Assembly (NCBI RefSeq): GCF_963675165.1
Contig: NC_087382.1
Span: forward strand, 6,372,315-6,436,314
From: Halichondria panicea
Taxonomy: Eukaryota; Porifera; Demospongiae; Suberitida; Halichondriidae
Direction of reading: 5' to 3'
DNA length: 64,000 nt
Both the position numbers and the translations under genes were made by a program. Each line of letters opens with the position of its first letter. Position 1 is the first letter of the stretch. Of this stretch, positions 1-64,000 are shown one piece after another. Under the pieces are notes generated by a model. That model did no database searches and was not told the DNA's origin. It saw nothing but the letters and a program-made list of their open reading frames with translations.

Positions 1-107
1 ATTATTATAATTATAGGTGAGTTTATAAATAATAGAAGTAACTGTTTGTGATACAAACTCAGAGTTAGATCTAGATGATAAAGTATAAAACTTACACAAA
101 GAACTAG

Positions 108-3089
108 CTACTCCTGCTGTGGGTGCTGTACAGGTTCCCTGATCCCTCCGTTCCTATGCCTTGGACATGCCAATTCTGGTAAAAGAGCAGAAAAGTAAAA
201 CTTCCTCAATTTTGTAAGCTGTAGTCCCCACCACTTAGGGTCTCTGTAGATTCGTTCTACATGTATGTCCTTCGTTGTTCTAACTACAAAGTCACACCAG
301 CTTGTATTTGTACAGTATAGCTGACATTGCACCTGATAATAATACCCATGTTTTCGTTTTAGTTGATATTTGCTCCCTTTCTTTTCCAAACAGAATGTTT
401 TGTTGGAGCAAGCATCATCGATAGTTTCATCGCGTACACTGAAAGGGTTTTTCAGTTCTAGTAACCCTGAGGGATTCTCGAGAACTGCTCGGATCAGTTA
501 CTAGGCCATCAGGAGTGGCAGCTAGCCAGGGATTTACATGAGATACAAACAGTCCACACTGCTGTACTGTAACGCCAGGATGACAATTTCCATGTTGGTG
601 AGTTATGTACTGAGATGTAGCTGTTGACTCATTTAGTGATCCGTACCGTGTGGCCTCATTGCCTCTGAAAGTAGTGTACAATATTTCTTCAACTTTTTGC
701 TTTTTTTTGTAGTCTCTCTCATTTTTGCAATACTTCCTACTTTTGATGCTGTAATTCGTTGTCTTCGTTCCTGTCTCCATTGATCACTATCAGATTGTTC
801 TCTAGTACTCCCTTCAATTTCTTTGACTCTTTTCTCAGAAACTTTGACTCTTCGCTCGTAGTAACTCTCGACCATGATCTGCAGCTGGGCAGGAGAAACA
901 TCTGCTGTAGTATCATCAGGTGAAATGCCGTCGTCATGTCGGTCATATGCCTTTCGAGCTGCTGGTGTGTCATCTAGTTTCAAATATTTACTTTTCCTTC
1001 GTTGCTCTTTGGCTGGGCCTGTTGCCTTTCGTTTTTTATCTTTTGCCAAACTGTTAGTAATAGATGCTGTCACGTCAGTAAAAACTTTGTTTGGAGAAGC
1101 CTGGGTAACCCTTCTCCAGACATCAGGTCCCCACTCTGGACCAAGGTTTTGGCGTAAACCAGCCCCCATACATCGATGGTCCCACGATCCACTTTGTGAT
1201 CGGTTTATGACCTTCCCGCCATCAAATTTACTTCGTATATGCATCCAGCACTCAGCTAGGTTAGTCGTTGCATTTCCTATTAGTTGATGTGCCTTTCCTA
1301 CAAGCCTTGCTAGTATTACTTGGATGTCATGGAACATTTTTGGGTCAACATTCTGTGGTATGAGTTCCCCTTGTCTGATGTCCTTTTCCACACTTGGGTT
1401 GTCGTCTTCCAGTGTGTCACTCCACATCGTTCCCTGATCCACTGCATATATAATTATAACACTTACGCTAATGTATTTTTTTGATAATGACTCACCTTCA
1501 TTCTCCTTCTCTTCTTCAGTCATGCAGGTACTAGAAGTCACAGTGATAATCTCTGCCTGAAAGGACTGTTGCGTCAACCTATCTCTTGCAGTTGTGCAAA
1601 AGTCAGGACTACAATTAGAATGATTTCCGAAACAATGATGGGGTCCATTGATGATATCTTTCTTGAGGGACTCAAGCGCCTTATTTCGATCTTTTTCGGT
1701 TGATCTCATTCTGATAGCACACCTGGCCGAACTAACTAATCGTTTCCTCAATTTTAATGTTAAACCCCCGCTTCCTTTGTATGAGGCATGCTCCTTAACA
1801 AGTTTCTCAAGTGCTCCACGATAGCATTTACAGGCATGGTTTGCGCACTCAACCTTATTTATTGCGTGACCCCATTCTGGTACACATTGAAGAAGGGTGG
1901 AATAGACAGAACCATCTCCGTCACCAACGAAAGAAGTATAACGCAGCCCATGCACATTCTCAGCCTCTATGAATCCTTGTAGAATAATATCTGTCTCCAT
2001 TTCGGAAGAAGATTTGTTCCAGTTCTTAAAACAGTCATGTTTGTCTTTAGGAATCTGTCTTGAGCAGGCATAACAAAATTTATTTCGAACGCCAATGAAA
2101 AGTAACTTGCCAGTCTCTTTGCCGATAATGATGGCAACCCCTGATTTAGCATTATAAGAATGTTTGTGGGACCGTTTACTCCAACCACCGTCAACAATAA
2201 CAGTTATTGCTGGGACACCCTCGTGATAGTTTCCTTTTTCTATAGCTAACTGTTTCTCTTCTCGCCCAGCTTCAAGCATGGTTTCTCTCAACTGCTGTTC
2301 CCATACTTCTCCAATAGCTCGCTCAGTGCTAATAAAACTGGTCTTTGACATGACTGGAACTCCTACCACACTCATGGTCTCTTGTAGTTTACTATGGCCA
2401 CCACCTGTACTCATTTGTGCCCACACAGCCGCTAAATTACACTCCCACCTATCGAAATAACACAATTTTTTTAGATGACACACTGTAAACTACTTTTACC
2501 TGCGATAACCTTTTGGACCTTTTACTTTATTGGATGTCTCCATTCGGATTGTGTGTTTACAGATGGAATACTGAGCTATGATAATGGACGCTAAACCATA
2601 TCGAAACTCGCCATTTAATACAACACTTCCAGAGCAGTGCATTGAATGCCTGGATAGCTCATCAGAATATTTTTTCAGCTGCTCAATATTAATTATTCTG
2701 CTCCCTTGGATGTTTGCTTCTGCTCCTGTTGAAGTTGATGCGTCAGTGTCCGAAGTATCTGGAGTTACTGTAGTTGTAATATTTGTTTCTGCTCCTGTTG
2801 AAGTTGATGCGTCAGTGTCCGAAGTATCTGGAGTTACTGTAGTTGTAATATTTGTTTCTGCTCCTGTTGAAGTTGATGCGTCAGTGTCCGAAGTATCTGG
2901 AGTTACTGTAGCTGTAATATTTGTTTCTGCTCCTGTTGAAGTTGATGCGTCAGTGTTCGGACTATCTGCAGTTACAGTATGTATAGCTGTGTCCTTTTTC
3001 TTTATGCCAAACTTTATGCCAAATTTTTTTTTGTACAATTGTCTTTTAGTATTCCTTATTGAATTGCATTTGTTCTTCTGGTTAGCCAT
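108..3089 (-). pseudogene. Mutator-like transposase with YqaJ-type nuclease domain, frameshifted copy
   Basis: Reading the minus strand, exon 1 (3089-2500) has a Thr-rich repeat leader and then the start of a Mutator-like transposase domain. A 51-base intron (2499-2449) joins GGTTATCGCAG to GTGGGAG in frame. The next exon carries the domain core, including the motifs VIVDGGWSKRSHKHSYNAKS, FVGDGDGSVY and VECANHACKCYRGALEKL. A second 54-base intron (1495-1442, GTGAG...GCAG) happens to be in frame. A YqaJ-like nuclease domain follows (RITASKVGSIAKMR, then FRGNEATRYG, PWLAATPDGLV, GLLELKNPF). It lies in three frames: one shift falls in the A-rich stretch near 690-710 and another near 490-500. The coding match ends near 108. 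The domain pairing is known from animal DNA transposons. I infer a decayed transposon copy rather than a working gene; a homopolymer sequencing error could explain only the first break. Confidence 0.8.
2712..2990 (-). repeat. 69-bp minisatellite inside the transposase N-terminus
   Basis: About four copies of a 69-base unit start near 2713, 2782, 2851 and 2920. The unit is a multiple of three, so on the minus strand it encodes a 23-residue repeat containing TDASTSTGAETNIT and VTPDTSD. The middle copies are almost identical and the outer ones diverge. The Thr/Ser-rich peptide is low-complexity and probably disordered. Confidence 0.9.
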
Positions 3090-3300
3090 GATGCTTGCTT
3101 ACTTATGTTGCAGTTTAGTATAATTCTCCTGCTCAGTTTGAACTAGATTGCAATTGAGTGGGTGGGGGAAATTTGACTTTGCGGTCTTTAGCAGGCTGAA
3201 CGAGCTGGAAGTCCAGCTGAAACGCAGTAGTCATTTCATGGCTCGAATAGACACTTTTAATCGATAGCTTAGGTACAGTCTACTGTAGCTTCACTATATG

Positions 3301-3463
3301 CAGGGCGGGTCGAAGAGATATTTTGAAAAAAGGCTACTGAAAGCTCACAAGAGGCTGTTTTCCTTGGCTCTGGCCGCCATTTTAAGTGGAGTTAGTCTAC
3401 ATATTTTTATTTTGTGAGAGTTTGTTGGCCTGGAAAGAAAAAAACGCTTCGACCCGCCCTCCA
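3301..3463. mobile_element. Short inverted-repeat element (MITE-like), GGGCGGGTCGAAG ends
   Basis: AGGGCGGGTCGAAG at the left end is matched in reverse by CTTCGACCCGCCCT at the right end. The two arms bound about 160 bases with no coding capacity. No clear target-site duplication was found, so the exact ends are uncertain. Confidence 0.7.
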
Positions 3464-5015
3464 GAATGGTAAGAAGCATCATATAAGAGCAAGAACACAG
3501 AGCTAGAAGTGTTTTTGGAAGTTTAAAATGACTACTAGTTTTGTGTTGTTTCTAGTTAACTTGATGATCGCTCAGAGCTTCCACTGGAAGATGTTTTGAA
3601 GATTGATACTTGTCATACAGATTGATACACCGATATATTTATCATGTATGTGCTTCAAATTTCTCTCATGGCATTTATAGTTTCACAAAAATCATTATAA
3701 GAAAATCATGAATATTCATGAGCAAACTGTTTACCGTAACCTTAAATAGAGAGCAGAATGATTCATTATCTTTCATTATCCTCGAGACAAGAACCGCAAA
3801 TCAGTGATTAGATTCGAGGTAAGGTCTTTTTTAAGCCGCGGCTAATTATCTGAAGTACGGCCACCTCGCTATTCCGGCCAAGCTGCATGGTCCCAAGGGT
3901 GGCCGGATTAACGAGAGTCTACTGTATTTGCTTTCTTATAGACTTAGGAATACAACTTTTTTTACAAGTGTTATAAAAACAAAAGAATAAGTTACAACTT
4001 TCTACAGGTGACCAACCTCTATCTATTTTCACTGGACTCTGCGTATAGCTGCATGGCTATATTATGTGCGCGCACATACATCTATATATCTCTATACTAT
4101 CTACCATAATTATAGGGCCACGTTCCCAGGCCCACATTTGTCTCTATAGTTGTCAGACCTCCTCTGCATGGTTTAGGTGCGTTACAATTGCTGTGCTAAT
4201 ATTTAATTAAATAGAAGCAGAATGATCCTGATATTCCAGACCACGTGGTGCATTTTATAGAATGTACATACGTAGTATGAAGCAAAGCTAATCACATGTA
4301 CAGTTATTGTATGAGTCACTGACCATGCATCTATACTTCGCATCGTTGAGTCCAGCATTCAAGTACCCCATAGTATATGCAGACAGACAAGTACAAGTAC
4401 GCACATGCATCTGATTCATTTCTGACAGAGAGAAGGATCAGTGGTGGTAACCTAAATCTTGCAGTGCATGTGCTATGGGTTTAAAGTAAAATTTACTAGC
4501 AATGACACAATACTAAATGCAGTGATGACTAGATGTTCGTGCTCTGCGAAGTCGATTACTATACAATCAGACTTTGTAGCAATTCAATCAACAGAACGGT
4601 CGATCAACCTGGTGGAGTGCTATTGCTTCACTGATTAGCTCTTTGGGAGGCCTATATTATATCACATGGTACGTAGGCATGCTTAGACCAAAGAAAATTA
4701 TGTTGAGCAAATGTGTCAATGAGGCCAGATGCCTCAGAGCTTAATTATAGCTTTCTATAGCAATTTTAAAACACTCAGTGACACGAAACTGACAACTTTA
4801 CAGTCCATTTGCTCCCAATAATCACATATTAAAAGTAACTTGTTTATACGAACAATTATACAGCATAACAAAAATAATAGCAATTGTTATGAAAGTGTTA
4901 TTCGCTTACCATTCGTAAGTGATGATATTACTGACTGATCATGACTCAGCCACTCTGACACCCACTAACACAAATAGAGAGCTGTAGTGTGGAGCACTTA
5001 ATGAGTGAGTCCTGC
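3464..5015. other. Gene-free AT-rich stretch
   Basis: No convincing exon, RNA gene or long repeat was seen. Around 3840-3925 there is a short GC-richer segment with GGCCACCTCGCTATTCCGGCC that looks like repeat debris. Confidence 0.5.
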
Positions 5016-5048
5016 GTGTGTGTGTGTGTGGGTGGGTGTGTGTGTGAG
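5016..5048. repeat. (GT)n microsatellite
   Basis: An interrupted GT run with GGGTGGG in the middle, just before the duplicated upstream region of the first small secreted-protein gene. Confidence 0.9.
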
Positions 5049-5129
5049 GTAATGTTTCTATTCCCACAAGTTAGTAGATATCTAGTAACACTGATACACA
5101 CACTGTAGCAGTTAAAATTACAAGTCCTA

Positions 5130-5445
5130 TGGCTCTCACACACTTCCTGCAATTGATGACCTATAATGAGTATGCAGTAACTAGGACTTCGCCCACACAC
5201 TATAGGTACTAGCTGAAGACTTAATAGAGCTACCACACAGGATGTGAAACATGAACTGGTGTGGTTACAAAATGCGACACTCAATAGGCCGATGACATAA
5301 GAGTACAGCAAATATAAGGACTTCACGACACCCACACAATAGTTAATTATGTATAGCTGAAGACTTATAGCTGCCACATGCACAGGATGTGAAACATGCA
5401 CTGGTGCATGGAAGGTTACAAAATGGGACACTCAATGGGAATGCA
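5130..5445. repeat. Tandem ~157-bp duplication upstream of the first small secreted-protein gene
   Basis: Two diverged copies share TAGCTGAAGACTTA, ACAGGATGTGAAACATG and GACACTCAATGGG-type blocks, at about 5200-5290 and 5350-5445. Related blocks recur upstream of the second gene at 13080-13240 and 13395-13450. The shared upstream DNA may hold common control elements, but no specific site was identified. Confidence 0.7.
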
Positions 5446-5579
5446 TTGTGGTGCTCTCCCACCAGCGCAAGAATAACTATAATGACATACGCATGCAGCG
5501 GAAAGTCTGATTCCAATTCCCTATTCCAGCAAAGAATAGTAAATCTTGAATATCAATCCGATTCCAGCTCCTTATAGAG

Positions 5580-5588
5580 TATAAAAGG
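5580..5588 (+). promoter_or_regulatory. TATA box of the first small secreted-protein gene
   Basis: TATAAAAGG lies in GAGTATAAAAGGAGCGATTT, about 127 bases before the ATG at 5707. A short 5' leader of about 100 bases follows. The same sequence is conserved before the paralogue at 13619. Confidence 0.75.
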
Positions 5589-5706
5589 AGCGATTTGATT
5601 GACAAGTTATAACAAGCCAGCAATTCCATGCAACATCAAGTAAGAAGACAAATCAGCTTATCCTTTCATCAGTCAAGAAGAAATAGCCCAAATTGAACAC
5701 TCTATA

Positions 5707-6603
5707 ATGGTAAGATATACATGTAATACATAATTTATACATATAATTATAGTATACATATAAAAAAATTATTCATGCATCTGTATACATGCATGCATGC
5801 ATGCATTCATGTCTATGCAATTATACTTGTCTTTGACATTTGTCAGCGCAATGTTAATACTGCATGCATGCATGCATGTGATTCAACCTTTTTCTTTTGT
5901 AGACAATGAAGATTGTGCTTGTCGTAGTCGTACTGGTGGCTTGCCTTGCTGCAGTCAATTGTCAAGATCCTTTTTGCTTGAGTAATGGATTGCGAGATAA
6001 TGCGAACCTTCAAGAATGCAACACCATGTTAGCTGTAAGCTCAGTGTTCACTACTGCATGCATGCATTCTCAGCAACAAATTGACAAGTTTGTTATTTAT
6101 TTAACTAATTTTCTTGACCCATGCATAAACGCATGCAACTATACTATTATGTATACATGAATGCAGACCGCTGCCACCAACCTTGAGGCTTTTTGTCAAC
6201 TGCCCTGCATCAACGGTTATGCAGCACTTCTCACCACTTGTCAATTACCAAACAGCATAACACAATGTACGTCTTTTTACATATATAGTAGTATAAAAAT
6301 GTTTACTGGTATACAACAAGTGCGCATGCAAAGCTACAACTATAGTATAGCCTCGTTCCCAGCTGAGTTGTCTCTAAAATAACGCTATAGGTGCATGCAT
6401 GCCTGTTCTTTCTCAATGAGAATGGTCTGGTCTTGAGGCTATACTATTTACCATCCATGGTTATTGTGTTAATTATGATGTCTCTTAATACCACCTTCTT
6501 CTCAGTTTGCCCCAACGCTGGTGCTAACGATGCTGCATCTACTGTTGCCGTGCCAATGATGGTGCTCACTGGACTTATTGCGGCTTTGGCGTCACTGTTT
6601 TAA
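5707..6603 (+). CDS. Small six-cysteine secreted, probably GPI-anchored protein (copy 1)
   Basis: Four coding exons give 110 residues: 5707-5709, 5903-6034, 6167-6266 and 6506-6603. The first coding exon contributes only the ATG, which directly abuts the donor GTAAGA. A second in-frame ATG at 5906 could serve instead. The protein has a signal peptide (MKIVLVVVVLVACLAAVNCQ), a mature part of about 60 residues with six cysteines (FCLSN, QECN, AFCQLPC, TTCQ, QFCP), and a hydrophobic C-terminus (VAVPMMVLTGLIAALASLF) with nothing after it, as in GPI-attachment signals. No known family was recognised. A three-disulfide surface protein is my inference. A paralogue with the same exon plan lies at 13746-14662. 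Intron sequences are also alike, so the duplication is recent. Confidence 0.8.
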
Positions 6604-7269
6604 GCAGACACAACGTCAAAGATACTATATACTGATATTCGAACACAGATATTATATAGTGCTATAGCTCTAGAGAACTGAATACATGCACATGCATGTA
6701 TTCAGTAAATTATAGTCTTTTATTCAGCTTGATTTGTGTGAAAAAACACCAAATTTTAAGTTTATCTCCAATATGAATATTTAAACATTAAACATGCATG
6801 TGCATGTATAGGTTTCATAATAATTACAACTGTATGGAACAAAGCATATTTCCCAGCTCATATTAAGTGCAGTGAAGTAGTGGCAGCACCATGGAATGTT
6901 TATCCGAGTTTCTGTATATACCTCTCTTGCTTACTGCATGTATATAGTATAGTAATTATAGTTTGAAGTGCATGCTATATAGATTAGCAGGAGTGCATGT
7001 ATGAAGAGGAGTATCCAACTGTGGCAGTTGTAGTGTAAACCATACAAGTATGTTATACCACGTCACTATCAGACCGCATCTTAAGTGGGTGCGTAGGTGT
7101 AGTGGTTAATTAGTTAAAAATGATATCAGCATACATGCATGGTTTGTACCTCCAGCCCACATTTAATTTTATTCATGGCTAACAGTTTACACAACTACAA
7201 GTGTTAATGACGGATTCAGTCCGAGATATAGAATGGAATGTGTGTGGGGTCGCATACTTCTCTTCATAC

Positions 7270-7400
7270 CAGAGGAGGTACGACATCCGCGTGTCATCTG
7301 CGTGTTTTAAACACCCACATTTCTTATTATATTGAACTTTGACCTAAGGAATGTGTGTCTAAAACATTTCCTTTGACACGCGGATGTCGTACCTCCTCTG
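7270..7400. mobile_element. 131-bp MITE with 9-bp target-site duplication (CAGAGGAGGTACGACA family)
   Basis: Long terminal inverted repeats begin CAGAGGAGGTACGACATCCG and match the right end in reverse for about 27 bases. The flanks are TCTTCATAC on both sides (7261-7269 and 7401-7409), a perfect 9-bp duplication. Nine-base duplications are typical of Mutator-like transposition. No coding capacity. Confidence 0.88.
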
Positions 7401-7611
7401 TCTTCATACACTCCTGAGATTAGGTATATATTAAAAGTGGGAACACAAGTATATCATTCTCTGTCTCACAACAGATACTATAGCTGCAGCTATTATTAGC
7501 GTTGCCTATCCTTCTCTTTCGGGGATGTCGTACCTCCTCTGTCTTCATACACTCCTGAGATTAGGTATATATTAGAAGTGGGAACACAAGTATATCATGC
7601 TCTGTCTCACA
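7382..7611. repeat. Direct duplication of the MITE right end plus flank
   Basis: Roughly 88 bases, from GGATGTCGTACCTCCTCTG through TCTTCATACACTCCTGAG and onward, occur at 7382-7470 and again at about 7522-7611 with few differences. The copies are 140 bases apart. The duplication includes one transposon end, so it happened after the insertion. Confidence 0.85.
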
Positions 7612-8957
7612 CACCACACAGACGCCCCCTCCATACGGGCCCACTCTCTTCACATGCCCCTCTATCGGACTGGCCGCTAATCTGTCGTACTGGGTATCTT
7701 TTCTACGAGAGTACTATTGCCACGACAACCCTCCACCCACACGCTCGCGATTGAGACGATTCTTCAGCTCAAGAAGGTAAGATGAATATCCGTCAATAAA
7801 GTTAAAACGTGAGAATTGAATGGATTTCACTATTTGCAATAATTTAAGCAGTCATAACGTAGATTGCAATTGCCAAACAGCAGCTATTGTTCATATCTGG
7901 CAATTGTTTTGCTATTCATTTTGGTAACTGCACGTTAATTCTGCTTTACCAACATTTTCGTAGGTGCAAAATTTCGCTATTTTGTGGGCGAGTTTCAATG
8001 CCAGTAAACCACACCCACCAATAGCTTCATGTGAAATACCAGTGCGTGGGAGTATATCCCGGTTTTAATTTTCGCGTTAACTACTCTGCCCTCGAAAAAC
8101 GCAAACAATGTGCAGTTCCCCTGCCTGCACGGTTCCTCAAGAAGTTAAATCTTTCAATTAGAATTGTTTGCTAGCATTAATTAATAAACACGATACTTTC
8201 GATGCCGTGTGTACAAAGAAGCAGGTGCTTCACTTCTCAGTTACAGTTCCTCCATTAGTGAACACCAGTGCCTCCACTAGGGCATTTGTTGACTGCCAGC
8301 ATGTGTGTCTTTCTTAGTATACTGAAACTAATGGTCAATGTACCTACTTTAAATTAACATTTATTAGAACCTTATTAACACCTTATGTTATGTAATATGT
8401 ACTACTACCTTAACCATGATTTGATGTTGATGTTGATATCACTCAATTCTCATTGTTAGTGCTCCAATTTCTCCCTTTGTTGTTGTGCGAGCCTCTGGGG
8501 CCCCGCTCCACGTATTTAAGGTTTTGTTTACCTTTTTTGCCTCACTTCACTTTAACTTTGTTTTACCCTGTATTGTCAGTTGATATTTTGCTTCTCAATC
8601 TAAGAATTTGGTTAAGCTACACTGTGAAGTCAATTTGTCTGTAACTAGTTGTTGTTGCCTATAGCTAGGAGCCTGTCTCTAGCTAATTTGTCTAGCCTGT
8701 CTAGAATCCCTCTACACCAGATAAGAGCTCAACACTAATCTATTGTGATCACCCTATATATGCAGGTCACCCTCTATAATACAGTCATAACAGACGGAGG
8801 GAGGGGGGGGGGTTGCGGTAACTTTAGTATCACTGATCCAACTTAATGAAAGCTTAGAAATAAGGGGCCAATTTGTCATGACCATGGGTTATTACAGTAG
8901 CTAGTCTGTGTATGTTGTGACCAGTTTCACTTCAATAACGATAACTACAATTCAACC

Positions 8958-8960
<3 letters not shown>
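7612..8960. other. Gene-free stretch with one degenerate MITE
   Basis: No exon is supported. About 7955-8110 holds a diverged element with TTTTCGTAGGTGCAAAATTTCGC and AATTTTCGCGTTAA blocks, related to the element at 36312-36484. A G-run lies near 8802. Confidence 0.5.

Positions 8961-9017
<57 letters not shown>
8961..9017. repeat. (CA)n microsatellite
   Basis: Nearly 57 bases of uninterrupted CA, directly before the first recognisable part of the beta-helix pseudogene. Confidence 0.97.
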
Positions 9018-9019
<2 letters not shown>

Positions 9020-9039
9020 TACCGTTACTGGATTTACAG

Positions 9040-11203
9040 TATCACACATAACCTTTCTCAACATCATTCTAGGGAGCAATAACACTCTAAATATTGAAGC
9101 AAATTACTCAACTATTGATGGAGCATCTGATCTTTTATGTTTGGCAACCAAAATATCATCATGACAGAGTTTTCAACTTTTATTCTTCACGATGATGGGA
9201 TATTCAAAATTTATGGTCCTGGTGCCTATAATTTTCTTAATATCCATTTGAATAATGTAACGGCTGACATGAAACTTGCACAAAGAAATGGAACATTTGT
9301 TAACTTTAAGCATAATTTATGAGTTTTCTTCATTGCTCTACCGTGATACTTACTATGACAAACTCGTCCGTTGTTGGAAGAAAGAGGGTGTTCTATTTCC
9401 CAGTAAGCAGTGATTCTGTCACCGGTACACACATTGATTCCCAAGCTGTTTGCAGCTCACAGTACACTGTAAACATTACAAACACACTTCTCGAGGATAA
9501 TTTGCATTGCATTTATACATTAGTGCCGACTCAAACAAATGCCGCTATGAACATCAACATTGTAAATTCAACATTCAGGGAAAATAAAAATGTGGTGAAG
9601 ATTGAGAGGACAAGACAATATGACGTTTTGTTTGGGAGAGATGAAGTAACGTCAGTGGTTGTATTATTACTGGAGAGATCAGTGTTCATCGGCAATCAGC
9701 CTTATCAGGATTCAGACGGAATTGTAAATGTTGTTGAAATCAAGGCATGTATTATTATTGGATGTATTTTTATTGATAACGGAAAAACTGCTATTGCTTT
9801 CGTGTCAAGTAGCATAGTGTTTCACGGTAGGAATATACAACACAGGGATAAGGGGAGCTAGGTGCAATGGCTTTGCATTACTCAAGAATTTACATGGGCA
9901 ATTTCTCATCACTATATTTTGCTAACAATAGAGCTAACCAAGTGGGTGGTGCCATAATTATATGTGGAGGAGAATGCAAAAGCAGCATCATACAAATGCT
10001 TTGCAAGAACTGGTTCCATTATGGTTGACAAGATCCACCAATTGAGCAATTATGCAAGTAATGGAGGAGACAATATATATGGGAGTGCACTGCAACGTAG
10101 ATGTCAAGATACAGTTACAACTTCTCTGGTTAGACAATTTAAAATAATCATTCCAAAAATCAATGGTATCTTGTTTTATATGCAAACATCATATGGGCCA
10201 ACAAAAGTATCTTGCTTCCTGTAAATAATTATATCTGACAACTTATGTTGTTTTTAAATGTTTTTATTGCTTGGTTGAACCTTGACCTTGGAATCGAAAC
10301 ATGTTTCTTTGTTGGAATGACAGCGTACTGGAAAACCTGGCTACAATTCCTCTTCCCACTGCACGTTTGGTCGATAACATTAAGTATTATTATTGTTTCT
10401 CATTATTCAACAAGGGCCAGTAAGTTATTTGGTAACAATTCGGTACCTGCAATTGCTACACTGATTCTCCTCTCCTACACAAAACTGCTACGCACAATAA
10501 TCACTGCTTTTGAATTCTCTGTCCTTGAGCATCCCCACGATACTAGAGTGGTGTGGTCGTTTGATGGAAATGTTTCTTACTTTGGAGCACCTCATGTTAT
10601 CATTTTCCTTGCAGCTTTATCTACCTTGCTTCTACTTTGGTTTCCATTTACATTTGTAATGGTAACTTACAAGTACCTCAGACAAGAATCGGATTTGAAG
10701 CCACTGCGTTGCATGGATAAACAGGTGGCGACCATTTTTTGATGCTTTCCTGGGTCAACTCAAACTAGAGCGTCAGTATTGGGTCGGTCTCTTGCTGATA
10801 ATTCGAGTCGTTCTCCGTGTTATTTGCTCTAACATCTGCAGTAATGCCCAGAATAAACATACTGGTTATCTCAATTGCTGGTCTAGCATTATTCATCTAC
10901 GGTCTACTATGCGGTACAATGTACAAACCACATGCTGTTGTCAATTCTTGAAGTATCGTACATTGCAAACCTTACGTTACCAAACTCTATAGACGACATA
11001 GCAGTTACCTACACATCAGTGGGAGTTGTATTCGTTCAATTCATAGCGACCATTGTATACCACTTTTATTATAGAGTGAAGTCCAGTTACATCACCTAAT
11101 TATAAGCGGAGACGTGCTGGAGAAGGCAATTCACAGAAGACAATTGACCACTCAACTGCACAACAGCAATATAGGGAGCCATTACTAGACATTCTTGATT
11201 AGC
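9040..11203 (+). pseudogene. Right-handed beta-helix membrane protein, decayed copy 1
   Basis: Translated pieces in several frames resemble a family of large sponge proteins with a parallel beta-helix ectodomain and a multi-pass C-terminus. Ectodomain traces include HLNNVTADMKLAQRNGTFV and TLLEDNLHCIYTL, then SVFIGNQPYQDSDGIV and CIFIDNGKTAI. The membrane part follows near 10245-10740 (WLNLDLGIETCFFVGMTAYW, then YTKLLRTIITAFEFSVLEHP). Later segments to the C-terminus (PLLDILD, stop near 11203) need frame changes around 10825-10865 and 10925. Near 10150 the beta-helix part jumps to INGILFY, skipping the Cys-rich middle that copy 2 keeps. AATAAA near 11300 could be its poly(A) signal. Multiple shifts make this a pseudogene. 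The family identification is from memory and fairly secure. Confidence 0.7.
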
Positions 11204-11742
11204 AATGGGTTCTCAAAGCAGTTGTACTAATTTCTAGGCTAGGACAAGTCGGTTTTGGTTTTCAGACAGTCATTTAATGCGTATGGTTTTGCATTAAAGC
11301 AATAAAAACTAGAGTAAGTCGCCGAACTCCGTCAGACATCAAAGTGCGTCAGGTAAAAGGGCGTGTAACGCACGAACAAAACAAGACTGATTAAAACTAA
11401 TTACACACACTAACAGATGGCCATGGAACTACTATCCAGCGAAAACTTGGATAGGCCAAGTCGCTTCCAGTCCGAGCAGTGATAACTTGAAAAAAACTAC
11501 CGAACTTTTCGATTTGCGCCAGAATGTACCGATCCCCGTTTTTGCCAAACTACACAGCTAGAGTTATTGAGAGTATTGCTGAGTACTAGAGTATTGCTGA
11601 GTCAGCAATACTCCAGCTATAAGCTTATAACTATCAGCACTTTACAACCCTCACAAAGAAACAAGTGTAGCTCTGCTTTGCAGGGTTGCCTGATTCTGGG
11701 AATTGCTCCACTCTATACTGCTAGATTGTACTCAGCTTGTGT

Positions 11743-12320
11743 CAGTTGGGAGTTGGTAGTTGGCAGTTGGCAGTTGTTATGTTCGTGACCTTTAAACTTT
11801 GCAACAATAATTATAGCCTGTTTTTATGTAGACTAAGTTAAAATTATGATACTGATAATTGCTAGATATCTAGCTGGCCTAAGACGAAAATATCATATTA
11901 TATATAATTATGTACACATCTATGCATGTAGGGAGGTAATTTCAAGTCTAATCCCCATCTATATATTCCCGGTAGGGAGCTAGGGCATTATAGAAACAGG
12001 TTTTGCATGGCACTTATAATATCTTAGATTCTATTGAGGCCGTTTAAAGTTATGGTTAAAAGATTAGAGGCAGTGCAAAGATCTATATATACAACATTTG
12101 CTAACTGGCGTAGAAGATGTAGTCTTTGCTGGCAATTAGACTGCACTAACGTGTGTTCGCTTGCCCCCATCAATGAAGGCTTAGAGAAACAGGTTTTGCA
12201 GATCTAGAGTATAATTCCTGGCATTAGTTCGTTGCAAAGTTTAAAGGTCACAAATAACCAATTGCCAACTACCAACTGCCACTACCAACTGCCAACTAGC
12301 AACTGCCAACTACCAACTAG
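11743..12320. repeat. Fold-back repeat with internal AACTGCC minisatellite
   Basis: The left arm (11743-11805), with AGTTGGTAGTTGGCAGTTGG followed by TGACCTTTAAACTTTGCAAC, is inverted at 12232-12320 (GTTGCAAAGTTTAAAGGTCA, then repeated CCAACTACCAACTGCC). The arms bound about 430 bases. Inside, GAAACAGGTTTTGCA occurs twice (near 11993 and 12185). Probably a non-autonomous transposon. No coding content. Confidence 0.7.
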
Positions 12321-12376
12321 GAGTAGCACTCAGGGCCACCGTAAAAATGTGTAGGCTGCAAATGCACACTATGTGT

Positions 12377-12420
12377 TAGCCTCGATCCCAGGCCGAAAAC
12401 TCGGCCTGGGATCGAGGCTA
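12377..12420. repeat. Perfect 44-bp palindrome, TAGCCTCGATCCCAGGCCGA family
   Basis: TAGCCTCGATCCCAGGCCGA, a four-base loop, and the exact reverse complement. The same core begins or sits within elements at 24004, 24722, 38970, 40083 and 41499. Confidence 0.9.
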
Positions 12421-12789
12421 TATATAATACTTGTGTTTGCATACCAAGGTTAAAAAGTGCAATGATGTATACTAGTTAGGCCCTGATAAATTCTCACCCA
12501 TTATTAATTCTTGAAAAATGTGCCTATTATTCTCATAAAAAATCCGATTATTCTCATAAAAAGCCCAAAAATGTGACATATTAAAATTAAGACGTAGACA
12601 CAGCACATAACTGACACACAACGTAATAATTAATGATTCTCAGTGTTATCTTGTTATCTTGCTGACTTGAACTGATCCTCAACTTCAGCATTGTTGTTTG
12701 CCATGAAAACGTCGTTATGCAAAACTTAATGTAATGATATTTACCAAAAATGGACATTGCCTATTATTCCCAATTATTCTTTAGACACC

Positions 12790-12997
12790 TACGTATAGTG
12801 GGTAATTTTCGTGGGGCAAAATATTCGTGGTTTTCGTGGTTGGAGGTCTGACCACGAATATTTACCCACGAATGAAGCGACCTTGCCTACCTTTACCTAC
12901 AATCCAAGCAGCAACCACGAAAATATTACCCACGAAATGTCTCAATATTGCTGAACCACGAATATTTTGTTCCAAGAAAATTACCCGCTATACGGTA
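12790..12997. mobile_element. MITE of the CGTATAGCGGGTAATTTTCG family
   Basis: Starts ACGTATAGTGGGTAATTTTC and ends with the inverted AATTACCCGCTATACGGTA. Internal blocks GGCAAAATATTCGTGG and ACCACGAAAATATTACCCAC are shared with copies at 43318-43523 and 49716-49927. About 208 bases, non-coding. Confidence 0.88.
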
Positions 12998-13281
12998 TTT
13001 TGCTAAAATTATATTCTGAGTATACTTTTTCAGGGCCTAATACTAGTCTTGTGTTTGCATAGAAGTACGATTATTTCATATGGGCTCTCACACACTTCCG
13101 GCAATTGATAAGAGTACAGCAATTAGGACTTCACCCATGCACACTTAATATGTATATAGCTGAAGACTTATAGACTTTAATAGAGCTACTAGACTACACA
13201 GGATGTGAAACATGCACTGGTGTGGTTACAAAATGCAATAAATATCCTATAAGAGTACAGCAACTATAGTTCACCCACACA

Positions 13282-13382
13282 TTCTTTCCCACAATCCACT
13301 GCATTTACACACAGTAATGCACTGAGGGGGATTATATGCACTTGCACTGTGTGTAAATGCAGTAGATTTTGGGAAAGAAATC
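13282..13382. repeat. ~100-bp imperfect hairpin
   Basis: ATCCACTGCATTTACACACA is inverted as TGTGTGTAAATGCAGTAGAT about 50 bases later, with TTTCCCA/TGGGAAA at the outer ends. It interrupts the upstream region of the second small secreted-protein gene and has no counterpart at the first one. Confidence 0.75.
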
Positions 13383-13618
13383 TGCTTTTGGGACTTACGG
13401 CCCACACAGGATGTGTGCATGGTTACAAGATGCGACACTCAATGGGTATGCATTGTGCCAGATGCTCTCCCACCAGCGCAAGAATAACAATTCTTAATAA
13501 TGAATTATCTATACATACGCATGCAGCGGAAAGTCTGATTCCAATCCCATATTCCAGCAAAGAATAGTCAATCTGATGAATATCAATCAAAAAGCTTTCG
13601 ATTCCAGCTCCTATAGAG

Positions 13619-13627
13619 TATAAAAGG
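13619..13627 (+). promoter_or_regulatory. TATA box of the second small secreted-protein gene
   Basis: TATAAAAGG about 127 bases before the ATG at 13746. The context is the same as at 5580, and the leader up to the first donor site is nearly identical. Confidence 0.75.
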
Positions 13628-13745
13628 AGCGATTTGATTGACAAGTTATAACAAGCCAGCAACTCCATGCAACATCAAGTAAGAAGACTAACCAGCTTAT
13701 CTTTCCATCAGTCAAGAAGAAATAGCCCAAATTGAACACTCTATA

Positions 13746-14662
13746 ATGGTAAGAAATACATATACATAATATATAAAAAAAAATGTATTCACCATCTATA
13801 TACTGTTGTATACATGCATGCATGCATTCATGTATAGTTACATGGCAATCATACTATGTCTTGTCTTTGACATTATTTTGTCAACACAATGTTAATACTG
13901 CATGCATGCATGCATGCATGTGATTCAACCTTTTTCTTTTGTTAGACAATGAAGATTGTGCTTGTCGTAGTCGTACTGGTGGCTTGCTTTGCTGCAGTCA
14001 ATTGTCAAGATGCTCTTTGCTTGAGTAATGGATTGCGAGATAATGCAAACCTTCAAGAATGCAACACCATGTTAGCTGTAAGCTCAGTGTTCACTATACT
14101 GCATGCATTCAAGCAACAAATTGACAAGTTTGTTATTAACTTATTTTCTCGACCCATGCATGAATGCATGCAACTATACTATATGTATCATGCATACAGA
14201 CCGCTGCCACCAACCTTGAGGCTTTTTGTCAACTGCCCTGTATCAACGATCTTGCAGCACTTTTCACCACTTGTCAATTACCAAACAGCATAACACAATG
14301 TACGTCTTTTTACATATAATAAAATTATAGTAGTATAAAAATGTTTACTGGTATAAAACAATTTGCATGCAAAGCTACAATTATAGTATAGCCTCGTTCC
14401 CAGCAGGTTGTCTCTAAAATAACGCTATAGGTGCATGCATGCCTGTTCTTTCTCAATGAGAATGGTCTGGTCTGGAGGCTATACTATTGACCATCCATGC
14501 ATGGTTGTTGTGACATATATAATTATTATGTCTCTTAATACCACCTTCTTCTCAGTTTGCCCCGGCGGTACTAGCGCTGGTACTAATGATGCTGCGTCTA
14601 CTGTTGCCGTGCCAATGATGGTGCTCACTGGACTTATTGCGGCTTTGGCCTCACTGTTTTAA
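13746..14662 (+). CDS. Small six-cysteine secreted, probably GPI-anchored protein (copy 2)
   Basis: Coding exons 13746-13748, 13946-14077, 14200-14299 and 14556-14662 give 113 residues. As in copy 1, the first exon ends in the ATG itself and splices to ACAATGAAG. The signal peptide is nearly the same (MKIVLVVVVLVACFAAVNCQ). All six mature cysteines and the C-terminal hydrophobic tail are kept. The main change is an insertion before the tail (CPGGTSAGTNDAAS instead of CPNAGANDAAS). Intact reading frames in both copies, while the neighbouring beta-helix copies are broken, suggest this small gene is retained for function. The family is unrecognised and GPI anchoring is inferred from the tail. 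Confidence 0.8.
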
Positions 14663-15104
14663 GCAGACACAACGTCAAGGATACTATATACTTTTTGAAC
14701 ACAGATATAGTGCTATAGCTCTAGAGAGAGTACATGCATGCACATGCATGTATATAATTATAGTCAGAACTATATAAATTATAGTTTTTTGATTTGTGTG
14801 AAAAAACACCAAATTGGTTTCATAATAATTACAACTGTATGGAACAAAGCATATTTCCCAGCACATTTTAAATGCAGTGAAGTAGTGGCAGCACTATATG
14901 GAATGTTTGTCCGAAGTCCACAAAGTTTCCGTACCTCTCATTTATGCAGAGATATTTGAGAATATCTATGATTTATGAGTTAAAGATAGTTTGTCACTTG
15001 AGTCAAGCATCAATTTTGTGAGCACAGATTCGCTAATTGCTGATAAACAACCCGCTAACGAAGAAAATCTGATGGATTCTCCAAAGTCGCCCCTGGAGAT
15101 CTAA

Positions 15105-15873
15105 GGAAACATCCTGGGTGCAAGTGTACTCCCCTGGTGGATTGTATTGATGATCTTAACAGAGAGAAGGTGAGGCGACATCTCAGCCAGGACATAGTCG
15201 AGGTATAGGGATCATCTCTCTCGGATGCCAGGAGACAGGCGAAGCGCTTGTAGTTTGCCTCAGTTCCGAGTCCGCCTGTTGCCGAGAAAACCAGGGGTGT
15301 GAACGAGGAATGCTCTATCTCCTTGACTCTTCGTTCGTATATATAGGCGTTCTTCCTTTCGTGTTTCCGATAGCACTTGAAGACGTGAGATTAGTGTTTC
15401 TGTTTGAGCGAGCATGTGGGTTGAACACTCACATCACAGAAGGTTCTTTCCGCGTGCCTACCTCCCCAGAATCCGCTCATGGCAACTTCTATAGTCATGC
15501 CCCATCTTGTGTGATGGCAGAGGCTTCCTGAAACGTTTCTCCTGTGACAGGTTGCAGGTCTGGCTCGATGTTAACCTCATGGTACACTTCTGTTAATAAA
15601 TTTGCGGTAATGTGTCGGGTGATAGGGGAATCCACCTTTCCGGCACGAGAGAGCATGTTCACTGAGAAGGAGCTTCCACACGAGCAATTTGAGGGAGTAC
15701 GATTTAGTTTCCAGCCATATCTCAGGGCCAATGCATCGTGAAACGCACCTTTGTGCAGGGTGAATCCAAATTCTTCAATGGGTAGTGTGGTTAGCCAGTT
15801 TGAAGCTCCTCTTTCCGAAGCGAGTGTCATTGCTCTTTTCTGCTGGGTCTGTTGTTCCTTCAGCTGTAAATAC
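15105..15873 (-). mobile_element. Retroelement relic (downstream part of a reverse-transcriptase-type ORF), copy 1
   Basis: The minus-strand translation from about 15873 (LKEQQTQQKRAMTLASERGA) continues as SNWLTTLPIEEFGFTLHKGA, FHDALALRYGW and CSCGSS to about 15495. In another frame it continues with YERRVKEIEHSSFTPLVFSA, then TGGLGTEANYKRF and MSWLRCRLTFSLLRSSIQ, to about 15120. This SNWLT/FRDA-LRYGW/CxCG/SFTPLVFS/RCRLSFSLLRSSI arrangement is one I associate with the region after the reverse transcriptase in animal retroelements. The zinc-finger-like middle is partly deleted and the frame is broken, so it is a relic. The C-terminal block matches the plus-strand relic at 20205. Confidence 0.65.
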
Positions 15874-16317
15874 GTATACCTTGAATAAAGACCAGGTGTA
15901 TATAGTTAGCAGGACAACTACTATTTTGTAGTAATAAAATCAACAGAACGGTCAACCTGGTGCATGGAGTGCTATAGCTTCATTAGATTTATTCCTAATT
16001 TAATGAGGCCAGATGCCTCAGAGACCTGCCCATGAGAATTTAAAACCTATATATATTATAATACGTACAAAAGTCATGTACAAAAGTCATGTACTCATTG
16101 TGTTTGCTTAGCTGAATATGCATGCTGTGGATAATGTTATTGGGGGAAAGGTATTGATTTTGCAGAATTCAAAGTGAAATGATATACTAAGCAGTATATA
16201 GTGACTATTTGCAGTGACTTCAAACTATAACTTTGGGAAACACTTGAATCTGACCAATATAATTATGACAATCATAGATCTGCCAGCAATCTACTAAAAT
16301 GTTTACAGCACTGTATC

Positions 16318-17890
16318 CACAAATATCCATTTGAATAATGTGAGGGCTGACACGAAACTTGCACAAAGAAATGGAACATTTGTTAACTTTAAGCATATGA
16401 GTTATATTCATTGCTCTATATCGTGATACTTACAAACTCGTCCGTTGTTGGAAGAAAGAGGGTGTTGTTCTATTTCCCAGTAAGCAGTGATTCTGTCACC
16501 GGTACGTATATTGATGCCCAAGCTGTTTTTGCAGATCACAGTACACTGTGAACATTACAAACACACTTCTTGAGGATAGGTTGCATTGCATTTAGTGCCA
16601 ACTCAAATAAATGCCGCTGTGAACATCAACATTGTAAATTCAACATTCAGGGAAAATAAATATGTGGTGAAGATTGAGAGGGACAAGACAATATGACGTT
16701 TTGTTTGGGAGAGATGAAGTAACGTCAGTGGTTGTATTATTGCTGGAGAGATCAGTGTTCATCGGCAATCAGCCTTATCAGGATTTAGACGGGATTGTAA
16801 ATGTTGTTGAAATCAAGGCATGTATTATTAATGGATGTACTTTTATTGATAACGGAAAAACTGCTATTGCTTCCGTGTCAAGTAGCATAGTGTTTCATGG
16901 TAGGAATGTATTTATCAACAACACAGGTATAAGGGGAGGTGCAATGGCTTTGCATTTATCAAGGATTTACATGGGCAATTTCTTTTCACTATATTTTTCT
17001 AACAATAGAGCTAACCAAGTGGGTGGTGCCATAATTATGTGGAGGAGAATGTAAAAGCATCATACAAATGCTTTACAAGAACAGGTTCCATTATGGTTGA
17101 CAAGATCCACCAATTGGTACATTTATGAGCAACTATGCAAGTAATGGAGGAGACAATATATATGGGAGTGCACTGCAACGTAGATGTCAAGATACAGTTA
17201 CAACTTCTCTGGTTCTACAATTTAAAATAATCATTGCAAATTTCGGTCTTTCCTCCGTGACCTCTAACCCTTCACGAGTGTGTTTGTGTAATGAGCATGG
17301 TGTTCCCGAATGTGCAAACGTCAGACAACTACCACCTCGCTATGCAGTAGAGCTGTTTACAGTACTGTCTCTCTCGTTGTTGCTGGTTATGATTTTGGGA
17401 CAGTTCAAGGAGTTGTATATACACAGTACCCTCATCTGAAAACATTTCTATCGCTGTTGGTCAACGCGTTCAAGAGATTACAGATCATCGAAAGTGCACT
17501 GATCTGAATATCATGGTTCAAGCACTGAAGAGCAAGCAACATATTCTCAACTGGGCAAGTATCTGGTCCTATTGACAGACTAGAAGTAGAGAAAATGGTT
17601 CATGACTATACCCACATGCAGAAGTACAAAAAATTCAGAACAATCAAGGACAAACTTTTAGTGGTTCCAGTTAAATTACAAATATATTTCTGGAAGCACG
17701 TCCAGCAGGATTCAACCTCACCACCATACATTTGCTCATGTCACAATCAACTAGTAGAGAAAGAACTTTGACCCTCATCCCACTGAGAGTCGTTTGTACA
17801 GTAGAGGACACTGGGTAGATATGTTTAGCAACAGTCGTTGAGATGAGAAAGTGTAACTCCACACAGCCTTGAATTGTCTGATTGAACATA
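16318..17890 (+). pseudogene. Right-handed beta-helix membrane protein, decayed copy 2
   Basis: Homologous to 9230-10150 at high identity: HLNNV.. and VFIGNQPYQDLDGIVNVVEI, then FINNTGIRGGAMAL and YFSNNRANQVGGAI. Unlike copy 1 it continues through the next family segment (FGLSSVTSNPSRVCLCNEHG, then a GYDFGTVQGVVYTQYPHL-type block in another frame near 17385) and fades around 17650-17890 (FLEARPAGFNLTTIHLL). The multi-pass C-terminus is absent. Several stops and frame changes are present. Copies 1 and 2 therefore keep complementary parts of the same ancestral gene. Confidence 0.7.
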
Positions 17891-18622
17891 GTTGTAGCGC
17901 TGCTGCTCGTACACCAAGTGTTTCAGCAATTCTTCACTTCAGCTCTTGTACACACTCTAGTGTGGTGTAATGCTCTTGTGCACTTGAGAATTAGTACAGC
18001 TGTTTGATTACGAGATCGTGAGGAAAATATAATGTCACTGGGAACTTTTATACACATTTCGCTGACAGAACTGTAGAAGAGTACTCACGCAGTTGTTCTT
18101 GGTCACTATATAGGTGATCCCAACAGCTCAATGAGGTACTAATTGAAGAAGGATATGTAATCACGTAGATTGATAAACACTTCGGACAAACTTTTTGCAT
18201 TTTGAATCGTTCTCTTGATCAAGTACTTTCATTCCAGTTAATCCCTTGAAAGCTTTGAGGCTGAGAATTGAATCTTTATCTCTTCCAAAGGGATCCGTTG
18301 GACCTTTGAGAAAATTAGTAGCAAATCTCATCTTTGCGATTTTTTTGATTTCATACTCTTCTAGGCCAGAGGTGTTGAGGTGTGGGAAGCTGAATGACTT
18401 TGGAGCAGTACGTTGGTTTGGTACTTCCAGCCATTAATGTGTCCCAGAGAATGCATGTTGTCCAATCCTAAATTTCCTATACTATGTGCGCATGCGCAAA
18501 CATAGAGTGATTTTTATTGTCCCTGACCGGATTCAGCCTTATAAAAGGGAGTAGATGTACCGTAGTAGTATACATAATTATCATGATTAGGCTCATAATC
18601 GTATGATGTGCTATAATTTGTT
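17891..18622. other. Gene-free stretch
   Basis: No exon is supported. An isolated open frame at 18246-18437 has no recognisable domain. GCGCATGCGC occurs near 18487. Confidence 0.45.
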
Positions 18623-18631
18623 ATTAGCGAC

Positions 18632-18765
18632 CAGAAAAAGGTTCGACATGCGTGCACGAATCACTACAAGTTCAGTGTACTGATGTCATTGCGGTCACGT
18701 GATGATGTCCAGGCCAAATGCACTGAACTTGTAGTGATTCATGCATGCATGTCGGACTTCCTCTG
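18632..18765. mobile_element. 134-bp MITE with 9-bp target-site duplication (CAGAGGA/TCCGACATGC type)
   Basis: The left end CAGAAAAAGGTTCGACATGC pairs in reverse with the right end (CAGAGGAAGTCCGACATGC read inward). The arms continue with GAATCACTACAAGTTCAGTG, so the element is almost wholly a hairpin. The flanks ATTAGCGAC (18623-18631) and ATTAGTGAC (18766-18774) form a 9-bp duplication with one change. Related in end sequence to the element at 7270. Confidence 0.82.
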
Positions 18766-19301
18766 ATTAGTGACTGGAGAGTGTACAGCCAGAGGGTTTC
18801 TAGATAAAGCAGCAAGGAATTTAATCAGCACTAATTAATTACCTGTGACATCCATCCGGGATCCCATTTAGCCCCACACCCAACTCTCCTCCGGACCAAA
18901 AAGCGGGCCTATGAACAAGGAATAAGAGAGATTGAACATGCTAACTGGTACTCTCTGCCACAGGGGGGTTAGGTAATGAGGCTAACACATTTTACGAATG
19001 ACTGGCATCACTACTGGCAACCAAATGGAATAATCCCTACAATAGTACGATGTGTTGGCTAAGATGCCGACTATCGTTCTCTCTCCTCCGGTGTGGCATT
19101 TGTGTGAGTATATACATGTAGCTTTAAGTACATAACTACCGTACAGTGGTCAATCATGTCCATTAGAGGAGCCAGATCCTCGTGTGGGCACGCAGTAATA
19201 ATCCCTACAGCTGTCGACCTGGTAAACTCAGAATCTAACATTACAACATTATGCACATGAAGAAAATACACACATGAAGAAAATACAAAGTTAGTGATAC
19301 A

Positions 19302-19465
19302 CAGTGGAACCTCTGCAACCACCTCCAAATAAAGGCCAGCTGCTATATAACGGCCAGGCACCCAGGTCCCAAATGAACAGTTTGTGTACAAAACAACCTC
19401 TCAACAAAGGCCACCTTTGTATAACATTGTTCCCCAAAGGTGTCCGCTTTAAAGGGGTTCCACTG
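19302..19465. mobile_element. MITE with CAGTGGAACC ends
   Basis: CAGTGGAACCTCT at the left is mirrored by GGGGTTCCACTG at the right, bounding about 164 bases. TA lies next to both ends, consistent with a Tc1/mariner-type insertion, but the left boundary is two bases ambiguous. Confidence 0.7.
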
Positions 19466-19618
19466 TAGTTAATGTTTTATGTTAAGCTCACGTGGCTGCT
19501 ATTTCTTGATCGAAGGCAAGAAAGACAAAGAAGTCGTTAAAAATGCATTCCAATGACGACATTCAGCTGATGGAAAGTAAGCGCCATAGAGTGGCAGAAT
19601 CAACTTACTTCTTTTTCT

Positions 19619-19743
19619 TGAGGAGGTCCGACAGGCGCGGTGCAGCTTAAGCCTTAATTACTCTCAGCAGATGTGGGCGGATAATTATTGCTCAATCAAA
19701 GGCTAATTACTTGAGCTGCACCACGCCTGTCGTACCTCCTCTG
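19619..19743. mobile_element. MITE of the GAGGAGGTACGACA family
   Basis: GAGGAGGTCCGACAGGCGCG and GTGCAGCT on the left are inverted on the right as AGCTGCACCACGCCTG and TCGTACCTCCTCTG. The target duplication is not recognisable. A solo end, CAGAGGAGGTACGGCATGCG, lies just downstream near 19778. Confidence 0.78.
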
Positions 19744-19947
19744 CCATGTGAGTACAGCTAAGGTTCTGTCACCAGACAGAGGAGGTACGGCATGCGACAG
19801 CTGGAACAGACACACATGCAGACAGACACACACACCCACACAGCACACAGTCAGCTTTACCGTATCCCTTGTGCAGCTATGTCTCGAGGCCTAATTATAG
19901 CTCTTAAAAACTATATAGAGTCTACGTACCTTAATGTTACTATTATA

Positions 19948-20752
19948 GACGGGTAGTAATTTTAGCGTTTTCAGATTTTTCTCTGTTTTTAGGGACTAAT
20001 TTTGGTGGATTTGTGCAAATTCATTACCACAATAATTATGTCTCAAAAGATGCAAGTACAGATGACAAAAAGGCTACCTTGCTTAGCTTACTCTCAAAAG
20101 TACATTACAAAAAAAGAAAAAAATGTTTTTAAATGATTTTTAATTGTGTTTTATTATTAGCGCGCACTTAATTTAGCGAACCTCTCTAGCATCTACATAC
20201 AGACGACATGAGCTAGAAAAGAAACACCACTATGAACAGTGTATTCGGGAAGTGGAACACTCGACTTTCACACCACTAGTCCTCTCGTCTACTGGAGGCA
20301 TGGGAAGAGCTGCGACAACATTCTACAAGAGACTGTCGTCGATGCTCAGTGAGAAGAGAGATGTACCCTACAATACAATGATAGGGTGGATAAGATGCCA
20401 GTTGAGCTTCGCTCTACTGAGGGCATCCATTATGGCAATTAGGGGTGCCAGGTCATCAAGAAACAGACCAGCTAAGGATGTACTTCTTGAGCCAATCGAG
20501 GTCCAAGGTTGTCGAGGGACACCTAGAACGTAACTAAATGTTTCAACATTAATTTTTATTTTCACTTTTTGTTTTGTAGCAACTAATTCATCATTATATT
20601 ATATACATGTACATGGTTTCATTTAGTACTCAGTAATTTATGTACTCAGTAACTCAGTAGTTTTGCCCCCCCCCCCAAAAAAAAACAACAACTTAATTTA
20701 GCGTTAATTACAAATTCGCTAAAATTCGCTAAAAATTCAATTAGTACCCGTT
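19948..20752. mobile_element. ~805-bp element with GACGGGTA-TAATTTTAGCG ends enclosing a retroelement relic
   Basis: GACGGGTAGTAATTTTAGCG on the left is inverted on the right (CGCTAAAAATTCAATTAGTA then CCCG). TATA flanks both ends. The reverse-transcriptase-type relic at 20205-20535 lies inside. Either the relic was captured or one element inserted into the other. Confidence 0.6.
20205..20535 (+). mobile_element. Retroelement relic (downstream part of reverse-transcriptase-type ORF), copy 2
   Basis: The continuous plus-strand translation includes HYEQCIREVEHSTFTPLVLS, then STGGMGRAATTFYKRLSSML and WIRCQLSFALLRASIMAIRG. It aligns with the minus-strand relic at 15120-15400 block for block. It ends at a stop near 20533. 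The upstream reverse-transcriptase domain is absent. Confidence 0.7.
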
Positions 20753-20759
20753 TATAAAA

Positions 20760-22390
20760 GTAACAATAAGGTACTTATTTTGTGGTTGCATGCCTATCAC
20801 AACTACCGCATATCTTCTAATTTAATTTATCAACCACTTCTAATTACCCCGGACACTCTTTTGGGCAATTTTCGTTGTTCTAATACAACGGACACTCTGC
20901 TTTAATAATATTATTACTTGAAAAGTTGAGATGGCAAGTATTAAGTGTAAAAGCTAAGAACTTTGAACTCGAACGTTGGCGCTAGCTATATATAATTATT
21001 TGGCTGACCCATCAAAACTGTCTCGTGCTACCCATACATATACCATGTGGAGCACATCCATGCATGCATGTGCGTTTTTTGTGGGAGATTGGTTTAAAGA
21101 AGATCTTCGAAGATACTATATTCTATCTCCTGTTGTCACAATGAAATTGCCGTCCCCAAGCCAGAGGCTGTACTCCAGATATGGGGTGATATCGTTATAA
21201 ACTGTATGTATTCTACACCTGTGGGCATCTGTGTTTTTTTACGTGGAATTTATTAATCCGAGGCACGTCTGCTCCCCTGTGCATGGCTGCATGCAAGTTC
21301 TGTACGTGTTTATAACATGGAAAGACGCTCCATATCCTCATTTGCTTCTGATTCAACTTAGGTGGTATATGAAATGTGTCTTAAAACGTCATAACCACAA
21401 ACGTGTTTGTGGTTGGAAACTTCTCAACTGAAAAATATTCAACACAAGCTTCCATGCATGGTAATTGGCTAAGTATCTAATTGTACTCAGCTATAAATTT
21501 AAAATTTAAAGTTGCGCATGTACCTCAGACCGCTGGGATAAAGTTATAATAGTGCAACAGACATTACCATGTGTTTTGAGAATTGGGATACCATAGTGCA
21601 GATCAGTGTATAATTATATGAACTAAAGAGTACAGCATTCTCAACCAGCCATGCATGATTGCAACGCCTCTAGCTCTTGTCTCATTAATAGCCTTGTGTA
21701 CAAATGTGGTGCTGACATTAATTTTTACAACACTCTAGTCAGTGCATGCTATTATGAGCATAAAAGCTGGCTGTATCGTGCAAAGCACTCAGTTATAATT
21801 ATAGTCATTAATACGTATGTATGAAAACAATGGCACACCGTCATTTAACTTCATCTCATTTTATATTCCATAGTAAAATTGGTCATGCACGTATAGCTCT
21901 CCTCCTCATCAATTAATGCCACATACATGTAGTTTACCATCTAAACGGAGTATTGGACTCGATGGAAAATGATAATGAAATTTGCTCATTTTCTCAAAAG
22001 GTCGTTGGAATTTACAGCATACTTGCGTATAAGTCAGGGCACTTGTGCGATATAAGTTAACATACTTGCATGTGTATAATAGGTCAGGGCATTTAATTGT
22101 GTATAAGTGAAAGTACTTGTATACAAGTCAGGTTATTATGTATAAGTCAGGGTAGTGTGTATTATATAGTCAGCACTTACGTGTATAATTAAGTCAATGC
22201 ACTTAATATGCATAATTAAGTGGATAAAATTAACATTTTGACACAAACGGCACCCCATATCTATATACACAGCGTTATATGCTTTTATAATAGGTATACT
22301 TCCTTTAATTAAAAGAGGGTCACAGCTAAAGTCAACTGAGTTCAAAACGGCTCCTGAAATAGTCAGCCGTGTATGTGAAGCCAGCATACG
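20760..22390. other. Gene-free AT-rich stretch with degenerate tandem repeats
   Basis: No supported exon. Around 22015-22200 a roughly 30-40-base unit containing TATAAGTCAGGGCACTTGTG recurs several times with heavy divergence. Confidence 0.5.
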
Positions 22391-22391
22391 T

Positions 22392-22985
22392 GCATGATCA
22401 GTGGAGTGAAAGGTCCGAGTGGTGTAGCTATCAACAGCAAAGGTCAGATTGTTGTTATAGTGAGATGGGTTGTCCCCAAATCAGTGTGTTCGAAACAACT
22501 GGAGTAAAGGTTCGACTGGTAAAGGATAATTTCACCGCCCAATATACATTAGGTGTTAATTGCTGTTGATAGAAAGATAATATGTACGTTCTCGATGCAA
22601 TAATCGTTGCATTCAGAAGTTTTCATCAGAGGGTCAATTTTCCTGTCAGCAGTCGGCTCTATAGGTGGTGAAAGGCTTGCGTTACACTGATCACCCTGCA
22701 AGTATAGCCCACAACAAAACACTGATTTGGTTTATGTTAGCGTACTTGGAAAGTGTTCACATATATGACCTTTTCTTCCACCACAGTTTTCAAATGAGCT
22801 TTTTCAAAGACTTGTGTATTGCGATGACTCAGGATATGTGTACATCGCTGATGCAGATCATCAAGTACATGTGTTCACTGCTGAGGGGAATTTTGTGCGC
22901 ATGTTTGGCTCCTCTGACAATGATACTGGTCAACTGAAAGGCATTGCGGCCAGTGACGGTGTAGTGTATATCTATTCAAGCAGTA
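22392..22985 (+). pseudogene. NHL-repeat protein fragment
   Basis: Two stretches translate to NHL/beta-propeller-like repeats. Near 22400-22550: GVKGPSGVAINSKGQIVV, then, after a frame change, CPQISVFETTGVKVR. Near 22805-22985: DDSGYVYIADADHQVHVFTA and GQLKGIAASDGVVYIY. These match the GVAVD/YVTD/HRVQVF pattern of NHL repeats found in TRIM-type proteins. The frame change and the missing N-terminus favour a decayed fragment, though the second block ends at a GTAAG and could be an exon. Confidence 0.55.
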
Positions 22986-23637
22986 AGTCATGTGTCTGTG
23001 TTCACAGCAACTGGCATAGTCTGGGGATAAATATTATTGTTCGATCATTTGAGGTGCAAGATTTTATAGGATCTGCCGTTTGTTACCACTGATTCTATTG
23101 CCGTTTACAGTCATACGACTATTTTTTTAACTGATTACGTCCAAGATCAAATCCTAATGTTTCCTGTTTAGCTTTTGTTTTGTCATTCATAGCCAAATCA
23201 ATTAATACACTGATAATTATTGTCGAGATAATAATTATATGTACGATACGTGTGTGAAATTCATGTGTAGTGAGAGTAGACTGTCGTTGTGACCAGGCCT
23301 TTAATAGCTTCATGACCTCATACGCAGGCCTGAGGAAGTTGGGGCGTGGAGACGAGGCTAACACCAGGCGTGTATGCATAATTATCTTCATTATTTTATT
23401 ACACAAGTAGATCTGTAGTCAAGTTTGCTCAATCACTGTATACATCATCATTCCTGCATGCATGTATTTGTGGTTTTAGATACCCACCTATATTTGCTAG
23501 ATCCACCCACATCGTGTGTGGTGGAAGGGTGGGGCTGCAGTGCATGCTGAGTATTTAATCAGTAAGATCTAGATCTACTCTCATCACTCTGACAGTGTCA
23601 ACTGGCTGTTCCTTAAGAACCATCTGATAAAGGAGAT

Positions 23638-26600
23638 ATGAATGTGCTGTTGCTACTACTCGGTGCTTTTGTCCTCATTGTGTGTCTGTGCTTCCTGGCA
23701 TTCACTGGCTATGTCTACCATGTCCACAACAAGTACTCCCACATCCCTACTCCTAAATACTCCAGGTTAGTACAACCCGCTTGTTTATACATAGATATAT
23801 CTACACTGGTATGGGAAAATTAGAGCTTATCCAATTTCACAATTTTATAGGTGCCAGGTACGTAGCAAAGTAGATCTAGATTATGATTAAACCAATCAAA
23901 ACAATATTTTGGTGACCACCTCCATCACAGGATGGGTGGGTACTTTCTATATACATTCTGATGCCATTTGGGGCCCTAAATATGACCATAGATAGTAGAT
24001 GATTAGCCTCGATTCCAGGCCGCGAAGAGAAAGGCGGCCTGGTATACCTTGTATGCGCATGCGCGTACATTACCCCAAAAAGGAGGTAATCCGTGTATTT
24101 GTGGATACTGTCAGTAAAATAAACCGTATACATGTACTTAATTTGTATTCTGAAGTTCATAGAACTTATTTAGAAGTATTTGTGCAAAGATGTCTTACAC
24201 CCTTTATTGTATCAAGCCAAGTCTCTACTTAACGACACCCTACACTGTAAGGCTACAGATGTTATAGGAAAGTCATGATGTGTTCCTGTGGGTCTCCTGA
24301 TGAGGCTGTGCATGGTAATATGGACCAGGCAAGTCTTCTGCTACCAAATCTTGCCTTTATGTTCGACAAGATCACTCCTGAAAGCTTTTAATAAGCTTTA
24401 ACTCGACACTCAGGAAGTTATTCACTCATCTATATACTGATGTATTAAAGAGTCCACCACTCTTCCTAGCTGGCAGCTCTAGCTGTCTGGGAGGCCTTCT
24501 TGAACTGTCTCTTTGATAAACAGAGCTAGAAGAACAACACTGCTGCAGCATAATTATTCTACTTTGATTAGTGTCTCTGAAAGCTGCCATTGTGGTCACT
24601 TTGTCATACGTATTCTTAACTTTGTCTGTTTTTTTTCAACTTGTATGATGAAATTGCTGTCAATTATTTCACGCATGTACATACAAAGTATACCAGGCCG
24701 CCTTTCCCTGGAATCGAGGCTAGTAGATGATATGACACACTACGTACGTACCCTACATGATTATAAGTACATACTTTAATAAGTTTTTACTTACAATCCA
24801 CAGCTTCTACAAGGGCCACATGCAACAAATGATCGATTCTCAGAAAGGAGACGAGGAAGTGTTTGTTCTCGATCTGTTCTTCAAATGGTGTGTCAACCAT
24901 AATCTAAAGCTATAGTCTAGCTACTTGTATTGATTTTGCTTCTCTCCAGGTACCAAGAGACTGACTCAAAAGTTTATGTCATTTTTTTCTTTTGGAAAGC
25001 TTTTGTTGTTGTCATTGATCCGAGTTATACCAAGGTAATTATGAACGTACGTGCCATGTTAGTATCAATCATTAATGGTTTTATTAGGAAATTATTGTGC
25101 AAGTGAAGAACAACAAGCCAAAGGATCAGGCCGACCTCGTAAACCAATTGTTTGGAGAAAGGTGATTAGCCTATCTGTCTACAACATCTCGATCGATGCT
25201 AATGGCCTATACTGTTTGCTTTTTCCTCTGCAGGTTTTTAGGTAATGGTCTCGTATCTGTTCCTGACTATGACACTTGGAAGCCAAGGAGAAAGCTCTAT
25301 GATCCAGCTTTCAATAAAAGGTTAGAGTCCGTGAAGTGTTAATGTTACCAGATTGTATTGCTTACAGCTACCTGAAGAGTCTACTGCCATCCTTCAACAA
25401 GTGTGTGGATGTGTTGCTGGATAGTATTAGACCATTGGCTGACGGGGAAACAGATGTTCCCATGAAGCAACACCTTGCAGAATGTACACTCTATGTCATC
25501 AGCAAAGTGAGTAGTCTCGTACACTATTGCATCACCTTTGGGTCAATGGTTCGAATTTTGCTGCTGTATTTCCAGGGATGCAGTGTTAATTCAGCATGTA
25601 CATGTACGCTATTGCATCACCTTAGGGTCAATGGTACATCAAGGTGTTTCACGTAACAATAATCACCCAGGAAGTATACAAATGAGTGTTCCATAAACAG
25701 GAAAGGGTAGAAAACTTGAAAGTGAAGAAAAACACAGCCATAGAAATACCGGCTAGAGATATTGACAACTGAACATGCTAACAGTAGACTGATCGAGCTA
25801 CCAAGTATACAAATACAGTGATGATATAACATACGTCATGCTCTTTTGCTGTACATGCAGCCCTTGTACTATACATACCTGCTGTTAGATTACTAAAGTA
25901 CATAAATTCATGTCATTATTTGTGTGAGGCGTATAATAATAATATGAGATCTAGTCTTATATGATTAGTCTTAGTCGTTCATCAATGGTAGAATGTTAGC
26001 CCTCCAGCTTTGTGCATTGTACTAAACAGTGAACACGTATGATAGTGTATTCAAAGTACCATGCATATTATAGCGGGTATATTTCGAGAGTATAAACTTT
26101 CGCGGATTTAATTTTCGCGGAATAGCAGCCTTTCTGCAGCATGCATGCATGCGATATTAAATCCGTGGGTATAAATGTTTGCGATACATGCTTGATTAGC
26201 GAAAACAGCGAACATTTATACCTTCAAAATATACATGCTATACGGTAGTCTGTAGAATTCCTCGTGAAACATTGTTTGGTCTTCATTTTCAGGTTGCTTT
26301 TGGCTCAGACTTTTCTGATCAGTGGGATGACAAGTCACTTGGTCTGAAACGAGCCAAGGGAACAGGAAAACTGACATTTCTAATATCAAATGTTTTCAAA
26401 GGACTCATGAAGAGACAGAAGTCACCTTTCTTTCAGGTATAACTGCCATCACAACATACAGGAACCTTAGCACAAAATCAGTTCAGTTACATTTTAGTCA
26501 CCTTTATAATTAGCGACCGCTTTGCATTTAAGCTGCACATAGGTAAAATCATGCACTACTGGTAAAATTCATCGAAGCCCTATTTTCCAATGGGGCGCAC

Positions 26601-28662
26601 CTGCATGTTCCTGTACTCCTTACATTCATAATTGTGTTGTTGTCAGTACTTACTCTTCTCGGTTCATTTCACTGACTGTAATTATTGGCTGCAATGGTAC
26701 GAGTTTGTTCGCTCTCCCCACAGTATATTCACCCTTTTGAGGCTGAGGCGTACAGAGAGACAGTGAGGGCCATCAGGACCATTGGTAGAGACTGCATCAA
26801 GAAGAGGATAGCCATGGTGGAGAGAGGAGTGGAGGTACCCAACGATATACTCACACATATCCTCGGGCTAGCCTGTGAGTTCAAGCAAATAATAATAGTC
26901 CAAACAAAACATTTTCTCACTCAGCTGATTTAATTGATTAGGGATGTCCTTAATTGAATAGAAATGGTGCAATATAGAGTGTCCCTTATTGAGAGGTTGT
27001 CCCTTTAATTGACAAGTAAGCATTCACATAATAGTCTGTGCATGCCCTATGCCTGAGAAACTCTTTTAGGTTTCGTGTCTATTCGTAATTCTCTCTGAAT
27101 TCCATCCTTACGTTAAGTATTACAAATGTATAGAGAACAGGAGAGTGTGTGATTCGACTATGTCAAGCACACAATGTATGGGTATAGATACTTTCAATGT
27201 ATATCAATGTGTAAATGTGTCAGCACAAATACAAGTACTCAATGTACTATTTTTTCAGCTACTAAAGAGACTGTAAGTATTGAGGACCTAGTGGACGACT
27301 TTGCTACCTTCTACATTGCTGGTAAGCTATTATAAATACTATTTGTGTATTCTTGCAGTCAGTTGTGTAGTCCCTCTCAATTCTTACATATTATTTCCCA
27401 ACAGGACAAGAGACAACTGGTAACCTTCTCACGTTCGCTGTAGCCCAGCTCCATCTACACCCGGACATTCTGGCTAGGTACATTGTACACATGCATGTGA
27501 TGTGTGATATACATAATTGTGTACATGTACTTGCACTCCGTGTTCATGTGACTCCCACAGAGTACAAATGGAGGTTGATGATGTGCTTGGCACTAAAGCA
27601 GAAGTCACTGGAGAAGACCTTGAAAGGCTTCAATACACAGAACAGGTAAGAATTGCATTGCGTTAAGACGTGCTTTTCGATTTTGTTCTTTTATACGTAA
27701 TTGCTGCTACATATTATTTGTATAAATTGTTTTCAAAAAGCTGTTAAATTTTCTCAGGTTCTTTTAGAGACATTGCGAATGCATCCACCAGTAGGCGGAA
27801 TCACAAAAGAACTATGTACTGATACCACCCTGGGTGACATCACACTTCCTGCTGGAACTATGGTCTTTGTACGTTATGTTTTGATATTTTGTTTATGCTA
27901 GATGCCATGATCCCATGATGTACATGTACATGTACACACTTGCAGATGGGCACCATATTGTCTTCTCAAATGCCCGAGTATTTTGATGATCCAGACATTT
28001 TCAATCCAAGCAGATTTGACCAGGAAAACAAACAGTAAGTGAACATTGAGTTGCATGTACGTGTATATATTCAAGTTACTGAGGGCTCTTGTTCAATCCC
28101 AGACCCAGTTCTTTCGTCTACTTTCCATTTGGACTTGGTCATCGCGCATGCATTGGAAAACACTTTGCAATGGTATGTCCAAACTGCAGAATTCTCTGAA
28201 TATAAGGGACACTTCTGCCTCTGTTTTTCAACATTTTAATGACTTTGCTTTGACCTTTCACAAATATTGTTCTTTCCTACTAAGTCTCTGAATGGGGAAA
28301 ACCATCTACAAAGGGAAAATTCCCCACAAATTCCCCACCCTCTGTAGTAAAAAGTGTCCCGAATTCAGAGGCTCACTGTATAATAGTGTATAGACTAAAA
28401 ACCCCTCCCTCATTTGCCGAGGCTACCCTTTCGTTGACTATAGCTATATAATTACCGTATAGCTGGAACATTTGGTGTGTGTTTTGGTAATTTGGCAGAT
28501 TTTACCAAAGATCACCAAAGTTTTCCGGTGGACACAACATCATTGCTATACATGTAGTATATATAGCCACGCCTGAGACGCCAAATTAAAAACCGCCAAG
28601 TCGGTTCAAATGGCTCACTCGCCAAATATAGTTATATTAAATTATTGATATATCCATCTACG

Positions 28663-28705
<43 letters not shown>

Positions 28706-28876
28706 TTATCTATCTATCTGTCCGTCTGTCCACAGATGGAGGCCAAGATGATCCTTGCTAGATTGATCCAGACGTTCAAGCTCACCCTTCCCGAGAACTA
28801 CAAGCTGGTTGTCGTTAGCCGTGGCACCCTTCAGCCCAAAGATGACGTCCCGTGTAAAGTAGAGCTACGACTATAA
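23638..28876 (+). CDS. Cytochrome P450, CYP46A1-like (cholesterol 24-hydroxylase family)
   Basis: Fifteen exons give about 507 residues: 23638-23765, 24804-24887, 24950-25034, 25090-25161 (end within 2 bases), 25234-25320, 25368-25506, 26293-26436, 26724-26874, 27259-27321, 27405-27477, 27561-27645, 27758-27868, 27946-28034, 28103-28172 and 28736-28876. An N-terminal membrane anchor (VLLLLLGAFVLIVCLCFLAF) is followed by HIPTPKYS, the I-helix AGQETTGN, K-helix ETLR, the PERF-like FNPSRF and the heme loop FPFGLGHRACIG with its cysteine ligand. All signature residues are present. Overall order and motifs such as RRKLYDPAFNKSYL and ILTHILGLA resemble CYP46A1, an ER enzyme that hydroxylates sterols. 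The substrate here is inferred. Introns hold a 719-bp MITE, a smaller MITE and a tetranucleotide repeat. Confidence 0.9.
24004..24722. mobile_element. 719-bp non-autonomous element with 9-bp target-site duplication in P450 intron 1
   Basis: Ends TAGCCTCGATTCCAGGCCGC and its inverse CCTGGAATCGAGGCTA, with a further inverted stretch AAAGGCGGCCTGGTATAC on both arms. The flanks are GTAGATGAT on both sides (23995-24003 and 24723-24731). No protein-coding content. The length and 9-bp duplication suggest a Mutator-like or related family. Confidence 0.85.
26068..26247. mobile_element. MITE of the TATAGCGGGTATATTTCGA family, in P450 intron 6
   Basis: The left end TATAGCGGGTATATTTCGAG is mirrored by AAAATATACATGCTATACGG. 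Internal blocks TAAACTTTCGCGG and GCGAACATTTATACC are shared with 30736-30944 and 63241-63400. Confidence 0.82.
28664..28719. repeat. (CTAT)n microsatellite at the last P450 acceptor
   Basis: About 13 CTAT units, ending 15-20 bases before the CACAG acceptor of exon 15. The repeat supplies most of the pyrimidine tract. Confidence 0.95.
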
Positions 28877-29131
28877 TTATGAACACTTCACCAACACTGA
28901 GTTACTTAATTCCTTAACATTATATACCTGTTTTAAACATATTGCATGCTTTTTTCTATACGTACCTCCTCCGATATAATATAACATAATTATATACTTT
29001 GCTGCATATTATAATTATATAATTAATATAGTAGTGTTCAATCATAGATTAAAGATTCAATGCACACTTAATTATTGATCGTACAGTCATAATGCATAAT
29101 ATTATTTTAGGGAATATAAATATTCATAACA

Positions 29132-29322
29132 TACCGTATATGCTCGATCAGAGGCCGCTCTTGTATAAAGGCCGCACTCAAATAGTAGCCTCCCTTGCTA
29201 GCAAAATGAAACATTTAGTAGCCGCTCTCAAATAGTAGCCTCAGTGAACTTTGACTCTAGCATTTCTGCACGTGGCAGCATAGATAATAGAGACGCGGCT
29301 CCTGATCAAGCATTATACGGTA
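29132..29322. mobile_element. MITE with TACCGTATATGCTCGATCAG ends
   Basis: Left TACCGTATATGCTCGATCAG, then AGGCCGC. Right GCGGCTCCTGATCAAGCATT then ATACGGTA. Internal direct block CTCAAATAGTAGCCTC occurs twice. It fills most of the gap between the P450 and cathepsin genes, whose 3' ends face each other. Confidence 0.82.
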
Positions 29323-29450
29323 ATGCAAAAAGTTTTTATTTTACACTAATTAATCATGTATATATCACACTTAACTAATTCAATGTCCATAACAATTATT
29401 ATGTATATATAAAGTTTCTCAAGTTCATGTTGTCGTAGCAACCACACAAG

Positions 29451-33541
<4,091 letters not shown>

Positions 33542-33833
33542 TCTGACAGATGAGCTCAGTTAACTTAATAAATGCTGTGGAATAGTGAGAACAATAATTA
33601 TGTTGTAGATCTACTACAAGATAAAGATTAGAGCAGAAAATTGACAAATCACTTCAGCACAAGAATGAGTTGAGTATAAAACATTATGCAGTGTACATGC
33701 ATATATGCATAACCACAAAATGCGAACACAAACAGACTCACCGGAGAGAAAAACAGAAAGCGTTTCTACATTTGCAGAAGAATCAAGTCACATGTCAACC
33801 ATCACATGATGGTAATTAGATCTATGCCTAGTG

Positions 33834-33845
33834 TGCGCATGCGCA
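33834..33845. promoter_or_regulatory. NRF1-like palindrome upstream of the cathepsin gene
   Basis: TGCGCATGCGCA is a perfect palindrome that fits the NRF1 binding consensus. It lies about 90 bases upstream of the putative 5' leader exon that ends at 33742 on the minus strand. Function is inferred. Similar GCGCATGCGC cores occur elsewhere in the window (18487, 24057, 38949), so chance or repeat origin is possible. Confidence 0.4.
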
Positions 33846-34233
33846 AGTGATGTTATCTTGTGTCATGGATCTGTTGAGAAGTGTTATATAGAGAGCCTAA
33901 GAGGGATTGCTCGAGCTAGGGGCTGCATATAAATATGTATATATGTGCTTGCCTGATTTTTATACATTTGGTGCTTTTCTATCATGCAGCCCTTAATTCT
34001 CCAGTGAGTTTAATTTATATTCTATATGTCCCTCATGCAGACCATAGTTGCACATGCATGATCACTATTAGTCAATAATTGGCAAACACTTTTTATCTAT
34101 AAATATAATTACACAGGGTACAATGTCAATCAAAGGGAGAGGCTAATTTAAGGAATGTGATTCAGTAGAGAATGTTTTCGCTCAAAGTTCAGAAGCAAAA
34201 TGTTGCATCAGTGTTAGAATAAGGAAGACTTGC
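33846..34233. other. Intergenic stretch between cathepsin and hnRNP K-like genes
   Basis: No exon seen. It should hold the 3' UTR of the hnRNP K-like gene and the cathepsin promoter. CTCTCTATATAAC on the minus strand near 33895 is a possible TATA element. Confidence 0.45.
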
Positions 34234-37200
34234 TCACACATTGGGGTGGTACTGGCGAACGCTGTGTGTGTGTGTGTGTTGAGAGAAGGAAAGTAATTTA
34301 TGTGCTATGTACAGAAGTGATAATTAGCTTTTACAGTATTTTAATTAACATGATTTCAAGTTCCATAGTCCGTACTTCCTTACACAAGTATAAGCCAGGG
34401 CACTGAAATTACTCACATAACCTGACCTATTCCAATAATTCATGCAGCCCACCTGTTCTGCATGAGTTGCTGGGCTATCTGAATTCCCTGACTGGAGCCC
34501 ATTATGCTGATTATCCTCTCACTGGTACCAGGAGTGGGAGGATTGAGTGTGATCTCACATGAGGACTGGGCCTTTATACCAGCTAGTCGAGAGCCATTAG
34601 GACCAAGAATTGCATCAGTGAACTGTGTGTGTGTGTGTGTGAGGGGGGGGGGTTACTGACAGGAACATGGACTAGCCTTCACTTAAGGCTGTGAATGACT
34701 GACTTGATTTTATGAGATATTTAAACATTTCACTGTAGGGCTCGTTGTTCTTTACTCACTTAAATAAGGTTCACATACATGTACAAGATTTATATTCCAC
34801 ACACCTCCAAGGGAATGGTGACCTGCTGAGAAGACTGCTGCACGAGGGGAACAGGGGGGGTGGCCATGTGTGATGGGGGAGGGGCTGTAAACTGATGAAC
34901 AGGTGCGTTTGGATGCACTTGGGGGGCATATCTGCTGGGAAGAAACAACATGTAAATGTGCATGGTCACAAAAACAAAATTAATGCAGTCCACACAAAAT
35001 AGTATAGGTATGTGTATACTGACTGTGGTTGCTGTGGCACAGGTGGGGGGTTTGACTGTGGTGGATAGGTGCTAGTAGGAGCACCATAGCCCACCCTCGG
35101 GGGGTACCCTACAGAATTGGGGGGAGGCATAGTCGGAGGAACTTGTTGTGGAACCTGGGAGGGGATATACATCACTAAGTGCTAATCCTAAAAGGTTAGG
35201 CAACAATTTAGGTGCAAAACTGCAACGATGAACACACATTAATATTGACTCCATAATTGCATAGTATGTACGTACTGTACAGTACTACGATACTGTCCTA
35301 ATTAATTAATGGACTTGACATGTACTGCACAATCATAGACTCACCAATGGAGCGGCACGTGGTGTGGGGTTAGGCATTGTAGGAGGTGCGTTGTTGTACT
35401 GAGACCGGGGTACACCAGGACCAGGGCCACCAATTGCAGAACCGGGGCCACCCATTGCAGGACCAGGGCCACCCATAACAGGACCAGGGCCACCCATGGC
35501 AGGACCAGGACCACCCATTACAGGACGAGGCCCACCCATTGCAGGACCAGGACCACCACCCATTGCAGGACGAGGGCCACCCATTGTAGGACCAGGGCCA
35601 GGAGGTTTGAACGCACTGTGTAAAATTAATGCACAGTGCTAACACGTACATGAAGGCACTGACTAAAATAAAATTCATGACAACTCAATCACATGTGCGA
35701 TACACATTCTGCTTAAAAGCACAACAACAATAACAACAACATACGGTGGTGGTGGGTTGAAGGGTGGTGGTCCTCCGCGACCTCTCGGAGCAAATCCTCG
35801 TCCTCGACCCCTGTACAAGTAACAGAGAGACACACACAATGAATCATGCATGAATCTTACGACAACTTGTACTTGACACCCAAAAAACACACATGTATAA
35901 ATATGTGGATTTCTCCTCCCTGCTTACCTGAACCCTCCCCTGCCTCTTGGCCCGCCACGACCACCTCTGAAGTCATTGAAGAATGCCGGTGATTGGAAGT
36001 CTCCCCCAGCACCCGGCTCATACAGGTAAATAGGCTCTCGAGACTCCTTCTGCAGATCGTACAACTGTGCCGTATTGTTTCGAAGATAAAAATCTTGCAT
36101 ACATTTTTACCATTCAATCTGACAGAATTGTGATGTCAATATACAAGCACTGGTATCAAAGCCAGCATAAAAACTGCTCGAAAACATTGCAGTAATACAT
36201 AAATTAGTAACTGACGCAAACTATTGTTCACGTGAGTGGAGATAAAGGACACACAAATACCTGCTAGTTACTATAAGTATGTATACGATGCAACATGGTA
36301 GCAATATTCCACGTACACCGGGAAGTTTTCGTGGTGCAAAATTTCGCGTTTTTTCGAGGGCAGAGCAGCTAACGCGAAAATACCACACACTAGTATTTCA
36401 CATGCAAAGCTATTGGTAGGTGTGGTTTCCTGGCATTGAACTGCGAATATTATAGAACCCACGAAAATTTCCTGCTATGTGGTATCAGGTACCATATTGA
36501 CACACCAACTACTGTACTTGCGGTACATAGTTACAGCAGCTTAGTGCTTTGCTACACTACACCACACCCACTTGTACATGTAGGATCCACCCACCTTACT
36601 GATGTCATCCAGGAATGAGCGAGCACACTCGCACACTTGATCCACCTCCCCCGTCACTTGAATACTGCGCTCATTGGATCCTGGCATAGGCTCTGAGAAT
36701 ATCTTGATGGTGGCAGTCACTCTCTGCATGGTGTGTGTATTGGGAGATAGAGAAAGCGGTTGGAGGTGTATGTACAGCACAAATAATCGGTAAAAAGACA
36801 CGTTACATTTAGAGAAATGTATCCAACGTTTACATGTGCACACACACTACGTCACCATAATGGCGTTTATACGAACTAGGATAGCTTTGATCTTCAGTTT
36901 CCTGTTCATGCTACATGTATGTACATTATACGTACACATGAACGTTAACATGTACTGTACAGCAGGACAAAACCAAAGGGTAAACTGTACAGTAATTTAC
37001 TTGATAGTGCATGCAAATCTACATGGTAACGTGCAAGCATCTATATAGTAAGGACCAAACACACGAGTCTTACCCTCCGCAGCTCGTTGATCTTGGAGCC
37101 CCCCGTGCCAATAAGAGTACCCATGAATGGCTGGGGAATGAGTATCTGTGTCTCTCTCTCACTACTACGAGAGCCCTCCTGTGAAATAGGCATGGGTGAG

Positions 37201-38775
37201 AACACAAACAACACTGCACAATTACAGTAGGCTACTGGTTCAGTAGGTATACTGAAAATTAGAGTACCTACATGTATGGCCCCGCACAAATAAATGGTTG
37301 TACATGTAATCATTGTTATAAGAGGTTAGAATTATGATCTGCTAGCTCTGGAAACACTTACACATAAAAGGAGATATCTCGTCAAAACTTACAGTACATG
37401 TACCACTATTGATTATAACAATTAGTTAAGAAACACAGAGAAATTGGAGATCAAGCGTGACAATTGTATACATGTACGAAACAAAACCTGTTCTGGCAGT
37501 ATCTTGAGAACTTCTCCGAGGACACTCACACAGTGTTCAATCTCACCCATGACAGTGAGCACCCTACAAACGCAAGCACACAGTCACACCACACACACCC
37601 ATCACAACAACGACCACACAGAGGGTCATGCATTCCAATACGGTCACATGCCTTGCACATGCACGGGTAGAACACAATACATAGTGATGAGCCATGCATG
37701 CAGGGTTCTCCCCATATAAAAAAATCTTGCCGCCATAAGTACATGTACATGTACATGTATAGCAAAATAAAACAAAACATGAAACGTGATGAATCCGCAA
37801 ATAATGTATCTCTTCTATTATGAGGGAGAACCCTGACATACATTACACCTACAGTATAAAATAATTAGAATGGACTAGGGTACATGGTAATGGATGCTAT
37901 TTCCATGGTAACTGTTTCCAAGGGGACATACCGCTCGGGCGACCCTGATGTGTCAGGTAACATCACATGACAATCAAACTGGACGGGGGCAGGACGTGGG
38001 AGGGAGGCATTGAATGGCAGGGACAGGACAATAAAGACACAGGTTAGTAAAACAGGTCAGCGAAACATTGGACAGAATTTAGACAGGTCAGCAAAATTTA
38101 CAGTCAAAAATAAGTAATTATTATTGCAAAATACTGTACGTGTACAATGTTGTACTTACCGCTCAATTTCTCTACGTTTTAATGCGTAATTGTAAGGATA
38201 CAAAATTAACACATGGTGGCAACATAGAACAATTGTAAGTTTGAGTTACATGTATACTGGGTAGTACCAATGACATTTGTATTATGAGAGAAAGTCCAAG
38301 AATTGCATAAACTGTACAGTACAACTGCAGCCACACAAGACAGGCAAATTGGCAGACTTACCTCCCTACGCAGCCTCTTGATGGTGTCTCCACCCTGTAG
38401 TCAGGAAGAAAGGTGCAATTATAATTGCAGTGCTACAAACATAATTACAATCATGACCATAAAATTATGTTTTTTCGACAACTGTAGTGCTTTGAAAACA
38501 GTTAAACTTTAACGACACGATTTTCAAAGAGACTAAAATACCGATTAAATGTGGGAGCGACATTATAGCCATTCGCATAAAAATTAATAGCATCATTAAT
38601 TTGTTTCTCTTTCACCACCACACATGTACATGTACCTTCCCAATGATTCCTCCTGCGTCTCTGTTTCTTACGAGAAGTCTGAGTGTTGCAGGTGGTTTCT
38701 CAGTACGGGGTTTCTTCAAGTCACCATGGACACTATCACCTTGGTAGCCATCTTCACTTGAACGTTTTCTATCAT
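34234..38775 (-). CDS. hnRNP K-like RNA-binding protein with three KH domains (5' exon not found)
   Basis: Thirteen minus-strand exons encode about 487 residues: 38775-38636, 38394-38362, 37978-37932, 37563-37488, 37178-37074, 36723-36595, 36064-35928, 35810-35745, 35615-35345, 35154-35024, 34934-34805, 34622-34453 and 34261-34234. KH1 has [22 protein letters not shown]2 has [22 protein letters not shown]3 has [18 protein letters not shown]. An RG-rich segment ([20 protein letters not shown]) and a Gly/Pro/Met repeat separate KH2 from KH3, matching the hnRNP K layout. The last 28-base exon reads SVRQYHPNV-stop, like the hnRNP K end. Family members bind C-rich RNA and DNA in nucleus and cytoplasm. 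The KH3 loop is GPNG rather than GxxG with a Lys. Exon 1 with the start codon lies upstream of 38775 and was not identified. Confidence 0.9.
35370..35600 (-). repeat. Coding Gly-Pro-Met minisatellite in the hnRNP K-like gene
   Basis: Eight or so imperfect 24-27-base units encode variants of GPAMGG and RPVMGG between the RG box and KH3. A single 271-base exon holds the whole array. Confidence 0.9.
36312..36484. mobile_element. MITE in an hnRNP K-like intron
   Basis: ACCGGGAAGTTTTCGTGGTG on the left pairs with CACGAAAATTTCCTGCTATG on the right. Inner blocks such as GCAAAATTTCGCG and CATGCAAAGCTATTGGTAGG are shared with the diverged copy near 7955-8110. Confidence 0.72.
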
Positions 38776-39940
38776 CTGAACATTGTATATAATTATGATG
38801 AATACGTGCATGCAACTATCAGATACATGTACGTAGAACCTCGATTATCCGGACACATTGATTCCAGAGGCACGACAGATAATCGAATAGATACACCATG
38901 CCTTGATCTACCCACCTATTTGTGCAATTTAGTGCACGTGGGGGTCAGCGCATGCGCAGAAGATATACTAGCCTCGATTACAGGCCGCACTGAAGATGGG
39001 CCTGGTATCGACTGTTTGCGCATGCACCACATATGCTTAGTAAAATAATAACATCACAACAAACGGAAGTGGATAGAATAAAGTAGATAGAAGTTCGATT
39101 GTGAAGGTTTCTAGCCTGTCTGATAGCATTCTAATAGCTACCCTTAGCCTGCTATGTTAACAAAAGACTCACAGCCTGCAACAGTGTGGATGACAATCGT
39201 CTGAATGGAGGGAAGGCTGACAATAGCCTATGGATAGGCCATGTCCATCTGATACTAACCTAAGTGTAGATGTCACTCTATCAGAAAGAAATAGCTGCTG
39301 CAACCAAACATACAGCTCTGTCTCTAGCTAGCTAGCTATACAGCTTTAATATTATGTATTTGTATTCTTTGTCTGTACAGGATATTTTTCTGGTAAAATT
39401 TCAATTTAATGGGAAACTTTACAGAGAAATTATCCAATAATTTTGCGCATGCACAAGCGGTCAGTGAGGCTTTGTGAAGGAGGCTAAAGATATACATACC
39501 TATTACCATGCTGTGTCCATGGTAACAGCTGTTAATTGCGTATGCGTATCAAGGGACACGCCCATTTTTAGAGAAAATTGTTAAGCAAGTTTATACCTCA
39601 CACTCACCACTAATCGATCTCATTGGTCAACAGCATATGATACATGTTACATGTATCATACGCTGTTGACCAATGAGATTATGATATACATAGAAAACTA
39701 ACATACTGCAGAGCTAGCAACTCGATCCAGTAATGCACAACATAAATCGAGGCACGCAGAGCTACATCTAATTAGATGCGACACTTGGACTTCAACATAA
39801 CTTTTCAACCTACAAAAAAAGCAACCTCTGGCTTCGTAAGTGTCATTTTAAATAAAATATTTGCCAACTTTGAAGCCACTGTAATACTGTAATTAGCGGG
39901 GGGGGGGGGGGGTACATTAATAGTAGGTTAGCTAGCTAGC
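38776..39940. other. Upstream region of the hnRNP K-like gene
   Basis: Should contain the missing first exon and promoter. GT donor candidates occur but none could be tied to a start codon. Holds a 63-bp hairpin, a GCCTCGATTACAGGCCGC repeat core near 38971 and a poly-G run at 39898-39912. Confidence 0.45.
39617..39679. repeat. 63-bp hairpin with CCAAT-containing arms
   Basis: ATCTCATTGGTCAACAGC and its inverse GCTGTTGACCAATGAGAT flank TATGATACATG and its inverse around a two-base centre. One arm has one mismatch. Both arms contain ATTGG/CCAAT. Confidence 0.85.
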
Positions 39941-40279
39941 TACTGTAAGACTTCGATTTAAAGCGGCACTTTTTAATAATTACGAAGCCTGAGGTCGCTT
40001 CTTTTGGAGGTTGAAAAGAAGTTATGGTGTCGCATATTTAGAGGGTCGCATCTAATTGGAGGTAACTTTACAGAGTCTACTTGCCTCGATTTCAGGCCGC
40101 TTATGATTTTCCAGTGGGCTACAATCGAGGCTAGGGAGTGGCTACATTTACATGAACCTCTATTTAGAACGCAAAAAAATTGTCAACACAGCTGTCACTA
40201 TTTTTAGAGGTCAGAATATTGCTGAAGCTCCTGGGTGTCGCATATTTGGAGGGTCGCCTTAAATCGAGGTCTTACGGTA
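39941..40279. mobile_element. ~339-bp MITE, GTAAGACCTCGATTTAAGGCG ends
   Basis: TACTGTAAGACTTCGATTTA on the left mirrors TAAATCGAGGTCTTACGGTA on the right. Subterminal GTCGCATATTTGGAGGGTCG is repeated on both arms. A GCCTCGATTTCAGGCCGC core sits in the middle with its inverse, as a nested hairpin. Confidence 0.82.
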
Positions 40280-40787
40280 GATATGGACATAAATACATAT
40301 ACATCTTAAATAGAGCCCACTACACATTATCTCAAAACTTGACTCCGTTTGAGTCAGGTCTCATTCACGATTGCGTGCAATCTCATTGTTACTACTTACT
40401 TTGCCCTTCAGACATCCTTCACCTTTCTTCACACAACAGAATTTGGTAGACCAGTCAAACCTGAACTCGATAATCTCTGCTCTGACAATGCCAAGCACAT
40501 GCGCTGATCCAGAGATTAGCTGGGCGGGCCCATGTCACAACGAGCTCCACCCAGTTAATGATTACGGGCGTGGTCTGGCAACCTTTACCAACCCGCGGAC
40601 CCACATGGCTATTATCAGGTGCTGCTAGGGTACTACAAGTGTTCTATCTACAGTCTATGCATGCTGCAGTGCACTCAGTCCGACTCAGTCACTGATACCA
40701 AGGTTAAGGTGAGTCAGTCTAAAGATAAACCTTCTATAATTTATATCGTACAACTAAAGTCATTGCATTGGGAGTGCTTCATCTGCC

Positions 40788-41334
40788 TTAATTATGCACC
40801 TATCAATGCAAATCCCCACCCCCCACCCCCCCCCCTCACAGGATAGGGTGGGGATTTGTCAATAGGGGAGTTACAAAGACACTCCCCCAGGGAACACCTC
40901 TTTGTACAAATGCATGTCCATAGCACTACAAACGACTCTCCCCCCACACAGGGGATTCAACAATATTAATAAAAAGTATTAATAAAAAGAATGGTTCACA
41001 ATGTGCACTTCTATACTACCACTAGTAGACACAACCACCTTCTTCTCCATACTATTAAGCACAAACTAGGGCCTATATCCAAGAACAATGACTAGCATAT
41101 GCATATGCGTATACACACTATAGCTCTATATACCTGCTATAGTCCATGTGGCATTGGAGGTCACAAAGAAAAAGAAGAAACACATATTGTAGTATACTGA
41201 TTCTTGTATCCTTGAATATACGGATTGACAAAAGCCCTGCCCCCAAGTAGGAAGTTATTTTGCAAATGACTTACAAATCCCCACCCTCTCCCGTGAGGGG
41301 GTGGGTGGGGATTTGCATTGATAGGTGCATTAAT
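40788..41334. mobile_element. ~547-bp fold-back element, GCACCTATCAATGCAAATCC ends
   Basis: GCACCTATCAATGCAAATCC then CCACCC on the left; the exact inverse GGATTTGCATTGATAGGTGC on the right. TTAAT/ATTAA flanks the ends. The inside is non-coding. Confidence 0.85.
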
Positions 41335-41349
41335 ATTGACTGTTGGACT

Positions 41350-41690
41350 ACTTATTCGATTTAAGGCGACCCTCCAAATATGCGACACCCTCGATCTTTG
41401 GCAATTTTCTGTCCTCTAAAAGTAGCGACTACTGCATTGACAATTATTTTGTTTGTATTTTTTTATATCGTGTCCTCAATTAAAAGGTCAAACCATAGCC
41501 TCGATTCCAAACCGCTAGAATGTAATTTAAGCAGCCTGTAATCGAGTAACCTCGACCTACCTCCAATTAGATGCGACCCTCTAAATATGCGACACCAGGA
41601 CTTCAACATAATTTGTCAACTCCAAAAGAAACGACCTCTGGCTTTGTAATTATTTTTTAAAGGTTGCCTTAAATCGAATAAATACGGTAC
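41350..41690. mobile_element. Second copy of the CGATTTAAGGCGACC MITE
   Basis: ATTCGATTTAAGGCGACCCT then CCAAATATGCGACACC on the left; AGGTTGCCTTAAATCGAATA then AATACGGTA on the right. Like the copy at 39941 it carries an internal GCCTCGATTCCAAACCGC hairpin. It ends about 70 bases before the TATA box of the TRAF-like gene. Confidence 0.78.
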
Positions 41691-41756
41691 AGTATGGGCA
41701 GGTATTAATACCAGTAATACGTCTAGTTGGCCTTACTAGACCTCTGAATGTCAGTC

Positions 41757-41764
41757 TATATAAA
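41757..41764 (+). promoter_or_regulatory. TATA box of the TRAF-like gene
   Basis: TATATAAATA in GTCTATATAAATACCC lies about 80 bases before the ATG at 41837. Confidence 0.6.
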
Positions 41765-41836
41765 TACCCTCATACATCCACCAGGTTGCTAACTTTGTAC
41801 TGCTCGTGATTGTGCCAAAGAATTGGTATAAAACTG

Positions 41837-42904
41837 ATGGCTTCATTAGACGGCGGTTATGACTATGTATTTGTTTCTTGTACAACAAAGTCGTTAGAGT
41901 GCTCAATCTGCCTATTGACTGTTCGTGATCCGCATGTCAGTAGTTGCTGTGGCAACCAATTTTGTTACGTTTGTATCAACCGTATCCAACAGGACGACAA
42001 ACCTTGCCCGCTGTGCAATGAAAGTAGTTTTACAACCTTCCTACACAAAGGTGTGGCAAGAGAGATCAAGGCTATGAAAGTGTATTGCCCTGAGAAGACG
42101 CAGGGTTGCGATTGGCAGGGGGAGTTAGGACAGGTGAAACAACATCTCAACCCAGCTCCTGGGTCAGGAGAAATAGGGTGCTCCTTTGTCATTGTCGATT
42201 GCATGTTCCAATGTGGTAGACAATTTAGACGTGGTTTGATTCGAAATCATGAGGCTGAGGGGTGTTCAAAACGACCTGCAAAGACATCTTTAGTGCAGGA
42301 TGAAATGGCTTTGCTTCGTGAACACTTAAACAGTTTGGCCACTGAAAATCTTTCATTCAAAAAAGATATTAAAGTGCTTCAACAGGAGAATCGAGATATC
42401 CAAAAAAGAAATTTGGGGTTGGAAGCACAAGTTTCATCACTTATGAAACAAGTTGAAATTCATAGTCCACCTACGTCAGTGCCTCCTTTCTACTTCACTA
42501 TTGTTAATTTCGAGCATTACAAGAACATTAACTATGAAATCACTAGCCCTTCTTTTTATTCTCATCTTGGTGGTTACAAAATGTTTCTTCAGATATTTCC
42601 CAACGGTGAGGGAGCAGGATTCAACACTCACCTTTCAGTACACTTGTGCATCATGAGAGGAGAATACGATGACAAGCTTCGATGGCCACTCAAGGCAACA
42701 ATTCATTTTCATATTTATAACTGTATTTCAAGAAAATGGGTATTTCACACTTTTATCAGTTTAAAGAACGTTATACAACCCTTAGAATGCATATGCAATG
42801 CTCCAAATGGTCTTTCAAAATTCTTGGCAAATTGGCGATTAACTCAAGAAATTTTGCACTGTGATAGAATTCGTCTACGAGTAGCAAAAGTGGAGCTGCA
42901 CTAG
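41837..42904 (+). CDS. TRAF-like protein: RING, TRAF-type zinc finger, coiled coil, MATH
   Basis: A single uninterrupted exon encodes 355 residues from the ATG of MASLDGGYDYVF; there is no upstream in-frame ATG. The RING finger covers residues 22-60 (CSICLLTVRDPHV, then GNQFCYVCINRI and PCPLC). TRAF-type zinc fingers follow at about 78-150 (YCPEKTQGCDWQGELGQV). A coiled coil spans about 155-210 (EMALLREHLNSLATENLSFK). A C-terminal MATH-like domain runs from about 218 (PPFYFTIVNFEHYKN) to the end (IRLRVAKVELH). The layout is that of TRAF signalling adaptors with E3 ubiquitin-ligase activity, acting below membrane receptors. The absence of introns, among neighbours with many, suggests an origin by retroposition or membership in an intron-poor family expansion. 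The frame is intact, so it is probably functional. Confidence 0.9.
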   Translation: MASLDGGYDYVFVSCTTKSLECSICLLTVRDPHVSSCCGNQFCYVCINRIQQDDKPCPLCNESSFTTFLHKGVAREIKAMKVYCPEKTQGCDWQGELGQVKQHLNPAPGSGEIGCSFVIVDCMFQCGRQFRRGLIRNHEAEGCSKRPAKTSLVQDEMALLREHLNSLATENLSFKKDIKVLQQENRDIQKRNLGLEAQVSSLMKQVEIHSPPTSVPPFYFTIVNFEHYKNINYEITSPSFYSHLGGYKMFLQIFPNGEGAGFNTHLSVHLCIMRGEYDDKLRWPLKATIHFHIYNCISRKWVFHTFISLKNVIQPLECICNAPNGLSKFLANWRLTQEILHCDRIRLRVAKVELH

Positions 42905-43317
42905 ATTTTTGTGACTGTATAGACGTAGTTGGTCAATACAATGCCGAAATTGATGTAAGCCTGTTTTATTTGTACACATTATTTGGTATTAATCATGAGT
43001 TTTATATAGATATATTTATATATCTACTGTATACTGGACCCAAGGAATCCCAACTCCATGCATGGCTTGGTATCTGATGCTCTCAAACAAACTCAACAAG
43101 CTCTGAAACAGTTAGTTAATTATATACACGTTAATTGCTAGCTGTTGTGCTGTGATTCAAGGCACTCCCCGCAACATTAAAACGGGGGGGGGGGGGGGGT
43201 TAATAACTATACCACCTTTTTCTAATACAATGCCACAAAAATTAATTTTCCAATGGTGCACAAATAGAAAGTTAGCGATAACAGTTGTACTACGTATAAT
43301 ACTTATCAATTGCATGC
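42905..43317. other. Downstream of the TRAF-like gene
   Basis: Presumed 3' UTR and spacer with a poly-G run at 43184-43198. No further exon seen. Confidence 0.4.
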
Positions 43318-43523
43318 ACCGTATAGCGGGTAATTTTCGTAGGGCAAAATATTTGTGGTTTTCGTTGTTGAAGCTCTGACCACGAATGTTTTACCCACGA
43401 ATGAACCGACCTTGCCTATACCTTTACCTGCAGTGCAAGTGCAAGCTCCAACCATAAAAATATTACCCACAATATTGCTGAACCACGAATAGTTTGTCCT
43501 CCGAAAATTACCCGCTATACGGT
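43318..43523. mobile_element. MITE of the CGTATAGCGGGTAATTTTCG family
   Basis: ACCGTATAGCGGGTAATTTT on the left, AAAATTACCCGCTATACGGT on the right, with inner GGCAAAATATTTGTGG and ATATTACCCAC. About 206 bases. Confidence 0.9.
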
Positions 43524-43870
43524 ATTTCGATTTCAGGCCTCATTATAATTTCTCTTCTAATTACCTAAGTGCAGCAAAAAAATAATTACATTGCGCTCAA
43601 CTATATGTATTTTAGACTTGGCGCTTCATTAATAGGGTGGCGCTGTAATTAGAAGAATTAAGACGGTATAGTCATACTTTAAGTCTATTTGCAATGCTAT
43701 TGTTATAATAATTATGTACTTACTAGGGATCAGTGTCAGTTGACAAACAGATATAAATTGTTATACGACATTCTTTAAGTTGCAACGGGTAAATAATTAG
43801 GAGGGACTCGTAAGACAAGAGGAGGGTGTATATAACTCAAACATTTTCAGCACTCAAGCGCAACTCTTGG

Positions 43871-44216
43871 TAGGGGTTGGTAGATTATGCTAGCATAATT
43901 TCGAGCATAATAGGTACATTTTTTGGGTGAGAATTATGCTGGCATAATAGGCACATTTATAACAATTATGAGAATAATAGGCAGGTTTCACAGAAATACA
44001 GGTCAGTATGAGTCACAGTATAAACATTTGGAAGTATTGGTAGTTAATTATCTCCTTGAAATTCTATTATAGTGTTATTATAGATAGAGTCATGTGGCAA
44101 TTATTTATAGTTTTATGTTACTTGAAAAGAATAATAGGCAATTTGATAGGCTGTTTACTTGAGCATAAAAGAATAGCATAATATGTAATATCTCGAGCAT
44201 AATCTACCAAACCCTA
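43871..44216. mobile_element. 346-bp hAT-like MITE with 8-bp target-site duplication
   Basis: Ends TAGGGGTTGGTAGATTATGC and its near inverse (GCATAATCTACCAAACCCTA). Flanked by ACTCTTGG on both sides (43863-43870 and 44217-44224), an exact 8-bp duplication. TAGGG-type ends with 8-bp duplications are characteristic of hAT elements. The interior is AT-rich with repeated GCATAATAGG and GAATAATAGG words and no coding content. Confidence 0.88.
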
Positions 44217-44224
44217 ACTCTTGG

Positions 44225-44938
44225 CCTCCCCAATTTTTTAGATGTTCCTACTCCACTATAGACGCCCCCCCCCCCCCTTATATGTAAGAAATTTGATACT
44301 GAAGTTTTGGGACTTTGCCTTGCGCCATAACTTTGCGTGGACTTGTTCCCAAGCCAAATTAAGAAAAATCGGCCTGATGCAAGTTGTTTTAATGTGTGCA
44401 ACTGCTTATAGGGTGGACGCAGTACAGGGCACCCGTTTATGGTCAAATCCCCCATGTTACTCCCCCAGGAGAGACGATTTAAGTACATGCAATCACCTAA
44501 AGCATTGTTTTGTAAAATGATCGAGGTACTATATCATAGTTTTGCAAATTGCATGGTGTTGCCCAGTGCCCTCGTGAATGTTATTAGCTCTGCAACAGAC
44601 AACAAAGAACCATTAAATTTTGCCAAGGCATTCAAAGCATGTAAAGAAATTTTGAGATATGTTTATGAATATAATTGAACTTGAAGAGGTGAATATAGCT
44701 AACTGCATTCATGGCACCAGCGGATAAACAATAGCCAGAAAAGTGTCTAGCTATATAGCTATAGCCATAGATTTTTTGTAACAGAGTAGCATTTGTACAA
44801 GATGCAAGACTGTTTAATTTAGATCTGACATAGACCAGTTTAATACCCCTCTACCATAAATTCTACCTGTGACCTGCTGGAACATCGCTCTTGTAGCTGC
44901 AGCGCTATTATATAGTCATTTACACCATACTGTACAAA
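44225..44938. other. Region upstream of the giant receptor gene
   Basis: An open frame at 44439-44678 shows no recognisable domain and is not called. The promoter of the receptor gene should lie in the last few hundred bases, but no clear TATA box was found. Confidence 0.4.
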
Positions 44939-47900
44939 ATGGCCATGGGTTTATACAAGATCGCTTTTATTGCTTTTGTTTTATCCCTACTGTCACCTGA
45001 ACTGCAAATTGTGAATGCCCAAGGTACGTACATGTAGCTCTACTTAATGAGTTTGCATTATCTAGTCAGTTTATTTGCTGCTTTCTATTGTACACTTGTC
45101 TAACAAACACCTATTAACATTTTGTTTTTACTACAGACTATCTAGCTTTTGCGAATCGTCAATTTATCCATCGATTGGAACTGGGCACCTACAGTTTGAG
45201 CACTCTCTACACTGACAATAGTGGGAACTTTATCGCTTTTGACTACGACTACAGGTATTATAGTATGAGCTGAGATTTATTTAACTCTCATTAAAGTTGT
45301 CTATTGCTTGCTTCGTAATTAATTTTTAATCATATCTTTGGGTTACAAATCTACATTGTATGTGAGTTGTGCTTATGTCTCTATCTCTAAAGGCGTAATC
45401 TCCAGTATTGGACGGATGTTACCTCTGGTCCGACTGGTAGTATCTACAAGACCAACCTGGACGGTGGAGGATTCACTACTGTTATCAGTGTATCGCTAGA
45501 TGTACCAGGTACATTTAATTTTGCTATACATGCGTGTAAAGGTGTGAGAGTAGTTTCGTGGAGCTAATGTTTTGAAAAGTGTCTTTGTGAAGTACAGCTA
45601 CATTTTTTGTACATTGTCTGATTCCAGTGATTGCGCGTGCAGGCCTGCTTTTTACCAACTATATATTCTGCTGTATTAAATTTTAAGCAGTTACGATAAA
45701 GGCTGCATACAGATTCTCATACTACATTTGTTGCAGATGGTTTGGCAATTGACTGGCTGACAAACAAGCTGTACTGGTCTGAGGCCACCCCAGAAACCAT
45801 CTCAGTGCTTGATCTGGACAGTGGACACCGTCTCACACTCTTCACTCTGCCAGAGTCCAGTATACCTAGAGGGATAGCACTAGATCCAGCTAATGGGTGA
45901 GCAATGAGAACCAAATGAGAAGAGATGAAGGGCTGCATGATTGCTAGCTCCAATTATAAGCATAGGTGAAGTTTGGAATGGTCAAGCTACCCTAATTCCA
46001 AGATAGTTGACTATGGCTAAGGGACAATTAAGCTCGAACCACATTCAATTGCTCGCGTCGTACAGGGCAGGCCACCTAGCAACTACATTGTATCTTCACA
46101 CCTTAATTATTGCCTATAGAACTTGCATGATCTGGAGGAACCTTATACCATATATCACAGATTAGGTTTCGAATATGCGAGGTTAGTTTGATTGCTGGCA
46201 TGCCGTGACACTGCATTTTTTTTATTGCGAATTGCATGCACATGCTCACTCTTTGCTTTTCTTTCTTTTTGCGAATACTCGCACCGAAAGAACGTCGCAT
46301 TCGAAACCCAATATACATACAATAAATTGTTTGTGGTGACTATGATTTACCTGCAAACATTAACATAAAATGATGCGTTTCATTGTTGACAGCTACATGT
46401 TCTGGACTGATTGGGGTAGTCCTGGTAAAGTGGAGAGGGCGTACATGGATGGTACCGGTAGGATCACTATTGCAGACACTAATCTGGTGTGGCCCAATGA
46501 CATCACCATTGACTATGAGGTACGTAATTTAAGTAATGTTGGTCTCCTTGTCACATCAAACTCCTCCTAAAATTATACATGTATAACAGGTTTGTGGATT
46601 GGCTCGTTCTATAGTACGTAGTTGTCACTTGATTGACAGCTATCCTGCATACGTAGTTACACAAGTATTTAATAGTCAATGCATAATTATTTATACCCCC
46701 CACTGATTTTACAGCATGCAGTATATAGTCATGAATTTAGGATACATAACTATTGCATGTGTTTTCATGCTCATGCAAATTGAGTTTAATCATGATTCAT
46801 GACTTGCATACCGCAGTCCCAGACCCTCTACTGGGTTGATGCTAGTCTTGATAAAGTTGAGAGTGCTGGATATGATGGATCCAATAGACAGCTGCTGGTA
46901 TCTAGTGGACCGGGTGTGTATCATCCCTTCTCAATCACCTTCTATGATGGGACACTCTACTGGACAGACTGGCAGGTACATGTATATAGTAGCTTCATCA
47001 GTTGTCCATTTTTGTGTGTGCATGTGCAGTAGAGGTAAAGACTTCCCTGCATGATACATGTATTGAGAAAACCAGTCCATCAGGTACCAGCGCTAGTCTA
47101 TTTGCACCCAAGTTTGGCACTGTCTCAAATGGTGTGCATGCATGATTGGTAGTGCAGCAATGAAAGTACCCATTGGTTGCACTGAAATGCGCTGAGCACA
47201 CTAAAATGTCGCATATACATGTAACACGCTTTTCAAAAAAGTGTGCTATACGCAACATTTTAATGTGCTCAGCACACTTCATTTTTTACAGTGTGGTACA
47301 CATGAATTGAACCTTTGCTTTAACTGTGTTTGTTTATTTACAGGATTTGGTCGTCACAGCAAATTCTCTTGAGTCCAACACGCTCAGCATTGTATTCAGT
47401 GGACTCAGTACACAACCAACGGGCATCGAGGCGATCTCTGCTAGTAGGCAGGAAATCGGTAAGACTAGTTCGTGCTATATAATAATTATAATATATACAT
47501 CTTCCTTTCCGGACTATACAAGCCAACAGTACGTATTGTTTTTCAGTCTAAATTTTTTCGCTCTTTAATTATCTTATGAAATCATTGATGAAGTTGTTGG
47601 TGCTAACAATTTGTTCACAAACAGTTTCTACTCCATGTGACACTGCCAATGGTAACTGTGAGCAGCTGTGCCTGCTCGGTGCTGGTAGGACAGCCACGTG
47701 CGCGTGTGTGGAGGAATACACCCTAGCCAGTGATGGAAGGACCTGCGAGACTCCAGGTAAATGCAGCGCAACTATCATTACCGATATACGATAATTATAT
47801 ACGCATGCACGTTAGTTTAATGCAGCCTCTTACAGAATGATGTTTTCATTCTATTCCATGCATCGAATGAACAAAATGTTCATCAACTCATAATATTTTC

Positions 47901-50900
47901 GTTCACCCCTATAGCCTATTTGGGATTTGCTAATCGCTATTTCATTCATCGACTGGATCTCAGCACTTTCAGCCTGCAAACGCTCGTCACTGGTTTGAAT
48001 AACAACTACATTGCCTTTGACTATGACTACAGGTACGAGCCAGTGTTAGTATAATTACGTACCCGTGTATGGCTTTAATTTGATATCTTCCTTCTCTGGT
48101 ATTTTGAATGCTACATGATGATAAACTTTTTATCTTGTTCGTAGGCGTAAGTACCAGTACTGGACTGAAACCTACTCCACACCCATAAGTAGTATTTATA
48201 GGAGCAATCTACAAGGAGAAGATGTTCATCTTATCATTAGCGGCTCACTAGATGTGCCAGGTACAATTATAGGAGAGAAATCGGTTACCAATAATATTTT
48301 ATTCTCCCAACATCGATCATGAATATCACGGTGTACCAAATGGTGTTGAACTAAAAAAATTTTTGTGCTGACAGTTTGAGATTTGAGTCATACGTATAAG
48401 TATCGCTGGCTCTTATTGATCGTTAATTGTTAGTTACTTCCCTGCAGATGGTTTGGCGATTGACTGGCTGACAAACAAGCTGTACTGGACTGAGGCCACC
48501 CCAGAAACCATCTCAGTGCTTGATCTGGACAGTGGACATCGTCTCATACTCTTCAATCTGCCGGAGTCCAGTATACCTAGAGGAATAGCACTCGACCCAG
48601 CTAATGGGTGAGTCCCAAACCTAGTATTTACGTATTTTATGGTTGCCTATATAATTATGTCCATCTAGTACATAACTGTTGGTATATTATACCGTGCTGT
48701 GTTGTGTTGCTCTATACTGCTTAAACATAAGTATGTACACGTATATGAATAGTCTACATGAGCAAATTTGCACTTTACACAAAACACAGACTTTAGCATG
48801 ACACATTATAAACTTGCACGTAAACGTTTCATAGAATACAACGTGCGTCACTATTGAACCAATGCAGCTATATGTTCTGGACTGATTGGGGTAGTCCTGG
48901 TAAAGTGGAGAGGGCGTACATGGATGGTACTGGTAGGATCACTATTGCAGACACTAATCTGGTGTGGCCCAATGACATCACCATTGACTATGAGGTTTGT
49001 TCAACTTTCAACATCCAAGTACATACTTCTTTCCTGTTGTTTGCCTTCTGTGCTAGCTACTGTGCTTACAATTGTGAACTTGAAAACAGTTTAATTTAGA
49101 CTGAAGTATCGGTATGAAGGCTGTCTATATACTAACTGTTTACTTAACAGTCCCAGACCCTCTACTGGATTGATGCTAATCTTGACAACGTTGAGAGTGC
49201 TGGATACGATGGATCTAATAGACAACTCCTGGTGTCCTCTGGTGTGTTCCACCCGTTCTCAATCACCTTTTTCGATGGCACCCTCTACTGGACAGACTGG
49301 CAGGTGAGAACAAAGCCAGAGCATGTCCTGTAGAGCAGCTTAGATTTATTGTTAACTTGCTGAGGATAAGCATTCATCGAGATCGTAGTTTTAAAATTAG
49401 TTGTAAGCTGTAGTAGCTTTAAAGTGTGTGCATCTAAACTTCGATCCTTGATCAAGGCTTTTGTTGTGATGTTCACGTTAACAGGTGGATGCTGTGTATG
49501 CCATGGCTGTGGGGACCAACATACCTAGTATTGTCTTCAGTGGACTCACTACAGAACCAATGGGCATTGAGGCAATATCTCCAAACAGACAAGAAATTGG
49601 TGAACAAGATAATTATGTATTATTATGATTGTATATGTAGTACCAAGAGTGCATGAATATTATGTGTTAACACAGAATAATACGATACCTTAAGAACTAC
49701 GTGTATAATATACCATACCGTATAGCGGCTAATTTTCGTGGGGCAAAATATTCGTGGTTTTCGTGGTTGGAGGTCTGACTACGAATATTTTACCCACGAA
49801 TGAAGCGACCTTGCCTACCTTTACCTGTAGTGCAAGCTAAGCAACCACGAAAATATTACCCACGAAATGTCTCAATATTGCTGAACCACAAATATTTTGT
49901 CCCCCGAAAATTACCCGCTATACGGTAGGACTCACAAAGCACATTAGGAGTGTATTACAATATTCCTGACAATTAGGAGCATGCATAATTAATGTTTTAT
50001 CTATTTTCTCATATAGTTTCTACTCCATGTGATACTGCTAATGGTAACTGTGAGCAGCTGTGCCTGCTTGGCGCTGGTAGGACAGCCACGTGTGCGTGTG
50101 TGAATGGATACACTCTAACCAGCAATGGAAGGACCTGTACTGCAGTTCAAGGTACACAATAATGATTGATAATGAATCGGGTGCTGATGCGCAAGTCTTG
50201 ACAGATTGGAGTAGCCTTCAGAGTAAGCAAAAAACAAGTCGTAACTCGAACAAAGCTTTGGTTTGCAAATCCATGAATCTATAACACGAGGAAAAACTGG
50301 CTAGAAGCTATTGCTGGCGCCTACATGTACATTGCACCGGTAGTACACACACTGACGCCTACATTGCACCGGTAGTACACATACACAAACACACTACTGT
50401 ATACTTCGCCTGAGCATGCGCACCGAGGCATGGCTAAAATCAGAATGAATGAATTGACCACTGACAAGTATGTGTGTGTTGTGAATCAGTAGCGTATGTA
50501 CATGTTATTACATGTAGCTGTGAGCTTGTGACTCGTACTTATTACATTTACAGATTATCTTGTGTTTGCAAATCGTCAATTCATCCAACGTTTGGAACTG
50601 GGCACCTACAGTTTGAGAACTCTCTACACTGACGTTACCAGAAACTTTATCGCATTTGACTATGACTACAGGTAAGTACTCTGCAGTTGGACATGCATGC
50701 AGTAATTATTCAGGATGTTATGTCATCGGATTTGCATCATTGTGTCATGTACAGTTGCTTCTTAATTATAGCCAATTTAATGCACTTTACTCTGACTTTG
50801 ACCCCCTTTTGCAACATTAATTAGGCGTGATTTCCTGTATTGGACTGATGTAGGCTCTGGGAGTATTTTCAAGAGCAATCTAGAGGGAGGGAGAGTGACC

Positions 50901-53900
50901 TCAGTCATAAGTGGATCTCTGCAAGTGCCAGGTACAGTCGTCATTACCAAAGTGTGCATGTCCATCTATTTATGACATAATGTTCTTCATTATACTGTAA
51001 AAGGGAAGTATAAGAAATATATATATATATATCGGCTCACTTTCTGTACAACTCCATGCAACTAACTGATTTTTGATTGAACACTCTATAATTATACCCC
51101 TCTCGTAAAAGATGGTTTGGCGATTGACTGGATCACAAACAAGCTGTACTGGACTGAGGCCACCCCAGACACTATCTCAGTGCTTGATCTGGACAGTGGA
51201 CATCGCCTCACACTCTTCACTCTGTCATCATCTAGTGTACCTAGAGGGATAGCACTCGACCCAGCTAATGGGTGAGCAAGGACACATATACACATATATA
51301 ATGTCGATCCCTGTGGTACATGTACAATGTACGTATAATTATGCATATTTCACGAACTACACGGATTCATTACACCTGATATTCAATACCCCCTTAACCT
51401 TTAATCATGGGCCTATATTGATTAAGGACGTTGCAGGATTGAATTCCAATCTGTCTATGCTTATGTTGCAATAGCGAATACATTGTATGTTGTGACTATT
51501 CTTATAATGTATTCATGAGTCGGTGTCCCATATGGATATAGCTTACATTTATACCGTGTACCTAGGGAAATTTCTGATCTTTGGTCATCAATTCCAGCAT
51601 TAAAATGTGCTCATGTCCACAACGTAATACATTGTTGTGCACAACTGTTCTTTGGCCGTCTTATGAAATAAGTCAGCTACATGTATCCGACTTTGTGACT
51701 TTTCAATGGGAACTTCGGTTCTATAATGATCAATCGTTATAAACAGCCTATAGCACCAAAGCCAGCTGTATACACTGTGGTAAATCCATATTTTAGCAAT
51801 GCATTCCCTGTTTCTCAGCTGTCATATTTGTATGTACGTATTCATGCAGCTATATGTTCTGGACTGATTGGGGTAGTCCTGGTAAAGTGGAGAGGGCGTA
51901 CATGGATGGTACCGGTAGGACCACTATTGCAGACACTAATCTGGTGTGGCCCAATGACATCACCATTGACTATGAGGTACTGGAAAGAGATTAATGCACG
52001 TACTAAGATAACTACATTGTTCTTTGGTGGCAGTCCCAGACCCTCTACTGGCTTGATGCTAGTCTTGATAAAGTTGAGAGTGCTGGATACGACGGATCCA
52101 ATAGACAGCTGCTGATATCCTCTGGTGTACTTCACCCGTTCTCAATCACCTTCCACGAGAATGCTCTCTATTGGACTGACTGGCAGGTGAGGGGCAGGAG
52201 TTGCAATCATCGTACTGTTTACTTTTAAATTAGGGTCATAGCCTATTATATACAGGAGCATGCAGATACATAATACACTTACATGTTAATACTGAATGAA
52301 ATGTCTGATGAAGAACACACTTGCTATGATATGTTAATGTGTTTCTAGTCTGATGCAGTGTATATGAAGACCACTGACTCCAGTACTGCAAGTATTGTGT
52401 ACAATCGCCTTGGCACGGAGCCAATGGGGATTGAGGCTGTCTCCACAAGTAGACAAAGACTCGGTGAGTGGAGCCCTCGCTTCAAATAGTCTATACATAC
52501 ATGATTCCAGTCTCTGGTACATTAAAGTTTGCTTTAGTTCCGTAAGGTTAATGTAAACACTGTCCAATATTAAAGTCTCCCTATCTATGAATGAAATGTA
52601 CCTGTACCTGCACGGATGAATGGTAAAACACATCACCTAGTACTTCAGTAGGGACGTAGTCAGGAGACGTGGTCATCTGTGAAAGACAATTTCATTCACT
52701 TAATAACCTGAGGTATTCTCTTATATACTAGTTTCGAATCCATGTGACGCTGCCAATGGTAACTGTGATCAGCTGTGTCTGCTTAGTGCTGGTAGGGCAG
52801 CCTCCTGCCGCTGTGTGGAGGGATACACTCTGGATAGTAATGGAAGAACTTGCAGTAAGCCATCTAGCTCATACTGTACATGTATATACTGAATGGATAT
52901 CTAGTACTTTTATTGCAATGTACGTAGTCAATTTTACTCTATCGATCATGCAACGTGTAGCCGACAGATTACAATTATTCCACAGATGTTATCACTACCG
53001 TGACACCTCCTTCCCCTACAACTCCAATTCAATATGGTACTAGTTAAACGGATAATTTTCTTTACTGTGTATAGTATACGTATAGATTGCTTGTGAACGG
53101 TTTTCAAGCTCACAAGGGTGATTGTTGTTGTTGCTGTGGAATGTGATCCACCTACATAAACCTACTGTACGTATTTTACAGGCTCATGCCGCAATGCTGG
53201 GTTCACTGACTGCTGTCTAGGGGGAGACTGCCAGGGCTTGCCCAGAAGCTGTTTCTGTGACATCTCCTGTGTCATCCTACAGGACTGCTGTGAAGACTTC
53301 TTCCTCATCTGCACAGGTGAGTAAGGAGTACTTCAGTCGCCGCATTTTTTTCTAAACCAATAATTATTTGTGTGCCTGTATAAGATCAGATCAGATCAGT
53401 ATAATAATAATTTATTATAACATCACTGTTAAATGCATGGTATACAGTAGCTATATTGCCTGCATGGTCTGTATGTAGGGACAACTCTGCATGGCTAGAA
53501 TGCAGATTCAGTATGTCAGTGTTCCCTACTTGTTTTATACATAGCATACACCTGCTCTTCGCTGCTTTCTATTCCCAATGGAGCCATCACTTATAGCCAG
53601 GAGAGCACGTCCAATCGCTATGATATTGGAACTACTGCCACCTACTCTTGTAGTGGTAGGTTTTACTTGAGTGGGGGCTCCACTAGGAGCTGTACTAGGT
53701 CTGGAACAATGGGCATTTGGGATGGATCAGCATCTCAATGTTTAGGTTAGTTATTAATAATTATTGTCAAGAAATTTTTAGATACCATGTTGACAATGAT
53801 ACGTACCTCACTTCGCGGAAATTGTGGCTTTAGTCAAGATCGAATTAATTGATTCGAAGACCATAGATCTGCATGTGTAATTTTTGCTTTCACTCGATTA

Positions 53901-56900
53901 CAAGCTGTAGAACAATAATTATAATATTATAATTATTGTTTGTATATAATTATTGTATAAATTGTATTATTATTATATTGCAGTATTTTACTTGAAACCC
54001 GATTGTTATTACCACTCACCCTCTCTGTTGTTACTCTTTGCTTTACATACAGCAATTACATGCTCGACTCTGAATGCTCCTGCTAATGGACTTGTCTCCT
54101 ACGACCCTGATTTGACTGCTCCATACGAGTTTGGTACAACTGCTACATACATCTGTACCACTGGCTTTGGACTGTTTGGTGGAAGTAGGACAAGAGAGTG
54201 TGTAGTGTCTAGTTTGGGAGGCGGGGGATGGAGTGGAACCACTCCCACTTGCGGAAGTGAGTTGATTACAGAAGTATCCCTAACTCTTTAACCGTAAGAA
54301 AGAGCATGCAATTTTGGGAGTATTAGTAAAATTATGTAGCCTCCTTCGACCCAATTAATAAGGAGTGAATGTGGGGTGGGGATGAGGCTACTTTTAGGCT
54401 GACAAAACAGTAATGAACTTTCGATCGCAAGAATTAGATGTACATACATGTAGTAACTTATGCAAAAGGAGCCAGTCGAAATAATTACACTCATCCATAA
54501 TTTCAGGCATCACCTGCCCCAACTTGTCACCCCCAAGCAATGGTCAAGTGGCTTTCATTGCTGGACCACCCTTCATTTATGGCACAATAGCCACATACTC
54601 TTGTAATGAGGGTTACACAATCAGTGTAAACATACCTCGAACATGTGGAGGAGAAGGCTTAAGCACTAGCGGAGTGTGGAGTGGAGAGGCTCCATCTTGT
54701 ACAGGTATGTTAAACAGTTGCTGATGCATACATTATACATGCACATTCCTTCCAAATCATTGTTTACGTTTATGTTTATTACTGACAATGTTGTCTATAG
54801 TCTAAATACCGCACATACATGTATCAACAGTATGTAAAACGTACACTGTTGTAAGTATCATTTGACACATATTTTTGGTGCAGCCATTTCTTGCCCTGAT
54901 CTGATTTTTCCGACCAATGGGCTGATTGCTTTCTCTTCTACGCCACCTTACTCGTTTGGGACGGTGGCTACCTACAGCTGTGTGAGTGGCTTTGGACTGA
55001 GTGGGGGAGGGCGAACAAGAACATGTGGAGGAGATGGTTCCAGTCAGGGAGTATGGAGTGGGCCACCTGTCAACTGTGGAGGTAAGCTATCTTTGGAATA
55101 ATTATTATGTAGGTACATACGTACGTACTATTATAATCATCCAGAAATGTGCTCTTTTTAAGTGTAATTATAAGCCATGTGTACTGTATAGCGGCTAATT
55201 TACAAGGGGCAAAACATATTTTAGTTTCGTTTGAATCCCTGCATGAACACAAATATTTTACTCAAGAACAAAGCGATCATTGACCACGCCCATCTAGTTT
55301 TGTAAGCCCATTCATCAGCCTGCAGTGCACACAACCACGAAAATGTATCCACAAATACACAAATGTTTTGACCCCATGAAAATACCACTAGGTATTTATG
55401 TAAGTGTGTATTTACTTCAAGTCCTTTTTGTTTTGTCTTCTCCAAAAATAAGGGAGGTTATTTGAGTGGGTGAGCATACATACATGTATTTCATTCTAAT
55501 TACTTGCAGCCATTACTTGCCCTTCATTGGGTCTGAGTAACAATGGAGTCATAGAGTACAGTCCAACCACCACAAGCCCCTCTGATTTTGGGACAACGGC
55601 CACCTACACATGCAACGAAGGATTCTTTTTGGAAGGAGAAAGTATATTAACTTGTGGTGGGGATGGTCTCAGTGTGAACGGAGTATGGAGTGACCCAGCC
55701 CCAGTTTGTGCTGGTACGTACATTTATTATCAACTCGTTGTGCTGGACAATAAGCTGTGTCGCAATTGTATAAGTTATGTCTTGTTTCGTCTACAGCTGT
55801 CATGTGCCTTGTATTGCTCTATCCTGATAACGGTGTGATAACGTATTCCGAGGACTCCATTCCTGCTGCTGGATTCATGGAGACGGCTACGTACAGCTGC
55901 AACCCTGGCTTTGGGCTGTCCGGGGGAGACACTGTGAGGACCTGTGTTGGTGCAGCTGGAAGCTCTGGCGAGTGGACCGGAACTGCACCCACTTGTCAAG
56001 GTATAATGCAGTCAAGTTAACAGAAAAGGGGCTCTAAGACAAACAGGGATATAATTATATGAACACGCTAGCTTAATTTATTTCTCCTGAATATGGATAG
56101 TTTGCTCACTCAAATTACATTGCTGCAATACTATTACATCTTTCCTCCAGCTATTACTTGCTCTGCTCTCTCTCCTCCCACCGATGGAAGAATTAGTTTC
56201 TCTACGGATACCACTCCCCCTCATGTCTTTGGGACGGTGGCTACGTTCACTTGTGCTGCTGGTTTTGCCCTGAGGGGAGACACCACAAGAATGTGTGAGG
56301 GAGATGGGACAACTACTAGTGGAGTGTGGAGTGGGTCATCTCCAACTTGTAGTGGTGAGCAACAACCTACATATGCTGCGTATGGCGCACAATGGTGTAT
56401 GATTAGCACTGCCAACATAAATCTAAATTGAAAGTGTTCCCGAAAAGAGAGGTGACACCACATATAATTGTTACCACGTATAGAATTGACAAAATAAACA
56501 AGTTAGCTTTTTGCATGTGATCTCAATCGGTCACTGTCAAAATATTTTCTACAGACCATGCAAAGCACAGACTTTTGTTATCTGGCTAAATATGTATAAT
56601 GTCTAATATGTCTTCATTGCAGCATACATGTGTAGTTCACTGCCTCAAATCTCCAATGGATTGATCAGTTACAGCCCTGACAGTTCAAGTCCATTTGATT
56701 ACGGGACTATAGCCACATACTCTTGTAATGGTGGCTTCTACCTCATGGAGTTGTCAATGAGAAGTTGCAGTGGGTCAGGCTCACTTGTACAAGGTTACTG
56801 GTTGGGACAAGAACCAGAATGTGCAGGTTAGCTTATTGATGCTATAAGTAAGACGATCAGGCTTTGAGAAAAGAGCACTGTCCATTGACGTAATATACAT

Positions 56901-59900
56901 ATTTATTATGATTATTATACAGCATATATGTACGTATATAGTATTGAGTGCCATGAAAAGCGTCTATTGTAATGTCAGCGAGAGTACTTCGTTCAAAGCC
57001 CTATATCTGGACTTCTTTTGATACCTATATTTATATGCAGCTATTGTGTGTACCAGTCTGGCTCCTCTAAATAATGGATTACTTTCTTATGGACCAGACA
57101 CAGCTTCTCCATATGACTATCAAACAACTGCTACCTACAGCTGTAATGAAGGATACGGACTGTTTGGTGGGGATAGGGCTAGACAGTGTGATAGTTCAAG
57201 TCCAGGGGATGGAGGGTGGAGTGGAACTACTCCCACTTGTGAAAGTAAGTCTACCAACATTTATACCAGCTGGTTGATTGATCAAAAGGGGGAAGATTAC
57301 ATTTTCTCAAAGTTCCACGGTTGAAGTTCATTGTCTATGTGTGTACATGTACAGTGTACTCTCCGAATAGCGGACACGTTAGCACCAAAATCTCTGTCCT
57401 TTGTTCGGAGAGTGTCACTCAGTTAAAAGCTTACAATCAATTTTTGTATTGTAGAGTGTATTGAATGATGTTTGCAATGTGTAACTATGAGCATAAAAAC
57501 GTAAGATGATTATGTGTTATATTGAGAAAGGCTATCCAGCATTGATTAGTTACATTGATTTTTTACCATGAAAAGGACAGATGTATGTATATAGTTGTAC
57601 AATAATTATCCTCGAACCAGGCTGCTTCAGTAGTAAATTCCGGCAGTCTCCATGACATCACTCCAGATCATACCCGAGAGTGACCCGCCCACTGTCCGTT
57701 AGCCAAGAACGTGTTCCTGGAAATTTAATGGAACCAGCAACCATGCATGTCTGTAGTCCGGAAATGGGAGAATTCGTTATTCAGGAGTGTAGTTGGTGCA
57801 GTTGATATGATGTCGATCTGTACCTTGAGCTGTATCCGTTTATAATTATACTGTAACAGTGTCAGTTCGCTATTCGGAGCGTCCGTTAATAGAGAGTTAC
57901 TGTACTGTATGACTGTTGGGTAAACCCACCATTACCATGTAAAAGTATGGTACTTAGCTTGTTCAGCACAATCACGCCATGCGTACATTTATATCTCCTT
58001 TGCAGCCGTTATTTGTCCTAGCTTATCTCCTCCTACCAATGGACGAGTTACATTTTCCTCTGCTTCACCTTATTCATCTGGTACTATGGCTTCCTTCTCT
58101 TGCAATGAAGGCTACGGGCTGAGTGACGGAGACGGGATGCTAACTTGTGGAGGAGATGATTCTAGTCCAAACGGTGCCTGGAGTAGAGTGGTTCCTATTT
58201 GTGAAGGTGTGTAGGTCCTATAGGTAACGATTTATCACTCTTTAATGCTTGGTTGCAGCTATCACCTGTACTGCTCTGATACTTCCGACCAATGGGATGA
58301 TTGCTTTCTCTTCTACACCACCTTACTCGTTTGGGGTGGTGGCTACCTACAGCTGTGTGAGTGGCTTTGGACTGAGTGAGGGAGAGACAACAAGAACATG
58401 TGGAGGAGATGGTTCCAGTCAGATTGGAGTATGGAGTGGGCCAGTTGTCAGCTGTGGACGTACGTAATGCATGATACGTAGGTTACGTTAACATTGTGCC
58501 AAGTTTAACTTTGAAAACAATCCTCAATTGTCTTTTCCCCTCTCTTTAAGAATCTTGATTAGCAAGTGTACAGATAGCTACTGTAGGTTGCACGTTCTTT
58601 TATTGCAAAGTTTATTAATTTATCATAATTATCATACTATTTTGATAAACATGCAGCCATCACTTGCCCTTCATTGAGTCCAATCAACAATGGAGTCATA
58701 GCGTACAGTCCAATCGCCACAAGCTCTATCGACTTTGGAGGAACGGCTACCTATACGTGCAATGAGGGATTCTACCTTACAGGAAGTACTGCTCAAACAT
58801 GTGGTGGAGATGGGTCAAGCGTGGGTGGATCTTGGAGTGATTCACCTCCAGTCTGTGCAGGTACCGTTTATGAGCACATGCATGAAGATCAACAAAACCT
58901 AAATAGGGAGCTTATACATATTAGCATATTGTATACACAGCTAATAAACAGGGCTTATTGTGATTTAGTATGTCATTTCGTATTAACTGTGCCAATGAAC
59001 ATTTTTGGTGCATCATCTCACTTTGTGCTCTCTTCATACAGCTATAATGTGCCCTGTGCTGACCTACCCTGAGAACAGTGTGATAATGTACTCTGAGGAC
59101 TCTAGCTCCTCCCTTGATTTTATGGAGACGGCTACGTACAGCTGCAACCCTGGCTTTGGGCTGTCCGGGGGAGACACTGTGAGGACCTGTGTTGGTGCAG
59201 CTGGAAGCTCTGGCGAGTGGACCGGGGTTGCACCCACTTGTCAAGGTAAGACTACATGTAGAAATAATAGTCTGGTTGAATACCGTATATCGGGTTGAAT
59301 GCAATGTTCTATTGATTATGAATTGCCGAGTTTTTGCAATCGGAAGAAGTGCAAAGACTGAGCATGCGCATGCAATTTCCCATGCTCTGCATTCATGCAA
59401 TTCAAAATGCAATCAGCTATCGATTAAGCAACCCGATATATGGTGTATTACACACTTTACGTTCTAAAATTACAACATACAGATCAAACTACGTACAGTA
59501 AGTTTGCCTGTGTTTGCATGTGCATGTGTGCATTGTTCCTGAGTATATACCAATAATAATTATTATTTCTTTGTACAGCCATCACTTGCCCTCCCCTCTC
59601 TCCTCCTTCAAGTGGTAAAGTTAGCTACTCCACTGACTTAGGGTCTGACACAGATTCCAGTTACAGCTATGAAACAGTAGCTACTTTCACTTGCATTACT
59701 GGGTATGGAGTGAGTGGAGATACCACAATAACCTGTCTAGGAGATGGAGCTACTCCAAATGGAGTATGGAATGGGTTTTCTCCAATCTGCCTTGGTGAGT
59801 TATAAATTTGCCAATGCACATTACATGTATTATATTTTTAAGCATGCAGATATTATAGCGCCCAAAAAACTAACGATTTTCCGGTGGCACATACATACAA

Positions 59901-62693
59901 GAAATTCTGTAATCAGATTGGCGCTTAAATGGCGTTTAGCGTTAGAACGTAGATAACCAATCCATGAGGCTATTTTTACATTCTAGCCTATTATATATAT
60001 ATACGCCAGCCATTAACAATTTGAAGTAGCATAAAAAGCTACTGTAGTTGGCGCTCAATTGGAGCAAACATTTAAAGAGTGGCACTGTAAATAGAAATTA
60101 TATGCAGTTTATAAAAAGTGAACTGCTAACTGTTATTACTCTCTTGCAGCTTATACCTGTACAATGCTGCCGCCATTTCCCAATGGAGTGATCACGTACG
60201 ACCCTGATAGATCAAATCCATTTCAATTTGGCACGACTGCCTCCTTCTTCTGCAACGAGGGGTTCTACGTGAGCGGTCATAGCTCTATTAGAATTTGTAA
60301 TGGATCTGGAGCCACCAGTTTCTGGGAGGGAGAACAACCAGTATGCATCGGTGAGTGTGCTGGAGCATTGCATTTTAGTGTGGAGATACAGTGTTGTCAC
60401 TGCTATCTGTGATTGACTTCTTTTGATACCTGTACAGCTACTGTGTGCACCAGCTTGGCTCCTCCAACTAATGGATTTATTTCATTTGGACCGGATACAA
60501 CTTCTCCGTATGACTATCAAACAACTGCTACCTACGTCTGTATTGAAGGATACGGACTATTTGGTGGAGATAGGACTAGACAGTGTATTTCAGGAAGTGC
60601 TAACATTGAACAGTGGTCTGGGATTGCTCCAATGTGTGAAAGTGAGTGCTTACGGGGATAATCGATTGCATTTGCTGAAACCTTGTTACAATGATGCTTA
60701 GAAGTTAGACAACGATGTACTATATAACTTATGGGAATAAAACCCAAATGGCGGATGCATTGTTCTGATTAAAAAAATACCTGAGGCTTCTACATCTCAT
60801 AGAAATTAATACATGTAGCTGATCGACGTACATTGCATGGATACATAGTTGCTCATTGCATGGGCTATAAGCGTACAAATCAAAATGTGAGCATGTCTTG
60901 TTTTTATGGAGCGCAATATCCCAATGCAGTACAGTACTCATAGTGGTGTGACCAGTCAGATCTCATGCTGGTTCATATAATTATACTTTGTCTGTGTTAA
61001 ATTAATGCGTTTGGCTACTCACTTCCCCTCCAGCCATCACTTGCCCCTCCCAGTCCCCACCTATCAATGGACGAGTTGGCTTCTCCACTGACTTTCTCCT
61101 AACTCACGGTACAATGGCTACCTTCTCTTGTGATGTGGGCTACGGACTGAGTGGGGGGGATATGATGACAACATGTGGAGGGGATGGCTCTGATCCATTT
61201 GGTACTTGGATTGGAGCAGTCCCAGCATGCGAACGTGAGAATAAAGTGCTCAAGTTTGTGCAAGCAGCATGATTGTTGAGATGTATTGGTCTGTCTGTAT
61301 GTGGTTGTTATTGATAGCAACATGCAAGCATGTGTACCTGGTAAACCTGGAAATGTATACATAACTTTATACGTAGTGAAATCTGTCTACATGTGTAACA
61401 TACGTTTATGTAAATTGCATATTCTCTTATTTGCAGCAATCACCTGCTCACCCCTGAGCTCTGTCACTAACGGAAACATAGTGTATAGCCGTGACACTAC
61501 AACCACCTTTACCTTTAGTACAGTTGCCACCTATTCATGCAACGAGGGATTTCTGTTGCTAGGAAACAACGAGCAAAGATGTAGTGGTGATGGGAGCAGT
61601 GTTAATGGCCTTTGGAGCGGTGGTTCAACTCCAGTTTGCACAGGTGTTGTGTTGAAAATCAAAGTGTAGTTACTTCACCTCTCATTTTCTTCAGCTTTTT
61701 CGTGTCTCAAATTATCTCTCCCCATAAGTGGAGTGATAACCTATTCTGAGAATGCCATGGGCTTTGTGAGTACAGCCACATACAGCTGCAACTCTGGCTT
61801 TGGGCTGTCCGAGGGTGACACTGTAAGGAAATGTGTTGGTGCAACTGGAAGCTCAGGGAAATGGAATGGGACTGCACCCTCTTGCCAAGGTATGTATATA
61901 TATAGCCAGTGTATACCTGAGCGTGTGCCACTCCCTAGCATTTAAATTGTTACACTTACTTCCCAACAGCTGTACTAGATGTGAGTGAACAGAGAGCTAC
62001 TATTGGAGGTGGCGTGAGTGGTAGCCTACTCATCATCATCGCCATAGTGGCTATCTTGGTGATAGTGCCTGCTCTGATTGTCTACAAGCGTCGAAAAGGA
62101 AAGGATGATTTGTAAGTTAATGATTATGTAGTCTTAAATATGGCCTCTAATATGGTTGCCATGCACTATAGCCTCATTCCCATCCCGACTTTTTCCTATT
62201 GCCACATGCATCCTGGTTAATTTCACTGTTGCATGCACACAAAAACAGCCGCCCACAACGATTTAACAACGACCCTGAACGTGTAGATGATAATAGTTAC
62301 GAGCCGGTGGTTGCCAAGTTGAACCCAGCATATAATCACATTCAAGCCGAGGGAAATGTTATGACAGTCGAGAATCCATTGTATGGAGAAGATTTACACG
62401 GTTACGAGAATGTCACTGAGTATAGTCAACACGATCTTGACGATGATGGGTACGATCCCATTGACAATGTTAAAGAAGATTATGGAGACAAGAAAAACTA
62501 TGGCCGCCCCATTGATAACATTAAACAGTACTATGATGAGGTGGTTGACAGCTCTGAAGAGGATTTTGATGATCCCATGGAAAATAATGATCATGTTAGT
62601 GTTATTGACAGTGAAGGTTACGATGTGATTGCTCGTCGTGATTACGAGAACAGCAACCCAGTTTATGCTGATGACATTACACTAATTAACTAA
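44939..62693 (+). CDS. Giant type I receptor: 3x(YWTD propeller-EGF), SMB-like, 19 sushi, TM, NPxY tail
   Basis: Forty-five exons total 7,467 coding bases (2,488 residues plus stop). Exon 1 (44939-45023) is a signal peptide, MAMGLYKIAFIAFVLSLLSP. Three seven-exon cassettes follow, each a six-bladed LRP-type YWTD beta-propeller plus one EGF-like domain. Next come a Thr/Pro linker (52986-53036), a somatomedin-B-like exon (53182-53316), 19 one-exon sushi domains (53545-61889), a transmembrane exon (61970-62111) and a cytoplasmic tail (62249-62693). All domain-level junctions are phase 1, so every module can be shuffled without breaking frame. Propeller-EGF units recall LRP5/6 and LRP4, while the sushi array recalls complement-type receptors. 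LDL-receptor A repeats are absent. The role is inferred: a cell-surface ligand-binding or adhesion receptor with tyrosine-based signalling or endocytosis. I assign one gene because phases join throughout and no stop, promoter or second signal peptide intervenes; transcript evidence is not available here. Confidence 0.85.
46164..46309. mobile_element. MITE with AGGTTTCGAATATGCGA ends (receptor intron)
   Basis: GGTTTCGAATATGCGA on the left pairs with TCGCATTCGAAACC on the right. About 146 bases inside the intron before the third blade exon of cassette 1. Confidence 0.68.
47183..47285. mobile_element. ~100-bp hairpin element (receptor intron)
   Basis: GCTGAGCACACTAAAATGTC is inverted as ACATTTTAATGTGCTCAGC. 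The whole segment can fold on itself. Confidence 0.72.
47915..50151 (+). other. Receptor cassette 2: YWTD propeller plus EGF
   Basis: Exons 47915-48032, 48145-48260, 48448-48607, 48868-48994, 49151-49303, 49485-49599 and 50017-50151. Exon sizes match cassette 1 except the fifth (153 against 159) and the EGF exon (135 against 132). Blades include YQYWTETYS, NKLYWTEATPET, YMFWTDWGSPGK, QTLYWIDANLDNVES and GTLYWTDWQVDAVYA. Confidence 0.88.
49716..49927. mobile_element. MITE of the CGTATAGCGGGTAATTTTCG family (receptor intron)
   Basis: TACCGTATAGCGGCTAATTT on the left and AAATTACCCGCTATACGGTA on the right. 212 bases, very similar inside to the copy at 12790. Confidence 0.92.
50554..52854 (+). 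other. Receptor cassette 3: YWTD propeller plus EGF
   Basis: Exons 50554-50671, 50825-50931, 51112-51271, 51850-51976, 52034-52186, 52349-52463 and 52732-52854. Blades include FLYWTDVGSGSIFKSNLEGG, NKLYWTEATPDT, YMFWTDWGSPGK, QTLYWLDASLDKVES and NALYWTDWQSDAVY. The first exon is closer to cassette 1 than to cassette 2. Confidence 0.88.
52986..53316 (+). other. Receptor linker and somatomedin-B-like domain
   Basis: A 51-base exon (52986-53036) encodes NVITTVTPPSPTTPIQY, a Thr/Pro linker likely to be O-glycosylated. Exon 53182-53316 encodes a compact domain with ten cysteines, spaced SCRN..DCC..GDC..SCFC..SC..DCC..IC, which resembles somatomedin B with two extra cysteines. Cys-rich domains of this type often mediate protein binding. 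The exact family call is tentative. Confidence 0.7.
55183..55395. mobile_element. Degenerate MITE of the same family (receptor intron)
   Basis: ACTGTATAGCGGCTAATTTA on the left and a decayed right end CATGAAAATACCACTAGGTA. Inner AACCACGAAAATGTATCCAC survives. Confidence 0.7.
57352..57907. mobile_element. ~556-bp element with CAGTGTACTCTCCGAATAGC ends (receptor intron)
   Basis: The left end CAGTGTACTCTCCGAATAGC then GGACAC resembles the inverse of the right end (GTCCGTTAATAGAGAGTTAC then TGTACTG). A second inverted pair, TTCGGAGAGTG and CTATTCGGAGCG, lies inside. It occupies the longest sushi intron. Confidence 0.65.
59281..59447. mobile_element. ~167-bp MITE with TACCGTATATCGGGTTG ends (receptor intron)
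   Basis: TACCGTATATCGGGTTGAAT on the left; AGCAACCCGATATATGGTGT on the right. Both arms also carry GCATTTTGAATTGCATG-type inverted words. Confidence 0.7.
61970..62693 (+). other. Receptor transmembrane helix and tyrosine-rich cytoplasmic tail
   Basis: Exon 61970-62111 encodes a short stalk, a hydrophobic helix (SLLIIIAIVAILVIVPALIV) and a basic stop-transfer sequence YKRRKGK. The last exon (62249-62693) encodes about 148 acidic residues with three NPxY motifs (NPAY, NPLY, NPVY) and further tyrosines in YEPV, YENV, YDPI, YDEV and YDVI contexts. NPxY motifs bind PTB-domain adaptors and endocytic adaptors. YENV fits a Grb2-type SH2 site when phosphorylated. LRP5/6-type PPPSP motifs are absent. 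Confidence 0.88.
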
Positions 62694-62699
62694 ATACAT

Positions 62700-63501
62700 C
62701 ACTGTGCAAGACCAGTTAGAACACACGCTTTATATATAGGTATGCTTGTTCGTGTACTAGATCTACTTAACATAGTATAAAAATTAATATACAAAACTGC
62801 GTCACTTTCCCCCCTCCACCCAATTAAGAGATTTTTGTTTTGTATTTATACATATCGTATGGTTGTGTTTTTATAAATGTGTTAATTAATTAAGTTGAAT
62901 TGCCTTGCCTGATGGCATCAACCCGCATGATTTAACTGACCTTCAAGTGAAGTGTGCTAATGTATACTGACTTACTGCATGTTCAAGGTTTTATGTGAAG
63001 CCACCCACCCATGCCAGCTACATATGATGTCATATCTATAGTACCCTATAGTTATAATCATGTGCAGATTTGCTGTTTCACTGCGCATATCATGCACGTG
63101 CTGTTCCACAGTATATTGTGCACACAGATGTGCATGAGAGAATTAACTATAATAGTGTAGAGATGATCGATACATGCATCTCTCAGCATTTAGCATTAAT
63201 CATGATGAATAATAATTGCTAAAATTTAATGCTAAATCAAAAGGTATAATGCTCGTGGTTTTCACTGATTAAGCATCTACCGCGAACATGTATACCCACG
63301 AATTTAATATCACATGCATGCACTGCAGATCGAAAGGCTGCTATTCCGCAAACTGTCATTCCACGAAAGTTTATACCCTTGAAATATACCCGCTATGATA
63401 GTCAAATTGATAAACACAGACTTGCATACATAAAATTACACTTGTAAACAATTAACTTATAGTGGCAGCGGCTGGTAAAAATAGTTGGTAAAAGTGACTG
63501 A
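62700..63501. other. Gap between convergent genes, with one MITE
   Basis: Presumed 3' UTR of the receptor, then spacer. A copy of the TATAGCGGGTATATTTCGA family covers about 63241-63400 (ACTGATTAAGCATCTACCGC, CTGCTATTCCGC, AATATACCCGCTATGATA). Confidence 0.5.
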
Positions 63502-63703
63502 CTACACTAGGTGCTCCTTAGAAGATTTTCTTGGAAGGCACACCTTTGACGGACTGCTAATAGGAGGGGTGGATACACGCCCACTATTAGAGAACATTTC
63601 ACCATCAGAGTCATGTTCTAGATTGTTCAAACTTTCTTGGGATTGACGCCATTTTGCAAGCTTCTGCTGCAGACCAGGCCAAGCACGATTCACTTCCTTT
63701 TCA
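63502..63703 (-). CDS. Last exon of an unrecognised gene continuing beyond the window
   Basis: A minus-strand exon from the acceptor TTTTTTTGCAG at 63704 to a TAG at 63502-63504 adds about 66 residues. It starts with EKEVNRAWPGLQQKLAKWRQ and ends KSSKEHLV. The first half looks helical and the second half is Ser/Pro-rich. The upstream intron begins at 63704 and no earlier exon is visible to 64000. The family is unknown. The clean acceptor with a long T-run and the gene-like composition support a real terminal exon. Confidence 0.5.
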
Positions 63704-64000
63704 CTGCAAAAAAATCAGTGTACACTGAACCCTGATGCATAATTTATAGCAACTAGAATAGTCACTAATAACCGTCGCATAATTGGAAGAGCGCTTCAAT
63801 TCGAGTATAAAAAGCCTGCAGTTGAGCATGCGCTGAAAATAAAGATACGCTTATAGTCTAGTAAGCGCTAATAATCCAGTTTCTACGGTAGTATGCCATG
63901 CACCTCTTAAGTCACTATCAGCTTACTGGGTACGATCTCAAGCAATAAGGCAACAAAGTTATAATAATAATAACTATCCCTCAACTGTTTTAGTTATTAA

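Follow-up and report, generated by a model that had tools for sequence, protein, structure and literature searches.

Does this locus of the sponge Halichondria panicea encode one protein in which the propeller-EGF head of a lipoprotein-receptor-like molecule is joined to a long array of sushi domains, and, if so, which receptors are its relatives? We analysed a window of 64,000 nucleotides (contig C6, 6372315-6436314) from the 131-Mb, 39-contig genome, with a gene content that is animal. The gene was rebuilt from acceptor and donor sites and reading frames; the exon count and the span of exons 22-25 given by an earlier sequence-only reading were known beforehand.

Gene model and domain architecture

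The rebuilt gene has 45 exons on the forward strand (44939-62693), joined via GT-AG introns in 44 out of 44 cases into a single open frame of 2,488 residues plus a stop codon. The introns have a mean length of 234 bases (range 51-761). Their phases 1, 2, 1, 2, 0, 0, 1 are identical across the three propeller cassettes, and between EGF 3 and the transmembrane (TM) exon all introns are in phase 1. Splice-site scoring found single sites to be weak in places despite the overall frame; a chance assembly of exons is ruled out by the 44 GT-AG introns, the one frame and the phases repeating in three cassettes. The encoded protein comprises, in order, a signal peptide, three YWTD-propeller/EGF cassettes, a short Thr/Pro linker, a somatomedin-B-like (SMB) domain, 19 sushi domains, a TM helix and a tail with three NPxY motifs. 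The domain list and order, the 45 exons and the 2,488 residues had been proposed from the sequence alone, and the splice-site rebuild and Pfam bear them out. The features are as follows.

44939..45023, +: exon 1, signal-peptide exon with the start codon (N-terminal end hydrophobic, KD19 1.89 at residue 1; donor AAG/gtacgt in phase 1)
45137..47756, +: exons 2-8, propeller 1 and EGF 1 (exon rebuild, Pfam); propeller exons 45137-45254, 45393-45508, 45737-45896, 46393-46519, 46817-46975, 47344-47458; EGF 1 exon 47625-47756
47915..50151, +: exons 9-15, propeller 2 and EGF 2 (exon rebuild, Pfam); propeller exons 47915-48032, 48145-48260, 48448-48607, 48868-48994, 49151-49303, 49485-49599; EGF 2 exon 50017-50151
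50554..52854, +: exons 16-22, propeller 3 and EGF 3 (exon rebuild, Pfam); propeller exons 50554-50671, 50825-50931, 51112-51271, 51850-51976, 52034-52186, 52349-52463; EGF 3 exon 52732-52854
52986..53036, +: exon 23, 51-base Thr/Pro-rich linker, phase 1-1; the least certain exon, its donor scoring weakly (rank 43 of 44)
53182..53316, +: exon 24, somatomedin-B-like domain with 10 cysteines (Pfam, profile, alignment)
53545..56354, +: exons 25-31, sushi 1-7, block A (exon rebuild, Pfam)
56623..59794, +: exons 32-38, sushi 8-14, block B, a repeat of block A (exon rebuild, Pfam)
60150..61889, +: exons 39-43, sushi 15-19, block C, taken to be the counterparts of 1, 2, 3, 5 and 6
61970..62111, +: exon 44, juxtamembrane region and TM helix (KD19 up to 3.54), then basic KRRKGK
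62249..62693, +: exon 45, acidic cytoplasmic tail with NPAY, NPLY and NPVY, six Yxx[LIV] sites and the stop codon

Pfam identified 12 stretches of Ldl_recept_b (PF00058; 2e-103) and three of the EGF-type FXa_inhibition family in the head, ten Sushi stretches in the piece carrying ten sushi exons and eight in the piece carrying nine. The scan of the protein revealed no SRCR domain and no LDL-A repeat (PF00057), and the genome search likewise found no LDL-A at the locus. The signal peptide and the single TM helix are clear by hydropathy, the latter as the one strong hydrophobic span after the sushi array (windows of 19 residues with starts at 2302-2317). The 157-residue tail contains three NPxY motifs against a shuffled mean of 0.08 (0 of 20,000 shuffles reached three), and, searched genome-wide in the correct frame, it yielded no relative.

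Naming the domain of exon 24 is less straightforward. Somatomedin_B scored 18.8 bits here, below the Pfam cut-off of 23.1, and was likewise below the cut-off in four relatives' stretches scanned for it; the copy at the related locus C5c was above it (24.6 bits). Ten cysteines are invariant in all six SMB sequences (that of this gene and five further copies taken from four loci of the same genome). Searched singly against the PDB, the domain matched plant defensins best and vitronectin fifth. A profile of the six sequences gave an endoribonuclease as best match (3e-4), then autotaxins (E from 0.003) and, more weakly, SUSD2 (0.13), a plant defensin (0.18) and vitronectin (0.47). With an endoribonuclease and plant defensins among these matches, SMB is a probable name for the domain rather than a secure one.

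No extra sushi exon was found in the 761-base intron at 57245-58005, and tblastn with a query whose tail was out of frame found no further copies in the window outside 44900-62700. Elsewhere in the window, a 618-residue frame at 633-2489 (-) has a Mutator-like transposase domain (246 bits), and a TRAF-like frame of 364 residues at 41810-42904 (+), about 2 kb upstream of the receptor, has MATH above and RING below the cut-off. Two frames at 9316-9861 and 16671-17054 (+) have in common a stretch that is near-identical by eye (TRQYDVLFGRDEVTSVVVLLLERSVFIGNQPYQD...); one of them was scanned and matched no Pfam family.

Loci sharing the same head

A search of the whole genome with the third cassette plus the SMB domain found propeller units on C5 (four places), C7, C11 (two), C13 and at weaker places. 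Profiles made from the window exons revealed propeller, EGF and SMB in the same order and on the same strand at this locus and five others (sequence labels L051, L053, L054, L055 and L036), that is, at six of the nine strongest propeller loci in our own grouping. At C13 and at both C11 loci the stretches scanned contained no SMB.

C5a, 3264-3260k: propeller followed by EGF and SMB, in two tandem copies
C5b, 3275k: propeller followed by EGF and SMB; EGF weak (13.5 bits)
C5c, 3284k, -: propeller followed by EGF and SMB
C5d, 3386k, +: propeller followed by EGF and SMB
C7, 4804-4798k: propeller followed by EGF and SMB

The sequence downstream of SMB was followed at C5a, C5b, C5d and C7 by reading exon by exon on one strand, as frames without splice models. 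At C5a a Ser/Thr-rich frame (L051 4531-4854) is followed by a TM frame with a hydropathy of 3.59. At C5b, FN3 is spread over two frames (22 and 26.9 bits against a cut-off of 25), which are followed by a TM frame (3.25) and by a tail that contains FDNPGY. C5d has T-rich repeats, FN3 in two frames (20.4 and 22.7 bits, both below the cut-off) and a TM frame (2.9). At both C5b and C5d the pair of FN3 matches represents the halves of a single domain; another FN3-like unit was seen by eye only. At C7, Ig (42.6 bits), EGF (35.8) and Ig (66.2) follow, and the reading ended before any TM. A TM frame was thus reached in three of the four relatives. None of the four has a sushi domain in the 46.5 kb scanned. 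After SMB, NPxY occurs at C5b only, and is absent from the frames at C5a and C5d, where the tails are partly modelled, and at C7, which was read short of the TM; the NPxY tail is not general to the relatives. On the minus strand at C5a, a 320-residue Ser/Thr-rich frame with SIQPTRTKAFVSDTK-type repeats (L056 170-1129) runs straight into the first propeller.

Since EGF followed by SMB recurs at the relatives and the later modules differ, SMB after EGF can be taken as the mark of a family. Furthermore, the relatives share the head and carry other modules, so the gene is best read as a member of a putative receptor family of this genome with a common head and an exchanged stalk (sushi, FN3, Ig-EGF-Ig or Ser/Thr-rich). 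The combination of domains had been put forward as singular; instead, the gene is one of a group sharing propeller-EGF-SMB and differing downstream. In a propeller tree the three window units cluster and adjoin two fragments of C5a, the supports being no better than 81-94. The tree is no more than a hint, because some rows are short and the first C5a unit was split in extraction, a part of it falling with C11.

Origin of the sushi array and homogenisation of exons

Sushi domains seven apart have a mean identity of 60%, compared with 41-46% at all other spacings from 1 to 12, and for 17 of the 19 domains the best match is the one predicted by a seven-domain block model. The array (53545-61889) therefore corresponds to a block of seven, copied once whole and once with two missing. 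In all, the block is repeated 2.7 times, the last copy (15-19) being without its fourth and seventh members. It reads as an array that would have grown from this block. The nearest arrays by sequence elsewhere in the genome, among the matches listed, are at C3 6400-6418k and C5 3427-3549k. Among outside sushi arrays the best match was 56% over 209 residues, with single domains reaching up to 69%, and C6 was the only locus with both propellers and sushi among the best candidates listed. The C3 array, one of the nearest relatives of the window gene's sushi domains (6400140-6418259, -; L009, L018, L020 and L026), gave 43 sushi matches in about 13.5 of 18 kb scanned.

A second kind of similarity is bounded by exons and involves these stretches.

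45737-46975, 48448-49303 and 51112-52186, +: homogenised propeller spans
54884-55081 and 58259-58459, +: homogenised pair of sushi exons
55797-56000 and 59042-59245, +: homogenised pair of sushi exons

When the three cassettes are compared as DNA, identity is 84-98% in exon slots 3-5 (98.4% for slot 4 in all three pairs), 56-86% in slots 1, 2 and 6, and 79-86% in slot 7 (EGF). Differences at fourfold sites are 12/66, 9/63 and 9/63 in slots 3-5 versus 17/29, 23/35 and 19/29 in slots 1, 2 and 6 (Fisher p 2e-4, 3e-7 and 2e-6, with the grouping of slots chosen after inspection). The introns after slots 3, 4 and 5 were within two SD of 15 base-shuffled copies in nine of nine comparisons, and BLAST matches stop within about 11 bases of the exon edges. 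In the sushi array, fourfold differences are 1/32 between domains 4 and 11 and 4/30 between 6 and 13, with 32-82% in the other seven-apart pairs.

The C11 pair of loci forms one alignment of 2,058 columns at 83%, a control of limited weight. Comparison of C5c with C5d revealed a 678-base tract at 96% amid pieces at 70-91%. These two loci (L036, C5 3284k, - and L038, C5 3386k, +) are an inverted pair of paralogues about 100 kb apart, and the tract suggests a recent conversion between them. For the window gene, repeated gene conversion would be the simplest reading of the homogenised exons, and it would be confined to exons because the introns no longer match. A spliced template for such conversion is possible. 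A bolder speculation, which we put forward only tentatively and think improbable as a whole, is that of an undescribed plug-in receptor family of early animals with one head, interchangeable stalks (sushi, FN3, Ig-EGF or mucin-like) and NPxY tails in some members, where the head and stalk exons of the sushi member would be near-identical through conversion stopping at exon edges, possibly from a template of spliced RNA or cDNA.

The exchanged stalks and the homogenised exons could also be taken for an immune diversification system, with the protein as a receptor for self/non-self or microbe recognition. Several loci do combine one head with differing following modules, the homogenisation inside the gene is patchy, and sushi repeats are reported together with SRCR domains in sponge immune-type receptors (PMC8242945). 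We consider this doubtful: the diversity of stalks lies between loci, not alleles, and homogenisation is the opposite of diversification. A family with a common head and exchanged stalks remains the preferred reading of the data.

One gene or two

Is this family member a single gene? A pair of adjacent genes, the first encoding a secreted or short propeller-EGF-SMB protein and the second a separate sushi-array receptor with a TM and an NPxY tail, would be consistent with some of the following observations. The three weakest donors are those of introns 44 (between TM and tail), 23 and 22 (ranks 44, 43 and 42), and the latter two flank the linker exon and link EGF 3 to SMB. Low-scoring acceptors were found in introns 16, 17 and 5, all within propellers, and their exons recur in register in the other cassettes. 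Skipping of exon 23 would leave the frame intact, and the link from EGF 3 to SMB would then still depend on the donor of intron 22. Stops follow at 52890 and 53322 if exon 22 or exon 24 is read through, and therefore secreted isoforms made in this way are possible. Likewise, if intron 44 were left unspliced the protein would end just past the membrane. The sushi arrays on C3 and C5 have no propeller match beside them among the matches listed.

The junction that two genes would have to break is among the strongest in the gene: intron 24, which leads from SMB to sushi 1 (53317-53544), has a donor ranking 2 of 44 and an acceptor scoring above 98.5% of the unused AGs. A search for a separate start for the sushi part, covering 52440-53545, found none at the SMB-sushi junction. 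Intron 24 contains no more than two ATG frames that reach 15 residues (53491 and 53513), both lacking a phase-1 donor. A second gene would be favoured by a hydrophobic ATG frame that begins at 52756 and overlaps the EGF 3 exon in a different reading frame, but by eye none of its three phase-1 donors comes close to consensus. Furthermore, three of the four followed relatives run from SMB to a TM, so that a head ending at SMB would be an exception. We therefore regard two genes as unlikely, and infer that all exons are expressed as one transcript. The locus thus probably encodes, in one gene, a type I membrane receptor within the LDL-receptor superfamily, with a membrane-distal propeller-EGF-SMB head, a stalk of 19 sushi domains and a tail with three NPxY motifs, belonging to a family with varied stalks.

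Relationship to known receptors

Compared with PDB chains, a single propeller scored 250-256 bits against LRP4, 231 against LRP6, 182 against LDLR and 138 against nidogen; higher scores with LRP2 are sums over eight stretches, with 199 at best in the chain printed. Of the features of the broad LDL-receptor superfamily, a propeller followed by EGF and a single TM with an NPxY tail are present and the LDL-A ligand-binding repeats are absent. Endocytic receptors of the LDLR type, where the internalisation signal is FxNPxY, thus share the YWTD propeller, EGF, TM and NPxY tail with the window gene, which differs from them in lacking LDL-A and in having several propellers and a sushi stalk. LRP4 and LRP5/6 are likewise single-pass membrane proteins with tandem YWTD propeller-EGF units, whereas the window gene has neither LDL-A nor PPPSP, has three propellers and places SMB and 19 sushi domains between its head and the membrane.

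In sushi-array receptors of the complement-receptor type the ectodomain is sushi only, while here a propeller-EGF-SMB head precedes the array. SUSD2, with SMB, sushi, AMOP and VWD domains, also unites SMB and sushi in one membrane protein, but has AMOP and VWD and no propellers. From the sponge Geodia a putative aggregation receptor of the SRCR/SCR type was reportedly described by Blumbach in 1998. It is, like the window protein, a mosaic receptor including short consensus (sushi) repeats; the window protein differs in being without SRCR, and propellers go unmentioned in the title of the Geodia paper.

In Stylissa carteri, SRCR domains co-occur with YWTD/LDL-receptor modules according to PMC4772301, which again joins YWTD to another domain class in a sponge, the partner being SRCR and not sushi; this is the nearest statement to a propeller-sushi receptor that we found. 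The sushi-thrombospondins of sponges and anthozoans, with at least three sushi domains, about 1,000-1,300 residues and a thrombospondin C-terminal region, are similar in that tandem sushi domains were joined to an older extracellular plan in early animals; unlike for the window gene, propellers are not mentioned in the passages of PMC6526912 consulted. Titles and abstract openings among the matches listed in a literature search named no propeller-sushi receptor, which is weak evidence that none has been described. Mosaic receptors in sponges are already known, and the propeller-sushi combination is a variant of these.

The locus had been described as LRP5/6-type, which holds for the sequence of the propellers (closest to LRP4, then LRP6, ahead of LDLR and nidogen) and fails for membership. 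That the gene is a diverged Wnt co-receptor, the LRP5/6 orthologue of this animal, is highly improbable despite its propeller-EGF tandem and its score with LRP6 structures: it has three propellers, no LDL-A and no PPPSP in the tail, even with a pattern looser than PPPSPxS; the sponge LRP5/6 of PMC8235796 combines four tandem propeller-EGF units with three membrane-proximal LDL-A repeats and, in its tail, five PPPSPxS motifs, a feature set by which a Wnt co-receptor was rejected; and a separate C13 locus has eight LDL-A matches upstream of several propeller-EGF units. The C13 locus (about 1135-1147k; L047, L029 and L008), where a TM frame and a proline-rich region are also found, is a candidate for the canonical LRP of the genome.

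Proposed function and significance

The genome has nine matches to the PTB/PID domain over the cut-off, and therefore adaptors for NPxY tails may exist. On the basis of the propeller kinship, the missing LRP5/6 features and these PTB domains, we propose that the protein is likely a receptor for endocytosis or adhesion that carries a long spacer. From its architecture we infer a ligand, extracellular or of the matrix, that the propellers would bind, and endocytosis or signalling, which the NPxY motifs would set off by recruiting PTB-domain adaptors. The sushi array would hold the head off the membrane and might contribute multivalent contacts. If a sushi domain contributes 3-4 nm, the stalk would be tens of nanometres long.

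The locus and its relatives show, within one genome, a receptor head that is kept while its spacer is exchanged, and in this gene the joining rule is that of phase-1 exons. To the mosaic receptors found in early animals it contributes a candidate that resembles lipoprotein receptors. The exon-bounded homogenisation provides a testable case of repeats within a gene being kept alike while their introns drift. If orthologues are present in other species, the family could yield a dated series of stalk exchanges.
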